A stretch of 47,131 bases of DNA from Pleurocapsales cyanobacterium LEGE 10410. GTDB lineage: Bacteria; Cyanobacteriota; Cyanobacteriia; Cyanobacteriales; Xenococcaceae. Position numbers and translations under genes: made by a program. This document shows positions 1-47,131 of this stretch, piece by piece. Position 1 is the stretch's first letter. Each line of letters starts with the position of its first letter. The DNA is taken from NCBI GenBank assembly GCA_015207195.1, contig JADEXJ010000036.1, positions 1 to 47,131 of the forward strand. The letters run 5' to 3'. Under the pieces are notes generated by a model. That model was not told where the DNA came from and made no database searches. It was given only the letters and a program-made list of their open reading frames with translations.

Positions 1-1
1 T

Positions 2-64
2 CTAAAAGAAAGTTGGTTAGATTTATATAGTAATGAAGAAAAAGTTGGTCATCGGGTTGAATAA
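2..64 (+). CDS. C-terminal end of an unidentified protein (partial)
   Basis: An open frame enters from the left edge and stops at TAA 62-64. The 20 visible residues (LKESWLDLYSNEE then KVGHRVE) read like a hydrophilic protein tail. There is too little sequence to name a family, and it could be a chance open frame. Confidence 0.25.
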   Translation, partial: LKESWLDLYSNEEKVGHRVE

Positions 65-200
65 ATTATTTCTACCCACAGATTTCTCGTAACAATTAAA
101 ATAAGTTCTACTTACTTGATAGAGAACTAGTCACAATCCCCTATTCATAATCACTTTAGCCATAACTCAACACATCAATTTTTCTTGGTGCAAGATCTGA

Positions 201-728
201 GCAAAAATAAGCTGCAAAAGTAAAGCCAGTAAAGGATTAAGAAAATACTGGCGAAAATTTTGCAACAAAAAATGGGTCTTCGCCACCAAGGATAAAACCT
301 TTAGATTACTCGAACATCAAGAGTTTGCTGGTAGCAGCAATAATTATGTGAAAGTAAAAGGAGATAAAAGCCCCTACGACGGCGACTTAGTTTACTGGAG
401 TACCCGAATGGGACGACACCCTGAGATGCCACAACGTAAGGCATTTTTACTCAAACAACAAAAGGGTAGTTGTTCCTGGTGTAATTTGAAGTTCCGTGAA
501 GAAGACATTCTAGAAATCGACCATATCCAAGCAATCTCACTTGGAGGTAAAGATGAATGGCAAAACTTACAACTTCTTCATGGGCATTGCCATGACCGAA
601 AAACGGCTTATGATTCAACCAAATTGAGGGAACTTAAATCAACACAATATTGGGAGAAATTAGCCCAAGAGTTACTAAAACTCAACTATTTGTGGATAGA
701 TGACATACCCGTGATTATTGAATCATAA
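201..728 (+). pseudogene. Group II intron reverse transcriptase/maturase, C-terminal HNH remnant
   Basis: The frame is open from just after a TGA at 198-200 and recognisable from about 231, well upstream of the only plausible start (GTG 348). It reads as the end of a cyanobacterial group II intron-encoded protein: a KYWR and VFATKD stretch, then VKVKGDKSPYDGD, then a zinc-type HNH nuclease domain with CSWC, EIDHI, the LGGKDEWQNLQLLHGHCHD region and a terminal KTAYD. The reverse transcriptase palm and thumb are absent, so the protein cannot support retrotransposition; at most the 126-residue HNH piece could still be made. Intron domains V and VI follow directly downstream, which confirms the identity. 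Confidence 0.8.
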
Positions 729-769
729 AACCACTGTAGAAAGTTCCCAAATAGGAATACACATTGAGT

Positions 770-848
770 AGCCGAGTGAAGGGAAATCTTTCACGCTCGG
801 TTTCGGACGAGAGGGGTGCAGTGGTAACACTCACCTCGACTCTTCTAC
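770..848 (+). ncRNA. Group II intron domains V and VI (3' end of intron)
   Basis: Positions 770-803 form a 34-nt hairpin that begins with the catalytic AGC triad, has a GAAA tetraloop (782-785 region) and arms AGCCGAGTGAA / TTTCACGCTCGGTTT. This is the standard domain V of group II introns. The next stem, about 806-846, contains a GTAA loop and a single unpaired A near 839, consistent with domain VI and its branch-point adenosine. The likely 3' splice boundary is the AC at 847-848. No matching 5' end (GUGYG-type) is visible before the truncated ORF, so the intron is 5'-truncated and not mobile. Confidence 0.75.
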
Positions 849-1105
849 TTGAAAGCTTCGCTTTCTGCGACTGAGAGTGCGGGCTGATTGTCTGTTCAAC
901 TATAGATCTGGTTGCAAGTAACGTAGTACATAAAACCACGACAAGTATCTAATAAGATAGATTTTGAGCAATCTTGCGCAGAGATAAAAACTGTTTCATT
1001 CGCTCAAAAATAGCTCTAGGCTCTTAGTTTGCCTAAATAACTTAGGGTAATTGTTAGCTGCTACCTATCAAGAGATAAAAGTCTTTTAACGATCTAGGGT
1101 CGAGT

Positions 1106-1345
1106 TTAAACTACAGCGGACTTAGCCTGCTTGTGCATAATATGCTGATAGTCTGGATCTAACCAACATTGAGGCAGAGATTCCCCAGAAGGGAAAACAA
1201 GTTCGGATTTATGAAATGCTTCTGGATCTTGCATTTCTTCTCCTGCGTGAAATCTACCCATAATTTCTTGTTTGAAAGGATCGTAGAGATTTTGCACTTC
1301 TAAGATCTCTACCAAATCACCATGAGATTTAGATTTAAGAAACAT
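1106..1345 (-). CDS. Small conserved cyanobacterial protein (79 aa)
   Basis: This is a cytoplasmic, acidic 79-residue protein without signal peptide or membrane segment. Its start is fixed by a near-perfect Shine-Dalgarno, AAGGAGG, four bases before the ATG. The pattern of an N-terminal KSxGDLVEILE strand, then AGEEMQDPEAF, then LVFPSGESLPQCWLDP matches a small family found widely in cyanobacteria, members of which are sometimes labelled acetyltransferase without evidence. No catalytic motif can be seen, and the true function is unknown. It is followed on the same strand, about 160 bp downstream of no other gene, so it is probably monocistronic. Confidence 0.7.
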   Translation of the reverse strand: MFLKSKSHGDLVEILEVQNLYDPFKQEIMGRFHAGEEMQDPEAFHKSELVFPSGESLPQCWLDPDYQHIMHKQAKSAVV

Positions 1346-1500
1346 AAAGCCTCCTTGGTTATCAAACCCTGATATTTATTTTAATTTTAACCTGGATAAT
1401 TAAGCTAAGACATGACATAATGTAAAGTCAAATAAGCAATTAACGACAACTTCACCACAATATAGTTGACGCTTATTCCCCGATAAACTAGCTCAAAAAA

Positions 1501-3012
1501 CTACGCTCCCTGCTCGATACAATCCATTACCTGTAAATATGCAGGATCTTCTGGCTTAATTTCCCTTTCTTCATTAGCTACTTCATCACAAATAGCTTTA
1601 ATCGCATTTTCTGCAATAACGGCGTTAGAAACTAGTTCCAAAGCATCAAGGCGATCGATACTGTTAAGTGCTTCTGCATATTTTCGGCTGTGAGTGTGAC
1701 GAACCGATTCTTGACAATAATTTGACAATTCTCGGCTTTGAGTCATTACTGCAAAAGCAAAATCTTTTTCTTTTTCGCTTCCATATAATCCTTTATAAAG
1801 TAGATTAACCATTGAAGTATCGTAAACAGGAATAGAATACTTTTCTTTAATTTGTGGCCAATATCTCAAAGCCTTAAGTCCTTCCAAAGCTCCTTTGTTG
1901 ATACCAGCATGTTCACACCACTCCTCAAATTCTTCAACAACAATTGGACACCGACCGTGTTCAAGCATTCCTCTAGCTAGTACCTGTCCCGCCTGAAAAT
2001 TTCTGGTTGGCTTTCCTGTTACAGGAAGCATCATACTACCCCGTGCATCTGCCACGATCGCCGTTAATTGGGAGAAAGTGTGGTCTCGTACTTTTTCCGT
2101 AAAACCGCCTTTATTCAAAGTAGCTTCGATCCTGGGTACGGCATAGCCTAACTCGGTCAACGCTATCGGTTGCTGCTGATATAGCTTATGGCGATCGCGT
2201 CGAAACATAGAGACGGTTGCTGCTTGGTCGAGGCACTGATTAAGTAATAGCGTTAGTAATGTTGGTAGGACTCCTGGATTTTCCCCATGATATTCATACC
2301 CAAATCCCGCTAAAATAGAACCCATGTTTTTAGCTGCCTTAATATATTGAGCTTCTACATTGTGAATACCTGGAGAAACCTGAATATTTGGAGAAAGCTT
2401 ATTGAGCATCTGTGCGCCGATTAGTGCTGTTAAAGCATTGGGATGACAAAAGTTAGCAGTAAAGCTATCAACGGGAGCGCGTAACGCACCATGGCGGTGA
2501 AAACCTGAGAAAAAAGCCAAATTAGGATTTTTTTCACAGAGTACGTATGAATTATTTTGTTCTTCATCGTGGTTGAAAGAACCCGCAAGACAGGCAAGTA
2601 CCACGTTAGGGCGATTTAGTTTCTCTCTCAGACTACGGGCGTAGAGCAGATCTTGTTCTATATATTTACTGTTAGCGCCCAAAAGCACTAAGTCACATTT
2701 ATCAATCAAATATTCTAAAGTATTGGAAACCGTCTCTTCTCCCTCTTTATGATGAGCCATCCGATTCATTTTCACCACGTGCTTGGGATCCATACCTCTA
2801 ATTTCGTCTGCCGAAAATGCTCCCATAAGCTCTCTACCTGGACGAGGAGCTAGCAATAAAGATTTTTCAGTTTTTTGCATCGCGGAGTTGTACGCTAGAG
2901 AGGCTGGGTATAGACCAATGCTATAAAAGCCCACCTTTGCTTTACTCAACTTACGAATTCGTTGTTTAATAGTTCTTTTATCTAACGAATCACCAAAAAA
3001 ACTGTTTCGCAT
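1501..3012 (-). CDS. Conserved protein of unknown function, dinucleotide-dehydrogenase-like
   Basis: This is a 503-aa soluble protein without signal peptide. The N-terminal part has the feel of a nucleotide-binding fold related to glycerol-3-phosphate dehydrogenase: KVGFYSIGLYPASLAYN at about residues 26-42, a CDLVLLGANSKYIEQDL segment near 105-122 and VVLACLAGSF near 136-146 alternate beta strand and helix in that way. A helical C-terminal half (residues 200-430) contains the QYIKAAKNMGSILAGFGYEYHG region, which resembles the second domain of such dehydrogenases. No classical GxGxxG is present, so the cofactor is uncertain. The gene stands alone; upstream is an 850-bp AT-rich gap. The start has only a weak ribosome-binding site. 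The assignment to the fold is inference. Confidence 0.7.
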   Translation of the reverse strand: MRNSFFGDSLDKRTIKQRIRKLSKAKVGFYSIGLYPASLAYNSAMQKTEKSLLLAPRPGRELMGAFSADEIRGMDPKHVVKMNRMAHHKEGEETVSNTLEYLIDKCDLVLLGANSKYIEQDLLYARSLREKLNRPNVVLACLAGSFNHDEEQNNSYVLCEKNPNLAFFSGFHRHGALRAPVDSFTANFCHPNALTALIGAQMLNKLSPNIQVSPGIHNVEAQYIKAAKNMGSILAGFGYEYHGENPGVLPTLLTLLLNQCLDQAATVSMFRRDRHKLYQQQPIALTELGYAVPRIEATLNKGGFTEKVRDHTFSQLTAIVADARGSMMLPVTGKPTRNFQAGQVLARGMLEHGRCPIVVEEFEEWCEHAGINKGALEGLKALRYWPQIKEKYSIPVYDTSMVNLLYKGLYGSEKEKDFAFAVMTQSRELSNYCQESVRHTHSRKYAEALNSIDRLDALELVSNAVIAENAIKAICDEVANEEREIKPEDPAYLQVMDCIEQGA

Positions 3013-3865
3013 TGTTCTTTATGTTTTACGGACTTCAATCTTAGTAGTCTATCAACATATGATAAAAAGACGAAATTAGTATATTTGTAGGAAAAAACAG
3101 CCAATTTGCGTCGTACTATTTAAGTTGAGCAACCTGAAAACCGAATCTTGGCGGTATGAGTTGGCATTTCGAGCTGTTTTCTAGTTGCCGAGATTTAAAA
3201 TTAACTGGGATGAATACTCTCTATATATAACGCGATCGCCTTAGTGATAATTTTGTTATTAGTAGCACGATGAGATGGGGAACTAGAGAGCGATCGCGCC
3301 TCTTAAAAATCAAGCAATTAACTGCAACTCAATTCAGTTTCTTTACCTAATTATTTTTTTGTCTTCAAAATATGACTTGAATAAAGTCAATAATATAGTT
3401 TATATTTTCTAGCCTAATTTGCTACATATCATTGAACAAAATACTGTCGGTGATTTGTATCTTATATAAAATAAATTCATCAAGTAATAAATTTATTTTA
3501 ATTTTTGACGAGATCGCAACAAAAACACTTTTATTTTTAAAAAACCTGTCAGTAATTTTTCTGATTATCTATAAAATAAGTATCGTCTATCTATATAAAA
3601 ACTTTGTCATAAGACTATTTTGAAATCGGTATGTTTACCGAACAAATAAGAAGAGATAGTCGTAAAAAAACCTATGTAGCAACGTTACGCAGCTGATAAC
3701 TAAATTTATAAAAGCAATGTTTATAAATAAAATTAATGTAAACAAAATGAGCTCTTGCCATTTCTATAGTTAAGTGGTTAACATAATATTTGTAAACAAA
3801 GTTATTGATTTCTTTACATTACTAAGTAAAATAATAATTTTTAAACAAGCTAAAGGTACTACATT
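3013..3865. other. AT-rich intergenic region
   Basis: This 853-bp gap separates two divergently transcribed genes. It has two HIP1 sites near 3232 and 3290; beyond about 3300 it becomes strongly AT-rich. A 63-codon frame at 3432-3623 on the plus strand is low-complexity F/I/K/N sequence with no ribosome-binding site and is not believed. The last 150 bases probably hold the promoter of the secreted-protein gene at 3866, but no confident -35/-10 pair was picked out. Confidence 0.5.
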
Positions 3866-5899
3866 ATGATGAAATCTTTAAAACTATTATTATCTAGCTA
3901 TATTTACGCAGCTACAACTTGTGGTTTCTTATTAACTGCAACTCCTAGTTTTGCCAGCGTAAATTTTGAAACCAGAGCAAAAACTGTAACTGAACATTGG
4001 GCAAATAAAAAAGTATCTAGCGATCCCAAAAACAAAGTATATCAAGCTATAGCTGCATATGAAAGAGGAAAAACTCAACGCGCTAACAGTATCGTAGACG
4101 AACTTATTAAATTTAATTATGCCAATCATAGAGACAAACGAGTAGAAGCATTTATGACTATGACAATGACTTATACAATAAGTAACTATGGTGACAAGAT
4201 GGGTAGTACCAGGAAAAATAAAGCGATCAAAAAGATTTTCACATTTGATCCAGACGATGGACGATCGGAAAATCACAAATATATGTTTAAATCTGGTGCG
4301 TTAATATTAGGTGAAAGATATAAAGGTTCTTGGTCTACAAAAAAATCTGCCGAGCAAGCCAGAAAGGAAGCTAGTGATTATCTCTACAAAGAAGCGCAAA
4401 GATTTTTTGAGAAAGGTTTGAATGAGCATGATTCTAACAATTATGTAATGCACACAATTAACTCTTGGTTGCTAGTACATGACTATACTAAGGATCCCAA
4501 AATGAAAAAAACAGCAAAAAAAGTCTTAGATGTTATGTTTGCGGGAATCGCCCCAGAAATTATTGATGGTGCTTGGGCATCCTCTACAAGACGCACCTTA
4601 ACTCCAGGTAATTTTAAACAAACTGATAGTGGTAAAAACAACGTTGGATTTACTTGGCTAGCATTTGGACACAATCGGAAGTCTACTGGACGCTACGAGG
4701 ACACACTTTTTGCAACATCAGATTACCGAATACCTAGTGAAATAGCTGCTCTTGGTACGGAAAAGTATAGAGTAAGCCCTTACGTACATCGTGAAAAACA
4801 TTTAAAATATTCCCCAGTCTATAAATATTCATGGATTGATAAAACCTATGGTCTCTATTCCACTTATGATGGTAACGAATTAAGGGGTGGAGGTCAGTCT
4901 CATAAATGGGGTGTGGCGTGGCCAGGAGGATACTTTAATTTAAAAGATACTAGCCCAGACCAAAGGCAAGCACAATTTAAAACAGGAGATACGAAATATA
5001 ATCAGGTATTTCAACATGAGAATGCGTTAATAGGAGTAACTGTTAAGCCATCAGAAATGGATCGCTACGCTCATAATATTACGGAAACCATTAAAAAGAG
5101 TGGATGGGAATTCATGAAAGGGGGCAATAGTGTATACATTGCCTACAGAAACATCAAAGGTAACAAAGCTTGGATAGTAGAGACATATCCCGCCAGTGCA
5201 TTCAAGACTTTAAATGCGTTTGCCAACCATATTTTGAAAAACGCCAAGGTTGGTCAATTAAGCTTAAGCTCGTCTACGCCAGGACTAACTTACTTTACAA
5301 GTAAGGGCGATAAGATGGACATGAAATATCAGAAATCTACCAATAAGTCTCAGGCTTTTGTCAATAAGACGCAAAAGGTGAACGGCAAATTGAGAAATTA
5401 TCAGCAATGGCCACATATGTCTAATCCTTGGCTTTCTTATAATCCCTCAAATGGACAATTAAGTATAAACGGGAATGCTCCTACAACCGTTGCCACTAAT
5501 CGTGTTAGCACTAGTACTATTAACAACAGTACTACTAACACGACTACCAGTCAACCTAGTAACTCGGTAGCTGAGGGGTGTCAGGCAACAGATGCTAACA
5601 TAACTCTGGCACGAAAGAAATTTGAACAACAGTGCGGTGTAAAATACAACAAATCTCAAGGACATGACTGTGATGCTACAGCGAAGGGAAAGGTGACATG
5701 TTCCACTGATAGTATTAGTGTTACTGAAACGAGTACCAAGGTAGCTGAAGTATGTCAGGCAACAGGTGCTAATATCACCCTGGCAAAAAGAAAATTTGAG
5801 CAACAGTGTGGTGTAAAATACAACAAATCTCAAGGACATGATTGTGATGCTACAGCTAATGGACAAGTAATATGTTCTGCCAAGGAACTGGAAATATGA
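3866..5899 (+). CDS. Large secreted protein with two C-terminal Cys-rich repeats
   Basis: This 677-aa protein has a clear Sec signal peptide (about residues 1-30, ending near PSFASV). The mature N-terminal half is alpha-helical (residues 35-250); the middle (about 260-540) is rich in Trp, Tyr, Gly and Ser and looks beta-rich. That order, helical toroid followed by beta sandwich, recalls secreted polysaccharide lyases, but no family signature was recognised, so the activity is inference only. After a Ser/Thr/Asn linker (550-570) come two 46-residue units with cysteines at equivalent positions and the motif QGHDCDATA. Codon use is AT-rich and the gene lacks HIP1 sites, unlike most neighbours, which suggests recent acquisition. 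The ribosome-binding site AAAGG lies 9 bases before the first of two ATGs. Confidence 0.75.
   Translation: MMKSLKLLLSSYIYAATTCGFLLTATPSFASVNFETRAKTVTEHWANKKVSSDPKNKVYQAIAAYERGKTQRANSIVDELIKFNYANHRDKRVEAFMTMTMTYTISNYGDKMGSTRKNKAIKKIFTFDPDDGRSENHKYMFKSGALILGERYKGSWSTKKSAEQARKEASDYLYKEAQRFFEKGLNEHDSNNYVMHTINSWLLVHDYTKDPKMKKTAKKVLDVMFAGIAPEIIDGAWASSTRRTLTPGNFKQTDSGKNNVGFTWLAFGHNRKSTGRYEDTLFATSDYRIPSEIAALGTEKYRVSPYVHREKHLKYSPVYKYSWIDKTYGLYSTYDGNELRGGGQSHKWGVAWPGGYFNLKDTSPDQRQAQFKTGDTKYNQVFQHENALIGVTVKPSEMDRYAHNITETIKKSGWEFMKGGNSVYIAYRNIKGNKAWIVETYPASAFKTLNAFANHILKNAKVGQLSLSSSTPGLTYFTSKGDKMDMKYQKSTNKSQAFVNKTQKVNGKLRNYQQWPHMSNPWLSYNPSNGQLSINGNAPTTVATNRVSTSTINNSTTNTTTSQPSNSVAEGCQATDANITLARKKFEQQCGVKYNKSQGHDCDATAKGKVTCSTDSISVTETSTKVAEVCQATGANITLAKRKFEQQCGVKYNKSQGHDCDATANGQVICSAKELEI
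5567..5704 (+). repeat. Cys-rich coding repeat, unit 1
   Basis: This is the first of two 138-bp units inside the secreted-protein gene, with a period of 174 bp (58 codons). It encodes V-A-E-x-C-Q-A-T, an ITLARKKFEQQCGVKYNKSQ helix, GHDCDATA and a final C. Four cysteines per unit could form two disulfides in an exported mini-domain. Confidence 0.85.
5741..5878 (+). repeat. Cys-rich coding repeat, unit 2
   Basis: This is the second unit, matching unit 1 at nearly every residue (VCQATGANITLAKRKFEQQC, then GVKYNKSQ and GHDCDATA). DNA identity is also high, with long stretches such as the AAATACAACAAATCTCAAGG block shared, so the duplication is recent or maintained by conversion. Confidence 0.85.
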
Positions 5900-5994
5900 G
5901 ATTGTTTGTGTCTGAAAAATTGCAACATCACGTAAAATAGTAGTAAGTAAATTTTATATTCTAGTGTAGACCCCATATCTTACTGGTAATTTGT

Positions 5995-6028
5995 ATTCTC
6001 CGAGGGATAAAGCAAGCCTTCGGAGAAT
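5995..6028 (+). promoter_or_regulatory. 12-bp hairpin covering the ribosome-binding site of the next gene
   Basis: Bases 5995-6006 pair with 6017-6028 along all 12 positions (one G-T wobble) around a 10-base loop. The 3' arm contains GGAG (6022-6025), five bases before the GTG at 6031, so the hairpin would hide the ribosome-binding site of the 84-codon gene. It may equally be a terminator for the upstream secreted-protein gene, although only three T follow the stem. Confidence 0.5.
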
Positions 6029-6030
6029 TT

Positions 6031-6285
6031 GTGTTGGTGAAGATTAATAATTGGACAAGAGGTGAGGCTTATGTCGATCTAGAAGTTGATTATTACGAGC
6101 AAAAATATCAAGAGCGACTCGTTCAAAACCTGACCAAAAAAGCTCACTCTCTCGGCTTTGATTTGACTCCTCAGTCCGTTAAAGCTTATTATTCCGATAC
6201 CCAATACGAATTGTGGTCATACGCCCATACCGTTCGCTATACGGAATTGTCTTCTAAACGATTTCAAGATTTTTGGCTGGATTGA
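6031..6285 (+). CDS. Hypothetical protein, 84 aa
   Basis: The protein is short, charged and Tyr-rich with no signal peptide or membrane span. It begins at GTG (another in-frame GTG follows at 6037). The central part, YYEQKYQERLVQNLTKKAHS then LGFDLTPQ, resembles a helix seen near the C-terminus of some transposases, but it continues with an unrelated tail, so this is weak. It lies 131 bp after the secreted-protein gene and behind a strong hairpin. Composition and reading-frame quality look real; function is unknown. Confidence 0.5.
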   Translation: MLVKINNWTRGEAYVDLEVDYYEQKYQERLVQNLTKKAHSLGFDLTPQSVKAYYSDTQYELWSYAHTVRYTELSSKRFQDFWLD

Positions 6286-6402
6286 TTGTGGTATGCGATC
6301 GCCACAAGAGAAAATTTTTGGCGAACGACAGTAGTTGTCATTTTCTTCGTGTCTTGAATAGCTGCTAAGCTGTCAGGCATTTAATTTGTCTATTAGGGTT
6401 GA

Positions 6403-6435
6403 CGGGGAGACTAGGGGACAAGGAGATGGGGAGAG
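6403..6435. repeat. G-rich short repeat (GGGGAGA-type)
   Basis: A purine-rich stretch of degenerate GGGGAGACTA / GGGGACAAGG / GATGGGGAG units sits in an intergenic gap. Such short tandem repeats are common in cyanobacterial intergenic DNA. No function is proposed. Confidence 0.45.
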
Positions 6436-6505
6436 GATTTTACGGTTGGTTTCCTAATTTTAAAAAGTGCAATTTAAATGCACATCAGCTTAGCTCAAAA
6501 ACATA

Positions 6506-6945
6506 ATGAATCAAGAAGTTATCGACAGAGCTTATACTGTCTTTCACTGTGACAAAGTTAAAATTCCATTGATGACCCTTCGTGCTGGAGATGCGGTAGA
6601 TAGCTATGATTTAACTCCTCCCTACGATGAGCAGTTAGACCAAGTGAATGATGATTATATCCAAAAGTATGCTTATTTTGCTCTTCCTCACTTAGATTCT
6701 CTATCTTGGCTTTACTATCTTCCCTTTTTAATAGATTATTTGCTTCGTCATGGTACGGCTGAAGCTGACCCTGAATCTTCACTAGCTGTTGATGTTCGCT
6801 GCGACCTCCTGACAGAGAACCTCCCAGATTGTCTGTACTTACAGCAGAACAAGAATCTGTAATCGTTCAATTTCTCGATCTTCTGGCATTCGATGAGCGT
6901 TCTGTCTATCAAGATTGTGCTATGGAAGTTATAGAAGAATACTAG
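6506..6945 (+). pseudogene. DUF6714-type hypothetical protein, frameshifted
   Basis: The frame from ATG 6506 runs to TAA 6860-6862 (118 aa), but homology-like sequence continues in another frame. From about 6793, the -1 frame reads SLRPPDREPPRLSVLTAEQE, then SVIVQFLDLLAFDE and a natural stop TAG at 6943-6945. Proteins of the small DUF6714 group end with this kind of PPR-LxxLTxEQExVVxFLDxLAF region, and here it is out of frame with a matching N-terminal half (LPHLDSLSWLYYLPFLIDYL). A single base has probably been lost between 6790 and 6797. The product is therefore likely non-functional, unless the base is a sequencing error. Confidence 0.7.
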
Positions 6946-7121
6946 ATGCCAGGGGCATCATATCGAGATTTTCAAATATTCCACCAATTAGTGGTTTAAT
7001 TAACACGATGAATTAATGTAGTATATGCTAGTTACTCTTGTTTTTCGTTTTGGGTAATGACTCTAGACTACTTTTAACCCCAGTTTTTTGACATAGAGTA
7101 TCAAAATCTCGTAAAACTCAC

Positions 7122-7526
7122 TTAAGATAAGTTGTCTGCCTTTAAATTAACTGCTTGTAAAACAGTGCCAAGTATGGGAACTACACCACCTCCTGAAACT
7201 GCCGAAACAAGCTTAGAACCAAAGTTAACCAGTTCTGTAAAAAGATCGATCCCTTTTCTGACATCACTAAGCCTGTGCAAAGCTTCATTGACTTTATCAA
7301 TAGACTCTTGAATTTTTGCCATCGGCGTAGCCAAATCCTTAATCTCTATTTCCAATACTTCTGCGGTTAGCCCTATGCTAATATCGCTAAAATCTTGCTG
7401 CTGCTTAATCAATTCGTCTCTAGTTACATCATCAATCAAATCTCTTAAAAGATCGTTAATTCCTTCAGACAAACTTTTAAAAAAGTCACGGCATTGTCTA
7501 AGATCATCGGTTGTTAGAGTTCCCAT
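7122..7526 (-). CDS. Helical hypothetical protein paired with a lipoprotein
   Basis: This 134-aa protein has long amphipathic helices (residues 1-90) and a C-terminal hydrophobic/glycine segment (about residues 102-125, VNFGSKLVSAVSGGGVV then PILGTVLQ) that could enter a membrane. There is no signal peptide. Its start overlaps the end of the lipoprotein gene by 23 bp, so the two form a translationally coupled pair. The family is not recognised. The combination of helical bundle and short hydrophobic hairpin recalls pore-forming helical proteins, but that is only a structural impression. Confidence 0.6.
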   Translation of the reverse strand: MGTLTTDDLRQCRDFFKSLSEGINDLLRDLIDDVTRDELIKQQQDFSDISIGLTAEVLEIEIKDLATPMAKIQESIDKVNEALHRLSDVRKGIDLFTELVNFGSKLVSAVSGGGVVPILGTVLQAVNLKADNLS

Positions 7527-8583
7527 GTTGCTCTCCTGATAATTGTTGAGTAATTTGAATTGCTTCGTTTACCAAAGGCTTGAGTGTTTGTGTGCTTTCG
7601 GTAATCAATTGATTAAATTCTTCGGGAGTAGAAGTTATCGGTCGGTCTAGCAGACGGTTTTTTAGCTCGCTATGAGTTTTACCGATTTCAGTAATAACCT
7701 GCACGTAAGCCTCTGCTTGCTTCCTACGGCGGTCGATTTTGCTTTTTTCTGCACGCCACTGACTATCTACGAGGACGGCAGTGAGAGGAAGGTTTCCGCG
7801 TCTATCTGCTTCTGGTGATTTGGTTTCTTCTAGACGGTTAAGCTCTCTGAGAATAGGGTCTTGATAGTATCTGTCTAGTTGTTGCGCTTCGAGATCGAGC
7901 AGACTATGGTAGTCTTCTTCGGTTATCGTAGAAAGTCCTGCAATTAGCTGTTGCAAATGATTATCAGTTTGTGAAATTACTTCTATCAACTGTTCTCTCT
8001 GAAAATCTCTGTTGCCTGCTTCAACTAGAAACTCAAGAATAGATACTGCACCCATAGTGTGAGTTGGTTTAAAACCACTCAGCTTTGTTTTGGGAAATTT
8101 TTGCAGAGATTGGGAAAAATTGTTCAGTGAACCTTTTAAATTATTAAAATTATTGCTGTAGTTAGAAACTTCTCCATCCGCCAGTTCTCCTAGCTTTTGA
8201 ATATAGTCTGCCATAAGCTGATTTGGTTGATTTAGCTGTGTTTCCAAATCGCCAAAGAGAACTTGACATTGTTGTTCTTGTTGTTCTCGCCATTGAGCAA
8301 AGGTTTGTGGTTCAGAGGTAAATTTAAATTCTGTTGATTCACTATTTCTTTGCAGCAACCAATTATTTAACTGTGGTTCAGTGGTGACTGCATTAAGACT
8401 GGGGTGGCGCGCTCTACGTAGACAAGAGCCATAAAAATCACCAGAGATTGCTGCAAAGATTTCTGTACCAGAACTAGCCATATTGACAAACTCTCGTACG
8501 GCTTTTAAATCTTCATCTGTTTCACAACCCCAAAGGAGTAGGGTAAAAGGTACAAGTAAAGCTGCTTTCATTCGACCAAGCAT
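7504..8583 (-). CDS. Predicted lipoprotein, coiled-coil rich
   Basis: This 359-aa protein has a lipoprotein signal: after a short MLGRMK start comes a hydrophobic stretch ending LLLWGC, with the lipid-modified Cys at residue 20. The ATG at 8583 is preceded by GGAG at 8 bases, which decides the start. The mature part is almost entirely helical and Gln/Glu/Leu-rich, with probable coiled coils around residues 90-330. No enzymatic motif is seen. It is the first gene of a two-gene operon with the helical protein that follows. A periplasmic, membrane-anchored scaffold or partner role is plausible but unproven. Confidence 0.65.
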   Translation of the reverse strand: MLGRMKAALLVPFTLLLWGCETDEDLKAVREFVNMASSGTEIFAAISGDFYGSCLRRARHPSLNAVTTEPQLNNWLLQRNSESTEFKFTSEPQTFAQWREQQEQQCQVLFGDLETQLNQPNQLMADYIQKLGELADGEVSNYSNNFNNLKGSLNNFSQSLQKFPKTKLSGFKPTHTMGAVSILEFLVEAGNRDFQREQLIEVISQTDNHLQQLIAGLSTITEEDYHSLLDLEAQQLDRYYQDPILRELNRLEETKSPEADRRGNLPLTAVLVDSQWRAEKSKIDRRRKQAEAYVQVITEIGKTHSELKNRLLDRPITSTPEEFNQLITESTQTLKPLVNEAIQITQQLSGEQHGNSNNR

Positions 8584-8708
8584 AGATTATTCTCCAATTG
8601 AAAAGTTTTTAAAATGCGGTAGTCTACTTCTATCTTTCGATGAGATATTAGGTATATGTATCTATAACTAAAGTCGGGCTGTTGGGATACGCCACTAGCG
8701 ACGAGCGA

Positions 8709-9347
8709 CTAACAAGCTTGCTTCACAGAATTGGCATAGATGGCAATCTGCGCTCGATTACGAAGATTAAGACGATTGAGAATATGAGTAACGTGGCTTT
8801 TTACCGTTCCTTCGGCAATGTAAAGCTGTTGAGCTATTTCTCGGTTGGTACAACCAGTCCCGATTAAATTTAAGACCTCTACTTCTCTGGGGGTTAATTC
8901 TGCTAGCTCTGGTCGTTCTTCGCTGGTATCGTTGAGCATCCCATAAAGCATTTTTTCCATTAGTCCAGGACCCATTTGGCTATATCCGCGATAGACTAGT
9001 CTGATAGCTTGAGCTAGCTCTTCTACAGGCATATCTTTGAGTAAATAGCCTTTAGCTCCTGCCCTAATTGAATGGGTAATATAATCATCTTCATCGAAGG
9101 TGCTAACCACCAAAATCTTAGCATCGGGAAACTGTTGACAGATGACTCTGGTAGCTTCTCTACCATCCATAACGGGCATTCTAATATCCATTAAGATCAC
9201 ATCTGGTTGCAAAGCTGCTACTTGTTGAATGGCAGCTTTACCATTGTTCGCCACTCCGACCACTTCGAGATCGGACTCTAAATTCAACATCGCCCGTAAA
9301 CACTGACAGATGAGTTCTTGGTCGTCTACTAGTAAAATCCGAATCAT
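8709..9347 (-). CDS. NarL/FixJ-family response regulator
   Basis: This two-domain transcription factor has 212 residues. The receiver (1-120) has the acidic pair D8-D9, the phospho-acceptor D54 in LMDIRMP, the switch T83 and the conserved K104 in GYLLKD. The C-terminal LuxR-type helix-turn-helix (about 148-205) has LTPREVEVLNLIGTGCTNRE and a recognition helix GTVKSHV. All key residues are intact. No histidine kinase is adjacent, so it is an orphan in this window. It is transcribed towards the lipoprotein pair but from 125 bp upstream of it; whether it regulates that pair is unknown. Confidence 0.93.
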   Translation of the reverse strand: MIRILLVDDQELICQCLRAMLNLESDLEVVGVANNGKAAIQQVAALQPDVILMDIRMPVMDGREATRVICQQFPDAKILVVSTFDEDDYITHSIRAGAKGYLLKDMPVEELAQAIRLVYRGYSQMGPGLMEKMLYGMLNDTSEERPELAELTPREVEVLNLIGTGCTNREIAQQLYIAEGTVKSHVTHILNRLNLRNRAQIAIYANSVKQAC

Positions 9348-9785
9348 ATCTACAAGCCTCGCGCTGCTAAAAAAAAGTAAAAAGTAAATCTGAGACAGAA
9401 TATTAGTTCGACTTAGCCGATACTTCTATCAGTCTCGATTGGATTCTAGTCTGGTGTCTTACCTCGTAAGTTCATAAAACCGAATCCAAAGCTCATAAAA
9501 AACTTCATTCAAAGACTCATGCAATAATAATTAATCTCGAATTGGCAGGTTATTCAGTATGATTTGGGGTAGAGAAGACGGAATTAAAACGATGATTTTT
9601 CAAATAGTTCATTATGGAACGAGCGATCGCTGGGTATCTCGATCGCGTCGGCGATTGGCAAAGATTTTTCAAGGGGAAGACTTTGATTATCGAAGGGATA
9701 TATCGGTAGCTAGATAATTTGGCAGCAGCAAATAACGACCGCGACCCAGTTTCCTTTGCATCAAAATTAACGTAGACCGACACTT
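9348..9785. other. Intergenic region between divergent genes
   Basis: The 438 bp between the NarL-type regulator and the AAA-like gene hold two clustered HIP1-like sites (9621-9650) and no convincing gene. A 77-codon minus-strand frame (9550-9783) has no ribosome-binding site and no protein-like pattern. The gap presumably holds both promoters. Confidence 0.4.
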
Positions 9786-11147
9786 ATGAACCTAGACCGT
9801 CTTCTGGAAATTATCGATCGCCAGTTAATCGAGAGTCAAAATCGTCCCCTTAGTGCTACAGAAATTACGATCCTGCAAGGCATCTGGCAGTATCAAACCT
9901 ATACGCAAATTGCGATCGCAGCAGGTTATAGTCCTGGTTACTTTACTACCGTCGTCGCTCCAGAACTATATCAGCGACTCGCTAAAATTATCGGTCAGCG
10001 CGTGACCAAAAAAAATTGTCGTCGGCTATTGGAGACACATCTTAGCCAAGGAACAGCATTCAAAACCCCACCGCAGAATTCAACGGAAAGTTCGCTCGAT
10101 TTTAACCAAGATATTTTACCCCCTTATCCCAGTGGCTCAGTCCCGCTAAACTCTCCCTTCTACCTCAAACGCTCTGTAGAGTCACAGGTCGATCGCGAGC
10201 TGGAAAAGCCAGGAGCATTAATCAGAATTAAAGCCCCTAGAGAAATGGGCAAGACCACACTATTACTGAGAAATATAGATTATGCAGCTCGTTTGGGCTA
10301 CCAGACGGTTAGTTTGAATCTAGAGCAGGTAGAGGGGTCGATTTTAAGCGATTTAAATTCATTCTTGCGCTGGCTGTGTGCCAATATTTCCCATCAACTC
10401 CAGCGTCAACCAAAGCTAGAAGAGTATTGGGATGAAGATTTGGGCAGTACGATTAGCTGTACCCTTTATCTTCAAGACTATATCTTAGAGTCTCTCGATA
10501 CTCCGATCGTTTTAGGGTTAGATGAAGTAAATCAAATTTTCGAGCATCCTCAAGTAGCCAAAGATTTCTTACCTTTGTTACGTTCTTGGTACGAAGAAGG
10601 GAAAAGACTTCCAGTTTGGCAAAAGCTGCGAACAATCGTCGTTCACTCGACAGAAATTTACGTACCTCTCAAATTAGACCAGTCGCCCTTTAATGTCGGT
10701 CTACCAATTCAATTACATGACTTTAATTTAGAAGAGGTCGAGCAATTGGCACGACGCTATGGACTTCAATGGCAAGACGGCACGCAAGCTAACAAGCTCA
10801 TGTCGCTGGTGGGTGGACATCCCGCACTAGTCAATCTGGCACTATATCATCTCAGTCGCGAGGAGATGACCCTATCGCAGCTATTAGAAACTGCTCCTAC
10901 AGCTACGGGAATTTACGCCAATCATTTACAGCGTCATCGAGCAGCTTTGGAAAAACAGCCCGAACTAGCACAGGCTCTTGATCGCGTGATGAGCGTTAGC
11001 GAACCTGTAATCTTAGCTCCCATCCATAGCTATAAGTTGGTCAGTATGGGATTAATTAAACAATCGGGGGACAAAGCGATCGCCAGTTGCGAACTCTATC
11101 GGCAGTATTTCACTAAGAAAGGACAGCAGTATTCTATTCACATATGA
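9786..11147 (+). CDS. HTH plus AAA-like ATPase (AAA_35 type)
   Basis: This is a 453-aa signalling-type ATPase. Residues 1-85 form a helical, probably HTH-like N-terminal domain (TEITILQGIWQYQTYTQIAI) that often heads this cyanobacterial protein class. From about residue 115 comes the AAA-like domain: a SPFYLKR entry motif, a P-loop variant APREMGKTT near 150-158, a Walker B IVLGLDEVN near 241-249, and a sensor-like GGHPALV. The family (Pfam AAA_35) is usually fused to effector or repeat domains; here it stands with only the N-terminal domain. Its closing region, SMGLIK..GDKAIASCELYRQ, is echoed in the next frame. Substrate and partner are unknown. Confidence 0.8.
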   Translation: MNLDRLLEIIDRQLIESQNRPLSATEITILQGIWQYQTYTQIAIAAGYSPGYFTTVVAPELYQRLAKIIGQRVTKKNCRRLLETHLSQGTAFKTPPQNSTESSLDFNQDILPPYPSGSVPLNSPFYLKRSVESQVDRELEKPGALIRIKAPREMGKTTLLLRNIDYAARLGYQTVSLNLEQVEGSILSDLNSFLRWLCANISHQLQRQPKLEEYWDEDLGSTISCTLYLQDYILESLDTPIVLGLDEVNQIFEHPQVAKDFLPLLRSWYEEGKRLPVWQKLRTIVVHSTEIYVPLKLDQSPFNVGLPIQLHDFNLEEVEQLARRYGLQWQDGTQANKLMSLVGGHPALVNLALYHLSREEMTLSQLLETAPTATGIYANHLQRHRAALEKQPELAQALDRVMSVSEPVILAPIHSYKLVSMGLIKQSGDKAIASCELYRQYFTKKGQQYSIHI

Positions 11148-11300
11148 GTTTTGTTATGAGCTTTATGAGATTGGCAAGCCAAAGCAATATTAGTATTGAG
11201 GTGTCTTTAATTCAAATGAGGGATCTCTTTTCATAAAAGAAGCTAGAGGTATGGATTTTTTTTACTTTTCCGCAAACCCACAAATAATCAAGATAAAACC

Positions 11301-11567
11301 ATGACTAATACTGATAGTCGCGATCAAAGCTCACATTTTCCCAAGTCTGTATTTACCAATAGTAGAAAAGAGTTTTATTGCGATCGAGATCCAAATATAC
11401 CCGAGCCACTGCAACTGAATCTTGCGAAACATCCTGTTTACTTAGATCCGTTTCTGGCTCATAAGTTAAGCAGTATGGGGTTGATTAAACTATTGGGAGA
11501 TAAAGCGATCGCCAGTTGCAAACTATATCGTCAGTCTTTCAGAAGCTGGCAACAACTTTCTCAGTAA
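11301..11567 (+). pseudogene. Stray C-terminal copy of the AAA-like protein
   Basis: This 88-codon frame has its last 30 residues (HKLSSMGLIKLLGDKAIASC then KLYRQSF) matching the tail of the preceding AAA-like protein almost residue for residue, while the P-loop, Walker B and HTH parts are missing. The first 55 residues do not match that protein. The simplest reading is a remnant of a tandem duplicate or of a second family member deleted internally. It could still be expressed as a small protein; the ribosome-binding site is poor. Confidence 0.6.
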
Positions 11568-11601
11568 TGTTTTTGATGTATTTAATCAAGGAGAAATAAA
11601 A

Positions 11602-12102
11602 ATGACACAAATGCAAAGGGCACAAGCGCAGGGATTAGATTCTCTGTTTTTTGAAAGATCGGATGTTGCTAATGTGGATAACGGTAAGTTTGCCAAAGCT
11701 GTTGTCCAGATTTCTAAACTTCTTGTTCAACGTTGGCTTGATGAAGAGAACAACCCAGGGAAAGAATTTGATAGGGAAGCCAACGATGTGAATGCTGAAT
11801 ACGAAGCTCGTGTAAGGGAAGCTTTGAAGGCTCAAAACATTGAAATAGCCGAGTGGATAACTCCTGTACTTGATTATGATAGTAGTACTTGCTCTCTAAT
11901 ATGTGACTCCGAGAAGCCAGATTTTGCACTAATATGGAAGCTTCCTTATAGGGATTTCAGACTTGCGATCGAAGAGGACATTTTAAGAGGTTGGATTACA
12001 ACATGCGAAGAATGGCTTAATGATCCTAACAACTATGAGGGAAATGATAATATAAACTTTCCTGATACACCACATCCTAATATCCCTTTAGCCACCACAT
12101 AG
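11602..12102 (+). CDS. Unknown 166-aa protein upstream of the YcaO gene
   Basis: A good Shine-Dalgarno (AAGGAG, 8 bases before ATG) supports the start. The protein is acidic and soluble, with a helical N-terminal two thirds (residues 1-90), a WITPVLDYDSSTCSLICDSE segment with the only two cysteines before the C-terminal third, and an Asn/Pro/Thr-rich tail (NNYEGNDNINFPDTPHPNIP then LATT). No family was recognised. It lies on the same strand 310 bp before a fused cyclodehydratase; a short disordered tail behind a folded leader-like region makes it a candidate substrate or accessory protein of that enzyme, but the tail has no Cys or Ser and only a few Thr, which argues against classical azole formation. 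Confidence 0.6.
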   Translation: MTQMQRAQAQGLDSLFFERSDVANVDNGKFAKAVVQISKLLVQRWLDEENNPGKEFDREANDVNAEYEARVREALKAQNIEIAEWITPVLDYDSSTCSLICDSEKPDFALIWKLPYRDFRLAIEEDILRGWITTCEEWLNDPNNYEGNDNINFPDTPHPNIPLATT

Positions 12103-12412
12103 ATAGAAAAAACTAATTCCTAATATCAAGATATTGGGAAAGGTGTCGTAGTCTAAGAAAACTTTGTTTTGAATAAACTACGCATACTAAGCTGAGGCAA
12201 TAATGTAGGCTTGCAATCAGTGAAAATATCGTCTTTCTCTGGATAACTATAGCTGTCTATAAGGAAGAGTAATGGATAGAGAGGCCGCGATTCTAAATCT
12301 TTATCTTTGAATCATCGGTGCATTCACATTTAACAATGGTTTCAAAGCCTTACACAGTAAGCAATTATCCATGTATCTGAGCCTTTTCAACTTAAGCTAG
12401 GCACAATTAAAG
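12103..12412. other. Gap before the YcaO gene with possible tiny ORFs
   Basis: No long frame exists in these 310 bp. Two very short ones were noted: 12336-12380 (MVSKPYTVSNYPCI, containing Ser, Thr and Cys) and a 12-codon frame near 12272 (MDREAAILNLYL) behind GGAAGAG. Either could be a tiny product, but neither has more support than its position upstream of a peptide-modifying enzyme. Promoter elements were not resolved. Confidence 0.3.
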
Positions 12413-14695
12413 ATGATCGAAAAACCCAGATTTAGAAAATATTTTCCCATTAAAGCCCAATCTGAAGGTGTATTTCTTCTATCTGAAAGAGATTCTTTGG
12501 AAATAAAAAATCATCTGTATAAACTGTTGGCTCCCTTGATTAATGGTCATCATACAGTTGAAGAAATTGTTGAGGAAATTCTCCCACAGCTACTACCAGA
12601 AAAACCAGCTATGGATGATTTTATCAGTGCTGGTGTTAAAGCCCACTATGCCCTAGTGCGGATGGAGCAGCAAGGCTATATTGTTGAAAGCGATGACCAG
12701 TTTCCTCCTTCCCTGGCAGTTTTCTGCGATCATTTAAACGTCAATCCAAAAGATGCTCACCGCCGATTGCACGCCACCAAAGTAGCAGTGAAAGCCTTCG
12801 GGACTGCTTCTACTGAAGAACTAATTTCTCTGCTTGAATCGCTGCATATTCAGGTAGCCGATGAAGGTGACATTGAAGTTGTTCTTACAGATGATTACCT
12901 TCAGCCTGGCTTAGAGGAACACAATCAAAACGCTCTTGGGAGCAATCGAGCATGGATGTTAATTAAATCATCAGGGACGATACCCTGGATTGGTCCTATC
13001 TTCCAGCCTGGAAAGACTGGTTGCTGGTACTGTCTTGCCCATCGCCTACGGGAAAACAGACCGATTGAAAATTTTATTCAAAAGCAACAAAGTGATGCAG
13101 CTTCCTTTCCGATACCACTTGCTACCCTAAATTCCACCGTCCAAACTACTCTCAACATGGCAGCCACTGAGATTTTTAAGTGGATTGTCTTGGGGCAGAA
13201 TAAAGAGTTAGAAGGTAGTTTGATAACCTACGATGCTTTGAAATTGAGGATGAATAGCCATGCCCTAATTAAACGTCCTCAATGCCCAAGCTGTGGATTA
13301 ATTGCCAACGGACTAAACGGCAAGCCTCTACCTATTGTTTTGGGCAGGCGTAAGAAAACCTTTGTTACTGATGGCGGGCATCGTTGCGTTGCCCCAGAAG
13401 AAACTTTGAGGAAGTATCAGCACCTGATCGATCCAATTACAGGAGTTGTACGTTCTTTACAGAAAGTTTCGCCAAAATTCAGTCCTCTATTTCACAGCTA
13501 TGTTGCTCGACATCACTGTGAGCTTACAGAGTTAGAATGGTTGCGGATAAACATTAGTGGCAGGAGTGCAGGTAAAGGAAAGACAGACACTCAAGCAAGA
13601 GCTAGTGCTTTGTGCGAATCACTAGAGCGTTATTCTGGGGTTTTTCAGGGAGACGAAATTAGGTATAAAAACAGCTACAAACAGTTAGGAGAACAAGCCA
13701 TTCATCCTAATGCTTGTATGAATTTTAGTTTGGTTCAATACGATAACCGCCATCAGTGGCATGAAAGTTGTTCGAGCTTTTCTCAAAGTATTCCCGAACC
13801 CTTTGACGAAAAAAGAGAGAGAGAATGGACTCGTGTGTGGTCTTTAACTCACCAAGTCTTTAAGTATTTGCCCACAGCATACTGCTACTACGGCTATCCT
13901 CAGCAGACATCTAAGGCTGATTGCTGGGCAGATTCCAATGGCTGTGCGGCGGGAAATACCCTGGAAGAGGCAATTATTCAGGGATTTATGGAGCTAGTGG
14001 AGCGAGACTGTGTGGCTCTATGGTGGTACAATCGCACTAAACATCCAGCCATCGATTTAGATAGTTTTGATGAACCTTACTTCCAGGCTTTGCAAGATTA
14101 TTACCAAACACTTCAGCGCGACCTTTGGGTTATCGATATTACTAGCGATTTAAATATTCCTACGTTTGCAGCTATCTCAAGGCGAACAGACTCGGAGGTA
14201 GAAGATCTGGTTCTCGGCTATGGTGCCCATTTCGATCCTGTCATTGCTATTGGCAGAGCACTTACCGAAGTCAATCAGATTTTGCCTGCGGTTCTTTCTT
14301 CCAAAGCTGACGGCACAACTCAATATCTGTCCTACGAACCGCTGGCGATTGAGTGGTGGAAAACGGCAACAGTCAAAAATCAGCCTTATCTTAACCCCAA
14401 TGATAGCCTCCCGATCAAAGTAGGGAAAGATTATCCGCGAATTTGGAATAACGATCTTCTCGACGACATCAAGCTTTGTCAGCATCTTGTCGAGGAGCGT
14501 GGCATGGAAATGTTAGTTCTCGATCAAACTCGTCCTGACATTGGGCTGAAGGTAGTAAAGGTCATTGTTCCAGGGCTGCGCCATTTTTGGAGGCGACTGG
14601 GTTCGGGGCGGCTATATGAAGTGCCAGTACAATTAGGCTGGTTGGATGCTCCCCTAACAGAAGAACAGCTTAACCCTTACCCTATGTGGATGTGA
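12413..14695 (+). CDS. Fused E1-like/YcaO azoline-forming cyclodehydratase (TOMM type)
   Basis: This 760-aa protein has the order of fused C-D cyclodehydratases that make thiazoline or oxazoline rings in ribosomal peptides, as in cyanobactin PatD/TruD. Residues 1-95 look like a PqqD-type leader-recognition domain. An E1/ThiF-like part follows, with a four-Cys zinc site (C204, C207, C291, C294) and no nucleotide motif, as is usual for this part. The YcaO domain (about 310-760) keeps the ATP/Mg signature SAGKGKTDTQ at 385-394 with E402/E405/R406, and a second EAIIQGFMELVERD near 518-531, so it should be an active ATP-using backbone kinase. The C-terminus ends PYPMWM, a partial form of the PxPxP tail seen in D proteins. 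Ten bases separate it from the next gene. Confidence 0.88.
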   Translation: MIEKPRFRKYFPIKAQSEGVFLLSERDSLEIKNHLYKLLAPLINGHHTVEEIVEEILPQLLPEKPAMDDFISAGVKAHYALVRMEQQGYIVESDDQFPPSLAVFCDHLNVNPKDAHRRLHATKVAVKAFGTASTEELISLLESLHIQVADEGDIEVVLTDDYLQPGLEEHNQNALGSNRAWMLIKSSGTIPWIGPIFQPGKTGCWYCLAHRLRENRPIENFIQKQQSDAASFPIPLATLNSTVQTTLNMAATEIFKWIVLGQNKELEGSLITYDALKLRMNSHALIKRPQCPSCGLIANGLNGKPLPIVLGRRKKTFVTDGGHRCVAPEETLRKYQHLIDPITGVVRSLQKVSPKFSPLFHSYVARHHCELTELEWLRINISGRSAGKGKTDTQARASALCESLERYSGVFQGDEIRYKNSYKQLGEQAIHPNACMNFSLVQYDNRHQWHESCSSFSQSIPEPFDEKREREWTRVWSLTHQVFKYLPTAYCYYGYPQQTSKADCWADSNGCAAGNTLEEAIIQGFMELVERDCVALWWYNRTKHPAIDLDSFDEPYFQALQDYYQTLQRDLWVIDITSDLNIPTFAAISRRTDSEVEDLVLGYGAHFDPVIAIGRALTEVNQILPAVLSSKADGTTQYLSYEPLAIEWWKTATVKNQPYLNPNDSLPIKVGKDYPRIWNNDLLDDIKLCQHLVEERGMEMLVLDQTRPDIGLKVVKVIVPGLRHFWRRLGSGRLYEVPVQLGWLDAPLTEEQLNPYPMWM

Positions 14696-14704
14696 TTGAT
14701 TGCC

Positions 14705-15796
14705 ATGCTCAAAGAATATCAAATTATCGATGCCGATGCTCATGTACTTGAACCCACCGAAATGTGGGAAGAGTATCTCGAACCTAGGTTTAAGCAATTT
14801 GCTCCTACATCAGGGATGACAATTGCTGGAGAGTCTGTCTACAACAAACTCAATCATGAAGTTGCCAGCAAACTGCATAACCATAACCAACAGTTCCTTC
14901 AGGAACACTATCAGAGTTTCTTTCTCAACAAAGGTGATCCAGAGTCCTATGTGAAGGTCATGAAGCAAACGGGAGTAGATATGGCTTTTCTCTATCCCAC
15001 CTATGGACTATTCATCTGGGCGATTGATTCCATGCCCGCGCCCTTAGCTGGGGCATTTACTCGGGCGTACAACAATTGGCTGCGGGACTACTGTAGCTAC
15101 GATCCCCAAGTGCTAAGAGGAGTAGGAGCAATTAATCTACACTCACCAGAGGAAATGGTGCCACAATTGCATCAGATTGCCGATAACGGCTGGAGAGCTG
15201 TTTATTTACGACCAAATCCAGTTAAGGGGCGATTGCTGAGTGATTCTGAGTACGAACCCTTTTGGACAGAGTGCGAACGATTGGGAATTGCAGTTGGACT
15301 TCACGAAGCTTCTCACAGTCGTCTACCCAGTGCAGGAGTCGAGCGATTCAATACCACTTTTGCCCTTCAGACCTGTTCCCACCCGATCGAACAAATGATG
15401 GCACTGCTAGCATTGATTGAAGGTGGGGTTTTAGAGCGTCATCCGAATTTGCGGGTTGGCTTTCTCGAATCTGGCTGCGGTTGGCTCCCCTATTGGCTAT
15501 GGCGGCTCGATCGAGAGTACGAAGACTTGCGCTGGGAGGTAGAAGAGCAGGTAAAAATAAAACCATCAGAGTATTTCCGCCGTCAGTGTTTTATTTCGAT
15601 CGAGCCTGATGAGAGTTACCTAACTGAAATTATTGACTACATCGGCTCCGATAACTTGATCTTTGGGTCTGATTATCCCCATCCCGACCACAGACCAAGT
15701 ATTATCGCTGATGCAGTCTCTCTTGAAGAGCGACTTCCGAAAACCACCGTCAAAAAAATTCTTTGGGACAATCCAGCCCGCTTCTACGGTTCATAA
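14705..15796 (+). CDS. Amidohydrolase_2 family metal-dependent hydrolase, copy 1
   Basis: This 363-aa TIM-barrel hydrolase is of the COG2159/ACMSD-like group. The ATG at 14705 is preferred over the in-frame TTG at 14696 because the paralogue starts at the equivalent methionine. Metal-ligand motifs are intact: DADAH at residues 9-13, GLHE with a His after beta strand 5, CSHP, and FGSDYPH near the C-terminus. It starts nine bases after the YcaO stop, which strongly suggests one operon. Members of this family cleave or decarboxylate amides and acids; in this setting it might hydrolyse, release or tailor the modified peptide, by loose analogy with the amidohydrolase of bottromycin pathways, which belongs to a different subfamily. 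No HIP1 site occurs in it. Confidence 0.88.
   Translation: MLKEYQIIDADAHVLEPTEMWEEYLEPRFKQFAPTSGMTIAGESVYNKLNHEVASKLHNHNQQFLQEHYQSFFLNKGDPESYVKVMKQTGVDMAFLYPTYGLFIWAIDSMPAPLAGAFTRAYNNWLRDYCSYDPQVLRGVGAINLHSPEEMVPQLHQIADNGWRAVYLRPNPVKGRLLSDSEYEPFWTECERLGIAVGLHEASHSRLPSAGVERFNTTFALQTCSHPIEQMMALLALIEGGVLERHPNLRVGFLESGCGWLPYWLWRLDREYEDLRWEVEEQVKIKPSEYFRRQCFISIEPDESYLTEIIDYIGSDNLIFGSDYPHPDHRPSIIADAVSLEERLPKTTVKKILWDNPARFYGS
14942..15306 (+). repeat. Near-identical block in amidohydrolase copy 1
   Basis: This segment is almost the same in DNA as 16050-16414, offset 1108 bp without gaps. Differences cluster around 15001-15022. The sharp contrast with the divergent 5' ends of the two genes suggests gene conversion. 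Confidence 0.8.
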
Positions 15797-15812
15797 TTAC
15801 CTGAAAATAACT

Positions 15813-16913
15813 ATGTTGAACGGATATCGAATTATTGATGCAGATTCCCATGTTATTGAACCGACCCAGATGTGGGGAGAATATCTCGAACCTAAGTTTA
15901 AGCAATTTGCACCCACGGCAGAAATGGCGATCGCTGGGGAAAAAGTTTACTATAAAATTAGCCCGGAAGCTGGTCAAAAACTCCGCAGCGACCACGAGCA
16001 GCTAATCGAGCAGCACTATCAAAACTTTCTCCTCAGCAACTTTAACCCCGAGTCCTATGTGAAGGTCATGAAGCAAACGGGAGTAGATATGGCTTTTCTC
16101 TATCCTACTTACGGGCAGTGGCTTTGGGCGATTGATTCTATGCCCGCACTCTTAGCTGGGGCATTTACTCGGGCGTACAACAATTGGCTGCGGGACTACT
16201 GTAGCTACGATCCTCAAGTGCTAAGAGGAGTAGGAGCAATTAATCTACACTCGCCAGAGGAAATGGTGCCACAATTGCATCAGATTGCCGACAATGGCTG
16301 GAGAGCTGTTTATTTACGACCAAATCCGGTTAAGGGGCGATTGCTGAGTGATTCTGAGTACGAACCCTTTTGGACAGAGTGCGAACGATTGGGAATTGCA
16401 GTTGGGCTTCACGAAGGAACTCACAGTCGCTTGCCTACCATTGGGAGCGATCGCTTCAGCACCCGCTTTGCTCTTCATGCTTGCTCCCATCCCATAGAGC
16501 AAATGATGGCATTGCTAGCATTGATTGAAGGTGGGGTTTTAGAGCGCCATCCTAGTTTGCGGGTTGGCTTTCTCGAATCTGGCTGCGGTTGGCTTCCCTA
16601 TTGGCTGTGGCGACTCGACCACGTATACGAAGATGTACATTGGGAAGTCGCCGATCGTGTCAAAATGAAGCCCTCGGAGTACTTTCGTCGTCAGTGTTTT
16701 ATTGCTCTTGAGCCTTACGAACCCTATTTGGCTGAGATTGTTGATTATATCGGCTCCGATAACTTAATCTTCGGTTCAGACTACCCTCATGTCGATCACA
16801 AGCCAAGTATCTTGGCTGATGCGGTTACACTTGAGGAACAACTTCCGAAGACTATTTTGGAAAAAATTCTCTGGGATAATCCGGCTCGCTTCTATGGCTT
16901 AGAATCTACCTAG
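15813..16913 (+). CDS. Amidohydrolase_2 family metal-dependent hydrolase, copy 2
   Basis: This is a 366-aa paralogue of the preceding gene, starting at ATG 15813 (MLNGYRIIDADSH), 16 bases after its stop; longer upstream frames run inside copy 1 and are not real starts. The same metal ligands are present (DADSH, GLHEGTHS, FGSDYPH). Copies align without gaps at a constant offset of 1108 bp. Central blocks are almost identical in DNA, whereas the first 80 and last 70 residues differ more, for example WEVEEQVKIKPS versus WEVADRVKMKPS. Retention of both active sites suggests two related substrates or two steps. Position, spacing and strand place it in the same operon. Confidence 0.88.
   Translation: MLNGYRIIDADSHVIEPTQMWGEYLEPKFKQFAPTAEMAIAGEKVYYKISPEAGQKLRSDHEQLIEQHYQNFLLSNFNPESYVKVMKQTGVDMAFLYPTYGQWLWAIDSMPALLAGAFTRAYNNWLRDYCSYDPQVLRGVGAINLHSPEEMVPQLHQIADNGWRAVYLRPNPVKGRLLSDSEYEPFWTECERLGIAVGLHEGTHSRLPTIGSDRFSTRFALHACSHPIEQMMALLALIEGGVLERHPSLRVGFLESGCGWLPYWLWRLDHVYEDVHWEVADRVKMKPSEYFRRQCFIALEPYEPYLAEIVDYIGSDNLIFGSDYPHVDHKPSILADAVTLEEQLPKTILEKILWDNPARFYGLEST
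16050..16414 (+). repeat. Near-identical block in amidohydrolase copy 2
   Basis: This is the partner of the block at 14942-15306. A second near-identical patch pairs about 15405-15505 with 16513-16613. Confidence 0.8.
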
Positions 16914-16961
16914 GATGAATAGTGCACAGGTCTAGATATCAGTTAAGAAAGGCGAGCAGCG

Positions 16962-19900
16962 ATGTTGACAATTTTAGATTACTCAATTAGCGAACAAATC
17001 TACGAGAGTAATAACTCGATAGTCTATCGCGGATGTCAGAAAGGGGACAGCCACCCAATTATCTTGAAAATGTTGAAACAGGCTTATCCTTCACCTGAAA
17101 AAATTGCCTGGTTTAAGCGAGAATATGAAACAACTAAAATATTGAATCTCGCTGGTATTGTAAATGTTTATAGTCTGGAAAACTATCAAAACCGCTGGTT
17201 CATGGTGCTTGAAGATTTCGGAGGTGAATCTCTAGAGAAAATAATGAAGTGCCGCCAGTTGGAACTGCCTGAGTTCTGGCACCTAGCGATAAAAATTGTC
17301 GAGATATTGGCACAGGTGCATCGGCGACGCATTATGCACAAAGACATTAACCCTTCTAACATCGTTTGGAATCCATCAACAGACCAGCTCAAACTAATTG
17401 ATTTCGGCATTTCTACAGAGCTTTCGCTAGAAAACCCAACCTCCAGCAATCCTAATCGTCTTGAAGGTACTCTTACTTACCTTTCACCCGAACAAACGGG
17501 GCGGATGAACCGAGGGATAGACTACCGAACTGATTTCTATTCTTTAGGCGTAACGTTATACGAATTCTTAACCGGACACCTGCCATTTTTAACAACTGAT
17601 GTTATGGAGTTGGTTCACTCTCACATTGCTAAACAGCCAACTGCACCGCACCAAATACATCCAGAAATTCCCCAGCCTTTATCAGAGATTGTCATGAAGC
17701 TAATGGCTAAAAATGCCGAAGATCGGTATCAAACTGCCTATGGCATCAGAGTAGACTTGGAGGAATGTCGGCAACAGTGGGAGCAAAAGCAGGGAGCAAT
17801 TTGTTTATTTCCCCTAGGACAAAACGACACGAGCGATCGCTTCCAAATTCCGCAGAAGTTATATGGTCGAGATGCGGAAATCGAGCAGTTGCTGAACGGC
17901 TTTGAACGTGTTGGACAGGGAGCAAGCGAAATGATGCTGGTGAAGGGATACTCTGGCATTGGCAAAACATCTCTGGTGCGAGAAGTTTACAAGCCGATTG
18001 CCCAGCGGGGAGGCTACTTTATTTCAGGGAAATTCGACCAATATCAGCAAGACATCCCTTACGATTCTCTGATCCAAGCCTTTTACTCCCTGGTGCAGCA
18101 GCTATTGACTGAAAGTGAAGCGCAAATTGCCAGTTGGCGAGAGAAACTACTGACCGTCCTTGGTGAAAACGCTCAGATAATTATCGAGACGATTCCAGAA
18201 GTGAAGCTGATGCTCGGATCGCAGCCTGCTGTCCCAGAACTCCCTCCGACTGAATCAGAAAACCGCTTCAATCGAGTATTTCAAAACTTTATCGGCGTGT
18301 TTACCCAACCCGAACATCCTTTGATCCTCTTTTTGGACGATCTTCAGTGGGCGGATGGCGCCTCACTAAACCTAATTCAACTGATGATGAGTTCCAAAGA
18401 GTACCAATATCTCTATATCATCGGAGCTTACCGAGATAATGAAGTCAGTGAAATTCATCCGCTGATCTTGACATTGGAGGAAATTCGGTTAGCTGGTGGC
18501 AAAATAGAGCAAATTCATCTCAGTCCTTTGAAAGATAATTGTATTGAGCAATTTCTTGCTGAAACCTTTCACCAGAGTGAGGAGGAAGTTAAATCCTTAG
18601 CCGAGTTAGTCGGAGCGAAAACTCAGGGGAATCCCTTTTTTATCAACCAGTTTTTGAAGTCTCTTTACAGCGAGCAGCTGATAAATTTCGACTACAAGCG
18701 AGAACACTGGCAGTGGGATTTGCTGCAAATTCAAGCTCAGAAGATCGCGGATAATGTTGTCCAATTGATGGCTGCCAAGATGCAGAAGTTAGAGGTAGTT
18801 ACTCAAGAAATATTGAAGCTAGCTGCCTGCGTAGGCAACCAGTTTGATTTACAGCTCTTGGCGAAGGTAGGGGAGAGCTCTCCCCAGGAAACAGCTCTGG
18901 CACTATGGTCAGCGATCGCGGAGGGCTTGGTGTTGCCCATTGGCGGGAGGTATAAACTGGCTACTCTCGACGTACAAGGTTTAGCTGAAGCACTCAAGAT
19001 TGACTATAAATTTGCTCACGATCGCATTCAGCAAGCTGCCTATTCGCTGATTCCAGAAGCGGAAAAAACGGCAGTACATTTGTACGTAGGTCGGCTATTG
19101 CTAGTTCACACGCCATTACAGGAACGAGAGCGAAAAATTTTCGATATTGTCAACCAGTTAAACACTGCCAGGGAATTGCTTTTTCAAACTGAGGAACGGC
19201 AGGAACTGGCGCAATTAAATCTACAGGCTGGTAAGAAAGCTAAGGCATCTGCAGCCTTCGAGTCAGCCTACTACTATTTTCAAGTTGGCTTAGATCTGCT
19301 AGAAGAACAAAGCTGGCAGCAGAACTATGAACTGACTTTGGCTTTACATCAGGAAGCAGCAGAATCTGGCTATCTTAGCAACCACTTCGATGATGCAGAG
19401 CGGTTGGCAGCCATTGGAATCAAGCAAGCGCGGACAAAACTAAATACAGCGACAATTTATGAGGTTCGCATCCGTGCCTACAATAGCAAAAATGAGTTGT
19501 TGAAGGCGATAGAACTCGGACGAGAAGTTACAGAACAGTTAGGCATTACTTTTCCAGAGCATCCAGTACCTGCAGATATTGAGCGAGCTTTGCTACAGAC
19601 TAAATTGGCTTGGACTGGGCGAAATCCCCTAGAGTTAGCTGACCTACCCTTAATGACCGACCCAGAAAAATTGGCTACTATTAAACTCATCAGAACCCTT
19701 AGTGTTCCTGTCTATAATGCACTCCCGCAACTGTACTGTTTAATCGTGTCAGAAATGGTCTGTTTGTCAGTCAAGTATGGTAACACGATTGAGTCAGCCT
19801 ATGCTTATGCTTCTTACGCAATGGTTCTATGTGGGATAGCCCTAGATTTAGAAACAGGTTATCAATTCGGTCAACTTGCTCTGAATCTAGTGGAAAAATT

Positions 19901-22682
19901 AAATGCCAAGAAAATCAAAGCCTCTATCCTCTTCCTCGTTTACTGTTTCACTATTCACTGGAAAAAACACCTTCAGGAAACTTTGAAACCTAGCATGGAA
20001 GCATTTCAAATAGGCAGAGAAACTGGCGACCTACAATTTGCTGCCTTTGGGCTATATACCTACTGCTTCTATGGTTTTTGGTCGGGTCGAGAACTAGACC
20101 TGCTCGAACAAGAAATGGAAAAATACAGCCATGTCATGACTCAAATGAATCAGGAGAACATTCTCTCTTACCACAATCAATATTGGCAGGTTGCTTTAAA
20201 CCTTCTCGGTCGCTCCGAAGACGCATGCCTTATGGTTGGCAAAGGCTATGATGAAACTAAAATGCTGCCGCTCATTACTGAAACTAATGATGTTTATGCC
20301 CTCAGCGATTTTTATTTAAAAAAAGCCATGCTGTGCTTTCTTTTTCAAAAGTACGCTCGGGCTTTTGAATATATTGTTATTGCCGAAAAGAACCTGCATG
20401 GCAATTTGAGCACATTTGTAGTACCAGTTTTTTATTTTTATGATTCTTTGATAAGACTGGCTCTATATCTAGAAGCCTCAGATTTTAAACGACAGCAACT
20501 ACTCGAAAAGGTAGCTGCCAACCAAGAAAAATTAGAATTTTACGCAAATCATGCCCCCATGAATTTTCTGCATAAATTCTACCTTGTAGAAGCCGAGCAA
20601 TCTCGTGTTTTGGGCAACGATCTCCAAGCCAGGGGATTTTACGATCGTGTTATTGCCCTAGCTCAGGAACATAATTACCTTAACGAAGAAGCACTTGCCT
20701 ACGAACTAGCAGGACGGTTCTACCTCTCCATAAACCAGAAACATCTTGCCTGCTATTATCTAAAAGATGCGCACTACGCCTACCAGCGCTGGAAAGCTGT
20801 TGCCAAAGTTAAACATCTAGAACAGCAATATCCGCAATTTTTAGCCAAGACTCAAGCTGATGCTCTGCCCACCCACATTAGCATATCAACTACCACTGGA
20901 TCGGGGCAAACAACATCCAGTGTCTTAGATTTCAACAGTGTTCTCAAAGCCTCACAGGCGATTTCTAAGGAAATTTTGTTGGACAAACTACTGGAAAAGT
21001 TGGTAAAAATCGCGATTGAGAATGCAGGTGCTCAAAATGGTTTTCTCATCTTGGAAAAGGAAGGTCAGCTACTTATTGAAGCCCAAGGCACGGTGGAGCC
21101 AGATAAGGTAATAGTACGTCAATCAATCCCGGTGGAAACCAGCCATCAGTTACCCCTATCTCTAATCAACTATGTAGAAAGAACCAGAAAAGATGTAGTT
21201 TTAACCAATGCAACTAGTCAGGGGATATTTACAACAGACCCTTATATCATTCAAAACCAACTTAAGTCCATCTTATGTATGCTCATCGTCCATCAAGGTA
21301 AACTTATTGGTCTGCTTTACTTGGAAAACAATCTGACCACAGGTGCCTTTACTAGCGATCGCTTAGAAGTTTTAAAAATTCTCTCGGCTCAGGCAGCGAT
21401 TTCCATCGAAAATGCCCAACTTTACGGACAATTGGAAGACTATAACCGCAATCTAGAGCTTAGAGTAGATGAACGCACTCAAGAACTATCGCAAACCTTG
21501 GACATCCTTCAAGCCACCCAAGCAGAACTCATGTTTGAAAATGAGCTGCTCAGAAATGCCGATGAACCTGCCAATTTCGATTACCAAGTCGGGGGCAGTT
21601 TGCCAATGGATGCACCGACTTACGTGGTGCGTTCGGCAGACCGTTATCTCTATAAAGCATTAAAAAAGGGAGAATTCTGTTACGTACTCAATCCCCGTCA
21701 GATGGGCAAGTCCAGTCTGATGGTACGGATGATAAATCATTTGCATCATGAGGGATATCACTGTGGGGCGATCGATTTAACTCGCATTGGTAGCGAAAAT
21801 GTCACTCCCGAACAATGGTACAAGGGATTGGCTGTAGAACTATGGCGTAGTTTTGGCTTGCTCAAAAAAGTTAACCTGAAGACTTGGTGGAAGGAACAGG
21901 GAGATCTCGCTCCAGTGCAGAGATTGAGCCAGTTTATTGAGGAAATTCTGCTAATCGAAGTAGTCAGCCAAGATGACACCGCTCAAAATCTAGTTATTTT
22001 TATCGATGAAATCGATAGTCTCTTAGGTTTAAATTTTCCCGTCAATGACTTTTTTGCTCTGATTCGCTCCTGCTATAACCAACGCAGTATTAACCCAGAA
22101 TATCGACGTTTGACCTTTGTTTTCTTAGGAGTTGCCACTCCAAATGACTTAATCAGCGATCGCCAGAGAACCCCGTTTAACATCGGTCGGGCAATTCAAC
22201 TAGAAGGCTTTAAGGAACATGAAGCACAGCCTTTACTTCAGGGATTGACCGAAAAAGTAGACAATCCGCAAACAGTTCTCAAGGAGATATTAGCCTGGAC
22301 GAATGGTCAACCTTTTTTAACCCAAAAGCTCTGTCAATTAATCCGTAATGCTTCCTCTCCTATCCCCGCCAACCAAGAAGCCGAATGGATTGCTAATTTG
22401 GTGCAAACCAAGATTTTAGAAAATTGGGAATCTCAAGATGAACCAGAACATCTAAGAACCATTCGCGATCGCCTTCTCAACAGTCCAAGATCTACCCAAC
22501 TTATAGAACTTTACCACCAAATTTTAGATCAGGAAGAGATGGTTGCAGTTGATAGCTTTATAGAAAGAGAATTACTGTTATCGGGATTGATAGTTAAGCA
22601 GCAAGGAATCTTAACAATCCATAATCCTATTTATCGGGAGATCTTTGTCGAGCAATTGTCCATAGCGATTGGCGATCGCTAA
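16962..22682 (+). CDS. Ser/Thr kinase - predictive ATPase - GAF - AAA_35 fusion protein
   Basis: This is a 1906-aa signalling protein. Residues 1-270 are a Hanks-type kinase with K36, catalytic HKDINPSN (D128) and IDFG (D147). Residues 300-600 form a STAND-like predictive ATPase: P-loop GYSGIGKTS at 329-337 and [12 protein letters not shown] near 454. A long helical TPR-like region follows to about 1300, then a GAF domain (about 1322-1489) and a coiled coil (1490-1535). In relatives this coiled coil leads into a histidine kinase. Here it passes straight into an AAA_35 module with P-loop NPRQMGKSS near 1579 and LVIFIDEID near 1676, and no HisKA or HATPase domain exists. It begins 48 bp after amidohydrolase copy 2, so it may be co-transcribed with the YcaO genes. 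Confidence 0.88.
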
Positions 22683-22851
22683 TATTAGGTTTGGTTAAAG
22701 AGTTAAAACTTAATGTCATAGCAATGTCATAGCTGCGATCGCGCCTGACAAATTCTATTCTGCTTAATGTCTTAAACCGTACTGAGACAAGATAAAAAGT
22801 CAAGGAAGATCGAATTTAATGACTTAAATTGCGGGAAGGTATCAATTGACA

Positions 22852-23258
22852 ATGGCTACTCAACGGCTTCTGCTAGTCGATGACAATGAAGACAACAGGA
22901 TGTTGGTCAAGTTTGCCCTTGAAAGTCAAACAGACTGGAAAATTTTAACAGCAGCCGATGGAATAGAGGGAATTGCTAAAGCGGAACAAGAACAACCCGA
23001 TGTTATTCTTCTAGATCTGGTTATGCCAGATTTGAACGGATTGACAGTCTGTGAAATTCTCAAGTCCAATATTTTTACCTGCACGATTCCCATCATTTTT
23101 TCACGGCTGCGATTCATGCCAAGGTGCTGGCTCAACTAGAAACTAGTTTAGCTGAAGGCATAATTATTAAACCTTGCGATATTCTTAGCTTAGATTCGCG
23201 AATATCTAAAATGTGTAAATGGGAAACAAATAGCCCAACCTCGATCAACTGCGCTTAA
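22852..23258 (+). pseudogene. Stand-alone receiver domain, frameshifted
   Basis: From ATG 22852 the frame gives a normal receiver start (LLLVDDNEDNRMLV, phospho-acceptor D in ILLDLVMPDLNG) but at the run of six T near 23096-23101 it slips into nonsense and stops at 23139. One extra T would continue it as IPIIFFTAAIHAKVLAQLET then GIIIKPCDILSLD to a stop at 23256-23258, the proper end of a receiver with the conserved T-A and K-P motifs. It is therefore a one-base deletion in a homopolymer, either a real mutation or a sequencing error. It lies 169 bp after the giant kinase and may have been its partner regulator. Confidence 0.8.
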
Positions 23259-23436
23259 TATTGACACCAATTAGAGTTACTATGATGATTACTAAACTTC
23301 GGTCTCAATATTTTTTAATCTTAGTTTCATAAAATATTGACTCAACTATCAAAACGACTGGCGACATACGAACTAAAACTCTGTTTTCCTTTTTGTGCCG
23401 TTATTTTTTTAACAGCACAATACAGAGGTACTTATC

Positions 23437-24135
23437 ATGTCGCCAGAGCGGTTACCCTCCGCCAATCGCCTGCTTTTGGCTTTGTCAGACACCGAATATC
23501 AACGTCTAGAACCATATGTAGCTTCTGTCGATCTTCCTTTGGGAATGGTTTTGTATGAAGCCCTAGAAGAGATCGACACGATTTATTTTCCTTGTGATGG
23601 CTTAATTTCTCTAGTCTCTACGCTAGAAAATGGTGCAACCACCGAAATTGGTTTGATAGGAGCTACGGGAATGGTTGGTTTACCAGTCATTTTAGGTAGT
23701 GGGCGTAGCAATCACCGCGCTATTGTTCAGGTAGCAGGCAATGTCACAAAAATCTCTGCCGTAATTTTAAAACAAGAGTTTGATCGCGGAGGGGAGCTAC
23801 AAAAAATACTGCATCGCTATATCGAAACCAGACTAAATGAGGTGGCTCAGTTAGCAGTTTGTAATTGTCACCATACAATTGAAGAACGTCTCGCTCGTTG
23901 GCTACTGACAGTTCAAGACTTAATTCAATCCGACGAGCTACCTCTGACTCAGGAGTTTATCGGTAATATGTTGGGTGTTCGTCGTTCGAGCGTCACCGTA
24001 TCCGCAGGTATTCTGCAACAAGCAGGACTAATTCGTTATTCCCGTGGCAAAATCACTGTTTTAGATCGGTCAAATCTCGAACAAACCGCCTGTGAGTGCT
24101 ATGAGTTGCTTCGCAAACACATCGGTCGAGTATAA
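23437..24135 (+). CDS. Crp/Fnr-family transcriptional regulator
   Basis: This is a 232-aa protein with an N-terminal cyclic-nucleotide-type beta barrel (about residues 15-125, with YFPCDGLISLV and EIGLIGATGMVG) and a C-terminal winged helix (about 150-220, with a LTQEFIGNMLGVRRSSVTVS recognition region). The cAMP phosphate-binding RxS motif is not evident, so the effector is unlikely to be cAMP bound in the usual way. AGAGG precedes the ATG by 9 bases. It is separated from the broken receiver by 178 bp and is probably transcribed alone. Cyanobacterial proteins of this subgroup are often annotated as Crp/Fnr family without known targets. Confidence 0.88.
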   Translation: MSPERLPSANRLLLALSDTEYQRLEPYVASVDLPLGMVLYEALEEIDTIYFPCDGLISLVSTLENGATTEIGLIGATGMVGLPVILGSGRSNHRAIVQVAGNVTKISAVILKQEFDRGGELQKILHRYIETRLNEVAQLAVCNCHHTIEERLARWLLTVQDLIQSDELPLTQEFIGNMLGVRRSSVTVSAGILQQAGLIRYSRGKITVLDRSNLEQTACECYELLRKHIGRV

Positions 24136-24302
24136 TAGCTAGCCTGAGTGTCGAAAAAGCCCTTGAGGGGTGTAAGACCGAGCAATACAAAGCAAATAAT
24201 AACAACAACTACAGTAAATAAAGAGGGCGATCGCGATTTTTTTTTAGACGAGTCTTAAGGCGATCGCAACTTTTAATAATTTTGCCTAACATCAGCAACT
24301 AT

Positions 24303-25295
24303 CTAGACTAAAGCTCCGCCACAGCTCGAACCCGTACCTGCGGTGCAGCCATAGCAATAATTAGCAGTTCTAATTTCTTGAATCACATCCAGGTTATCGA
24401 GTTCCAGAAGTTTGGCTACGGTCAATCTTTCCCGATTTGGCGTGGTCGCTACAATATTTTCCATCTGATTAAAGTCGCAGTCGTAGACGTTACCTAAATA
24501 GTCGATTGATAATTCATTGCGACACATCACGTTGTTTAAAGTAGCGGGGTTGTAATTCTCTGCCAAAAATTGCAGATAATCATCGTGTATATTTTGTCTT
24601 TGTAAGAACTGTTTGGTTCTGCCGATGGGAATATTAGTAATGGTAAATAGATTATTAAATTGAATATCGAAGTGTTCTGCTAAATAGGTTTTATAGTCTC
24701 GTTCTAGCTTTTGTTGATTGGGAGTAAGGGAAAAATTAGTATTAGTAGGCAATGGCGGGTTATATACCAGATCGATAATCAAATTGCGATCGCGTCCGTA
24801 ACCTAACTGGTTGAGATGTTGTATGGCTCGAATCGAATTATTATATACCCCCGCGCCTCTCTGTCGATCTACACTGGTTTCTAAATAACAGGGTAGAGAA
24901 GCACTAACTCTCAACTGATGTCGGGCAAAATATTCAGGTAAATCTTGATAGCTAGGTTCAAAAAAGATCGTCAGGTTGGAACGAACGATAACTTCTTTTT
25001 CCTTGGCTTTGGCTGCTTCGACTATCGGACGAAATCCATAGTTCATTTCTGGCGCACCACCAGTCAGATCGACGGTTTGTATTTGGGGGAAGCGGTTTAT
25101 TAATTCGATTAGCTGCTGACAAACTTCAGCCGATAATTCTTCGGTACGTTTGGGACTTGCTTCTACGTGACAGTGAGTACAGGCAAGGTTGCACTTTCGC
25201 CCTAAATTGATTTGCAAGACAGAGATTTTGTCTTTGGTTAGGGGGGTAACGATTTTTTGGGCAAAGGGAACGAGAGAGGTTTTTACTGGAGACAT
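24303..25295 (-). CDS. arsS: Radical SAM arsenosugar biosynthesis protein ArsS
   Basis: This 330-aa radical SAM enzyme has the [4Fe-4S] motif CNLACTHC (C35, C39, C42), a glycine-rich DLTGGAPEM SAM-binding segment, and a C-terminal Cys-rich tail YCYGCTAGTGSSCGGALV that would bind a second cluster. This combination defines the ArsS/radical SAM-Cys-rich family, which in cyanobacteria attaches the 5'-deoxyadenosyl group to dimethylarsenite on the way to arsenosugars. It lies 137 bp downstream of arsM on the same strand, the usual pairing. Length and motifs are complete. The call relies on remembered family features. Confidence 0.88.
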   Translation of the reverse strand: MSPVKTSLVPFAQKIVTPLTKDKISVLQINLGRKCNLACTHCHVEASPKRTEELSAEVCQQLIELINRFPQIQTVDLTGGAPEMNYGFRPIVEAAKAKEKEVIVRSNLTIFFEPSYQDLPEYFARHQLRVSASLPCYLETSVDRQRGAGVYNNSIRAIQHLNQLGYGRDRNLIIDLVYNPPLPTNTNFSLTPNQQKLERDYKTYLAEHFDIQFNNLFTITNIPIGRTKQFLQRQNIHDDYLQFLAENYNPATLNNVMCRNELSIDYLGNVYDCDFNQMENIVATTPNRERLTVAKLLELDNLDVIQEIRTANYCYGCTAGTGSSCGGALV

Positions 25296-25297
25296 AA

Positions 25298-25352
25298 TTG
25301 ATTATTGATTATTGATTACTAACTCCGAACTACTAACTACTAACTACTAACG
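25298..25352. repeat. Short tandem repeat between arsM and arsS (ATTGATT / ACTAACT units)
   Basis: Units ATTGATT and then CTAACTA repeat several times just upstream of arsS. Such short tandem heptamers are common in cyanobacterial intergenic DNA. They sit where the arsS leader would be; no role is claimed. Confidence 0.6.
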
Positions 25353-25432
25353 ATCGCAGCAAGTTAATTAGCCAAGACAAAATTAACCTACTGCGATCTT
25401 CATGCAGGTAACTTAAAACCCATGATTAATGG

Positions 25433-26638
25433 TTAACAGCATTCCCCAGGGGAACAACAGTCATCATTGCTGGTTTCGGTGAGGTTGTATTCCGAACCTT
25501 TGGTTTCCCTGGCGTGGCGAACGGCTTTGGTTTTGCAGTTGAATTCTGCTGCTTCCTCTAAAGGGATATTTTTATAGGGTTCGATGCCGATAATATCTTT
25601 GCTATAGGGACTACAGCAGCTTGTCATAATGTTGTAGGTTTTATCGCAGACAGCCATTCTTTCTCCGCGACAGAAGACATGACCATCATCGTCTACAACT
25701 TGTTTCCAAGGACCTTTATAGACTACCGACTGCTTTCTTTCTAGGCATACCCCCTCTTTGCCTTTATATGCCCGAACGGTCATGGAACGAAATTCAACGC
25801 CGTCAATTACCTGCCAGGGAGTCTCTTCCCGCTTGAGAATTTCTATCCCGTAAAAACCCGCATCTTCAAACATTTTTAAAAACAGATCTTCTCGAAACGC
25901 CCCAGCAATGCAGCCACTCCACATATCGGGGTCGTTCATGATTTTGGGGGTAGGATCTTCATCGCAGACGATATCAGAAATTACTGCCCTACCGCCACGT
26001 TTAAGAACGCGGAAAATTTCGCTAAATAACTGCTGTTTGTCTTCGGGTCGAACTAAATTTAGGACACAGTTGGAAATTACTACGTCTACGCTGTGGTCAG
26101 CGATTAACGGCTCTTGGTTTTTCAGGCGATCGCATTGTGCTTCGTATTCGCCAATTTTATCCACTGAAGTAATCGGATTGTTTTGCAACCATGCCTGTAG
26201 CTTGTCTAAAGGTAGTTTGAGGTCTTGGATTTTTCCTTTGACAAACTCAGTATTACCATAGCCTAGCTTATCCGCCATTTCTCCCTGATATTTTCTTGCC
26301 AGAGACAGCATTTCGTCGTTAAAGTCCACACCGATAACTTTGCCCGAATCGGCAACTTTTTGCGCCAGAATATAGCAGTTTTTTCCCGCACCAGAACCCA
26401 AATCAACTACTGTTTCACCCTCGTTTACATAGCGAGTCGGATCGCCACAGCCGTAATCTTTAGCAATAATTTCTTCAGGTAAGATCTCGGTATAGTTTCC
26501 TTCATACTCTGTCGGACAACACAAACTAGGCTGTTGTTGTCTTGCCCCTGCCTGATACCTTTCTAATACGGCTGACTCAATATCGTAATCCATAGAAGTT
26601 GATGCGGTTTGCTGTTGGTTTGTTGCCATCTCAGTCAC
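25433..26638 (-). CDS. arsM: Arsenite S-adenosylmethyltransferase ArsM
   Basis: This 401-aa enzyme methylates As(III) stepwise. The SAM site is VVDLGSGAGKNCY (about 77-89). Three cysteines that bind arsenite in known ArsM proteins are placed as expected (C64, C191 in SNCVLNL, C243 in SGCIAG); additional pairs CC at 40-41 and CCSPGECC at the very end may help bind metal or arsenic. The C-terminal extension is typical of the arsenosugar-pathway form. GTG at 26638 or ATG at 26629 could start translation; neither has a decisive ribosome-binding site. It is the first gene of a pair with arsS. No arsR-type regulator is seen nearby. Confidence 0.9.
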   Translation of the reverse strand: MTEMATNQQQTASTSMDYDIESAVLERYQAGARQQQPSLCCPTEYEGNYTEILPEEIIAKDYGCGDPTRYVNEGETVVDLGSGAGKNCYILAQKVADSGKVIGVDFNDEMLSLARKYQGEMADKLGYGNTEFVKGKIQDLKLPLDKLQAWLQNNPITSVDKIGEYEAQCDRLKNQEPLIADHSVDVVISNCVLNLVRPEDKQQLFSEIFRVLKRGGRAVISDIVCDEDPTPKIMNDPDMWSGCIAGAFREDLFLKMFEDAGFYGIEILKREETPWQVIDGVEFRSMTVRAYKGKEGVCLERKQSVVYKGPWKQVVDDDGHVFCRGERMAVCDKTYNIMTSCCSPYSKDIIGIEPYKNIPLEEAAEFNCKTKAVRHARETKGSEYNLTETSNDDCCSPGECC

Positions 26639-26717
26639 AGATAACTAAATCCTTTTACTTAAACGTTGGTTATATATATTACGTTAACCACAGAGAGTAT
26701 AAAGTTCTATCCCTCGT

Positions 26718-26808
26718 AATAGGTAAATTGCTCTATTCGCACCCTTCGGGCATCAACAGGGCAAGCCCCATTTAAGGATAAACGCGCACCAAGACAAATT
26801 TACCTATT
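26718..26808. repeat. 91-bp element bounded by a perfect 12-bp inverted repeat
   Basis: AATAGGTAAATT at 26718-26729 and its reverse complement AATTTACCTATT at 26797-26808 enclose 67 bases with the local GGG/CCC-rich segments GCACCCTTCGGGC and AGGGCAAGCCCC. The element sits in the 341-bp gap between lipase and arsM, which otherwise shows nothing recognisable. It could be a small non-autonomous repeat or a structured leader. Confidence 0.5.
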
Positions 26809-26979
26809 TTTGGTGCTACCAGTTTTATCTCTACAATCGCTTTAGGAACTACTCACTACTCGCTACTTCATCCCTTCGTTTTAACTGTTCATCCGAACCT
26901 GATATTATTCTGTTGTCATGCTTATTCAAAAGGAGATTCTACTCTCAATTTTACTTACTGCAAAAGTGGGATGCTCCCT

Positions 26980-27936
26980 TTACATTTCTTCGGAAAAACG
27001 TTCCCATTTATCAGGAAGCCTATTTCCCCAAGCTTTAATGCCTTCTAGATACTGCTTTTCTAGATGATGATCGTCAATGATTTCTAATCTAATTTGGTTA
27101 TCTAAGATATTTTTGACTACTCCTTCAAGACGATCTACGAACAAATGCCACCAAGAAACATCTGCCTTTAACTCTCGTTTTTCCGTAATGTGAATATATC
27201 TACCTACGTGTTCATAGCCCATCAATCTAGCAGGAACTCTGGTAACGATATCATTGTTGTTTTGGAACCGAAAAAACCTTTTGTTTAACTTGGTATCGAA
27301 TGCTACTTGAAAGTTTTCATCACCAACACGAGGCTGACCAAAAGTATAAGCTCCACTAAAAGGAATTTTTCTTTCTGCCAGCCAAGCTGCTGCCAAGGTT
27401 GCCATCGCACCACCCAAACTATGTCCAGTCAGCCATAGAGAACGTTTTGGCTTTTTCAATCCCCTGAGCCATACAGGTAGTTCACTATCATCGAACTCCG
27501 AACCTCTTTCTCTCAATTGCTGAATACTGTCCCACATCCCCTGTCTTACCCAAATGTCGAGTAGAGCATTATAAAATCCAGAATGAACATTACCAAGTGG
27601 ACCTTTAATGGGAAAAGCTTTGACGTTATCTAGCCAATCAACTAATTCATCAGTTCCCCGAAACACAGCGACTACATAATTTTTGTGCTGAATAACAATA
27701 CCTTGAGAACTTTTGAAGCTAAAACCTTCAACTGCCAAAAATTCAGAATCTAAAGCTTTTAGTTTTGATAGTATGGTATCTTCGTCTGGAGTGAAGTCTT
27801 TTTCTCCAGTTCGATCTCCTATGGTTAGGTAGACAAGATTAGAAAATATAGCCATCCAATAAGAATTTTCAGGCTGATAGAGAGTAGTATCAAAATTGAA
27901 GGGAAGTTTAGTTATGTCTTGGATTGTACTTGTCAT
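26980..27936 (-). CDS. Class 3 lipase family protein
   Basis: This 318-aa alpha/beta hydrolase has the nucleophile elbow GHSLGG (S173), preceded by the AVFRGTDELVDWLDN oxyanion-type segment (about 90-104) and followed by the FGQPRVGD strand and NNDIVTRVP with probable acid D229. This is the Lipase_3 pattern, normally acting on triacylglycerol or membrane glycerolipids. There is no signal peptide or membrane span, so it is probably cytosolic, perhaps acting on thylakoid lipids. GAGGAG two bases before ATG fixes the start. It is monocistronic, 341 bp upstream of arsM. Confidence 0.88.
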   Translation of the reverse strand: MTSTIQDITKLPFNFDTTLYQPENSYWMAIFSNLVYLTIGDRTGEKDFTPDEDTILSKLKALDSEFLAVEGFSFKSSQGIVIQHKNYVVAVFRGTDELVDWLDNVKAFPIKGPLGNVHSGFYNALLDIWVRQGMWDSIQQLRERGSEFDDSELPVWLRGLKKPKRSLWLTGHSLGGAMATLAAAWLAERKIPFSGAYTFGQPRVGDENFQVAFDTKLNKRFFRFQNNNDIVTRVPARLMGYEHVGRYIHITEKRELKADVSWWHLFVDRLEGVVKNILDNQIRLEIIDDHHLEKQYLEGIKAWGNRLPDKWERFSEEM

Positions 27937-28294
27937 AGCTCCTCATCAAAAAATTGAGTATTAATTAAAAAACACGTTTAAAAGCAAATTACCGACGAAA
28001 CCAACAACAGAGCTACACCATTGACAGCTGTTTTTTTAAAGAAACAATCTGCAATAAGACACTCAACCCTGTTTGGGAATTTGTTTATAAATCTGATTGT
28101 CACTTCTAAAGAGTACAAAAAGCAGAATCGCTTAATATAGAACTTTAGATTTTCTTCCACCGAATGTTAATATCACTTCACAAATTGCAGCAGTAGTTAT
28201 TATTAATTGGATTAAAAATATGCTCTGTTGAGTAAAAAATTTTAAATTTTCTGTATGTACTGATAATTCAAGATTCAAGCTGGAATGACCAACG
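27937..28294. other. Intergenic region upstream of the lipase gene
   Basis: AT-rich and without a credible gene. A 60-codon minus-strand frame (27978-28160) starts at GTG with no ribosome-binding site and has unconvincing composition. The lipase promoter presumably lies at 27940-28100. Confidence 0.4.
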
Positions 28295-28337
28295 GTCACA
28301 GCAGGCTCCGTCTTTTTAAGGCGGAGTAATCTGTGAC
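28295..28337 (-). terminator. Hairpin directly after the 53-aa gene
   Basis: GTCACAG (28295-28301) pairs with CTGTGAC (28331-28337), with a second stem CTCCG/CGGAG inside, immediately beyond the minus-strand stop codon at 28338-28340. A smaller TGACC/GGTCA hairpin overlaps its outer end. No T-tract follows on the minus strand, so this is a 3' RNA structure more than a textbook terminator. Confidence 0.45.
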
Positions 28338-28499
28338 TTATTGATGCGCGATCGCTTGTTCGATTACAATCGTCTGATGCTTACTGGTTAGAAACTCGCT
28401 GTAATCGGCTATGGTGTCGAGTCCGATTGCGTTTAGCGTTATTTCAGCAACTGTCCAAACTGCAATATTGGCGATTAATTTGTTCCATTTAATTTCCAT
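28338..28499 (-). CDS. 53-aa small protein of the TGCATACC group
   Basis: This short frame runs from ATG at 28499 to TAA at 28338-28340. It has a good Shine-Dalgarno (AGAGGA, 7 bases before ATG). It encodes MEIKWNKLIANIAVWTVAEI followed by a polar segment ending in EQAIAHQ. The first 25 residues could form one hydrophobic helix. It is believed because the shared bipartite upstream element lies at the expected distance and its 3' hairpin abuts the stop codon. Function unknown. A 65-codon frame on the other strand lacks such support. Confidence 0.65.
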   Translation of the reverse strand: MEIKWNKLIANIAVWTVAEITLNAIGLDTIADYSEFLTSKHQTIVIEQAIAHQ

Positions 28500-28518
28500 A
28501 ATCTTGTCCTCTCGTATC

Positions 28519-28556
28519 TATAACCTATTTAGTTCTCAAGAGGCAATGGTTATGCA
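28519..28556 (-). promoter_or_regulatory. Shared bipartite element before the 53-aa gene
   Basis: Read on the minus strand: TGCATAACC, 11 bases, AGAACTA, so that the overall 27-base span equals that of the four other copies. The TGCAT block begins 57 bases before the ATG. The third block seen in the other copies is not clear here. Confidence 0.65.
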
Positions 28557-28580
28557 GATTTCCAGCGTGCCTTCAATAGC

Positions 28581-28808
28581 TTACAAATCAGGTTGCCAGG
28601 TTGAATGAGGATTGTAGATAGTTTTGATTGCATCCTGAATACAAGGGGTAGCCAAATTGCGATCCTGCTCGATAGCGATCGCATAGTCTAAATCTGGGGT
28701 AGCCGAGCAAAGTTCGGGAGTAAATTGGGCATTGCTGGGAGCGGAAACTAATACAGCAGATAGTGTCATTAAAGATGTAATGAAAGCTTGGGCATCAACA
28801 AATTTCAT
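28581..28808 (-). CDS. Small secreted protein, 75 aa
   Basis: A signal peptide (about residues 1-28, cleavage near SNAQ) is followed by 47 mature residues with two cysteines (C34, C56) that could form one disulfide. GAGG six bases before ATG supports the start. No family is recognised. It belongs to a run of four small, mostly exported, minus-strand genes that share an upstream element. Confidence 0.7.
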   Translation of the reverse strand: MKFVDAQAFITSLMTLSAVLVSAPSNAQFTPELCSATPDLDYAIAIEQDRNLATPCIQDAIKTIYNPHSTWQPDL

Positions 28809-28838
28809 AATTTACCTCAATATGTTCCTATTTCTGTT

Positions 28839-28876
28839 CTGTAGACTAATAGTTCTGAGGAAAATATAGGTATGCA
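28839..28876 (-). promoter_or_regulatory. Shared bipartite element before the 75-aa gene
   Basis: On the minus strand: TGCATACC, 12 bases, AGAACTA, 4 bases, TCTACA. TGCATACC begins 68 bases before the ATG. This copy and the one at 34346 are the closest to consensus. Confidence 0.75.
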
Positions 28877-28996
28877 AAACTATAGAGCAATCTTATTTGG
28901 GAATGGAGAGGTGGGGGTTACGAACGTCATTTTATTTGTCTTTTGTCGTTAGTCATCAGAAGAACTGCTTCTTATTGGGCTGGGAACGCAAACATC

Positions 28997-29028
28997 AAAA
29001 AAACTTCATGCCCTGGTAGAACATGAAG
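28997..29028 (-). terminator. Rho-independent terminator of the 84-aa gene
   Basis: On the minus strand CTTCATG and CATGAAG form a 7-bp stem, followed at once by seven T (28997-29003). It lies 38 bp after the stop codon of the 84-aa secreted protein gene. Confidence 0.8.
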
Positions 29029-29066
29029 CAATAAATTGGCTAGACTCAGATACGATAAAATTATTG

Positions 29067-29321
29067 TTATTGATCTAGTTGCGTTTGTCTGTTACCTCCC
29101 TGATGATAATAGTAACCAGATGAACCAGAAGGACTCATACTACAGGTAACGTTGCCATAGCTATCGACATAAGCATTGTTATATAGCAAGCAGTGCGAGG
29201 TATCGTAGACTTCGCCAGTATGGGGATTGATTCCTGTTTGAGCCGAAGCTGGTTTAACACCTGATGCGATCGCGCCTAAAGATACTAGAGTTAGGATTGC
29301 TGTAGTTTTGATTGATTTCAT
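29067..29321 (-). CDS. Small secreted protein, 84 aa
   Basis: The signal peptide (about 1-27, cleavage after KPASAQ) precedes a mature part rich in Tyr, Asn, Ser and Gly with two cysteines (HC and TC) and a Gly-Tyr-rich end (SGYYYHQGG). Such low-complexity Tyr/Gly tails are common in surface-associated proteins. It has the shared upstream element and its own terminator, so it is a monocistronic member of the set. Confidence 0.72.
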   Translation of the reverse strand: MKSIKTTAILTLVSLGAIASGVKPASAQTGINPHTGEVYDTSHCLLYNNAYVDSYGNVTCSMSPSGSSGYYYHQGGNRQTQLDQ

Positions 29322-29348
29322 GATTCGTATTGGTTGGTAGTTGTTAAT

Positions 29349-29385
29349 TGTAGTTATTTATTGCTGGAGAAGATTGGGGTATGCA
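29349..29385 (-). promoter_or_regulatory. Shared bipartite element before the 84-aa gene
   Basis: On the minus strand: TGCATACC, 12 bases, AGCAATA (a variant of AGAACTA), 4 bases, ACTACA. It begins 64 bases before the ATG. Confidence 0.65.
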
Positions 29386-29388
29386 GAA

Positions 29389-29685
29389 TTAGTTGCCCCA
29401 AATCAGGTCGAGATTTTGCTGGTGTCTTCCATCCATATCATTGATTCTTTCTTGATAAGCCTCATAACTCAAACCATAATTTTGAGTCGGATAGGCTGTA
29501 GTTCCAGCTGTAGGATAAGTAGGAAAAGTTTGACTGGAAGGATATGAAGAATATGCAGGAGTTTGAGTTACTGGATTACCATATTCTGTATTGTTAGTGT
29601 TAGAGAAGCTAGCGATCGCCATAATTCCCAAGACACCAAATAAGACTTTCTTGTTGGTGGTTTTAAAATTGAAAAGGTTTTTCAT
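29389..29685 (-). CDS. Small exported Tyr/Pro/Thr-rich protein, 98 aa
   Basis: A hydrophobic segment (about residues 12-28, KVLFGVLGIMAIASFS) acts as signal peptide or membrane anchor. It is followed by a Pro/Tyr/Ser/Thr-rich stretch (residues 35-72, PVTQTPAYSSYPSSQTFPTY) and a short charged end, AYQERINDMDGRHQQN. AGGAAG seven bases before ATG fixes the start. No family is recognised. The composition suggests a disordered surface or wall-associated protein. Confidence 0.68.
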   Translation of the reverse strand: MKNLFNFKTTNKKVLFGVLGIMAIASFSNTNNTEYGNPVTQTPAYSSYPSSQTFPTYPTAGTTAYPTQNYGLSYEAYQERINDMDGRHQQNLDLIWGN

Positions 29686-29720
29686 GGTCGTTCTTCCTAT
29701 TAGAGCGGTTTTGTTTGCTG

Positions 29721-29758
29721 TTGTAGTAACCTATTTCTGAGATGAGGTGAGGTATGCA
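29721..29758 (-). promoter_or_regulatory. Shared bipartite element before the 98-aa gene
   Basis: On the minus strand: TGCATACC, 12 bases, AGAAATA, 4 bases, ACTACA. It begins 73 bases before the ATG. Confidence 0.7.
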
Positions 29759-29833
29759 TTTGTCAAAGCAAAGATTAATCAGTTCCTAAGTCTCTAAGTC
29801 AGCCCAAACCATCTCATGATGATGCACCGTCAA

Positions 29834-30535
29834 TTAGGCATTATTCTTGGTGCAGAGATACTGCTTGATGTCTGCTACTTTATTGCTTAGAGAGGGCGAA
29901 GGATTTTCGACTGACTGTAGTTGTTGGAGAGCATCGGACCACAGTTGTCGATTGATAAAATAATCTGCTTTGGCGATCGCCAGAGCTTCGGCGGTGGCAT
30001 TTTCTCCCTGTAGCTGGGTTTCGATAGCGGTTAATTCGGTGGCGATCGCTTCACGTTCTGTCTGTTCCATCAACTTAAAGGTGATGGGTTCGTAGGTTTT
30101 GTCTGCTTTACTAAATACCCAGTCGTAAACAAATCCTGGCTGTAATTGTTCTCCTGCATAGGCGAGAGTTGTGGTATTGGGCGAGATGGTTTCTGTCCAG
30201 ATTAGCTCTCCGTCTTGTTCGTAATTGTAGTTGGCAGGGGAGCTATATAAATCAATTTTTGCTTGAGGTATAGTACCGTACATAATGAACGACGGGCGAT
30301 CGCTCCAAACAGTTTGTTCGCCTAGATTGCCTGGAGATACAAAACAGACTTCTCCCCTGGTAATTAGGCTATTTTCGGGAGATTTGAACAGACTGACAAT
30401 TCTTTCGAGGAGCGAACTAGACTTGCGCTCTGGGGCAGTCGCTCTGATTTCTCGAGCGTTAACTGCCAGTGGGAAAACGCAGCATGTGATTAAAGCAGAA
30501 CTAAGCAATAGCTTAAACAGATTTGAATTACGCAT
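29834..30535 (-). CDS. DUF928 family exported protein
   Basis: This 233-aa protein has a signal peptide (1-27, ending VNAREI). The mature part fits DUF928: CFVSPG, then WSDRPSFIMYG, a beta-sandwich-like region with FVYDWVFSKA, and a C-terminal helical repeat (about 165-225, AIAKADYFINRQLWSDALQQ) that looks TPR-like. Its start codon lies inside the last codons of the CHAT-CHASE2 gene (8-bp ATGCGTAA overlap), which indicates translational coupling. DUF928 proteins often travel with CHASE2-CHAT and DUF1822 genes in cyanobacteria; the function is unknown, but a periplasmic sensor partner of CHASE2 is a fair guess. Confidence 0.85.
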   Translation of the reverse strand: MRNSNLFKLLLSSALITCCVFPLAVNAREIRATAPERKSSSLLERIVSLFKSPENSLITRGEVCFVSPGNLGEQTVWSDRPSFIMYGTIPQAKIDLYSSPANYNYEQDGELIWTETISPNTTTLAYAGEQLQPGFVYDWVFSKADKTYEPITFKLMEQTEREAIATELTAIETQLQGENATAEALAIAKADYFINRQLWSDALQQLQSVENPSPSLSNKVADIKQYLCTKNNA

Positions 30536-32909
30536 GATTTTTGTTAATTGACGGTAGTATGTAAGCCCAAATAGCTACGGATGGCAGCAGCCAGGGAATT
30601 AAAATAGCTCCAGAAATATATAGTTGTAGTCCTACTAAACCATAAATAATTGTAGTACCCAGCATCAGCATTAAGATCGAGCGAGGCTTAATAGTTCGTT
30701 TTGCCAAACCGAGTTTAATTCCCTTGGCAATCAATAGGGCAGTCAATACCATTCCTAGTTCGGGAATTGGTATGACTAGACGACGCTCTAAAAAATGATG
30801 TGTCATGTATGCCAAAAACTCGGAGCCTGTGAAGGGTGTCCCATTAAGGTCTAGCCGTCTTTCGGGCTGCCAATAACCAACCGCCGAAGGAGTCGCAAAA
30901 TTATCGGACCCCTGAGTCAATCCTGCTTCGCTATATCCCCCCGAACCAATAATGATTATCTGCTGACTAAAATCGGCTTGATCGCCTGATAAAAGCTGCC
31001 AGGCAGGTAGACGGTTGTACACCAGATTGGGCGGTAGGGAAAAATCTTCAATCGGACGCAGCCACTGTTGACCGAGATACTGCACCACTTTGGTTAGAGG
31101 AGAAAGTTTGGTTTGCCTAAAAAATTCGTATTGGGGACGATCTTTGAGATAGGCATACAGGGAGTTACGTAAATTAGCTTGACTTTTAATTTGAGGCGAT
31201 GGGAAAGCTGAATCTTGAGCAACCGCTTGAGTTGCTGCCAACAAATAGGCAAAAGGACAGGCGCGATCGCAATTCTCCGACGACGGTAGACTTAGATACA
31301 GATGGGGTAAACTGTCGGTGGTATATCCCTGCAAAGTCCAGTTGGGGCTGGCGATGCCCGTTTGGGGGGTGACTCCCAGTTCCGTTCCGTCTAGTTGTTT
31401 GACTGCACCAAAAATAAACCAGGTTTGATTTTGCGCGACGGCATCTTGCACCGAACGAGCTAGTATTGAGTCGTTGTTGGGTTGAGGGCGATCCAATAGA
31501 TAGTCGATGCCAATAATTTTGGCATCCGCAGCCACCAGGCGATCGATTAGGCTTGCTAGATAACGGCGATTCATGGGTACGGGGCGTTCGATTCCCGCTT
31601 TGGTCAATGACTGTTCGTCGATGTGTACTATGGTTACTGGAGCTTTGGTCGTCGGGATCTGTCCCGTTACATCTCGATAAATCGCCTGTGCCAGGGTTCG
31701 CTTATCTAATAGATAATTCTGTAGCGGAGGGAAAATACTCAACAGACAGAGAGTGCTGGCGATCATCGCCTCGGTGCGGGTAGGCAACCATTTTTTGACC
31801 CGTTGCTTCCAGCCCCAAGGTTCGATCCGAAATAGCTTGGCTTCGGGATGACAAAACAGGGAAGGAACTAAATAAGCCGAAGGATAGGTTAAGTTCTGCT
31901 CTTGTTTGAGATGTTGCTCGGCACTGGTCAAAGCCTGCTGCACGTTTTGATGGTTTGCCAGAGCCTGGAGAAACTGAATCAGAAAGACTTGAGCCACCTG
32001 ATTGTGGATCGGCTCTCGCATTACCGCCACTTGGTTTAACCCCAAATCGATTAAGGAGTTGGCAATACTCAAACCACTACAGGAATTAAATAAAGCAAAC
32101 TGCAAGCCATTAGTTAGGGCAATCTTTAACTGCTTGGCAATTTCGCCGATTGAAAGAGCAATTTTCGGCGCGATCGCCAGTTCACCTCCCGTAATCGCCG
32201 TTTCGTTGCTGTGTCCTGCAAAAAACAAGACTGACCAGCCTTGAGGATCGCTCAGTGCTGTTTGAATCTGCCGTTTGATTGACGCTGCTGGCTGCTGGGG
32301 TTGCCAGGTAACTATTACTATTTCGGCTACCTGCTGGAGAAAGTTAAGCGAATCGCGATCGCCCTTTAAGTCCAGTCCCGTATCGTCGCCCAAGATCGCC
32401 AAAATACGGGGTTTGCCAGAGCGTCTGGAAGTATTGTTGGGGTTAGTAATATGACGCGGGCTACGAGCGATCGCTACCTCACGACCAAATTCTGCCCCCA
32501 GTTCCCAGGTTTCCCAGGGCAGTCTTTCTAGTTCCCCACTACAGGTTAGAAACAAACTAATTTTGGTGCGTTCTGGGCTGCCTTCACTGGCAATTTTCGC
32601 CCTAATTTCGTATAGTTCTGCTCGTCGTAGCCAACGGTGAAATTCTAGCAACAACTGAGCTTCTGCCTGGACTAACTGGCGATGCCAATCTTTCCGCAGA
32701 CTGATTTCACCGCGATCGTTTTTGGGTTGGCGTACTCTGGCTCTAAGTGCCGTTTTATAGAAGTTTAAATAGGCGTTACGCCATGTCTGATATAGCTGAG
32801 ATAGTGTATCGGGATAGGGCAAAATCGTTGAGGTTTGCTGTCCTTTGCCCCAGGTTAGTTTAAAAAGACAGGTACGCTCTATTCGCTGGATTTCTAGCTG
32901 GAATTTCAT
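30528..32909 (-). CDS. CHAT protease-like domain fused to CHASE2 sensor
   Basis: This is a 793-aa protein if it starts at ATG 32909 (an in-frame TTG at 32918 is less likely). Residues 1-360 are a CHAT domain, a caspase-like peptidase: the catalytic dyad is intact as H233 in LFFAGHS and C277 in FNSCSG. A transmembrane helix at about 381-400 leads to a periplasmic CHASE2 sensor domain (about 400-690, with VTIVHIDEQS, IIGIDYLLDRP and IIIIGSGG). Two to three C-terminal transmembrane helices (about 700-785) close the protein. The likely logic is an outside signal controlling a cytosolic protease. It is the second gene of a three-gene operon. Confidence 0.9.
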   Translation of the reverse strand: MKFQLEIQRIERTCLFKLTWGKGQQTSTILPYPDTLSQLYQTWRNAYLNFYKTALRARVRQPKNDRGEISLRKDWHRQLVQAEAQLLLEFHRWLRRAELYEIRAKIASEGSPERTKISLFLTCSGELERLPWETWELGAEFGREVAIARSPRHITNPNNTSRRSGKPRILAILGDDTGLDLKGDRDSLNFLQQVAEIVIVTWQPQQPAASIKRQIQTALSDPQGWSVLFFAGHSNETAITGGELAIAPKIALSIGEIAKQLKIALTNGLQFALFNSCSGLSIANSLIDLGLNQVAVMREPIHNQVAQVFLIQFLQALANHQNVQQALTSAEQHLKQEQNLTYPSAYLVPSLFCHPEAKLFRIEPWGWKQRVKKWLPTRTEAMIASTLCLLSIFPPLQNYLLDKRTLAQAIYRDVTGQIPTTKAPVTIVHIDEQSLTKAGIERPVPMNRRYLASLIDRLVAADAKIIGIDYLLDRPQPNNDSILARSVQDAVAQNQTWFIFGAVKQLDGTELGVTPQTGIASPNWTLQGYTTDSLPHLYLSLPSSENCDRACPFAYLLAATQAVAQDSAFPSPQIKSQANLRNSLYAYLKDRPQYEFFRQTKLSPLTKVVQYLGQQWLRPIEDFSLPPNLVYNRLPAWQLLSGDQADFSQQIIIIGSGGYSEAGLTQGSDNFATPSAVGYWQPERRLDLNGTPFTGSEFLAYMTHHFLERRLVIPIPELGMVLTALLIAKGIKLGLAKRTIKPRSILMLMLGTTIIYGLVGLQLYISGAILIPWLLPSVAIWAYILPSINKNHA

Positions 32910-32969
32910 TGCGAACAATTAATAGTTTGAAGCTTTTAGCTTTTAGCTTTATTTCTGGTCAATTCCTTA

Positions 32970-34316
32970 TTAATTAAAAGCAAAACTGGGGAATGTAAAA
33001 GTCGTACCATCGGTCAAAATAACCCTGACGCTAAACTGTTCTTCTAGTTCGCCAATTGCCTGAATGTAAATATAAGAGTCTGCCGTGTCTTCGGCAACCA
33101 GCCTGTCATCTAGCACCGTATCACCTTCGGCTAATTCCAACTTTAACCCTTGGGGTAGATAATTATTTGGTTTGGCACCCAACACCAGCAGCAGAGTCCA
33201 TTCGGGCGTTCCTGGGGTTTCTTCAATCTCCCAAGTAACTGCAAACAAGCGTAGTTCGTGGTTAGCCAGATTAAAGTCCTGACAGGCTCCACGAGCAGTT
33301 TCGGGAATCTCTTCACCGCTGTCTCTTAGCTGAGTGATAATTGCTTCAAATTCTTCAGCAGGAGTTTCTCGGCTCACAACCTGTAGATCCCGTAGACCAC
33401 TCGGAGCAAGTGCAGGGGCGGGTAACAGCGTCCAGGCAAGATTCTGTGCCAGTTCGTCTAATTCGTTAGATAACCAAGATTTGACGTTAATTGCACTTTG
33501 AGTAACTTCAGCAACAGCGGTGTTGAGGCGATCGCGCAATCCTGCCAAAGCGGTTCTCGGAGTCGGTTGAGTTGTCTGTAGCTCATAAAGCCAGTCGAGT
33601 AGCTCGGGGTTGCTGAGAATTGGGGCTGCTTGCGACCAATTTAATACTTCCTGTAGAGCTGCACCAGACTGTAACCGAGGAATTAAAGGTTCTAGCTGGC
33701 TGAGGATATTATCGGCTGCTGTTGTCGTCGCAGGGATGGGGATAACGCTCGGCGACAAACATCTTAGACACAACAATAGATCGTCAGGTGGGGTGTTAAA
33801 CCAAACCCAAGGTATTTGATAAGTCCAGTCTGCATCGGCAGTCAGATTAACGGTTTGTTTGCGTCTAATAATTTCTTCATAGCTAATAAAACGCTCGATA
33901 CTGACTTCGGCTTGTTCTTCTACCACATTGACCAAAACATAAAAATGTGAGGCATATTCTGGAAGATCGATTACGGCACGGTCAATCGCGATCGCCTCAT
34001 CAAACACTACACCATTAGTTAACAAACAGATCTTGTATTCACCGACGGTTAGATTAAAAACTCCATCAATATAGTTAGCATAGCTCGGCTGCATCACCGA
34101 GCAGTTGGCATCATCAATCACTAAAGAATCATCTCTTTCCGCCAACCAGGTTTCAAAACCAAACAAAGCCAGAGCGTTGAGGTATGTCTGCCATTGCCGT
34201 TCGGAATCGAGCAGGCGATCGCTCAGTTCGACGGCACGATCTACCTGTGCGGAAGATAGCTCGATCCCCGTTTCCAAGAATGATTCAAATTCTAGTGCCA
34301 GATTATAGTTAGTCAT
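32970..34316 (-). CDS. DUF1822 family protein
   Basis: This 448-aa, acidic, soluble protein opens with the typical DUF1822 segment (LALEFESFLETGIELS then ALFGFETWLAERD), a beta-rich N-terminal half and a Pro/Leu-rich helical middle (about 200-300). There is no enzyme motif. It is the first gene of the operon, 60 bp before the CHAT-CHASE2 gene, and carries the shared bipartite element 67 bases before its ATG. Cyanobacterial DUF1822 genes commonly sit next to CHASE2-CHAT genes; the biochemical role is unknown. It might be the target of the CHAT protease. Confidence 0.85.
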   Translation of the reverse strand: MTNYNLALEFESFLETGIELSSAQVDRAVELSDRLLDSERQWQTYLNALALFGFETWLAERDDSLVIDDANCSVMQPSYANYIDGVFNLTVGEYKICLLTNGVVFDEAIAIDRAVIDLPEYASHFYVLVNVVEEQAEVSIERFISYEEIIRRKQTVNLTADADWTYQIPWVWFNTPPDDLLLCLRCLSPSVIPIPATTTAADNILSQLEPLIPRLQSGAALQEVLNWSQAAPILSNPELLDWLYELQTTQPTPRTALAGLRDRLNTAVAEVTQSAINVKSWLSNELDELAQNLAWTLLPAPALAPSGLRDLQVVSRETPAEEFEAIITQLRDSGEEIPETARGACQDFNLANHELRLFAVTWEIEETPGTPEWTLLLVLGAKPNNYLPQGLKLELAEGDTVLDDRLVAEDTADSYIYIQAIGELEEQFSVRVILTDGTTFTFPSFAFN

Positions 34317-34345
34317 AATAGTTTTTTTAATTAGTTCAACTCAGC

Positions 34346-34383
34346 TTGTAGATTCTTAGTTCTCAAAGCTGTCGGGGTATGCA
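34346..34383 (-). promoter_or_regulatory. Shared bipartite element before the DUF1822-CHAT-DUF928 operon
   Basis: On the minus strand: TGCATACC, 12 bases, AGAACTA, 4 bases, TCTACA. It begins 67 bases before the DUF1822 ATG and just downstream of the sigma-like gene stop, so the operon has its own start rather than only read-through. Confidence 0.75.
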
Positions 34384-34408
34384 ACAAAAATAAGTTTGAT
34401 TAATGGTA

Positions 34409-35800
34409 TTAATGGTAACGGTCGAGATAAGCGCAAATCCGCTGGGCTAAAATACTTTGGGTGCTATCGGCAATGCTAACTTCTTTTTCTGCTTCATCCA
34501 GCACCAGATCTATTTGCTCTCCCAAAGCCTTCTCGATCTCTTGCTCTCTTTGTTTTAATGATTCAAAATCGCTCAATTTTATCTGAGTCAACGTCCAGTT
34601 GCGCATCGATCGCAACATACTGTGGCGAATGTCTGCTCTTAGTTCTTTTAGCTTGAGCAACCGTGTTACCTGATACTGCGCCTGTAAATCAATTTTTGGC
34701 GCGATCGCACTCATCGATTCTCCTTGACAGTGAAATAATTCTAGGGCGGTGGTAAACTGCGGTGCTTTGGCTGCTTTTTTACCCTTAAACTTCCTCAAGC
34801 GAGTGGTAATCACCTCCTCGATCGAGCTATCTAAGCTTTGTTGAAACTGTTGTTGGTAAGACTGGAGAAAACTGCTACGCTCTTCACTATCATCTGCTTC
34901 ATTACTCACCACCGCAGCCTGCATCCCTTCCGTATTTTTCGCTGCATTGTCCAAAGACTCTTGTTTCATTCTGCCTCCCCGAACCTGAATCCGATACTCT
35001 CGAAGCTGTTCGGCTAAAAGCTCTAGCCGTGACAGGGTTTGTGATGGCGATAAAACTAAATCCTGTTGCTCGATTAGGGCGGAAATTCTAGTTAACTGTT
35101 CGGCGGTAGGTGTTTGACACTTGCCCCCCTTTCCCTGGCGATTCTTGAGGCGATCGCGACGATATACCGCATGATAACCAGCAAGTAATATTTGAGCTTG
35201 TTCGATCTCCGTCGGTGTCAGGTTATGAAACTCCGACAGGATTCGGGCAACCTGCTTGGTGTTAGTATCGTTCAAGATTGCCCAGTTGCTGATAAAATAA
35301 ACTCCCTGCTCCAATAAAAAACGCTGGAGTTCGCGATTTTGCTTAACGTACCTGGAAGTCCAAGTGGCAAGATTGGCTTTTTTCGGCTCGAAAGTCTCTA
35401 GAATTTCTACCGCTAAAGGCTTATATCTACTCTTAGTTGCTGAAGAATGTCTTACAGAATGGCGATCGTCTAAAGTATCGTTAAGAGTGTAAATAAAAAG
35501 GTCGTTACGACTAAAGCCATGTTCTCTACCAAACTGCATATCTAATTGAATGCAGACTTGTCTAATCTGATGGGAGATAAAGCAACGCAAACATCTTTCT
35601 GCTTTGATGCCTGTCTCTTGGTAGCTGTTCTTTGCCACCATTAAATCGCTTTGAATTGAAACATCCGTGACGTTTTCATCGTCGCTGGTACAGGGAAATT
35701 GCTCTTGAAAAAAATTTTTTGCCTGACTTATTTCCGTTATTTTAATCTTTCCCGAACTGTCAAGTCTGACTAAATTCCAATATTTAGATGCTGTTCTCAT
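34409..35800 (-). CDS. Divergent sigma-70-like protein
   Basis: This 463-aa protein starts at ATG 35800. Residues 66-190 look like sigma region 2: the helix AERCLRCFISHQIRQVC, then LATWTSRYVKQNRELQRFLL and GVYFISNWAILNDT, equivalent to the promoter-melting and -10-reading segment. A linker of 150 residues follows, with low-complexity Glu/Ser and Lys/Ala stretches. Residues 349-395 (ALELFHCQGESMSAIAPKID then QYQVTRLLKLKELRADI) form a region 4-like helix-turn-helix. Canonical sigma factors are not this spread out, so it is a lineage-specific type and the call is moderate. It is directly upstream of the operon and small genes that share one promoter-like element, which it may recognise. Confidence 0.7.
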   Translation of the reverse strand: MRTASKYWNLVRLDSSGKIKITEISQAKNFFQEQFPCTSDDENVTDVSIQSDLMVAKNSYQETGIKAERCLRCFISHQIRQVCIQLDMQFGREHGFSRNDLFIYTLNDTLDDRHSVRHSSATKSRYKPLAVEILETFEPKKANLATWTSRYVKQNRELQRFLLEQGVYFISNWAILNDTNTKQVARILSEFHNLTPTEIEQAQILLAGYHAVYRRDRLKNRQGKGGKCQTPTAEQLTRISALIEQQDLVLSPSQTLSRLELLAEQLREYRIQVRGGRMKQESLDNAAKNTEGMQAAVVSNEADDSEERSSFLQSYQQQFQQSLDSSIEEVITTRLRKFKGKKAAKAPQFTTALELFHCQGESMSAIAPKIDLQAQYQVTRLLKLKELRADIRHSMLRSMRNWTLTQIKLSDFESLKQREQEIEKALGEQIDLVLDEAEKEVSIADSTQSILAQRICAYLDRYH

Positions 35801-35957
35801 CAATATTTAGAAGTAAATGATTAAAATTGCAGTGTAAACCAAAAGATGTACCAAATAAAAGGAGTTCTATTGGCAAAAATTCAAAAATGCGTCTTACAAT
35901 TGAAATTTTTTGATTTCATTTAATTTAATAATCAATACAAGTCTGGTTGGTCTGGCA

Positions 35958-36110
35958 ATGGTAAACTGTTTGACATCGATCGCTTTACCCAGTCTCGCTC
36001 AGTGTCCCAACCCTACTTAAAATCAGACTTCGGCGACACAAGCCGAACCTACAACAATCAAACAAGCTGCTCCAGAACAGGCAGCCCCTCATAACCACAG
36101 AGAATTATAA
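35958..36110 (+). pseudogene. Small secreted protein with an internal stop
   Basis: From ATG 35958 the frame encodes a signal-like start (LTSIALPSLAQ) and CPNPT, then hits TAA at 36018-36020; the same frame continues as NQTSATQAEPTTIKQAAPEQ to a stop at 36108-36110. A single C-to-T change of a Gln codon would explain it. The reading is tentative because the frame is short and has no clear ribosome-binding site. The rest of the 354-bp gap before the protease gene shows nothing recognisable. Confidence 0.35.
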
Positions 36111-36154
36111 GCAAGTGTTGCGGTCGAACAGAATGAAAATTCGCCGAAGTCAGT

Positions 36155-36991
36155 ATGAAACGAAAAATTCTTAACAAAGTAGTCTTGTTTTTCTTAGATA
36201 ACTCTGGCTGGAGATTTAAAATACTATTGGCTGGCATAATTCTTGGTGGTAGCTTGTGGCAAAAACCACCTACACCAACCCAAGCAGTACCTAGTTACGT
36301 TCTCCCTGACGATACTTATAGCCAAGATATTTATCAATTAGCGCGGTCTAGCACCGTTAGAATTATTCGAGATCGTGCTGCTGGTACAGGCGTAATCATC
36401 TATCGTGAAGGAGATGTATATACTGTCCTGACCAACTGGCACGTGGTAGAAACCGATAGTGTGCTTCAAATCATGACTGCTGACGGTCAAACATATCAAC
36501 TATTACAACCTCCACAGCAAGTAGGGAATCTCGATCTAGCTATTGTTCAGTTCACCAGCTTCGATTCTCATCAAGTAGCTAATGTAGCTACTAAAAATCC
36601 AGAAGTAGGAGAAAAAGTTTATGCAGCAGGTTTTCCTCTCTACGAACAAAATGATAGTTCCGTAAATACTATTTCCCAGGGAATTGAAGCATTTCGATTA
36701 ACTCAAGGAGAAGTATCTTTGATTCTGCCAAAATCATTATCTGATGGCTATCACTTAGGATATACCAATGATACGGAAATCGGTATGAGTGGAGGACCTA
36801 TTTTTAACACTAAAGGTTTTTTGATTGGAGTTCACGGTAGAGGAAAATATCGCGATCCCGATTTTGGCGTATATATTTTTGAGGATGGTAGCGAACCATC
36901 GCCTGAAATGCTGGAGACTATGATTAATTCTAGCTGGGGAATTCCTATTACCACCTATCTCCAATTTACTTCTCTAACGTTACAAGACTGA
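36155..36991 (+). CDS. Exported trypsin-like serine protease
   Basis: This is a 278-aa protein with an N-terminal membrane segment or signal (about residues 22-44, FKILLAGIILGGSLW). The peptidase S1-type fold carries a full catalytic triad: H96 in LTNWHVV, D127 in NLDLAIV and S212 in GMSGGPI, with GTGVII preceding the His as usual. There is no PDZ domain, unlike HtrA proteins, so it is a short cyanobacterial serine peptidase of unknown substrate. It is probably periplasmic. The gene stands alone between the sigma-like gene and infC. Confidence 0.88.
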   Translation: MKRKILNKVVLFFLDNSGWRFKILLAGIILGGSLWQKPPTPTQAVPSYVLPDDTYSQDIYQLARSSTVRIIRDRAAGTGVIIYREGDVYTVLTNWHVVETDSVLQIMTADGQTYQLLQPPQQVGNLDLAIVQFTSFDSHQVANVATKNPEVGEKVYAAGFPLYEQNDSSVNTISQGIEAFRLTQGEVSLILPKSLSDGYHLGYTNDTEIGMSGGPIFNTKGFLIGVHGRGKYRDPDFGVYIFEDGSEPSPEMLETMINSSWGIPITTYLQFTSLTLQD

Positions 36992-37152
36992 CACGAACCA
37001 TTTTTTGAGCAATGTTAATTCGGATACCAATACTTTATTGAGGATGATATATAAATGGGCGAAGACAGCGAACTGCGCGATCGCCCTGCACTCTTAGCTT
37101 GTTTTAAATTTATATTTATTATCGTGGTCTACTCATGTGTGACGCGATATGC

Positions 37153-37265
37153 CCTCCTCGGAGGAGGATAAACGGAGCGGTCCCTACGGGATACCGTAAA
37201 TATATATCCTTTAGGATTAGGGAAACATATATCCTTTAGGACGTAGGAGCTAATCCTTTAGGGAA
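37153..37265. repeat. Cluster of palindromes and a threefold ATCCTTTAGG repeat
   Basis: Within 113 bp there are: the palindrome CCTCCTC-G-GAGGAGG (37153-37167); an imperfect hairpin CGGTCCC / GGGATACCG (37178-37196); and three copies of ATCCTTTAGG at 37206, 37231 and 37253. Related CCCTACGGGAT hairpins recur in cyanobacterial genomes as dispersed repeats. It lies between the convergent protease and infC genes and may contribute to transcription termination. Confidence 0.6.
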
Positions 37266-37304
37266 AAGCACTGTAGACCGCTTCTTAAATCCTGTTAAAT
37301 CCAA

Positions 37305-37850
37305 TTAGTCTGGAGTCAGAGTGATATATACTTGGCTTCTACTTCTGAGGTTGCGCTCATAAATATTAGCAACATCAGAAAGTTGTTCGACAATTTGTTC
37401 TAACTTTTCCTTGCCCAAATCGACAAATGCTTTTTCTCGTCCTCTAAATCTCATCGATAGCTTGACTCTGTTACCGTCAGATAGAAAATTACGAGCGTGT
37501 CGCATTTTAGTCTTGAGATCGCCAACGTCAGTACGATAGCCAATCTTTAATTCTTTAACTGCATTATCGGTTTGTTTTTTCTTCGCTTCCGACTCTTTCT
37601 TTTGCAGTTGATATTTATATTTGCCGTAATCGATTAATTTGCAGACTGGAGGTTCGGCTTGAGGGGCAATTTCTACTAAATCTAGTTGGCTTTCTTGTGC
37701 CAAGGACAATGCTTGCTGTAGAGGTTGGATGCCTACTTGTTCCCCATTATCATCTATGACTCTAACCTGTGGGGCTTGAATTTTTTCGTTGATTCTGTGC
37801 TTGTCTTGTTGTTGTAACGGTTTGATAAATCTATTTCTCGATCTGCGCAA
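37305..37850 (-). CDS. infC: Translation initiation factor IF-3
   Basis: This 181-aa protein has both IF-3 domains: an N-terminal part with INEKIQAPQVRVIDDNGEQ, LDLVEIAP and PPVCKLIDYGKYKY (about 20-85) and a C-terminal part with KELKIGYRTDVGDLKTKMRH and RFRGREK (about 98-175). It binds the 30S subunit and proofreads start codons. The start is TTG at 37850: an in-frame TAG lies four codons upstream and no ATG or GTG is available before conserved sequence. AGGAG six bases before TTG supports it. Its last part (YERNLRSRSQVYITLTPD) differs from the usual cyanobacterial IF-3 ending as remembered, so it may be a second copy. Confidence 0.9.
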   Translation of the reverse strand: MRRSRNRFIKPLQQQDKHRINEKIQAPQVRVIDDNGEQVGIQPLQQALSLAQESQLDLVEIAPQAEPPVCKLIDYGKYKYQLQKKESEAKKKQTDNAVKELKIGYRTDVGDLKTKMRHARNFLSDGNRVKLSMRFRGREKAFVDLGKEKLEQIVEQLSDVANIYERNLRSRSQVYITLTPD

Positions 37851-38312
37851 AAGATGCTCCTAACGTTGATACATGTTTGCAGTATAGCTCATTAGTTCAA
37901 ATATCCCAAGTGAGCTATGAAGTGATGGGGTAGAGATTAGCTGACAAAGGTAGACTTGTGACCGTTGATAGTCTTGTTCGACATTCAGCTGACTCGCCTT
38001 CTCCGACTTGATAATCTAAATTTATTTAATTCTTAATGTTTTGTTAATTTACTGCTATTATGTCAAATATTGTTTGTGTTATCTGCAATTACATACAAGT
38101 ATTAACAGCTTGAAGTTAGATAACTCAACCAAATCTAGTAAAAAAAATTTGAATAGAGCTATTTGTTAAAACGGTCAAAATGATTGATTTCAATCTACTA
38201 ACATTGATAAAAAAAAATTTAAACAGCGAATTTAGAACCTGGTCAAGAATCTATAACTGTAATCTTTTTGCCGACTGCAAGGAATTCAGCGTTGCAGCAT
38301 AGAAGAAAAGCC
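37851..38312. other. Intergenic region between infC and the PRTase gene
   Basis: These 462 bp hold divergent promoters and a strongly AT-rich stretch (38020-38220) with A/T runs and no gene-like frame. No transcription factor site was recognised. Confidence 0.4.
37857..37861 (-). promoter_or_regulatory. Shine-Dalgarno of the TTG-initiated infC
   Basis: AGGAG on the minus strand lies six bases from the TTG at 37848-37850. A strong ribosome-binding site with a poor start codon is the arrangement used by infC elsewhere to sense IF-3 levels. Confidence 0.65.
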
Positions 38313-39302
38313 ATGATGAATTTTCGCACTTATGACCATATGAGTTCTGTCTTAGCAAAAAAACTTAGCTTGATTCCGCGAGATGTAGACTTGATTGTCG
38401 GTATTCCTCGTAGTGGCTTGATTCCTGCTAATATTTTGGCTCTACATCTAAATTTACCGCTGACAGACCTAGATGGATTGATTGCTGGACGAATGCTCGG
38501 TAAAGGTAGAACTCGCACTCATGCCAAACAAAAAGCGACAGTAGGTGATTGTCGCAAAGTATTAGTAATTGACGATAGCCTAAGGACTGGTACAACGATC
38601 GCCACGGCAAAGCAAAAAATTGAGGAAGCAAATATTTCTCAAGAAATTGTCTATGCTGCGGTCTATGTAGATCTAGATGTAGATGTAGATGTGAGCGATC
38701 TGGTGGATATTTATTTTGATATTTGTCCTGTTCCCAGAATGTTCGAGTGGAACTTTATGCACCACAAAACTTTAAAAAGAGCCTGTATCGAGATCGATGG
38801 CGTACTTTGCGAAAATCCTACCGCTCGCGAGAACGATAATGGCTCAAACTATCTTGAATTTTTAGAAAACGCTAAACCACTATTTATACCAAGCTTTCCA
38901 GTTGGTTGTTTGGTTACCTCTCGTTTGGAAAAGTACCGCCCGCAAACTGAAAGATGGTTAGAGAAACAGGGAATAAAATATGGCGAATTGCTGATGTTAG
39001 ATCTACCCGATTCGCCAACACAAGAGGCATTAAAATGCCATGCTCATTTTAAGTCTAAAATATATCGGCAGACCAAAAGTAAGATTTTTATCGAGAGCAA
39101 GCTCAAGCAAGCTCTAGAAATCGCCAAATATAGCAATAAGCCTGTAATATGTACAGAGACACGGAGGTTAGTTTACCCCAACGGCAGAAACTTTGCTGAA
39201 ATTAACTACCGACAAAAGCAAATAACCTTAAACTTAAAACGGCTAAAAAGGAAGCTTCGTCCGTTGAAACAAAATATGTCTCGTCTGCTTCAGAAAAAGT
39301 AG
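38313..39302 (+). CDS. Phosphoribosyltransferase-like protein with extra HAD-like domain
   Basis: This protein of about 329 residues starts at ATG 38313 or 38316; an upstream in-frame TTG has no support. Residues 1-155 are a type I phosphoribosyltransferase fold with the PRPP loop VLVIDDSLRTGTT (about 82-94) and an entry motif VGIPRSGLIPA. From about 160, RACIEIDGVLCENP reads like the first motif of a HAD-type phosphatase, though later HAD motifs are not obvious. A basic C-terminal end (LNLKRLKRKLRP) follows. Similar PRTase-first proteins occur in exopolysaccharide regions. The substrate is unknown. Confidence 0.78.
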   Translation: MMNFRTYDHMSSVLAKKLSLIPRDVDLIVGIPRSGLIPANILALHLNLPLTDLDGLIAGRMLGKGRTRTHAKQKATVGDCRKVLVIDDSLRTGTTIATAKQKIEEANISQEIVYAAVYVDLDVDVDVSDLVDIYFDICPVPRMFEWNFMHHKTLKRACIEIDGVLCENPTARENDNGSNYLEFLENAKPLFIPSFPVGCLVTSRLEKYRPQTERWLEKQGIKYGELLMLDLPDSPTQEALKCHAHFKSKIYRQTKSKIFIESKLKQALEIAKYSNKPVICTETRRLVYPNGRNFAEINYRQKQITLNLKRLKRKLRPLKQNMSRLLQKK

Positions 39303-39321
39303 TGTCGTTAGCTCGATAATT

Positions 39322-40305
39322 TTAAACTTCAAACACAAATTGCTCTAGGTTAGCTAAATCAAGGGTATCTGGAGCGACATCTGCGACGATCGCAATTAGT
39401 TCGGCAGACGTGCCATCATTGAGATAGATTCCTGTTCCAGAAGGTAAATCATCGGGAGATGCACCTAAAGAATAGTTGTTGCTCTCTCCTGCTAGCTGGA
39501 TCGTATCTTCTCCCTCAGGGTCAAAGTCACTAATCAAGGCATAGTCATCAGTTCCAGCAGTACTGACATCACCATCGTTATAAAAGATGGTCGGTGTACC
39601 GATGGGCGATATTTGTCCTAAGACAAAAACATCACTATCTTTACCCCCTGTCAAAATGTCGATTTCTCCCAACCCAGCCTGAGGACTAAAAGAACTCGCT
39701 CCAGTCAGGGTATCCGAGCCTTTGCCACCATAGACCGAATCATTGCCAGAACTACCAATTACTTCGTCATCACCGCGATCGCCATAAACTAAATCATCTC
39801 CCGCAGCACCAAAAACCAAGTCGTCGTTTTTCCCACCACGAACCAAATCGTCTCCGACACTACCACTGAGAATATCTTGGTCTTTTCCTCCATAAACTGT
39901 GTCATTACCCTGACCACCAGTAACTTTGTCGTCTCCCGCACCACCAAAGAGCAGATCGTCTCCTATGCCAGTCACATCGTCGATATCGCCGAAGATCAGA
40001 TCGTTGCCTCGACCACCATAAACCGTATCATTACCTTCCTCGCCAATCAAAACGTCGGTTCCCGTACCGCCATCAAGCCAGTCATCGCCCAACCAGCCCC
40101 GAATATAGTCGGTTCCAGCATTGCCAAAGAGATGGTCATTACCCTCTGCACCAAAAATGTTTTCTTCGCCTCGACCACCATAGACCGTATCGTTACCAGC
40201 TCCCGCGCTAACTACGTCGTCATTACCCGCTAGGGCATTAATTACATCATCTTCGGGTGTGCCAAAAAGTAAATCGTTTTCTGTGGTACCAAAAATTTCA
40301 GCCAT
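39322..40305 (-). CDS. RTX (hemolysin-type calcium-binding repeat) protein
   Basis: A 327-aa protein made of repeated nonapeptides of the GGxGxDxhx type from residue 20 to about 215 (for example AGNDTVYGGRG and GDDLLFGGAGDDKV), which wind into a calcium-binding beta roll. There is no N-terminal signal; such proteins leave the cell through type I secretion using a C-terminal signal, and the final 100 residues (DVFVLGQISP, FDPEGEDTIQLAG) fit that. No enzymatic domain is present, so a surface or extracellular structural role is likely. It converges on the PRTase gene. Confidence 0.88.
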   Translation of the reverse strand: MAEIFGTTENDLLFGTPEDDVINALAGNDDVVSAGAGNDTVYGGRGEENIFGAEGNDHLFGNAGTDYIRGWLGDDWLDGGTGTDVLIGEEGNDTVYGGRGNDLIFGDIDDVTGIGDDLLFGGAGDDKVTGGQGNDTVYGGKDQDILSGSVGDDLVRGGKNDDLVFGAAGDDLVYGDRGDDEVIGSSGNDSVYGGKGSDTLTGASSFSPQAGLGEIDILTGGKDSDVFVLGQISPIGTPTIFYNDGDVSTAGTDDYALISDFDPEGEDTIQLAGESNNYSLGASPDDLPSGTGIYLNDGTSAELIAIVADVAPDTLDLANLEQFVFEV

Positions 40306-40449
40306 TTTGATTAAAATCTTTTAGTGTTGTAAATGTTTGTGAGTAAATATCAGACCAAAAACAATTTTAATTTCTTTTAAACAACTTCTTAATTTCAATC
40401 AGCCCTACTAGATCTACTATGTTTGATAAAGGTTTTTTAGATTGAGATT

Positions 40450-41103
40450 ATGTCATATAGAGCATTAGCAACCGATTTTGATGGTACGATTGCCACCGCA
40501 GGACAAGTCTTCGATACTACTTATTTGGCACTCCAACGTTGGCAACGCTCAGGGCGATCGCTAATTATGGTAACTGGAAGACGATTAGACAATCTTTACG
40601 ATGTATTTCCAGAGGCAAAAACATTTGACTGTATCGTGGCGGAGAACGGAGCATTACTTTCTTTCCCAACTATTGGAGAAGAAAAGCTTCTAGGAGATCC
40701 TCCTCCCGAATCATTAATCAAGGCATTACAACAGCGAGTAGAACCGCTTTCAATTGGACGGGGAATTATAGCTACAGAGGTTCCTCATGATGCGACCGTA
40801 CTTGAAGTTGTTAAAGAATTAAATCTGGCGTGGCAAATTAGCTATAACAAAGGAGCAGTAATGCTGTTGCCAAATGGGATTGATAAAGATCTGGGATTGA
40901 GAAAGGCTTTAGCCAAGTTGAACCTGTCCCCAAATGAAGTAGTAGCAGTTGGCGATGGGGAAAACGATCTACCTCTATTACAGTTATGCGGTCTGTCTGT
41001 ATCGGTAAATAATGCCCTTCCCCTGCTGAAGGAAGCTTCTGACTGGATAATGACTCAAGACTGCGGAGATGGCGTGGTAGAGTTAATCGAAAGGTTGCTT
41101 TAA
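40450..41103 (+). CDS. HAD-family phosphatase (Cof type)
   Basis: This 217-aa hydrolase shows all four HAD motifs: DFDGT with nucleophile D9 and acid D11, MVTGR as motif II, K146 region as motif III and VGDGENDLPLL as motif IV. The inserted cap between motifs II and III is of the C2 type. It dephosphorylates a small phosphorylated metabolite; the substrate cannot be read from sequence. Short length (most Cof proteins are 260-280) means a reduced cap. It is monocistronic, divergent from the RTX gene. Confidence 0.88.
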   Translation: MSYRALATDFDGTIATAGQVFDTTYLALQRWQRSGRSLIMVTGRRLDNLYDVFPEAKTFDCIVAENGALLSFPTIGEEKLLGDPPPESLIKALQQRVEPLSIGRGIIATEVPHDATVLEVVKELNLAWQISYNKGAVMLLPNGIDKDLGLRKALAKLNLSPNEVVAVGDGENDLPLLQLCGLSVSVNNALPLLKEASDWIMTQDCGDGVVELIERLL

Positions 41104-41293
41104 TAGATACATAAATACTAAGTCAAGCAAAGCCGTTTGGTCAGATTTGCAGCAGATAGCTCGCGCTTCGGTAACAGTATCTTACAAGGGTAGGTTTTTT
41201 ACAAATGAGTGAGTAAGCACTTCAATACTGCATAAACGTGAGAAATTCAACCTAAAGGTATATACTGACTTTTAAAATAAGCCAAAAAAAGCG

Positions 41294-44200
41294 ATGTGTC
41301 CTCGCGCTAAACGCCGTGAAAGAGCAACTTCCCAATCTACACCAACTAAACTCTGGATTCTGTTGGTAGGAGTCAATCAATACTACGATCGCCGTAATTT
41401 ACCCTCGCTTCAGTATTCGGCAGTAGACTGTCAGGGTTTGGGGTCAGCATTAAAAGAGGCGACGGCTAGCTTCTCAAACAAGGAAGTTATCATTCATCAC
41501 GATTTTGCCAGCCAGCATCCACATCAAGCAGAAGTTCGGCAAAGCATACAACATATTGTTAGTGCTGCTTGTCCTGGAGATACGATTCTGTTTTATTTTT
41601 CAGGACATGGTATTCTCGACCCCAAGACGCAACAGGTAGTCTTGTGTTTGGCGGATACGGATACTAAACAACTGTTAACTACGGGTATACCCTTGAATCC
41701 CCTATTGAAACAGTTGAGTAATTGTGCAGCAACTCAGCAGTTAGTCTGGCTAGATGCTTGTCATAGTGGGGGAATGACTTTATTAGGTACATCGAAGATA
41801 TCTCTGCCAAATCCTAGTTCCCGATTAGTGGAAGTTTTGCGCCACCAGGCTGCGGAAAGTAAAGGTTTTTATGCCTTGTTGTCCTGCGATCGCACTCAAC
41901 AATCGTGGGAGTTTCCTGAATTGGGACACGGGGTATTTACCTATTATTTGATGCGGGGTTTGCGAGGGGAAGCTGCCGATAGTCAGGGAATAATCGAAGC
42001 GGATGCTTTATATCAATATGTTTATCATCAAACCCTACAGTATATCGATCAAACCAATCAACAGATTCGCTTAATCAATCAGCAAAAAAGCAGTAAGGGA
42101 GAAACCAAACTACAAGCCGAATTTCCTTTGCAGACTCCTAAACGGATTGTCGAAGGATTTGGGAAAGTTGTTTTAGGAGTTAGGAAGTCGTACGGTAGCC
42201 AAGAAGTCAATCCCCGCCAGGCGTTAGTCATCGATGGTGGTTTGAAAGGTAATCGGACAACCCTAGCTTTGAGTAAATTGTTACAAAGTGCGGGAAAGTT
42301 TGATTTAAGATATTTTCCGCAGACTAATGAACCTTGGTCACGAGTAAAACAGGCGATCGCCACTTGTTTGAATTCTCAAGGTAATACTAGCGATCCAGAA
42401 ATTACTACTGCTTTACTCTACTTACGGGGGCAAATTGAGCCTACCGATACGGGGGAATCTTGGCTAGTCTTACAGGATGGGATGCGTTTATCTCGTTCTT
42501 GGTTGAGAAAAGTTCTCAGGGATTCTCGCGCCGTTCGACAAATAGTTATTTTAGACTGTCCTGGAGAAAATTCTTTAACAGATTGGGTAGAAGACTTGCA
42601 GCTATCAACCGAACGTGGACAGTGTTTGATTGCTGCTAACGCCCCAGTCGCTAATTCTCAGCAGTTTACAGAGGCAGTATTAGAAACCCTGCAAAACGCT
42701 GATTCTAAAGGAGGATTACCTATTGCAGCCTGGATTACTCAGCTACAGATTGCTTTAGCAGGAAAAATTATTCCCCAGGTTTGGCTATCGGGTACTCAGG
42801 GGGTAATAGAAATACTGACTGCTAAAAATGGAGTCGAGGAAGATCGGCAGCCAGTTTTAGATCTGGGGATCTGTCCCTATATGGGTTTACAGGCTTTTAA
42901 GGTCGATAGTGCGGAATATTTTTATGGTCGAGAAGCTTTAGTTCAAAGGCTATTGAACCAAATTAATCATCAATCTAGTCTGGCAGTGGTTGGTGCTTCT
43001 GGTAGCGGTAAATCTTCGGCGATCCAGGCGGGATTGATCGCCCAGTTAAGACAGGGTAAACAAATTCCCCAGAGCGATCGCTGGTGCGTCAGTTATGTTC
43101 GTCCTGGGAGTAAACCCGTTCGGGCTTTGGCAAAATCGTTGGTTATTTCTGAAGGCGAGGAAGCACTGCAAGTTGAGGGATTGCTCTATCAAGGGGTAGA
43201 AGGGTTCGTTTACTGGCTGCGGGCGCGCCCCGAACCGATGGTGTTGTTAATCGTCGATCAGTTTGAAGAACTGTTTACCCTGGCAGGAGAGAGTGAACGT
43301 CAGGAGTTTCTAAAATTAATTTTGGGTGCGATTAAATATGCGGGCGATCGCTTTAAATTTATTTTGTCAATTAGAGCGGATTTTGTGGCTTCTTGTTTGG
43401 AAATAGCCGAATTAGCCGACATTTTGCAGACAAATAGTGTTTTAGTACCGCCCTATCTTACAGCAGCGGATTATCGTAGTGCGATCGCTAAACCTGCCGA
43501 ACAGGTAGGCTTGGAAGTTGAATCGGGTTTAGTAGAATTATTACTCCAGGATTTAGATCGTTCCGCAGGCAATTTGCCCCTGTTACAGTTTGCTTTGCAA
43601 CAACTATGGGAACGTCGGGAGAATGGTAAATTAACCCTCAAAGCCTATCAACAGTTGGGGGGAATTAAAGGCGCATTAGAAAGACAGGCACAGGCAGTAT
43701 ACGACAGCCTTGATTCTGAAACTCAGGCTTGTGTGCGCTGGATTTTTCTCAATCTAACTCAGTTAGGAGAAGGGACAGAAGATACTCGCCGACGCATTAC
43801 CAAGTCCGATCTGGTGGTAGCTAAATATCCAGAGGCGAAAGTCAATCAAACTCTCCGCATCCTAACCGATGCCAAGCTATTGGTAGTTGACTTAGATCAT
43901 GTTAGCAACATTGGGCAAAGCCGTGAGGCGAATATTTCCTCAGAGGGTGATGGGCTATGTTTAGCAGCAATGCACCAAGAGGCGACGGTAGAAGTCGTTC
44001 ACGAAATTTTGATTCGGCATTGGTCGAGTTTACGCTGGTGGATTGAGGAAAATAGAAGTAGATTGCGATCGCAACGGCAGATCGAACAAGCAGCAGTATT
44101 ATGGCTACAAAAAGAACGACAGCCCGATTTTATGTTGCGGGGTATTCGTTTAGCCGAGGCGGAAGAAATATATACTAAATACACCGATGAGCTATCCGAC

Positions 44201-46147
44201 ACTGCTATAGAATTTGTCGCCACCTGTATCGATGCCAGAGTTGCCGAACAAAAAGCAACTACCAGACGCTTGCACCAAGCACGGTTAACCGCCACGGCAT
44301 TGGGTATTTTGGGTTTGGCTGCCTCTGCTTTTGGGGTTACTGCCTATCGCCAGCAGCTAATTACGCGAATTGAAAATATAGACGGTTTGAATGCCGTTGC
44401 CGAAGCACAACTATTATCTAATCGGCAGTTGGAATCTCTGACTACCAGCCTCAAAGCAGGAAAACAACTAAAACAGCTCAATCGTTTGGCTCAAGCCTTA
44501 GTCGGTCGGGATAGTTGGCAAGGAACTAAAGCTAAAACTACCGCCACCCTGCAACAGTCTATCTACGGTACTCAAGAGCTAAATCGCCTTGAAGGTCACA
44601 GTCAAAAAGTCAATGCTGTTAGCGTGAGTGATGATGGTGAATTATTTGCCACGGCTGGTGATGACCGCACTGTTAAAATTTGGCAAAAAGACGGCAGTTT
44701 AATAGAAACTTTACCAAAAAAAGCAACCAAAGTAAATCTGGCTTTCGATCTTGATGGCACTAAGCGACAAATTAATAATCCGCTCGATGTAGAACCAAAG
44801 AATATCGCTACTAACCAAGATGCTGATTTAGTTGCTGTAGATGATGAGGGAATGGTGCAGTTGCGATCGCCCTCTGGCAATTCTTTAGTTACCTATCCTC
44901 ACCCCGAACCTGTAAATAGTGTCAATATCAGTCCCGATGGCAAGTTAGTCGCTACCGCCACCCTAGAGGGTATTTATATTTGGAGTCGGGATGGTATTTT
45001 GCAACAGAATTTAAAGGGGCATACGGGAGAAGTGACGGATGTTGAGTTTATTCAAGAGCAACCAAGCGATTACCCTTCGGGCTTGTCCTCGAATGAAGGT
45101 ACGCTTAGCGATCGCTATAAATTAATTTCTACTGGAGTCGATAAAACCGTCAGAATTTGGCAAGTCTTTGCTCGCTATACAAATAATGAAAGTATTTACA
45201 CTGTTGCAGCTAACCCAACCTCTAATACCTTCGCTACTGCGGGTTCAGATGGCGAAATTAAAGTTTGGCGCAATCAGCTTAATGGCACACCAGAACTAAT
45301 CCGTACTCTATCAGGACATCAGGATACTGTTTCGCAAATTAAATATAGTCCCGATGGTCAATTGATGGCTTCTGCAAGTTGGGATAAAACCATCAAGCTT
45401 TGGGATAGGTCAACAGGCAAGTTAATCGATACCCTAAAACACGAACAGGGAGTCAACACTATTGCTTTTAGTTCAGATAGTCAAATTTTAGTTACTGGTA
45501 GCGAAGATACAACAGTCAAGCTGTGGAGTTTGGATAATAAGCCAGAATTGATTAAAACTTTAACTGGACATACCGATAGTATTAAAGCTGTTACCGTTAG
45601 TCCAGATGGACAGTTAATTGCATCTGCTGGTTATGACAATACGATCAAACTGTGGAATATTACAGGAGAACTATTACAAACTATCGATGCACACAATTTA
45701 GCTATTACTTCCTTAGCTTTTACTCCAGACAGCAAAACCCTAGCCTCTGGAAGTTGGGACAATACAATAAAACTTTGGCAAATAGAAGATGCGGGAACAA
45801 CCAGCCAGTTATCCCATACTTTAATAGGACATCAAGACGGCATCACTACCCTCAGCTTTAATTCCAATGGTACAGTGTTAGCGACAGGAAGTGGCGATCG
45901 CCTGATTAAACTTTGGCATCCTCAAACAGGAGAATTAATTAAGAACCTGCGGGGACACACCAGCCAGATCAATAGCTTGGCTTTTGGTAGGGAAGATCGA
46001 TCTATGGTTAGCGCGGAAGAACAACAGGGATTGTTTCAGTGGAATCTAGACTTGGATCATCTTTTAACTCAAGGATGCGATCGCCTGTCTGACTATCTAG
46101 CTACTAATCCTAATCTCAAACCAAGCGAACAAAAACTTTGTCAATAA
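41294..46147 (+). CDS. Caspase-like peptidase - nSTAND ATPase - WD40 protein
   Basis: This is a 1617-aa protein. Residues 15-270 are a C14 caspase domain with a complete dyad, H105 in FSGHG and C156 in LDACHSGG. Residues 310-510 look like a second, degenerate caspase-like unit (TTALLYLRGQIEP and IVILDCPGEN). The nSTAND ATPase (about 525-960) has PYMGLQAF, a GASGSGKSS P-loop near 568 and Walker B MVLLIVDQFEELF. A hydrophobic helix near 1000-1018 is followed by 10-11 WD40 repeats (about 1096-1590) and the characteristic tail CDRLSDYL. This is a sensor-switch-protease layout of bacterial regulated cell death or conflict systems: WD40 senses, ATPase oligomerises, caspase cuts. The ribosome-binding site is weak. 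Confidence 0.9.
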   Translation: MCPRAKRRERATSQSTPTKLWILLVGVNQYYDRRNLPSLQYSAVDCQGLGSALKEATASFSNKEVIIHHDFASQHPHQAEVRQSIQHIVSAACPGDTILFYFSGHGILDPKTQQVVLCLADTDTKQLLTTGIPLNPLLKQLSNCAATQQLVWLDACHSGGMTLLGTSKISLPNPSSRLVEVLRHQAAESKGFYALLSCDRTQQSWEFPELGHGVFTYYLMRGLRGEAADSQGIIEADALYQYVYHQTLQYIDQTNQQIRLINQQKSSKGETKLQAEFPLQTPKRIVEGFGKVVLGVRKSYGSQEVNPRQALVIDGGLKGNRTTLALSKLLQSAGKFDLRYFPQTNEPWSRVKQAIATCLNSQGNTSDPEITTALLYLRGQIEPTDTGESWLVLQDGMRLSRSWLRKVLRDSRAVRQIVILDCPGENSLTDWVEDLQLSTERGQCLIAANAPVANSQQFTEAVLETLQNADSKGGLPIAAWITQLQIALAGKIIPQVWLSGTQGVIEILTAKNGVEEDRQPVLDLGICPYMGLQAFKVDSAEYFYGREALVQRLLNQINHQSSLAVVGASGSGKSSAIQAGLIAQLRQGKQIPQSDRWCVSYVRPGSKPVRALAKSLVISEGEEALQVEGLLYQGVEGFVYWLRARPEPMVLLIVDQFEELFTLAGESERQEFLKLILGAIKYAGDRFKFILSIRADFVASCLEIAELADILQTNSVLVPPYLTAADYRSAIAKPAEQVGLEVESGLVELLLQDLDRSAGNLPLLQFALQQLWERRENGKLTLKAYQQLGGIKGALERQAQAVYDSLDSETQACVRWIFLNLTQLGEGTEDTRRRITKSDLVVAKYPEAKVNQTLRILTDAKLLVVDLDHVSNIGQSREANISSEGDGLCLAAMHQEATVEVVHEILIRHWSSLRWWIEENRSRLRSQRQIEQAAVLWLQKERQPDFMLRGIRLAEAEEIYTKYTDELSDTAIEFVATCIDARVAEQKATTRRLHQARLTATALGILGLAASAFGVTAYRQQLITRIENIDGLNAVAEAQLLSNRQLESLTTSLKAGKQLKQLNRLAQALVGRDSWQGTKAKTTATLQQSIYGTQELNRLEGHSQKVNAVSVSDDGELFATAGDDRTVKIWQKDGSLIETLPKKATKVNLAFDLDGTKRQINNPLDVEPKNIATNQDADLVAVDDEGMVQLRSPSGNSLVTYPHPEPVNSVNISPDGKLVATATLEGIYIWSRDGILQQNLKGHTGEVTDVEFIQEQPSDYPSGLSSNEGTLSDRYKLISTGVDKTVRIWQVFARYTNNESIYTVAANPTSNTFATAGSDGEIKVWRNQLNGTPELIRTLSGHQDTVSQIKYSPDGQLMASASWDKTIKLWDRSTGKLIDTLKHEQGVNTIAFSSDSQILVTGSEDTTVKLWSLDNKPELIKTLTGHTDSIKAVTVSPDGQLIASAGYDNTIKLWNITGELLQTIDAHNLAITSLAFTPDSKTLASGSWDNTIKLWQIEDAGTTSQLSHTLIGHQDGITTLSFNSNGTVLATGSGDRLIKLWHPQTGELIKNLRGHTSQINSLAFGREDRSMVSAEEQQGLFQWNLDLDHLLTQGCDRLSDYLATNPNLKPSEQKLCQ

Positions 46148-46167
46148 ATTTCATCAGCAAAGATAGT

Positions 46168-46570
46168 TTATGGCAAACTAATCTTGTGTTGTTTGAGAAC
46201 AGTATGTTTAGCAATTGCTTCAAAATCTCGATCCAGATGACAAAGAGTTAAATTATTTTCCATGGCAATAATAGCGATCGCACAGTCAATATTACTGCGA
46301 ACAGTAATTCCTTTTCTTCTCAATTCAAAATATAATCTGGCTGCATTTTCCCAGATCGAATTATAATCAGGCTCAAAATAGCTTTGATTTTCCAAATATA
46401 GACTAAGCCTGTTCCACTCCGCTTCATTTTTACATCCTTGCAAAAATTCCATTTTGGTAAAAATAGGCAGATAATAATCGCGATCGCCGATAATGATTTT
46501 TAGTCTAGCTGCTTTGGCTTTTGATTTGTCCCGTAAACTCGATCCAAACAGAAGTATCAATCAACCACAT
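46168..46570 (-). pseudogene. vapC: VapC-type PIN toxin, frameshifted
   Basis: ATG at 46570 gives the correct PIN start MWLIDTSVWIEF with the first catalytic Asp, then loses frame at about 46533-46541. The remaining protein continues in another frame (LRDKSKAKAARLKIIIGD to the stop at 46168), including KMEFLQG with the conserved Glu, and NIDCAIAIIAM and LCHLDRDF with the acidic residues. Two missing T in GAGTTTTTACGG would restore it. The toxin is thus probably inactive. Its start overlaps the antitoxin end by 14 bp. Confidence 0.75.
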
Positions 46571-46757
46571 ATCGATTACTTCTCACTGTATCTGTATCGA
46601 AATCTTCAATAAACTCAATCTCTCCAGCAAGATCTAGTAAATCTTTTTTTTCCCCTCTTTTAACTAATTCTGCCAAGGCAAAATTCACTAGTTCTTTTTT
46701 AGTTCTCAATCCCGTTAAAGCAAAAGCTTGTTCTATAAGGCTATCGTCTAAGTCTAT
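46557..46757 (-). pseudogene. vapB: VapB-type antitoxin, 5' end lost
   Basis: The frame reads IDLDDSLIEQAFALTGLRTK then KELVNFALAEL and DLLDLAGEIEF, the ribbon-helix-helix VapB pattern normally preceded by a short Met start. Here a TAG (46758-46760) directly precedes the conserved IDLDD and no start codon is available; the sequence beyond is the left end of an IS200/IS605-type element. The gene was evidently cut or displaced by that insertion, although a nonsense change is an alternative. Confidence 0.7.
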
Positions 46758-46760
46758 CTA

Positions 46761-47131
46761 AATGTCATGAGAGGACTCCCGCTAAAATGCCAAGGATGTA
46801 GCATTTAGCGGTGAGGTGATGCGGGCGGTCAACATCCTGGGGTTTCCCCAGGATTACGCCCTTAGAATCATGACCAACAACACAAACATTGTAGCCTTTT
46901 TTTACATATTCTACACAAATAATTGCGCTGTGTAGGCTACAATACAACTATGCTTACTTTGACTTACGAGTACAAACTAGAACCAACTCCAGAGCAGATT
47001 GAGGGTATTGAAAACACACTTGATGTCTGTCGCTCTGTGTGGAATTTTGCCCTTGGGTATAGAAAAGATTGGTGCAAGTCTCGTAACTCATCAATCAATG
47101 CTTGCTCGATTGAACGCGAATACATCATGTC
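46761..47131 (+). mobile_element. IS200/IS605-type element, left end (continues beyond the window)
   Basis: Left-end structures: an imperfect palindrome CCGCTAAAATGC / GCATTTAGCGG (46779-46811, one bulged A, 10-base loop); a perfect hairpin CCTGGGG-TTT-CCCCAGG (46836-46852); and a 10-bp inverted repeat ATTGTAGCCT / AGGCTACAAT (46888-46943) just before the tnpB start. Subterminal hairpins rather than terminal inverted repeats are the mark of this single-strand transposition family. The exact boundary at about 46761 is inferred from where vapB sequence ends. No tnpA is seen in the window. Confidence 0.72.
46950..47131 (+). CDS. tnpB: TnpB RNA-guided nuclease, N-terminal part (truncated by window end)
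   Basis: From ATG 46950 the frame encodes MLTLTYEYKLEPTPEQIEGI then NTLDVCRSVWNFALGYRKDW, the N-terminal helix-turn-helix region of OrfB/TnpB proteins (YKLxPTxEQ..L...L..CR.VWN.AL). TnpB is an omega-RNA-guided DNA nuclease that helps retain the element. Catalytic RuvC and zinc motifs lie beyond the window, so intactness cannot be judged. Confidence 0.85.
   Translation, partial: MLTLTYEYKLEPTPEQIEGIENTLDVCRSVWNFALGYRKDWCKSRNSSINACSIEREYIM

What the first reader, a model, noticed from the sequence alone, without database searches (positions are those of the whole stretch)
28519..34383. One bipartite promoter-like element in front of five minus-strand transcription units
Five gene starts (53, 75, 84 and 98 aa small proteins and the DUF1822-CHAT-DUF928 operon) carry TGCATACC, 12 bases, AGAACTA, 4 bases, usually T/ACTACA, always 57-73 bases before the ATG. 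In the one copy with an inserted base (TGCATAACC) the spacer is one base shorter, so the total 27-base span is kept. This spacing discipline is what an RNA polymerase or dimer-bound site shows, and no such copies were noticed elsewhere in the window. It suggests a coordinated, undescribed regulon linking a membrane protease sensor to small exported proteins.
Basis: seen in the sequence. Interest (0 to 1): 0.82.

Follow-up and report, generated by a model that had tools for sequence, protein, structure and literature searches.

The report
Sigma-like promoter of a caspase regulon
Five genes or operons in this cyanobacterium share one on-switch sequence that, in the genomes searched, is frequent only where a close relative of a neighbouring, unrecognised sigma-factor-like gene is present, and in other species that switch often sits in front of caspase-type protease genes.

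Summary
Five minus-strand copies of TGCATA-N14-AGMAMTA precede the five starts. A weight matrix built only from other genomes ranks exactly these five first in the window (15.3-23.4 bits; next 6.7). Four more copies lie 48-54 nt before small or RTX-type ORFs on two other contigs. The ORF directly upstream of the operon (34409-35800, 463 aa, unannotated family) is linked by profile comparison, only through an intermediate family, to sigma factors. The element lies upstream of its homologues in 57 of 80 loci. Sites number 125 (reversed-pattern control 1) in 22 genomes with a close homologue and 17 (control 13) in 137 without. Best reading: -35 and -10 of an alternative-sigma promoter driving a sigma-DUF1822-CHAT/CHASE2-DUF928 operon plus a scattered regulon. 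Elsewhere sites front TPR-CHAT proteins, C14 caspases and the sigma-like gene itself. The neighbourhood was noted in print in 2021; ten library searches showed no description of this promoter or regulon. Sigma activity, transcription starts and the signal are untested; direct sigma matches fail.

The parts
34409..35800 (-). 463 aa protein, candidate divergent sigma-70-type factor ('P464' family in this report), first gene of the conserved operon; ATG at 35800 (ORF listing starts at a TTG one codon earlier)
   Evidence: Matches in 58 of 195 genomes; best 80 of 177 relatives in named records kept; hhalign to a 415 aa family E 3e-13 / 2e-14, that family to ECF region 4 E 1e-11 / 8e-11; no sigma match above a Pfam or NCBIfam cut-off for the window protein
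34346..34383 (-). promoter copy 1: TGCATA-N14-AGAACTA then CTACAA, before DUF1822-CHAT/CHASE2-DUF928
   Evidence: 21.0 bits
29721..29758 (-). promoter copy 2 before the 98 aa gene
   Evidence: 23.4 bits
29348..29385 (-). promoter copy 3 before the 84 aa gene (second box AGCAATA)
   Evidence: one mismatch; 22.8 bits
28839..28876 (-). promoter copy 4 before the 75 aa gene
   Evidence: 15.3 bits
28519..28556 (-). promoter copy 5 before the 53 aa gene (TGCATAACC form, N14 kept)
   Evidence: 22.8 bits
32970..34316 (-). DUF1822 protein, 448 aa
   Evidence: Pfam PF08852 E 2.5e-45; tblastn homologue directly downstream of P464 in 75 of 79 loci with at least 1.2 kb
30528..32918 (-). CHAT (caspase-like)-CHASE2 protein, 796 aa from a TTG; in-frame ATG at 32909
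   Evidence: Pfam CHASE2 E 6.7e-18, CHAT E 7.9e-12; homologue within 8 kb downstream in 51 of 58 loci with at least 5.5 kb
29834..30535 (-). DUF928-like protein, 233 aa
   Evidence: Pfam DUF928 E 0.0012, below its cut-off; homologue within 8 kb downstream in 43 of 58 loci with at least 5.5 kb
29389..29685 (-). 98 aa small protein, hydrophobic N-terminus (by eye)
   Evidence: no Pfam or NCBIfam match; promoter copy 2
29067..29321 (-). 84 aa small protein with Sec-type leader (by eye); look-alike behind another copy on contig C314
   Evidence: promoter copy 3
28581..28808 (-). 75 aa small protein with Sec-type leader (by eye)
   Evidence: promoter copy 4
28338..28499 (-). 53 aa small protein, no obvious leader (by eye)
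   Evidence: promoter copy 5

Best explanation
The element is the core promoter (-35 about TGCATA, -10 about AGARNTA, 14 bases between, transcription starting near the YTACAR stretch) of an alternative sigma factor. The factor is the 463 aa protein encoded directly upstream of the DUF1822-CHAT/CHASE2-DUF928 operon. It steers RNA polymerase to its own operon and to a scattered regulon: in this genome small, mostly exported proteins and an RTX-type protein; in other cyanobacteria TPR-CHAT proteins, C14 caspases and other, often exported, proteins. In most loci examined the promoter lies upstream of the sigma-like gene (positive feedback); in the window and three relatives it lies between that gene and DUF1822. 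Shown by sequence: existence, genome set, conservation, orientation and spacing, co-occurrence with this protein family. Inferred: promoter function, sigma activity, control by the co-encoded CHAT/CHASE2 protein and DUF1822 (for example as protease and anti-sigma), and the signal.
For: Matrix from other genomes ranks exactly the five copies first. Own genome: 9 of 11 matches examined (10 exact plus copy 3) lie 30-54 nt before an ATG in the same direction. Upstream of P464-family genes: 40 of 80 loci by pattern against 3 of 80 on the reverse strand and 0.15 of 80 in shuffles; 57 of 80 by leave-one-locus-out matrix against 10 of 80 on the reverse strand. Co-occurrence: 125 sites (control 1) in 22 genomes with P464 E<=1e-85 against 17 (control 13) in 137 without; two or more sites in 18 of 22 against 1 of 137 (Fisher 5.6e-19, genomes not independent). 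The one exception, G028, holds a 53-residue P464 fragment about 1.1 kb from a site. 34 genomes with a strong 415 aa homologue but no close P464: 4 sites, control 5. Sigma link: P464 and the 415 aa family E 3e-13 / 2e-14; 415 aa family and ECF region 4 E 1e-11 / 8e-11, and sigma-70 E 1e-4 / 3e-4; DUF1822 as negative control 0.09-0.26 against these two families (pairwise E-values, not corrected for a database). Full-length model: 14 of the 16 best Foldseek hits are sigma subunits (chain F read as sigma by convention).
Against: Direct comparison of P464 with sigma factors is not significant (probability 1.6-4.2%), and the 415 aa family to sigma-70 step has probability 41-57%. No Foldseek hit reaches E 0.001 (best 0.044, TM low); the sub-domain model gives E 3. 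No sigma Pfam family at E<=0.01 in 80 members; Sigma70_r4_2 at E 0.017 in 1 of 22; NCBIfam sigma70-ECF E 5.7e-4 in 1 of 80. 23 of 80 loci lack a site of 10 bits or more. 3 of the 22 genomes (G020, G039, G051) have no site and G005 only one; 20 genomes with middling P464 (E 1e-85 to 1e-50) have 5 sites, control 5. The 1e-85 cut was set after seeing the site table. No transcription start was seen.
Confidence: 0.74

Rival explanations
1. The 463 aa protein is a sequence-specific activator (or co-factor) that binds the element, and another sigma factor supplies promoter recognition.
For: Co-occurrence and sites upstream of its own gene fit an activator equally well; the direct sigma match is not significant.
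Against: Profile link to sigma factors through the 415 aa family; Foldseek ranking; two different boxes with a fixed gap, 30-54 nt before the ATG in the own genome, leave little room for a separate promoter downstream.
Confidence: 0.15
2. Ordinary SigA-type promoters with an activator box, unrelated to the neighbouring gene.
For: A/T-rich stretch in and after the second box.
Against: Consensus of 77 sites does not show TTGACA/TATAAT; sites at background in genomes without P464.
Confidence: 0.05
3. Repeated DNA spread by local duplication or a mobile element carrying small genes.
For: Clustered copies; the 84 aa protein has a look-alike behind a copy on contig C314.
Against: The spacer is not conserved (offsets 11-16 at 0.14 bits or less in 77 sites), and the downstream proteins differ.
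Confidence: 0.02
4. An RNA leader element read after transcription rather than a DNA promoter.
For: In 9 of 11 own-genome matches it lies 5' of an ATG; RNA folding was not tested.
Against: The two boxes are not complementary to each other (by eye), the gap has fixed length but free sequence, and an A-rich stretch precedes the first box.
Confidence: 0.04

Closest known systems
[quoted passage not shown] passages read)
   Same: DUF1822 next to a caspase-type protein with CHASE2 and a sigma-like gene; the passage proposes that the sigma factor mediates transcription of many genes.
   Different: The word promoter does not occur in that main text, the passages name no target genes, and it cannot be told whether the P464 family, the 415 aa family or both are meant.
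Autoregulated ECF / group 4 sigma factors (recalled)
   Same: Two-box promoter, own operon among the targets, membrane sensor encoded beside it.
   Different: About twice the usual size, direct sigma profiles fail, and box sequences differ from the classic GGAAC / CGTC pair (recalled).
415 aa DUF1822-linked sigma relatives (L208-L210; further members in L220-L249)
   Same: Homologous to P464 over 277-287 columns; next to a DUF1822-like gene in the three loci L208-L210 (by eye).
   Different: L208-L210 keep weak Sigma70_r2 matches (E 1.4e-5 to 6.5e-5); genomes with a strong member but no close P464 have the promoter pattern only at background.
Cyanobacterial sigma-70 census of 4,193 homologues (PMC11119718, BMC Genomics 2024; abstract, passages and section 14 read)
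   Same: Phylum-wide sigma census.
   Different: Its method required at least one Pfam sigma domain above threshold; no sigma Pfam family at E<=0.01 was found in our 80 P464 members, so the method should miss them (its supplements were not read).

Membership tests
Sigma-70 superfamily (alternative / ECF sigma factor) | Sequence homology to sigma regions 2 and 4 | tested here: inconclusive
   Direct comparison not significant (probability 1.6-4.2%); through the 415 aa family E 2e-14, then E 1e-11 to ECF region 4 and E 1e-4 (probability 57%) to sigma-70 over 187 columns
Sigma-70 superfamily (alternative / ECF sigma factor) | Match to curated sigma profiles | tested here: not met
   Pfam: no sigma family at E<=0.01 in 80 members, Sigma70_r4_2 E 0.017 in 1 of 22; NCBIfam sigma70-ECF E 5.7e-4 in 1 of 80. 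A limit of detection rather than a biological feature
Sigma-70 superfamily (alternative / ECF sigma factor) | Sigma fold | tested here: inconclusive
   14 of the 16 best Foldseek hits are sigma subunits, best E 0.044; sub-domain best hit a SigmaS complex at E 3
Sigma-70 superfamily (alternative / ECF sigma factor) | A two-box promoter of its own, with its own operon among the targets | tested here: inconclusive
   Met at the level of sequence; promoter activity not shown
Sigma-70 superfamily (alternative / ECF sigma factor) | Binds core polymerase and starts transcription | not testable with these tools
   needs in-vitro transcription
EACC2-caspase / DUF1822 / ECF sigma neighbourhood | DUF1822 gene beside the sigma-like gene | tested here: met
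   window; 75 of 79 loci
EACC2-caspase / DUF1822 / ECF sigma neighbourhood | Caspase-type domain with CHASE2 | tested here: met
   CHAT and CHASE2 in the window protein; homologue in 51 of 58 loci with room
EACC2-caspase / DUF1822 / ECF sigma neighbourhood | EACC2 domain at the N-terminus | not tested
   no EACC2 model was searched; about 95 residues before the CHAT match have no Pfam match
SigA-type promoter | TTGACA-17-TATAAT (recalled) | tested here: not met
   consensus of 77 sites
Dimer operator | Inverted or direct repeat of half-sites | tested here: not met
   the two boxes differ and are not complementary (by eye; no repeat search was run)

The most novel reading that the evidence does not exclude
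A whole, so far unrecognised family of sigma factors in cyanobacteria serves to switch on caspase and CHAT protease systems together with secreted proteins. The sigma gene, the membrane CHAT/CHASE2 sensor protease and DUF1822 would form one signalling operon, and the promoter code makes the set of cell-death or conflict effectors of a genome readable from sequence.
Probability: 0.45. Interest if true: 0.86.

Novelty: new variant of a known kind. Interest (0 to 1): 0.74.

Why it matters
Bacterial caspase and CHAT proteins are abundant in multicellular cyanobacteria, but what turns them on is largely unknown (recalled). A specific promoter sequence tied to one sigma-like protein lets anyone list candidate effectors of a genome and test the chain by deleting one gene. 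The family escapes the standard sigma profiles and is called 'hypothetical protein' in 16 of 18 matching plasmid records, so sigma censuses based on those profiles should undercount.

Tried and rejected
Palindromic or dimer operator: rejected by eye (boxes differ). SigA promoter: rejected by the box sequences. Duplicated repeat: rejected (free spacer, differing downstream proteins). Direct Pfam and NCBIfam identification of the 463 aa protein: failed. PDB sequence search with the 22-row profile: no sigma match, best E 0.028 to a chain called DMAP6. Sub-domain structure (residues 60-224) to sharpen the fold match: not significant. Pattern scan of the own genome with one mismatch allowed: dominated by background (48 matches, reversed-pattern control 39), so only the ten exact matches plus copy 3 were examined and the other 37 were not. 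Sequence-only model from 31 foreign sites over the own genome: 9 matches at E<=10, of which 5 are among the nine good sites, including the best four; the other four matches were not examined, four of the nine good sites were missed, and only 150 of 2276 first-look candidates were scored. Two of the ten exact own-genome matches look like chance or decay: C123:47101 has no gene behind it and C392:56123 lies inside an ORF on the other strand. Papers: the searches (listings) showed no description of this promoter or of the P464 family; PMC12691664 and PMC9679502 were read in passages only and do not bear on it; subscription journals are mostly not held.

Full report
CHECK OF THE OBSERVATION. The exact string given matches only two copies; the five share TGCATA, 14 bases, then AGMAMTA, and four of the five have CTACA a little further on. 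The copy with the 'inserted base' is TGCATAACC with the same 14-base gap. A weight matrix made from 68 sites of other genomes, scanned over both strands of the window, ranks exactly these five first (15.3 to 23.4 bits); the sixth scores 6.7, and 40 first-order Markov windows gave a mean maximum of 7.7 and a largest of 14.2. So the element is real, and other genomes predict it independently.

THE REST OF THE GENOME. The genome has 6.64 Mb in 392 contigs. The pattern TGCATANC-N13-GARNTA matches exactly ten times; with one mismatch allowed there are 48 matches in all against 39 for the reversed pattern, so the looser ones are not informative and were not examined, apart from copy 3. Of these ten plus copy 3, nine lie 30 to 54 nt (counted from the end of the second box) before an ATG in the same direction: the five of the window; a 207 aa RTX-type protein (by eye) and a 177 aa protein on contig C123; and an 89 aa and an 84 aa protein with Sec-type leaders (by eye) on contig C314, the latter resembling the window's 84 aa protein. 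The other two (C123:47101, C392:56123) look like chance or decay. A sequence-only model from 31 foreign sites puts four of the nine at the top of the genome and finds a fifth, but misses the other four; its first look scored only 150 of 2276 candidates.

THE NEIGHBOUR GENE. The ORF directly upstream of the operon (34409-35800, here the 'P464' family; its stop lies 25 bases before promoter copy 1) has no Pfam or NCBIfam identity and is called 'hypothetical protein' in 16 of 18 matching plasmid records, the other two having no annotation at the match. It matches in 58 of 195 genomes of the order, the own one included. A scan of named genomes gave 177 relatives, of which the best 80 were kept, all in records named for cyanobacteria. 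By tblastn DUF1822 follows it in 75 of 79 loci with at least 1.2 kb, and CHAT-CHASE2 and DUF928 occur within 8 kb downstream in 51 and 43 of 58 loci with at least 5.5 kb. A second, related family of about 415 aa proteins sits next to DUF1822-like genes in the three loci read (by eye) and keeps weak Sigma70_r2 matches there. Profile-profile comparison links the P464 family to that family (E 3e-13 and 2e-14 in the two directions, 277-287 columns), and that family to ECF region 4 (E 1e-11, 60 columns) and to sigma-70 (E 1e-4, probability 41-57%, 187 columns); DUF1822 as negative control gives 0.09 to 0.26 against the two families (these E-values are for single pairs). The direct comparison of P464 with sigma factors fails (probability 1.6-4.2%). 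The AlphaFold2 model (mean pLDDT 85.5, pTM 0.58) finds sigma subunits at 14 of the 16 best places in the PDB, but at E 0.044 at best and with low TM-scores, and a sub-domain model does no better than E 3. I therefore call it a candidate, divergent sigma factor, not a proven one.

THE ELEMENT FOLLOWS THIS PROTEIN FAMILY. In up to 400 nt upstream of the 80 homologues the pattern GCATA-N14-nGAnnTA occurs in 40, against 3 on the reverse strand and 0.15 in shuffles. With a matrix that leaves out the locus tested (near relatives stay in) it is 57 of 80 at 10 bits, against 10 of 80 on the reverse strand, some of which may be promoters of divergent genes. In the window, L036, L037 and L040 the element lies instead between this gene and DUF1822. 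Across the 195 genomes the stricter pattern TGCATAMS-N12-AGARNTA occurs 149 times, the reversed control 21 times: 125 (control 1) in the 22 genomes with a close homologue (E<=1e-85), 5 (control 5) in 20 with a middling one, 2 (control 2) in 16 with a distant one, and 17 (control 13) in the 137 without. Two or more sites occur in 18 of 22 against 1 of 137 genomes (Fisher 5.6e-19). The 1e-85 cut was chosen after the site table was seen, and the genomes are related, so this is not a true probability; the 18 genomes belong to 14 genera in 7 families by the handles. Three of the 22 (G020, G039, G051) have no site. I searched four genomes without a P464 match but with sites for remnants: G028, the one with three sites, carries a 53-residue fragment about 1.1 kb from a site; G002, G074 and G048, with one site each, have none. 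34 genomes with a strong 415 aa homologue but no close P464 (E<=1e-80) have 4 sites, control 5.

WHAT THE SITES FRONT ELSEWHERE. Eight genomes were chosen because they had sites (73). Five G101 sites were not fetched, and sites near a locus end, with N, or without an ORF of 45 aa were dropped; 65 distinct sites remained, and in 52 the longest downstream ORF started within 116 nt (start codons ATG, GTG or TTG, so distances are approximate). Of the 55 ORFs of at least 130 aa that were scanned, 22 carry TPR repeats. Of 21 that I picked to look at one by one, six are TPR-CHAT, four C14 caspases with a twin-arginine-like leader (by eye), and one each AAA_35, protein kinase, subtilase, DUF3160-LRR, phosphodiester glycosidase and LAGLIDADG; five had no match. 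Many ORFs were cut by the 1.5 kb flank, so CHAT is undercounted, and some of the genomes are close kin. By eye others are the P464 gene itself, DUF1822 and ABC transporters. In the 80 named loci 128 sites of 16 bits or more were found, 56 upstream of P464 and 7 between it and the next gene (matrix not left-one-out).

HOW IT MOST LIKELY WORKS. Consensus of 77 sites: aaaac-TGCATA-AS, then a free spacer ending in Y-S, AGARnTA, and an ATRR-like stretch 8-11 bases further. The seed positions are fixed by selection of the sites; the A-rich stretch, the two bases before the second box and the stretch after it are not. Two different boxes with a fixed gap, one direction, and in the own genome 30 to 54 nt to the ATG, are what a sigma factor's -35 and -10 give. 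The co-encoded CHAT/CHASE2 protein and DUF1822 may control the factor, for example by proteolysis of an anti-sigma partner; that step is a guess from operon structure.

WHAT IS KNOWN. [quoted passage not shown] the word promoter does not occur in its main text. The 2024 census of cyanobacterial sigma factors (PMC11119718; abstract, passages and section 14) required Pfam sigma domains above threshold, which the P464 members tested do not reach. Ten library searches (listings) showed no description of the promoter or regulon. I therefore rate it a new variant of a known kind: the alternative-sigma regulon, here with a new promoter code, a candidate sigma family that standard profiles miss, and caspase-type targets.

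Noticed in passing
window 41294-46147 (+): 1617 aa protein that by eye reads as caspase domain, NTPase and WD40 repeats, in the same window as the CHAT operon; the matrix scan shows no promoter element before it.
   Followed up: partly
window 11602-16913 (+): A cluster that by eye looks like a modified-peptide pathway: possible precursor (166 aa), YcaO/cyclodehydratase-like protein (760 aa) and two tandem amidohydrolase-like genes with long near-identical stretches.
   Followed up: no
window 24303-26638 (-): Radical-SAM-like gene beside an arsenite-methyltransferase-like gene (by eye).
   Followed up: no
L036, L037 and L040, gap after the P464 gene; window 34346-34383: In the window and these relatives the promoter lies between the sigma-like gene and DUF1822 instead of upstream of both, which would uncouple the factor from its own feedback.
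   Followed up: partly
L300 (G028:C235): A genome with three promoter sites but only a 53-residue fragment of the sigma-like gene, about 1.1 kb from one of them: a possible decaying regulon.
   Followed up: partly
L177 (Nostoc sp. HK-01 plasmid, AP018320.1): The operon with several TPR genes and a C14 caspase lies on a plasmid typed as mobilizable; 18 plasmid records carry a relative of the gene.
   Followed up: no
L208-L210: The 415 aa sigma-like family next to DUF1822-like genes is another group worth naming, with matches in 80 of 148 genomes at E<=0.001 (remote and partial matches included); its own promoter was not sought.
   Followed up: no
L072, L099, L103, L112: Promoter sites also precede large exported proteins that by eye look like filamentous-haemagglutinin-type adhesins.
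   Followed up: no
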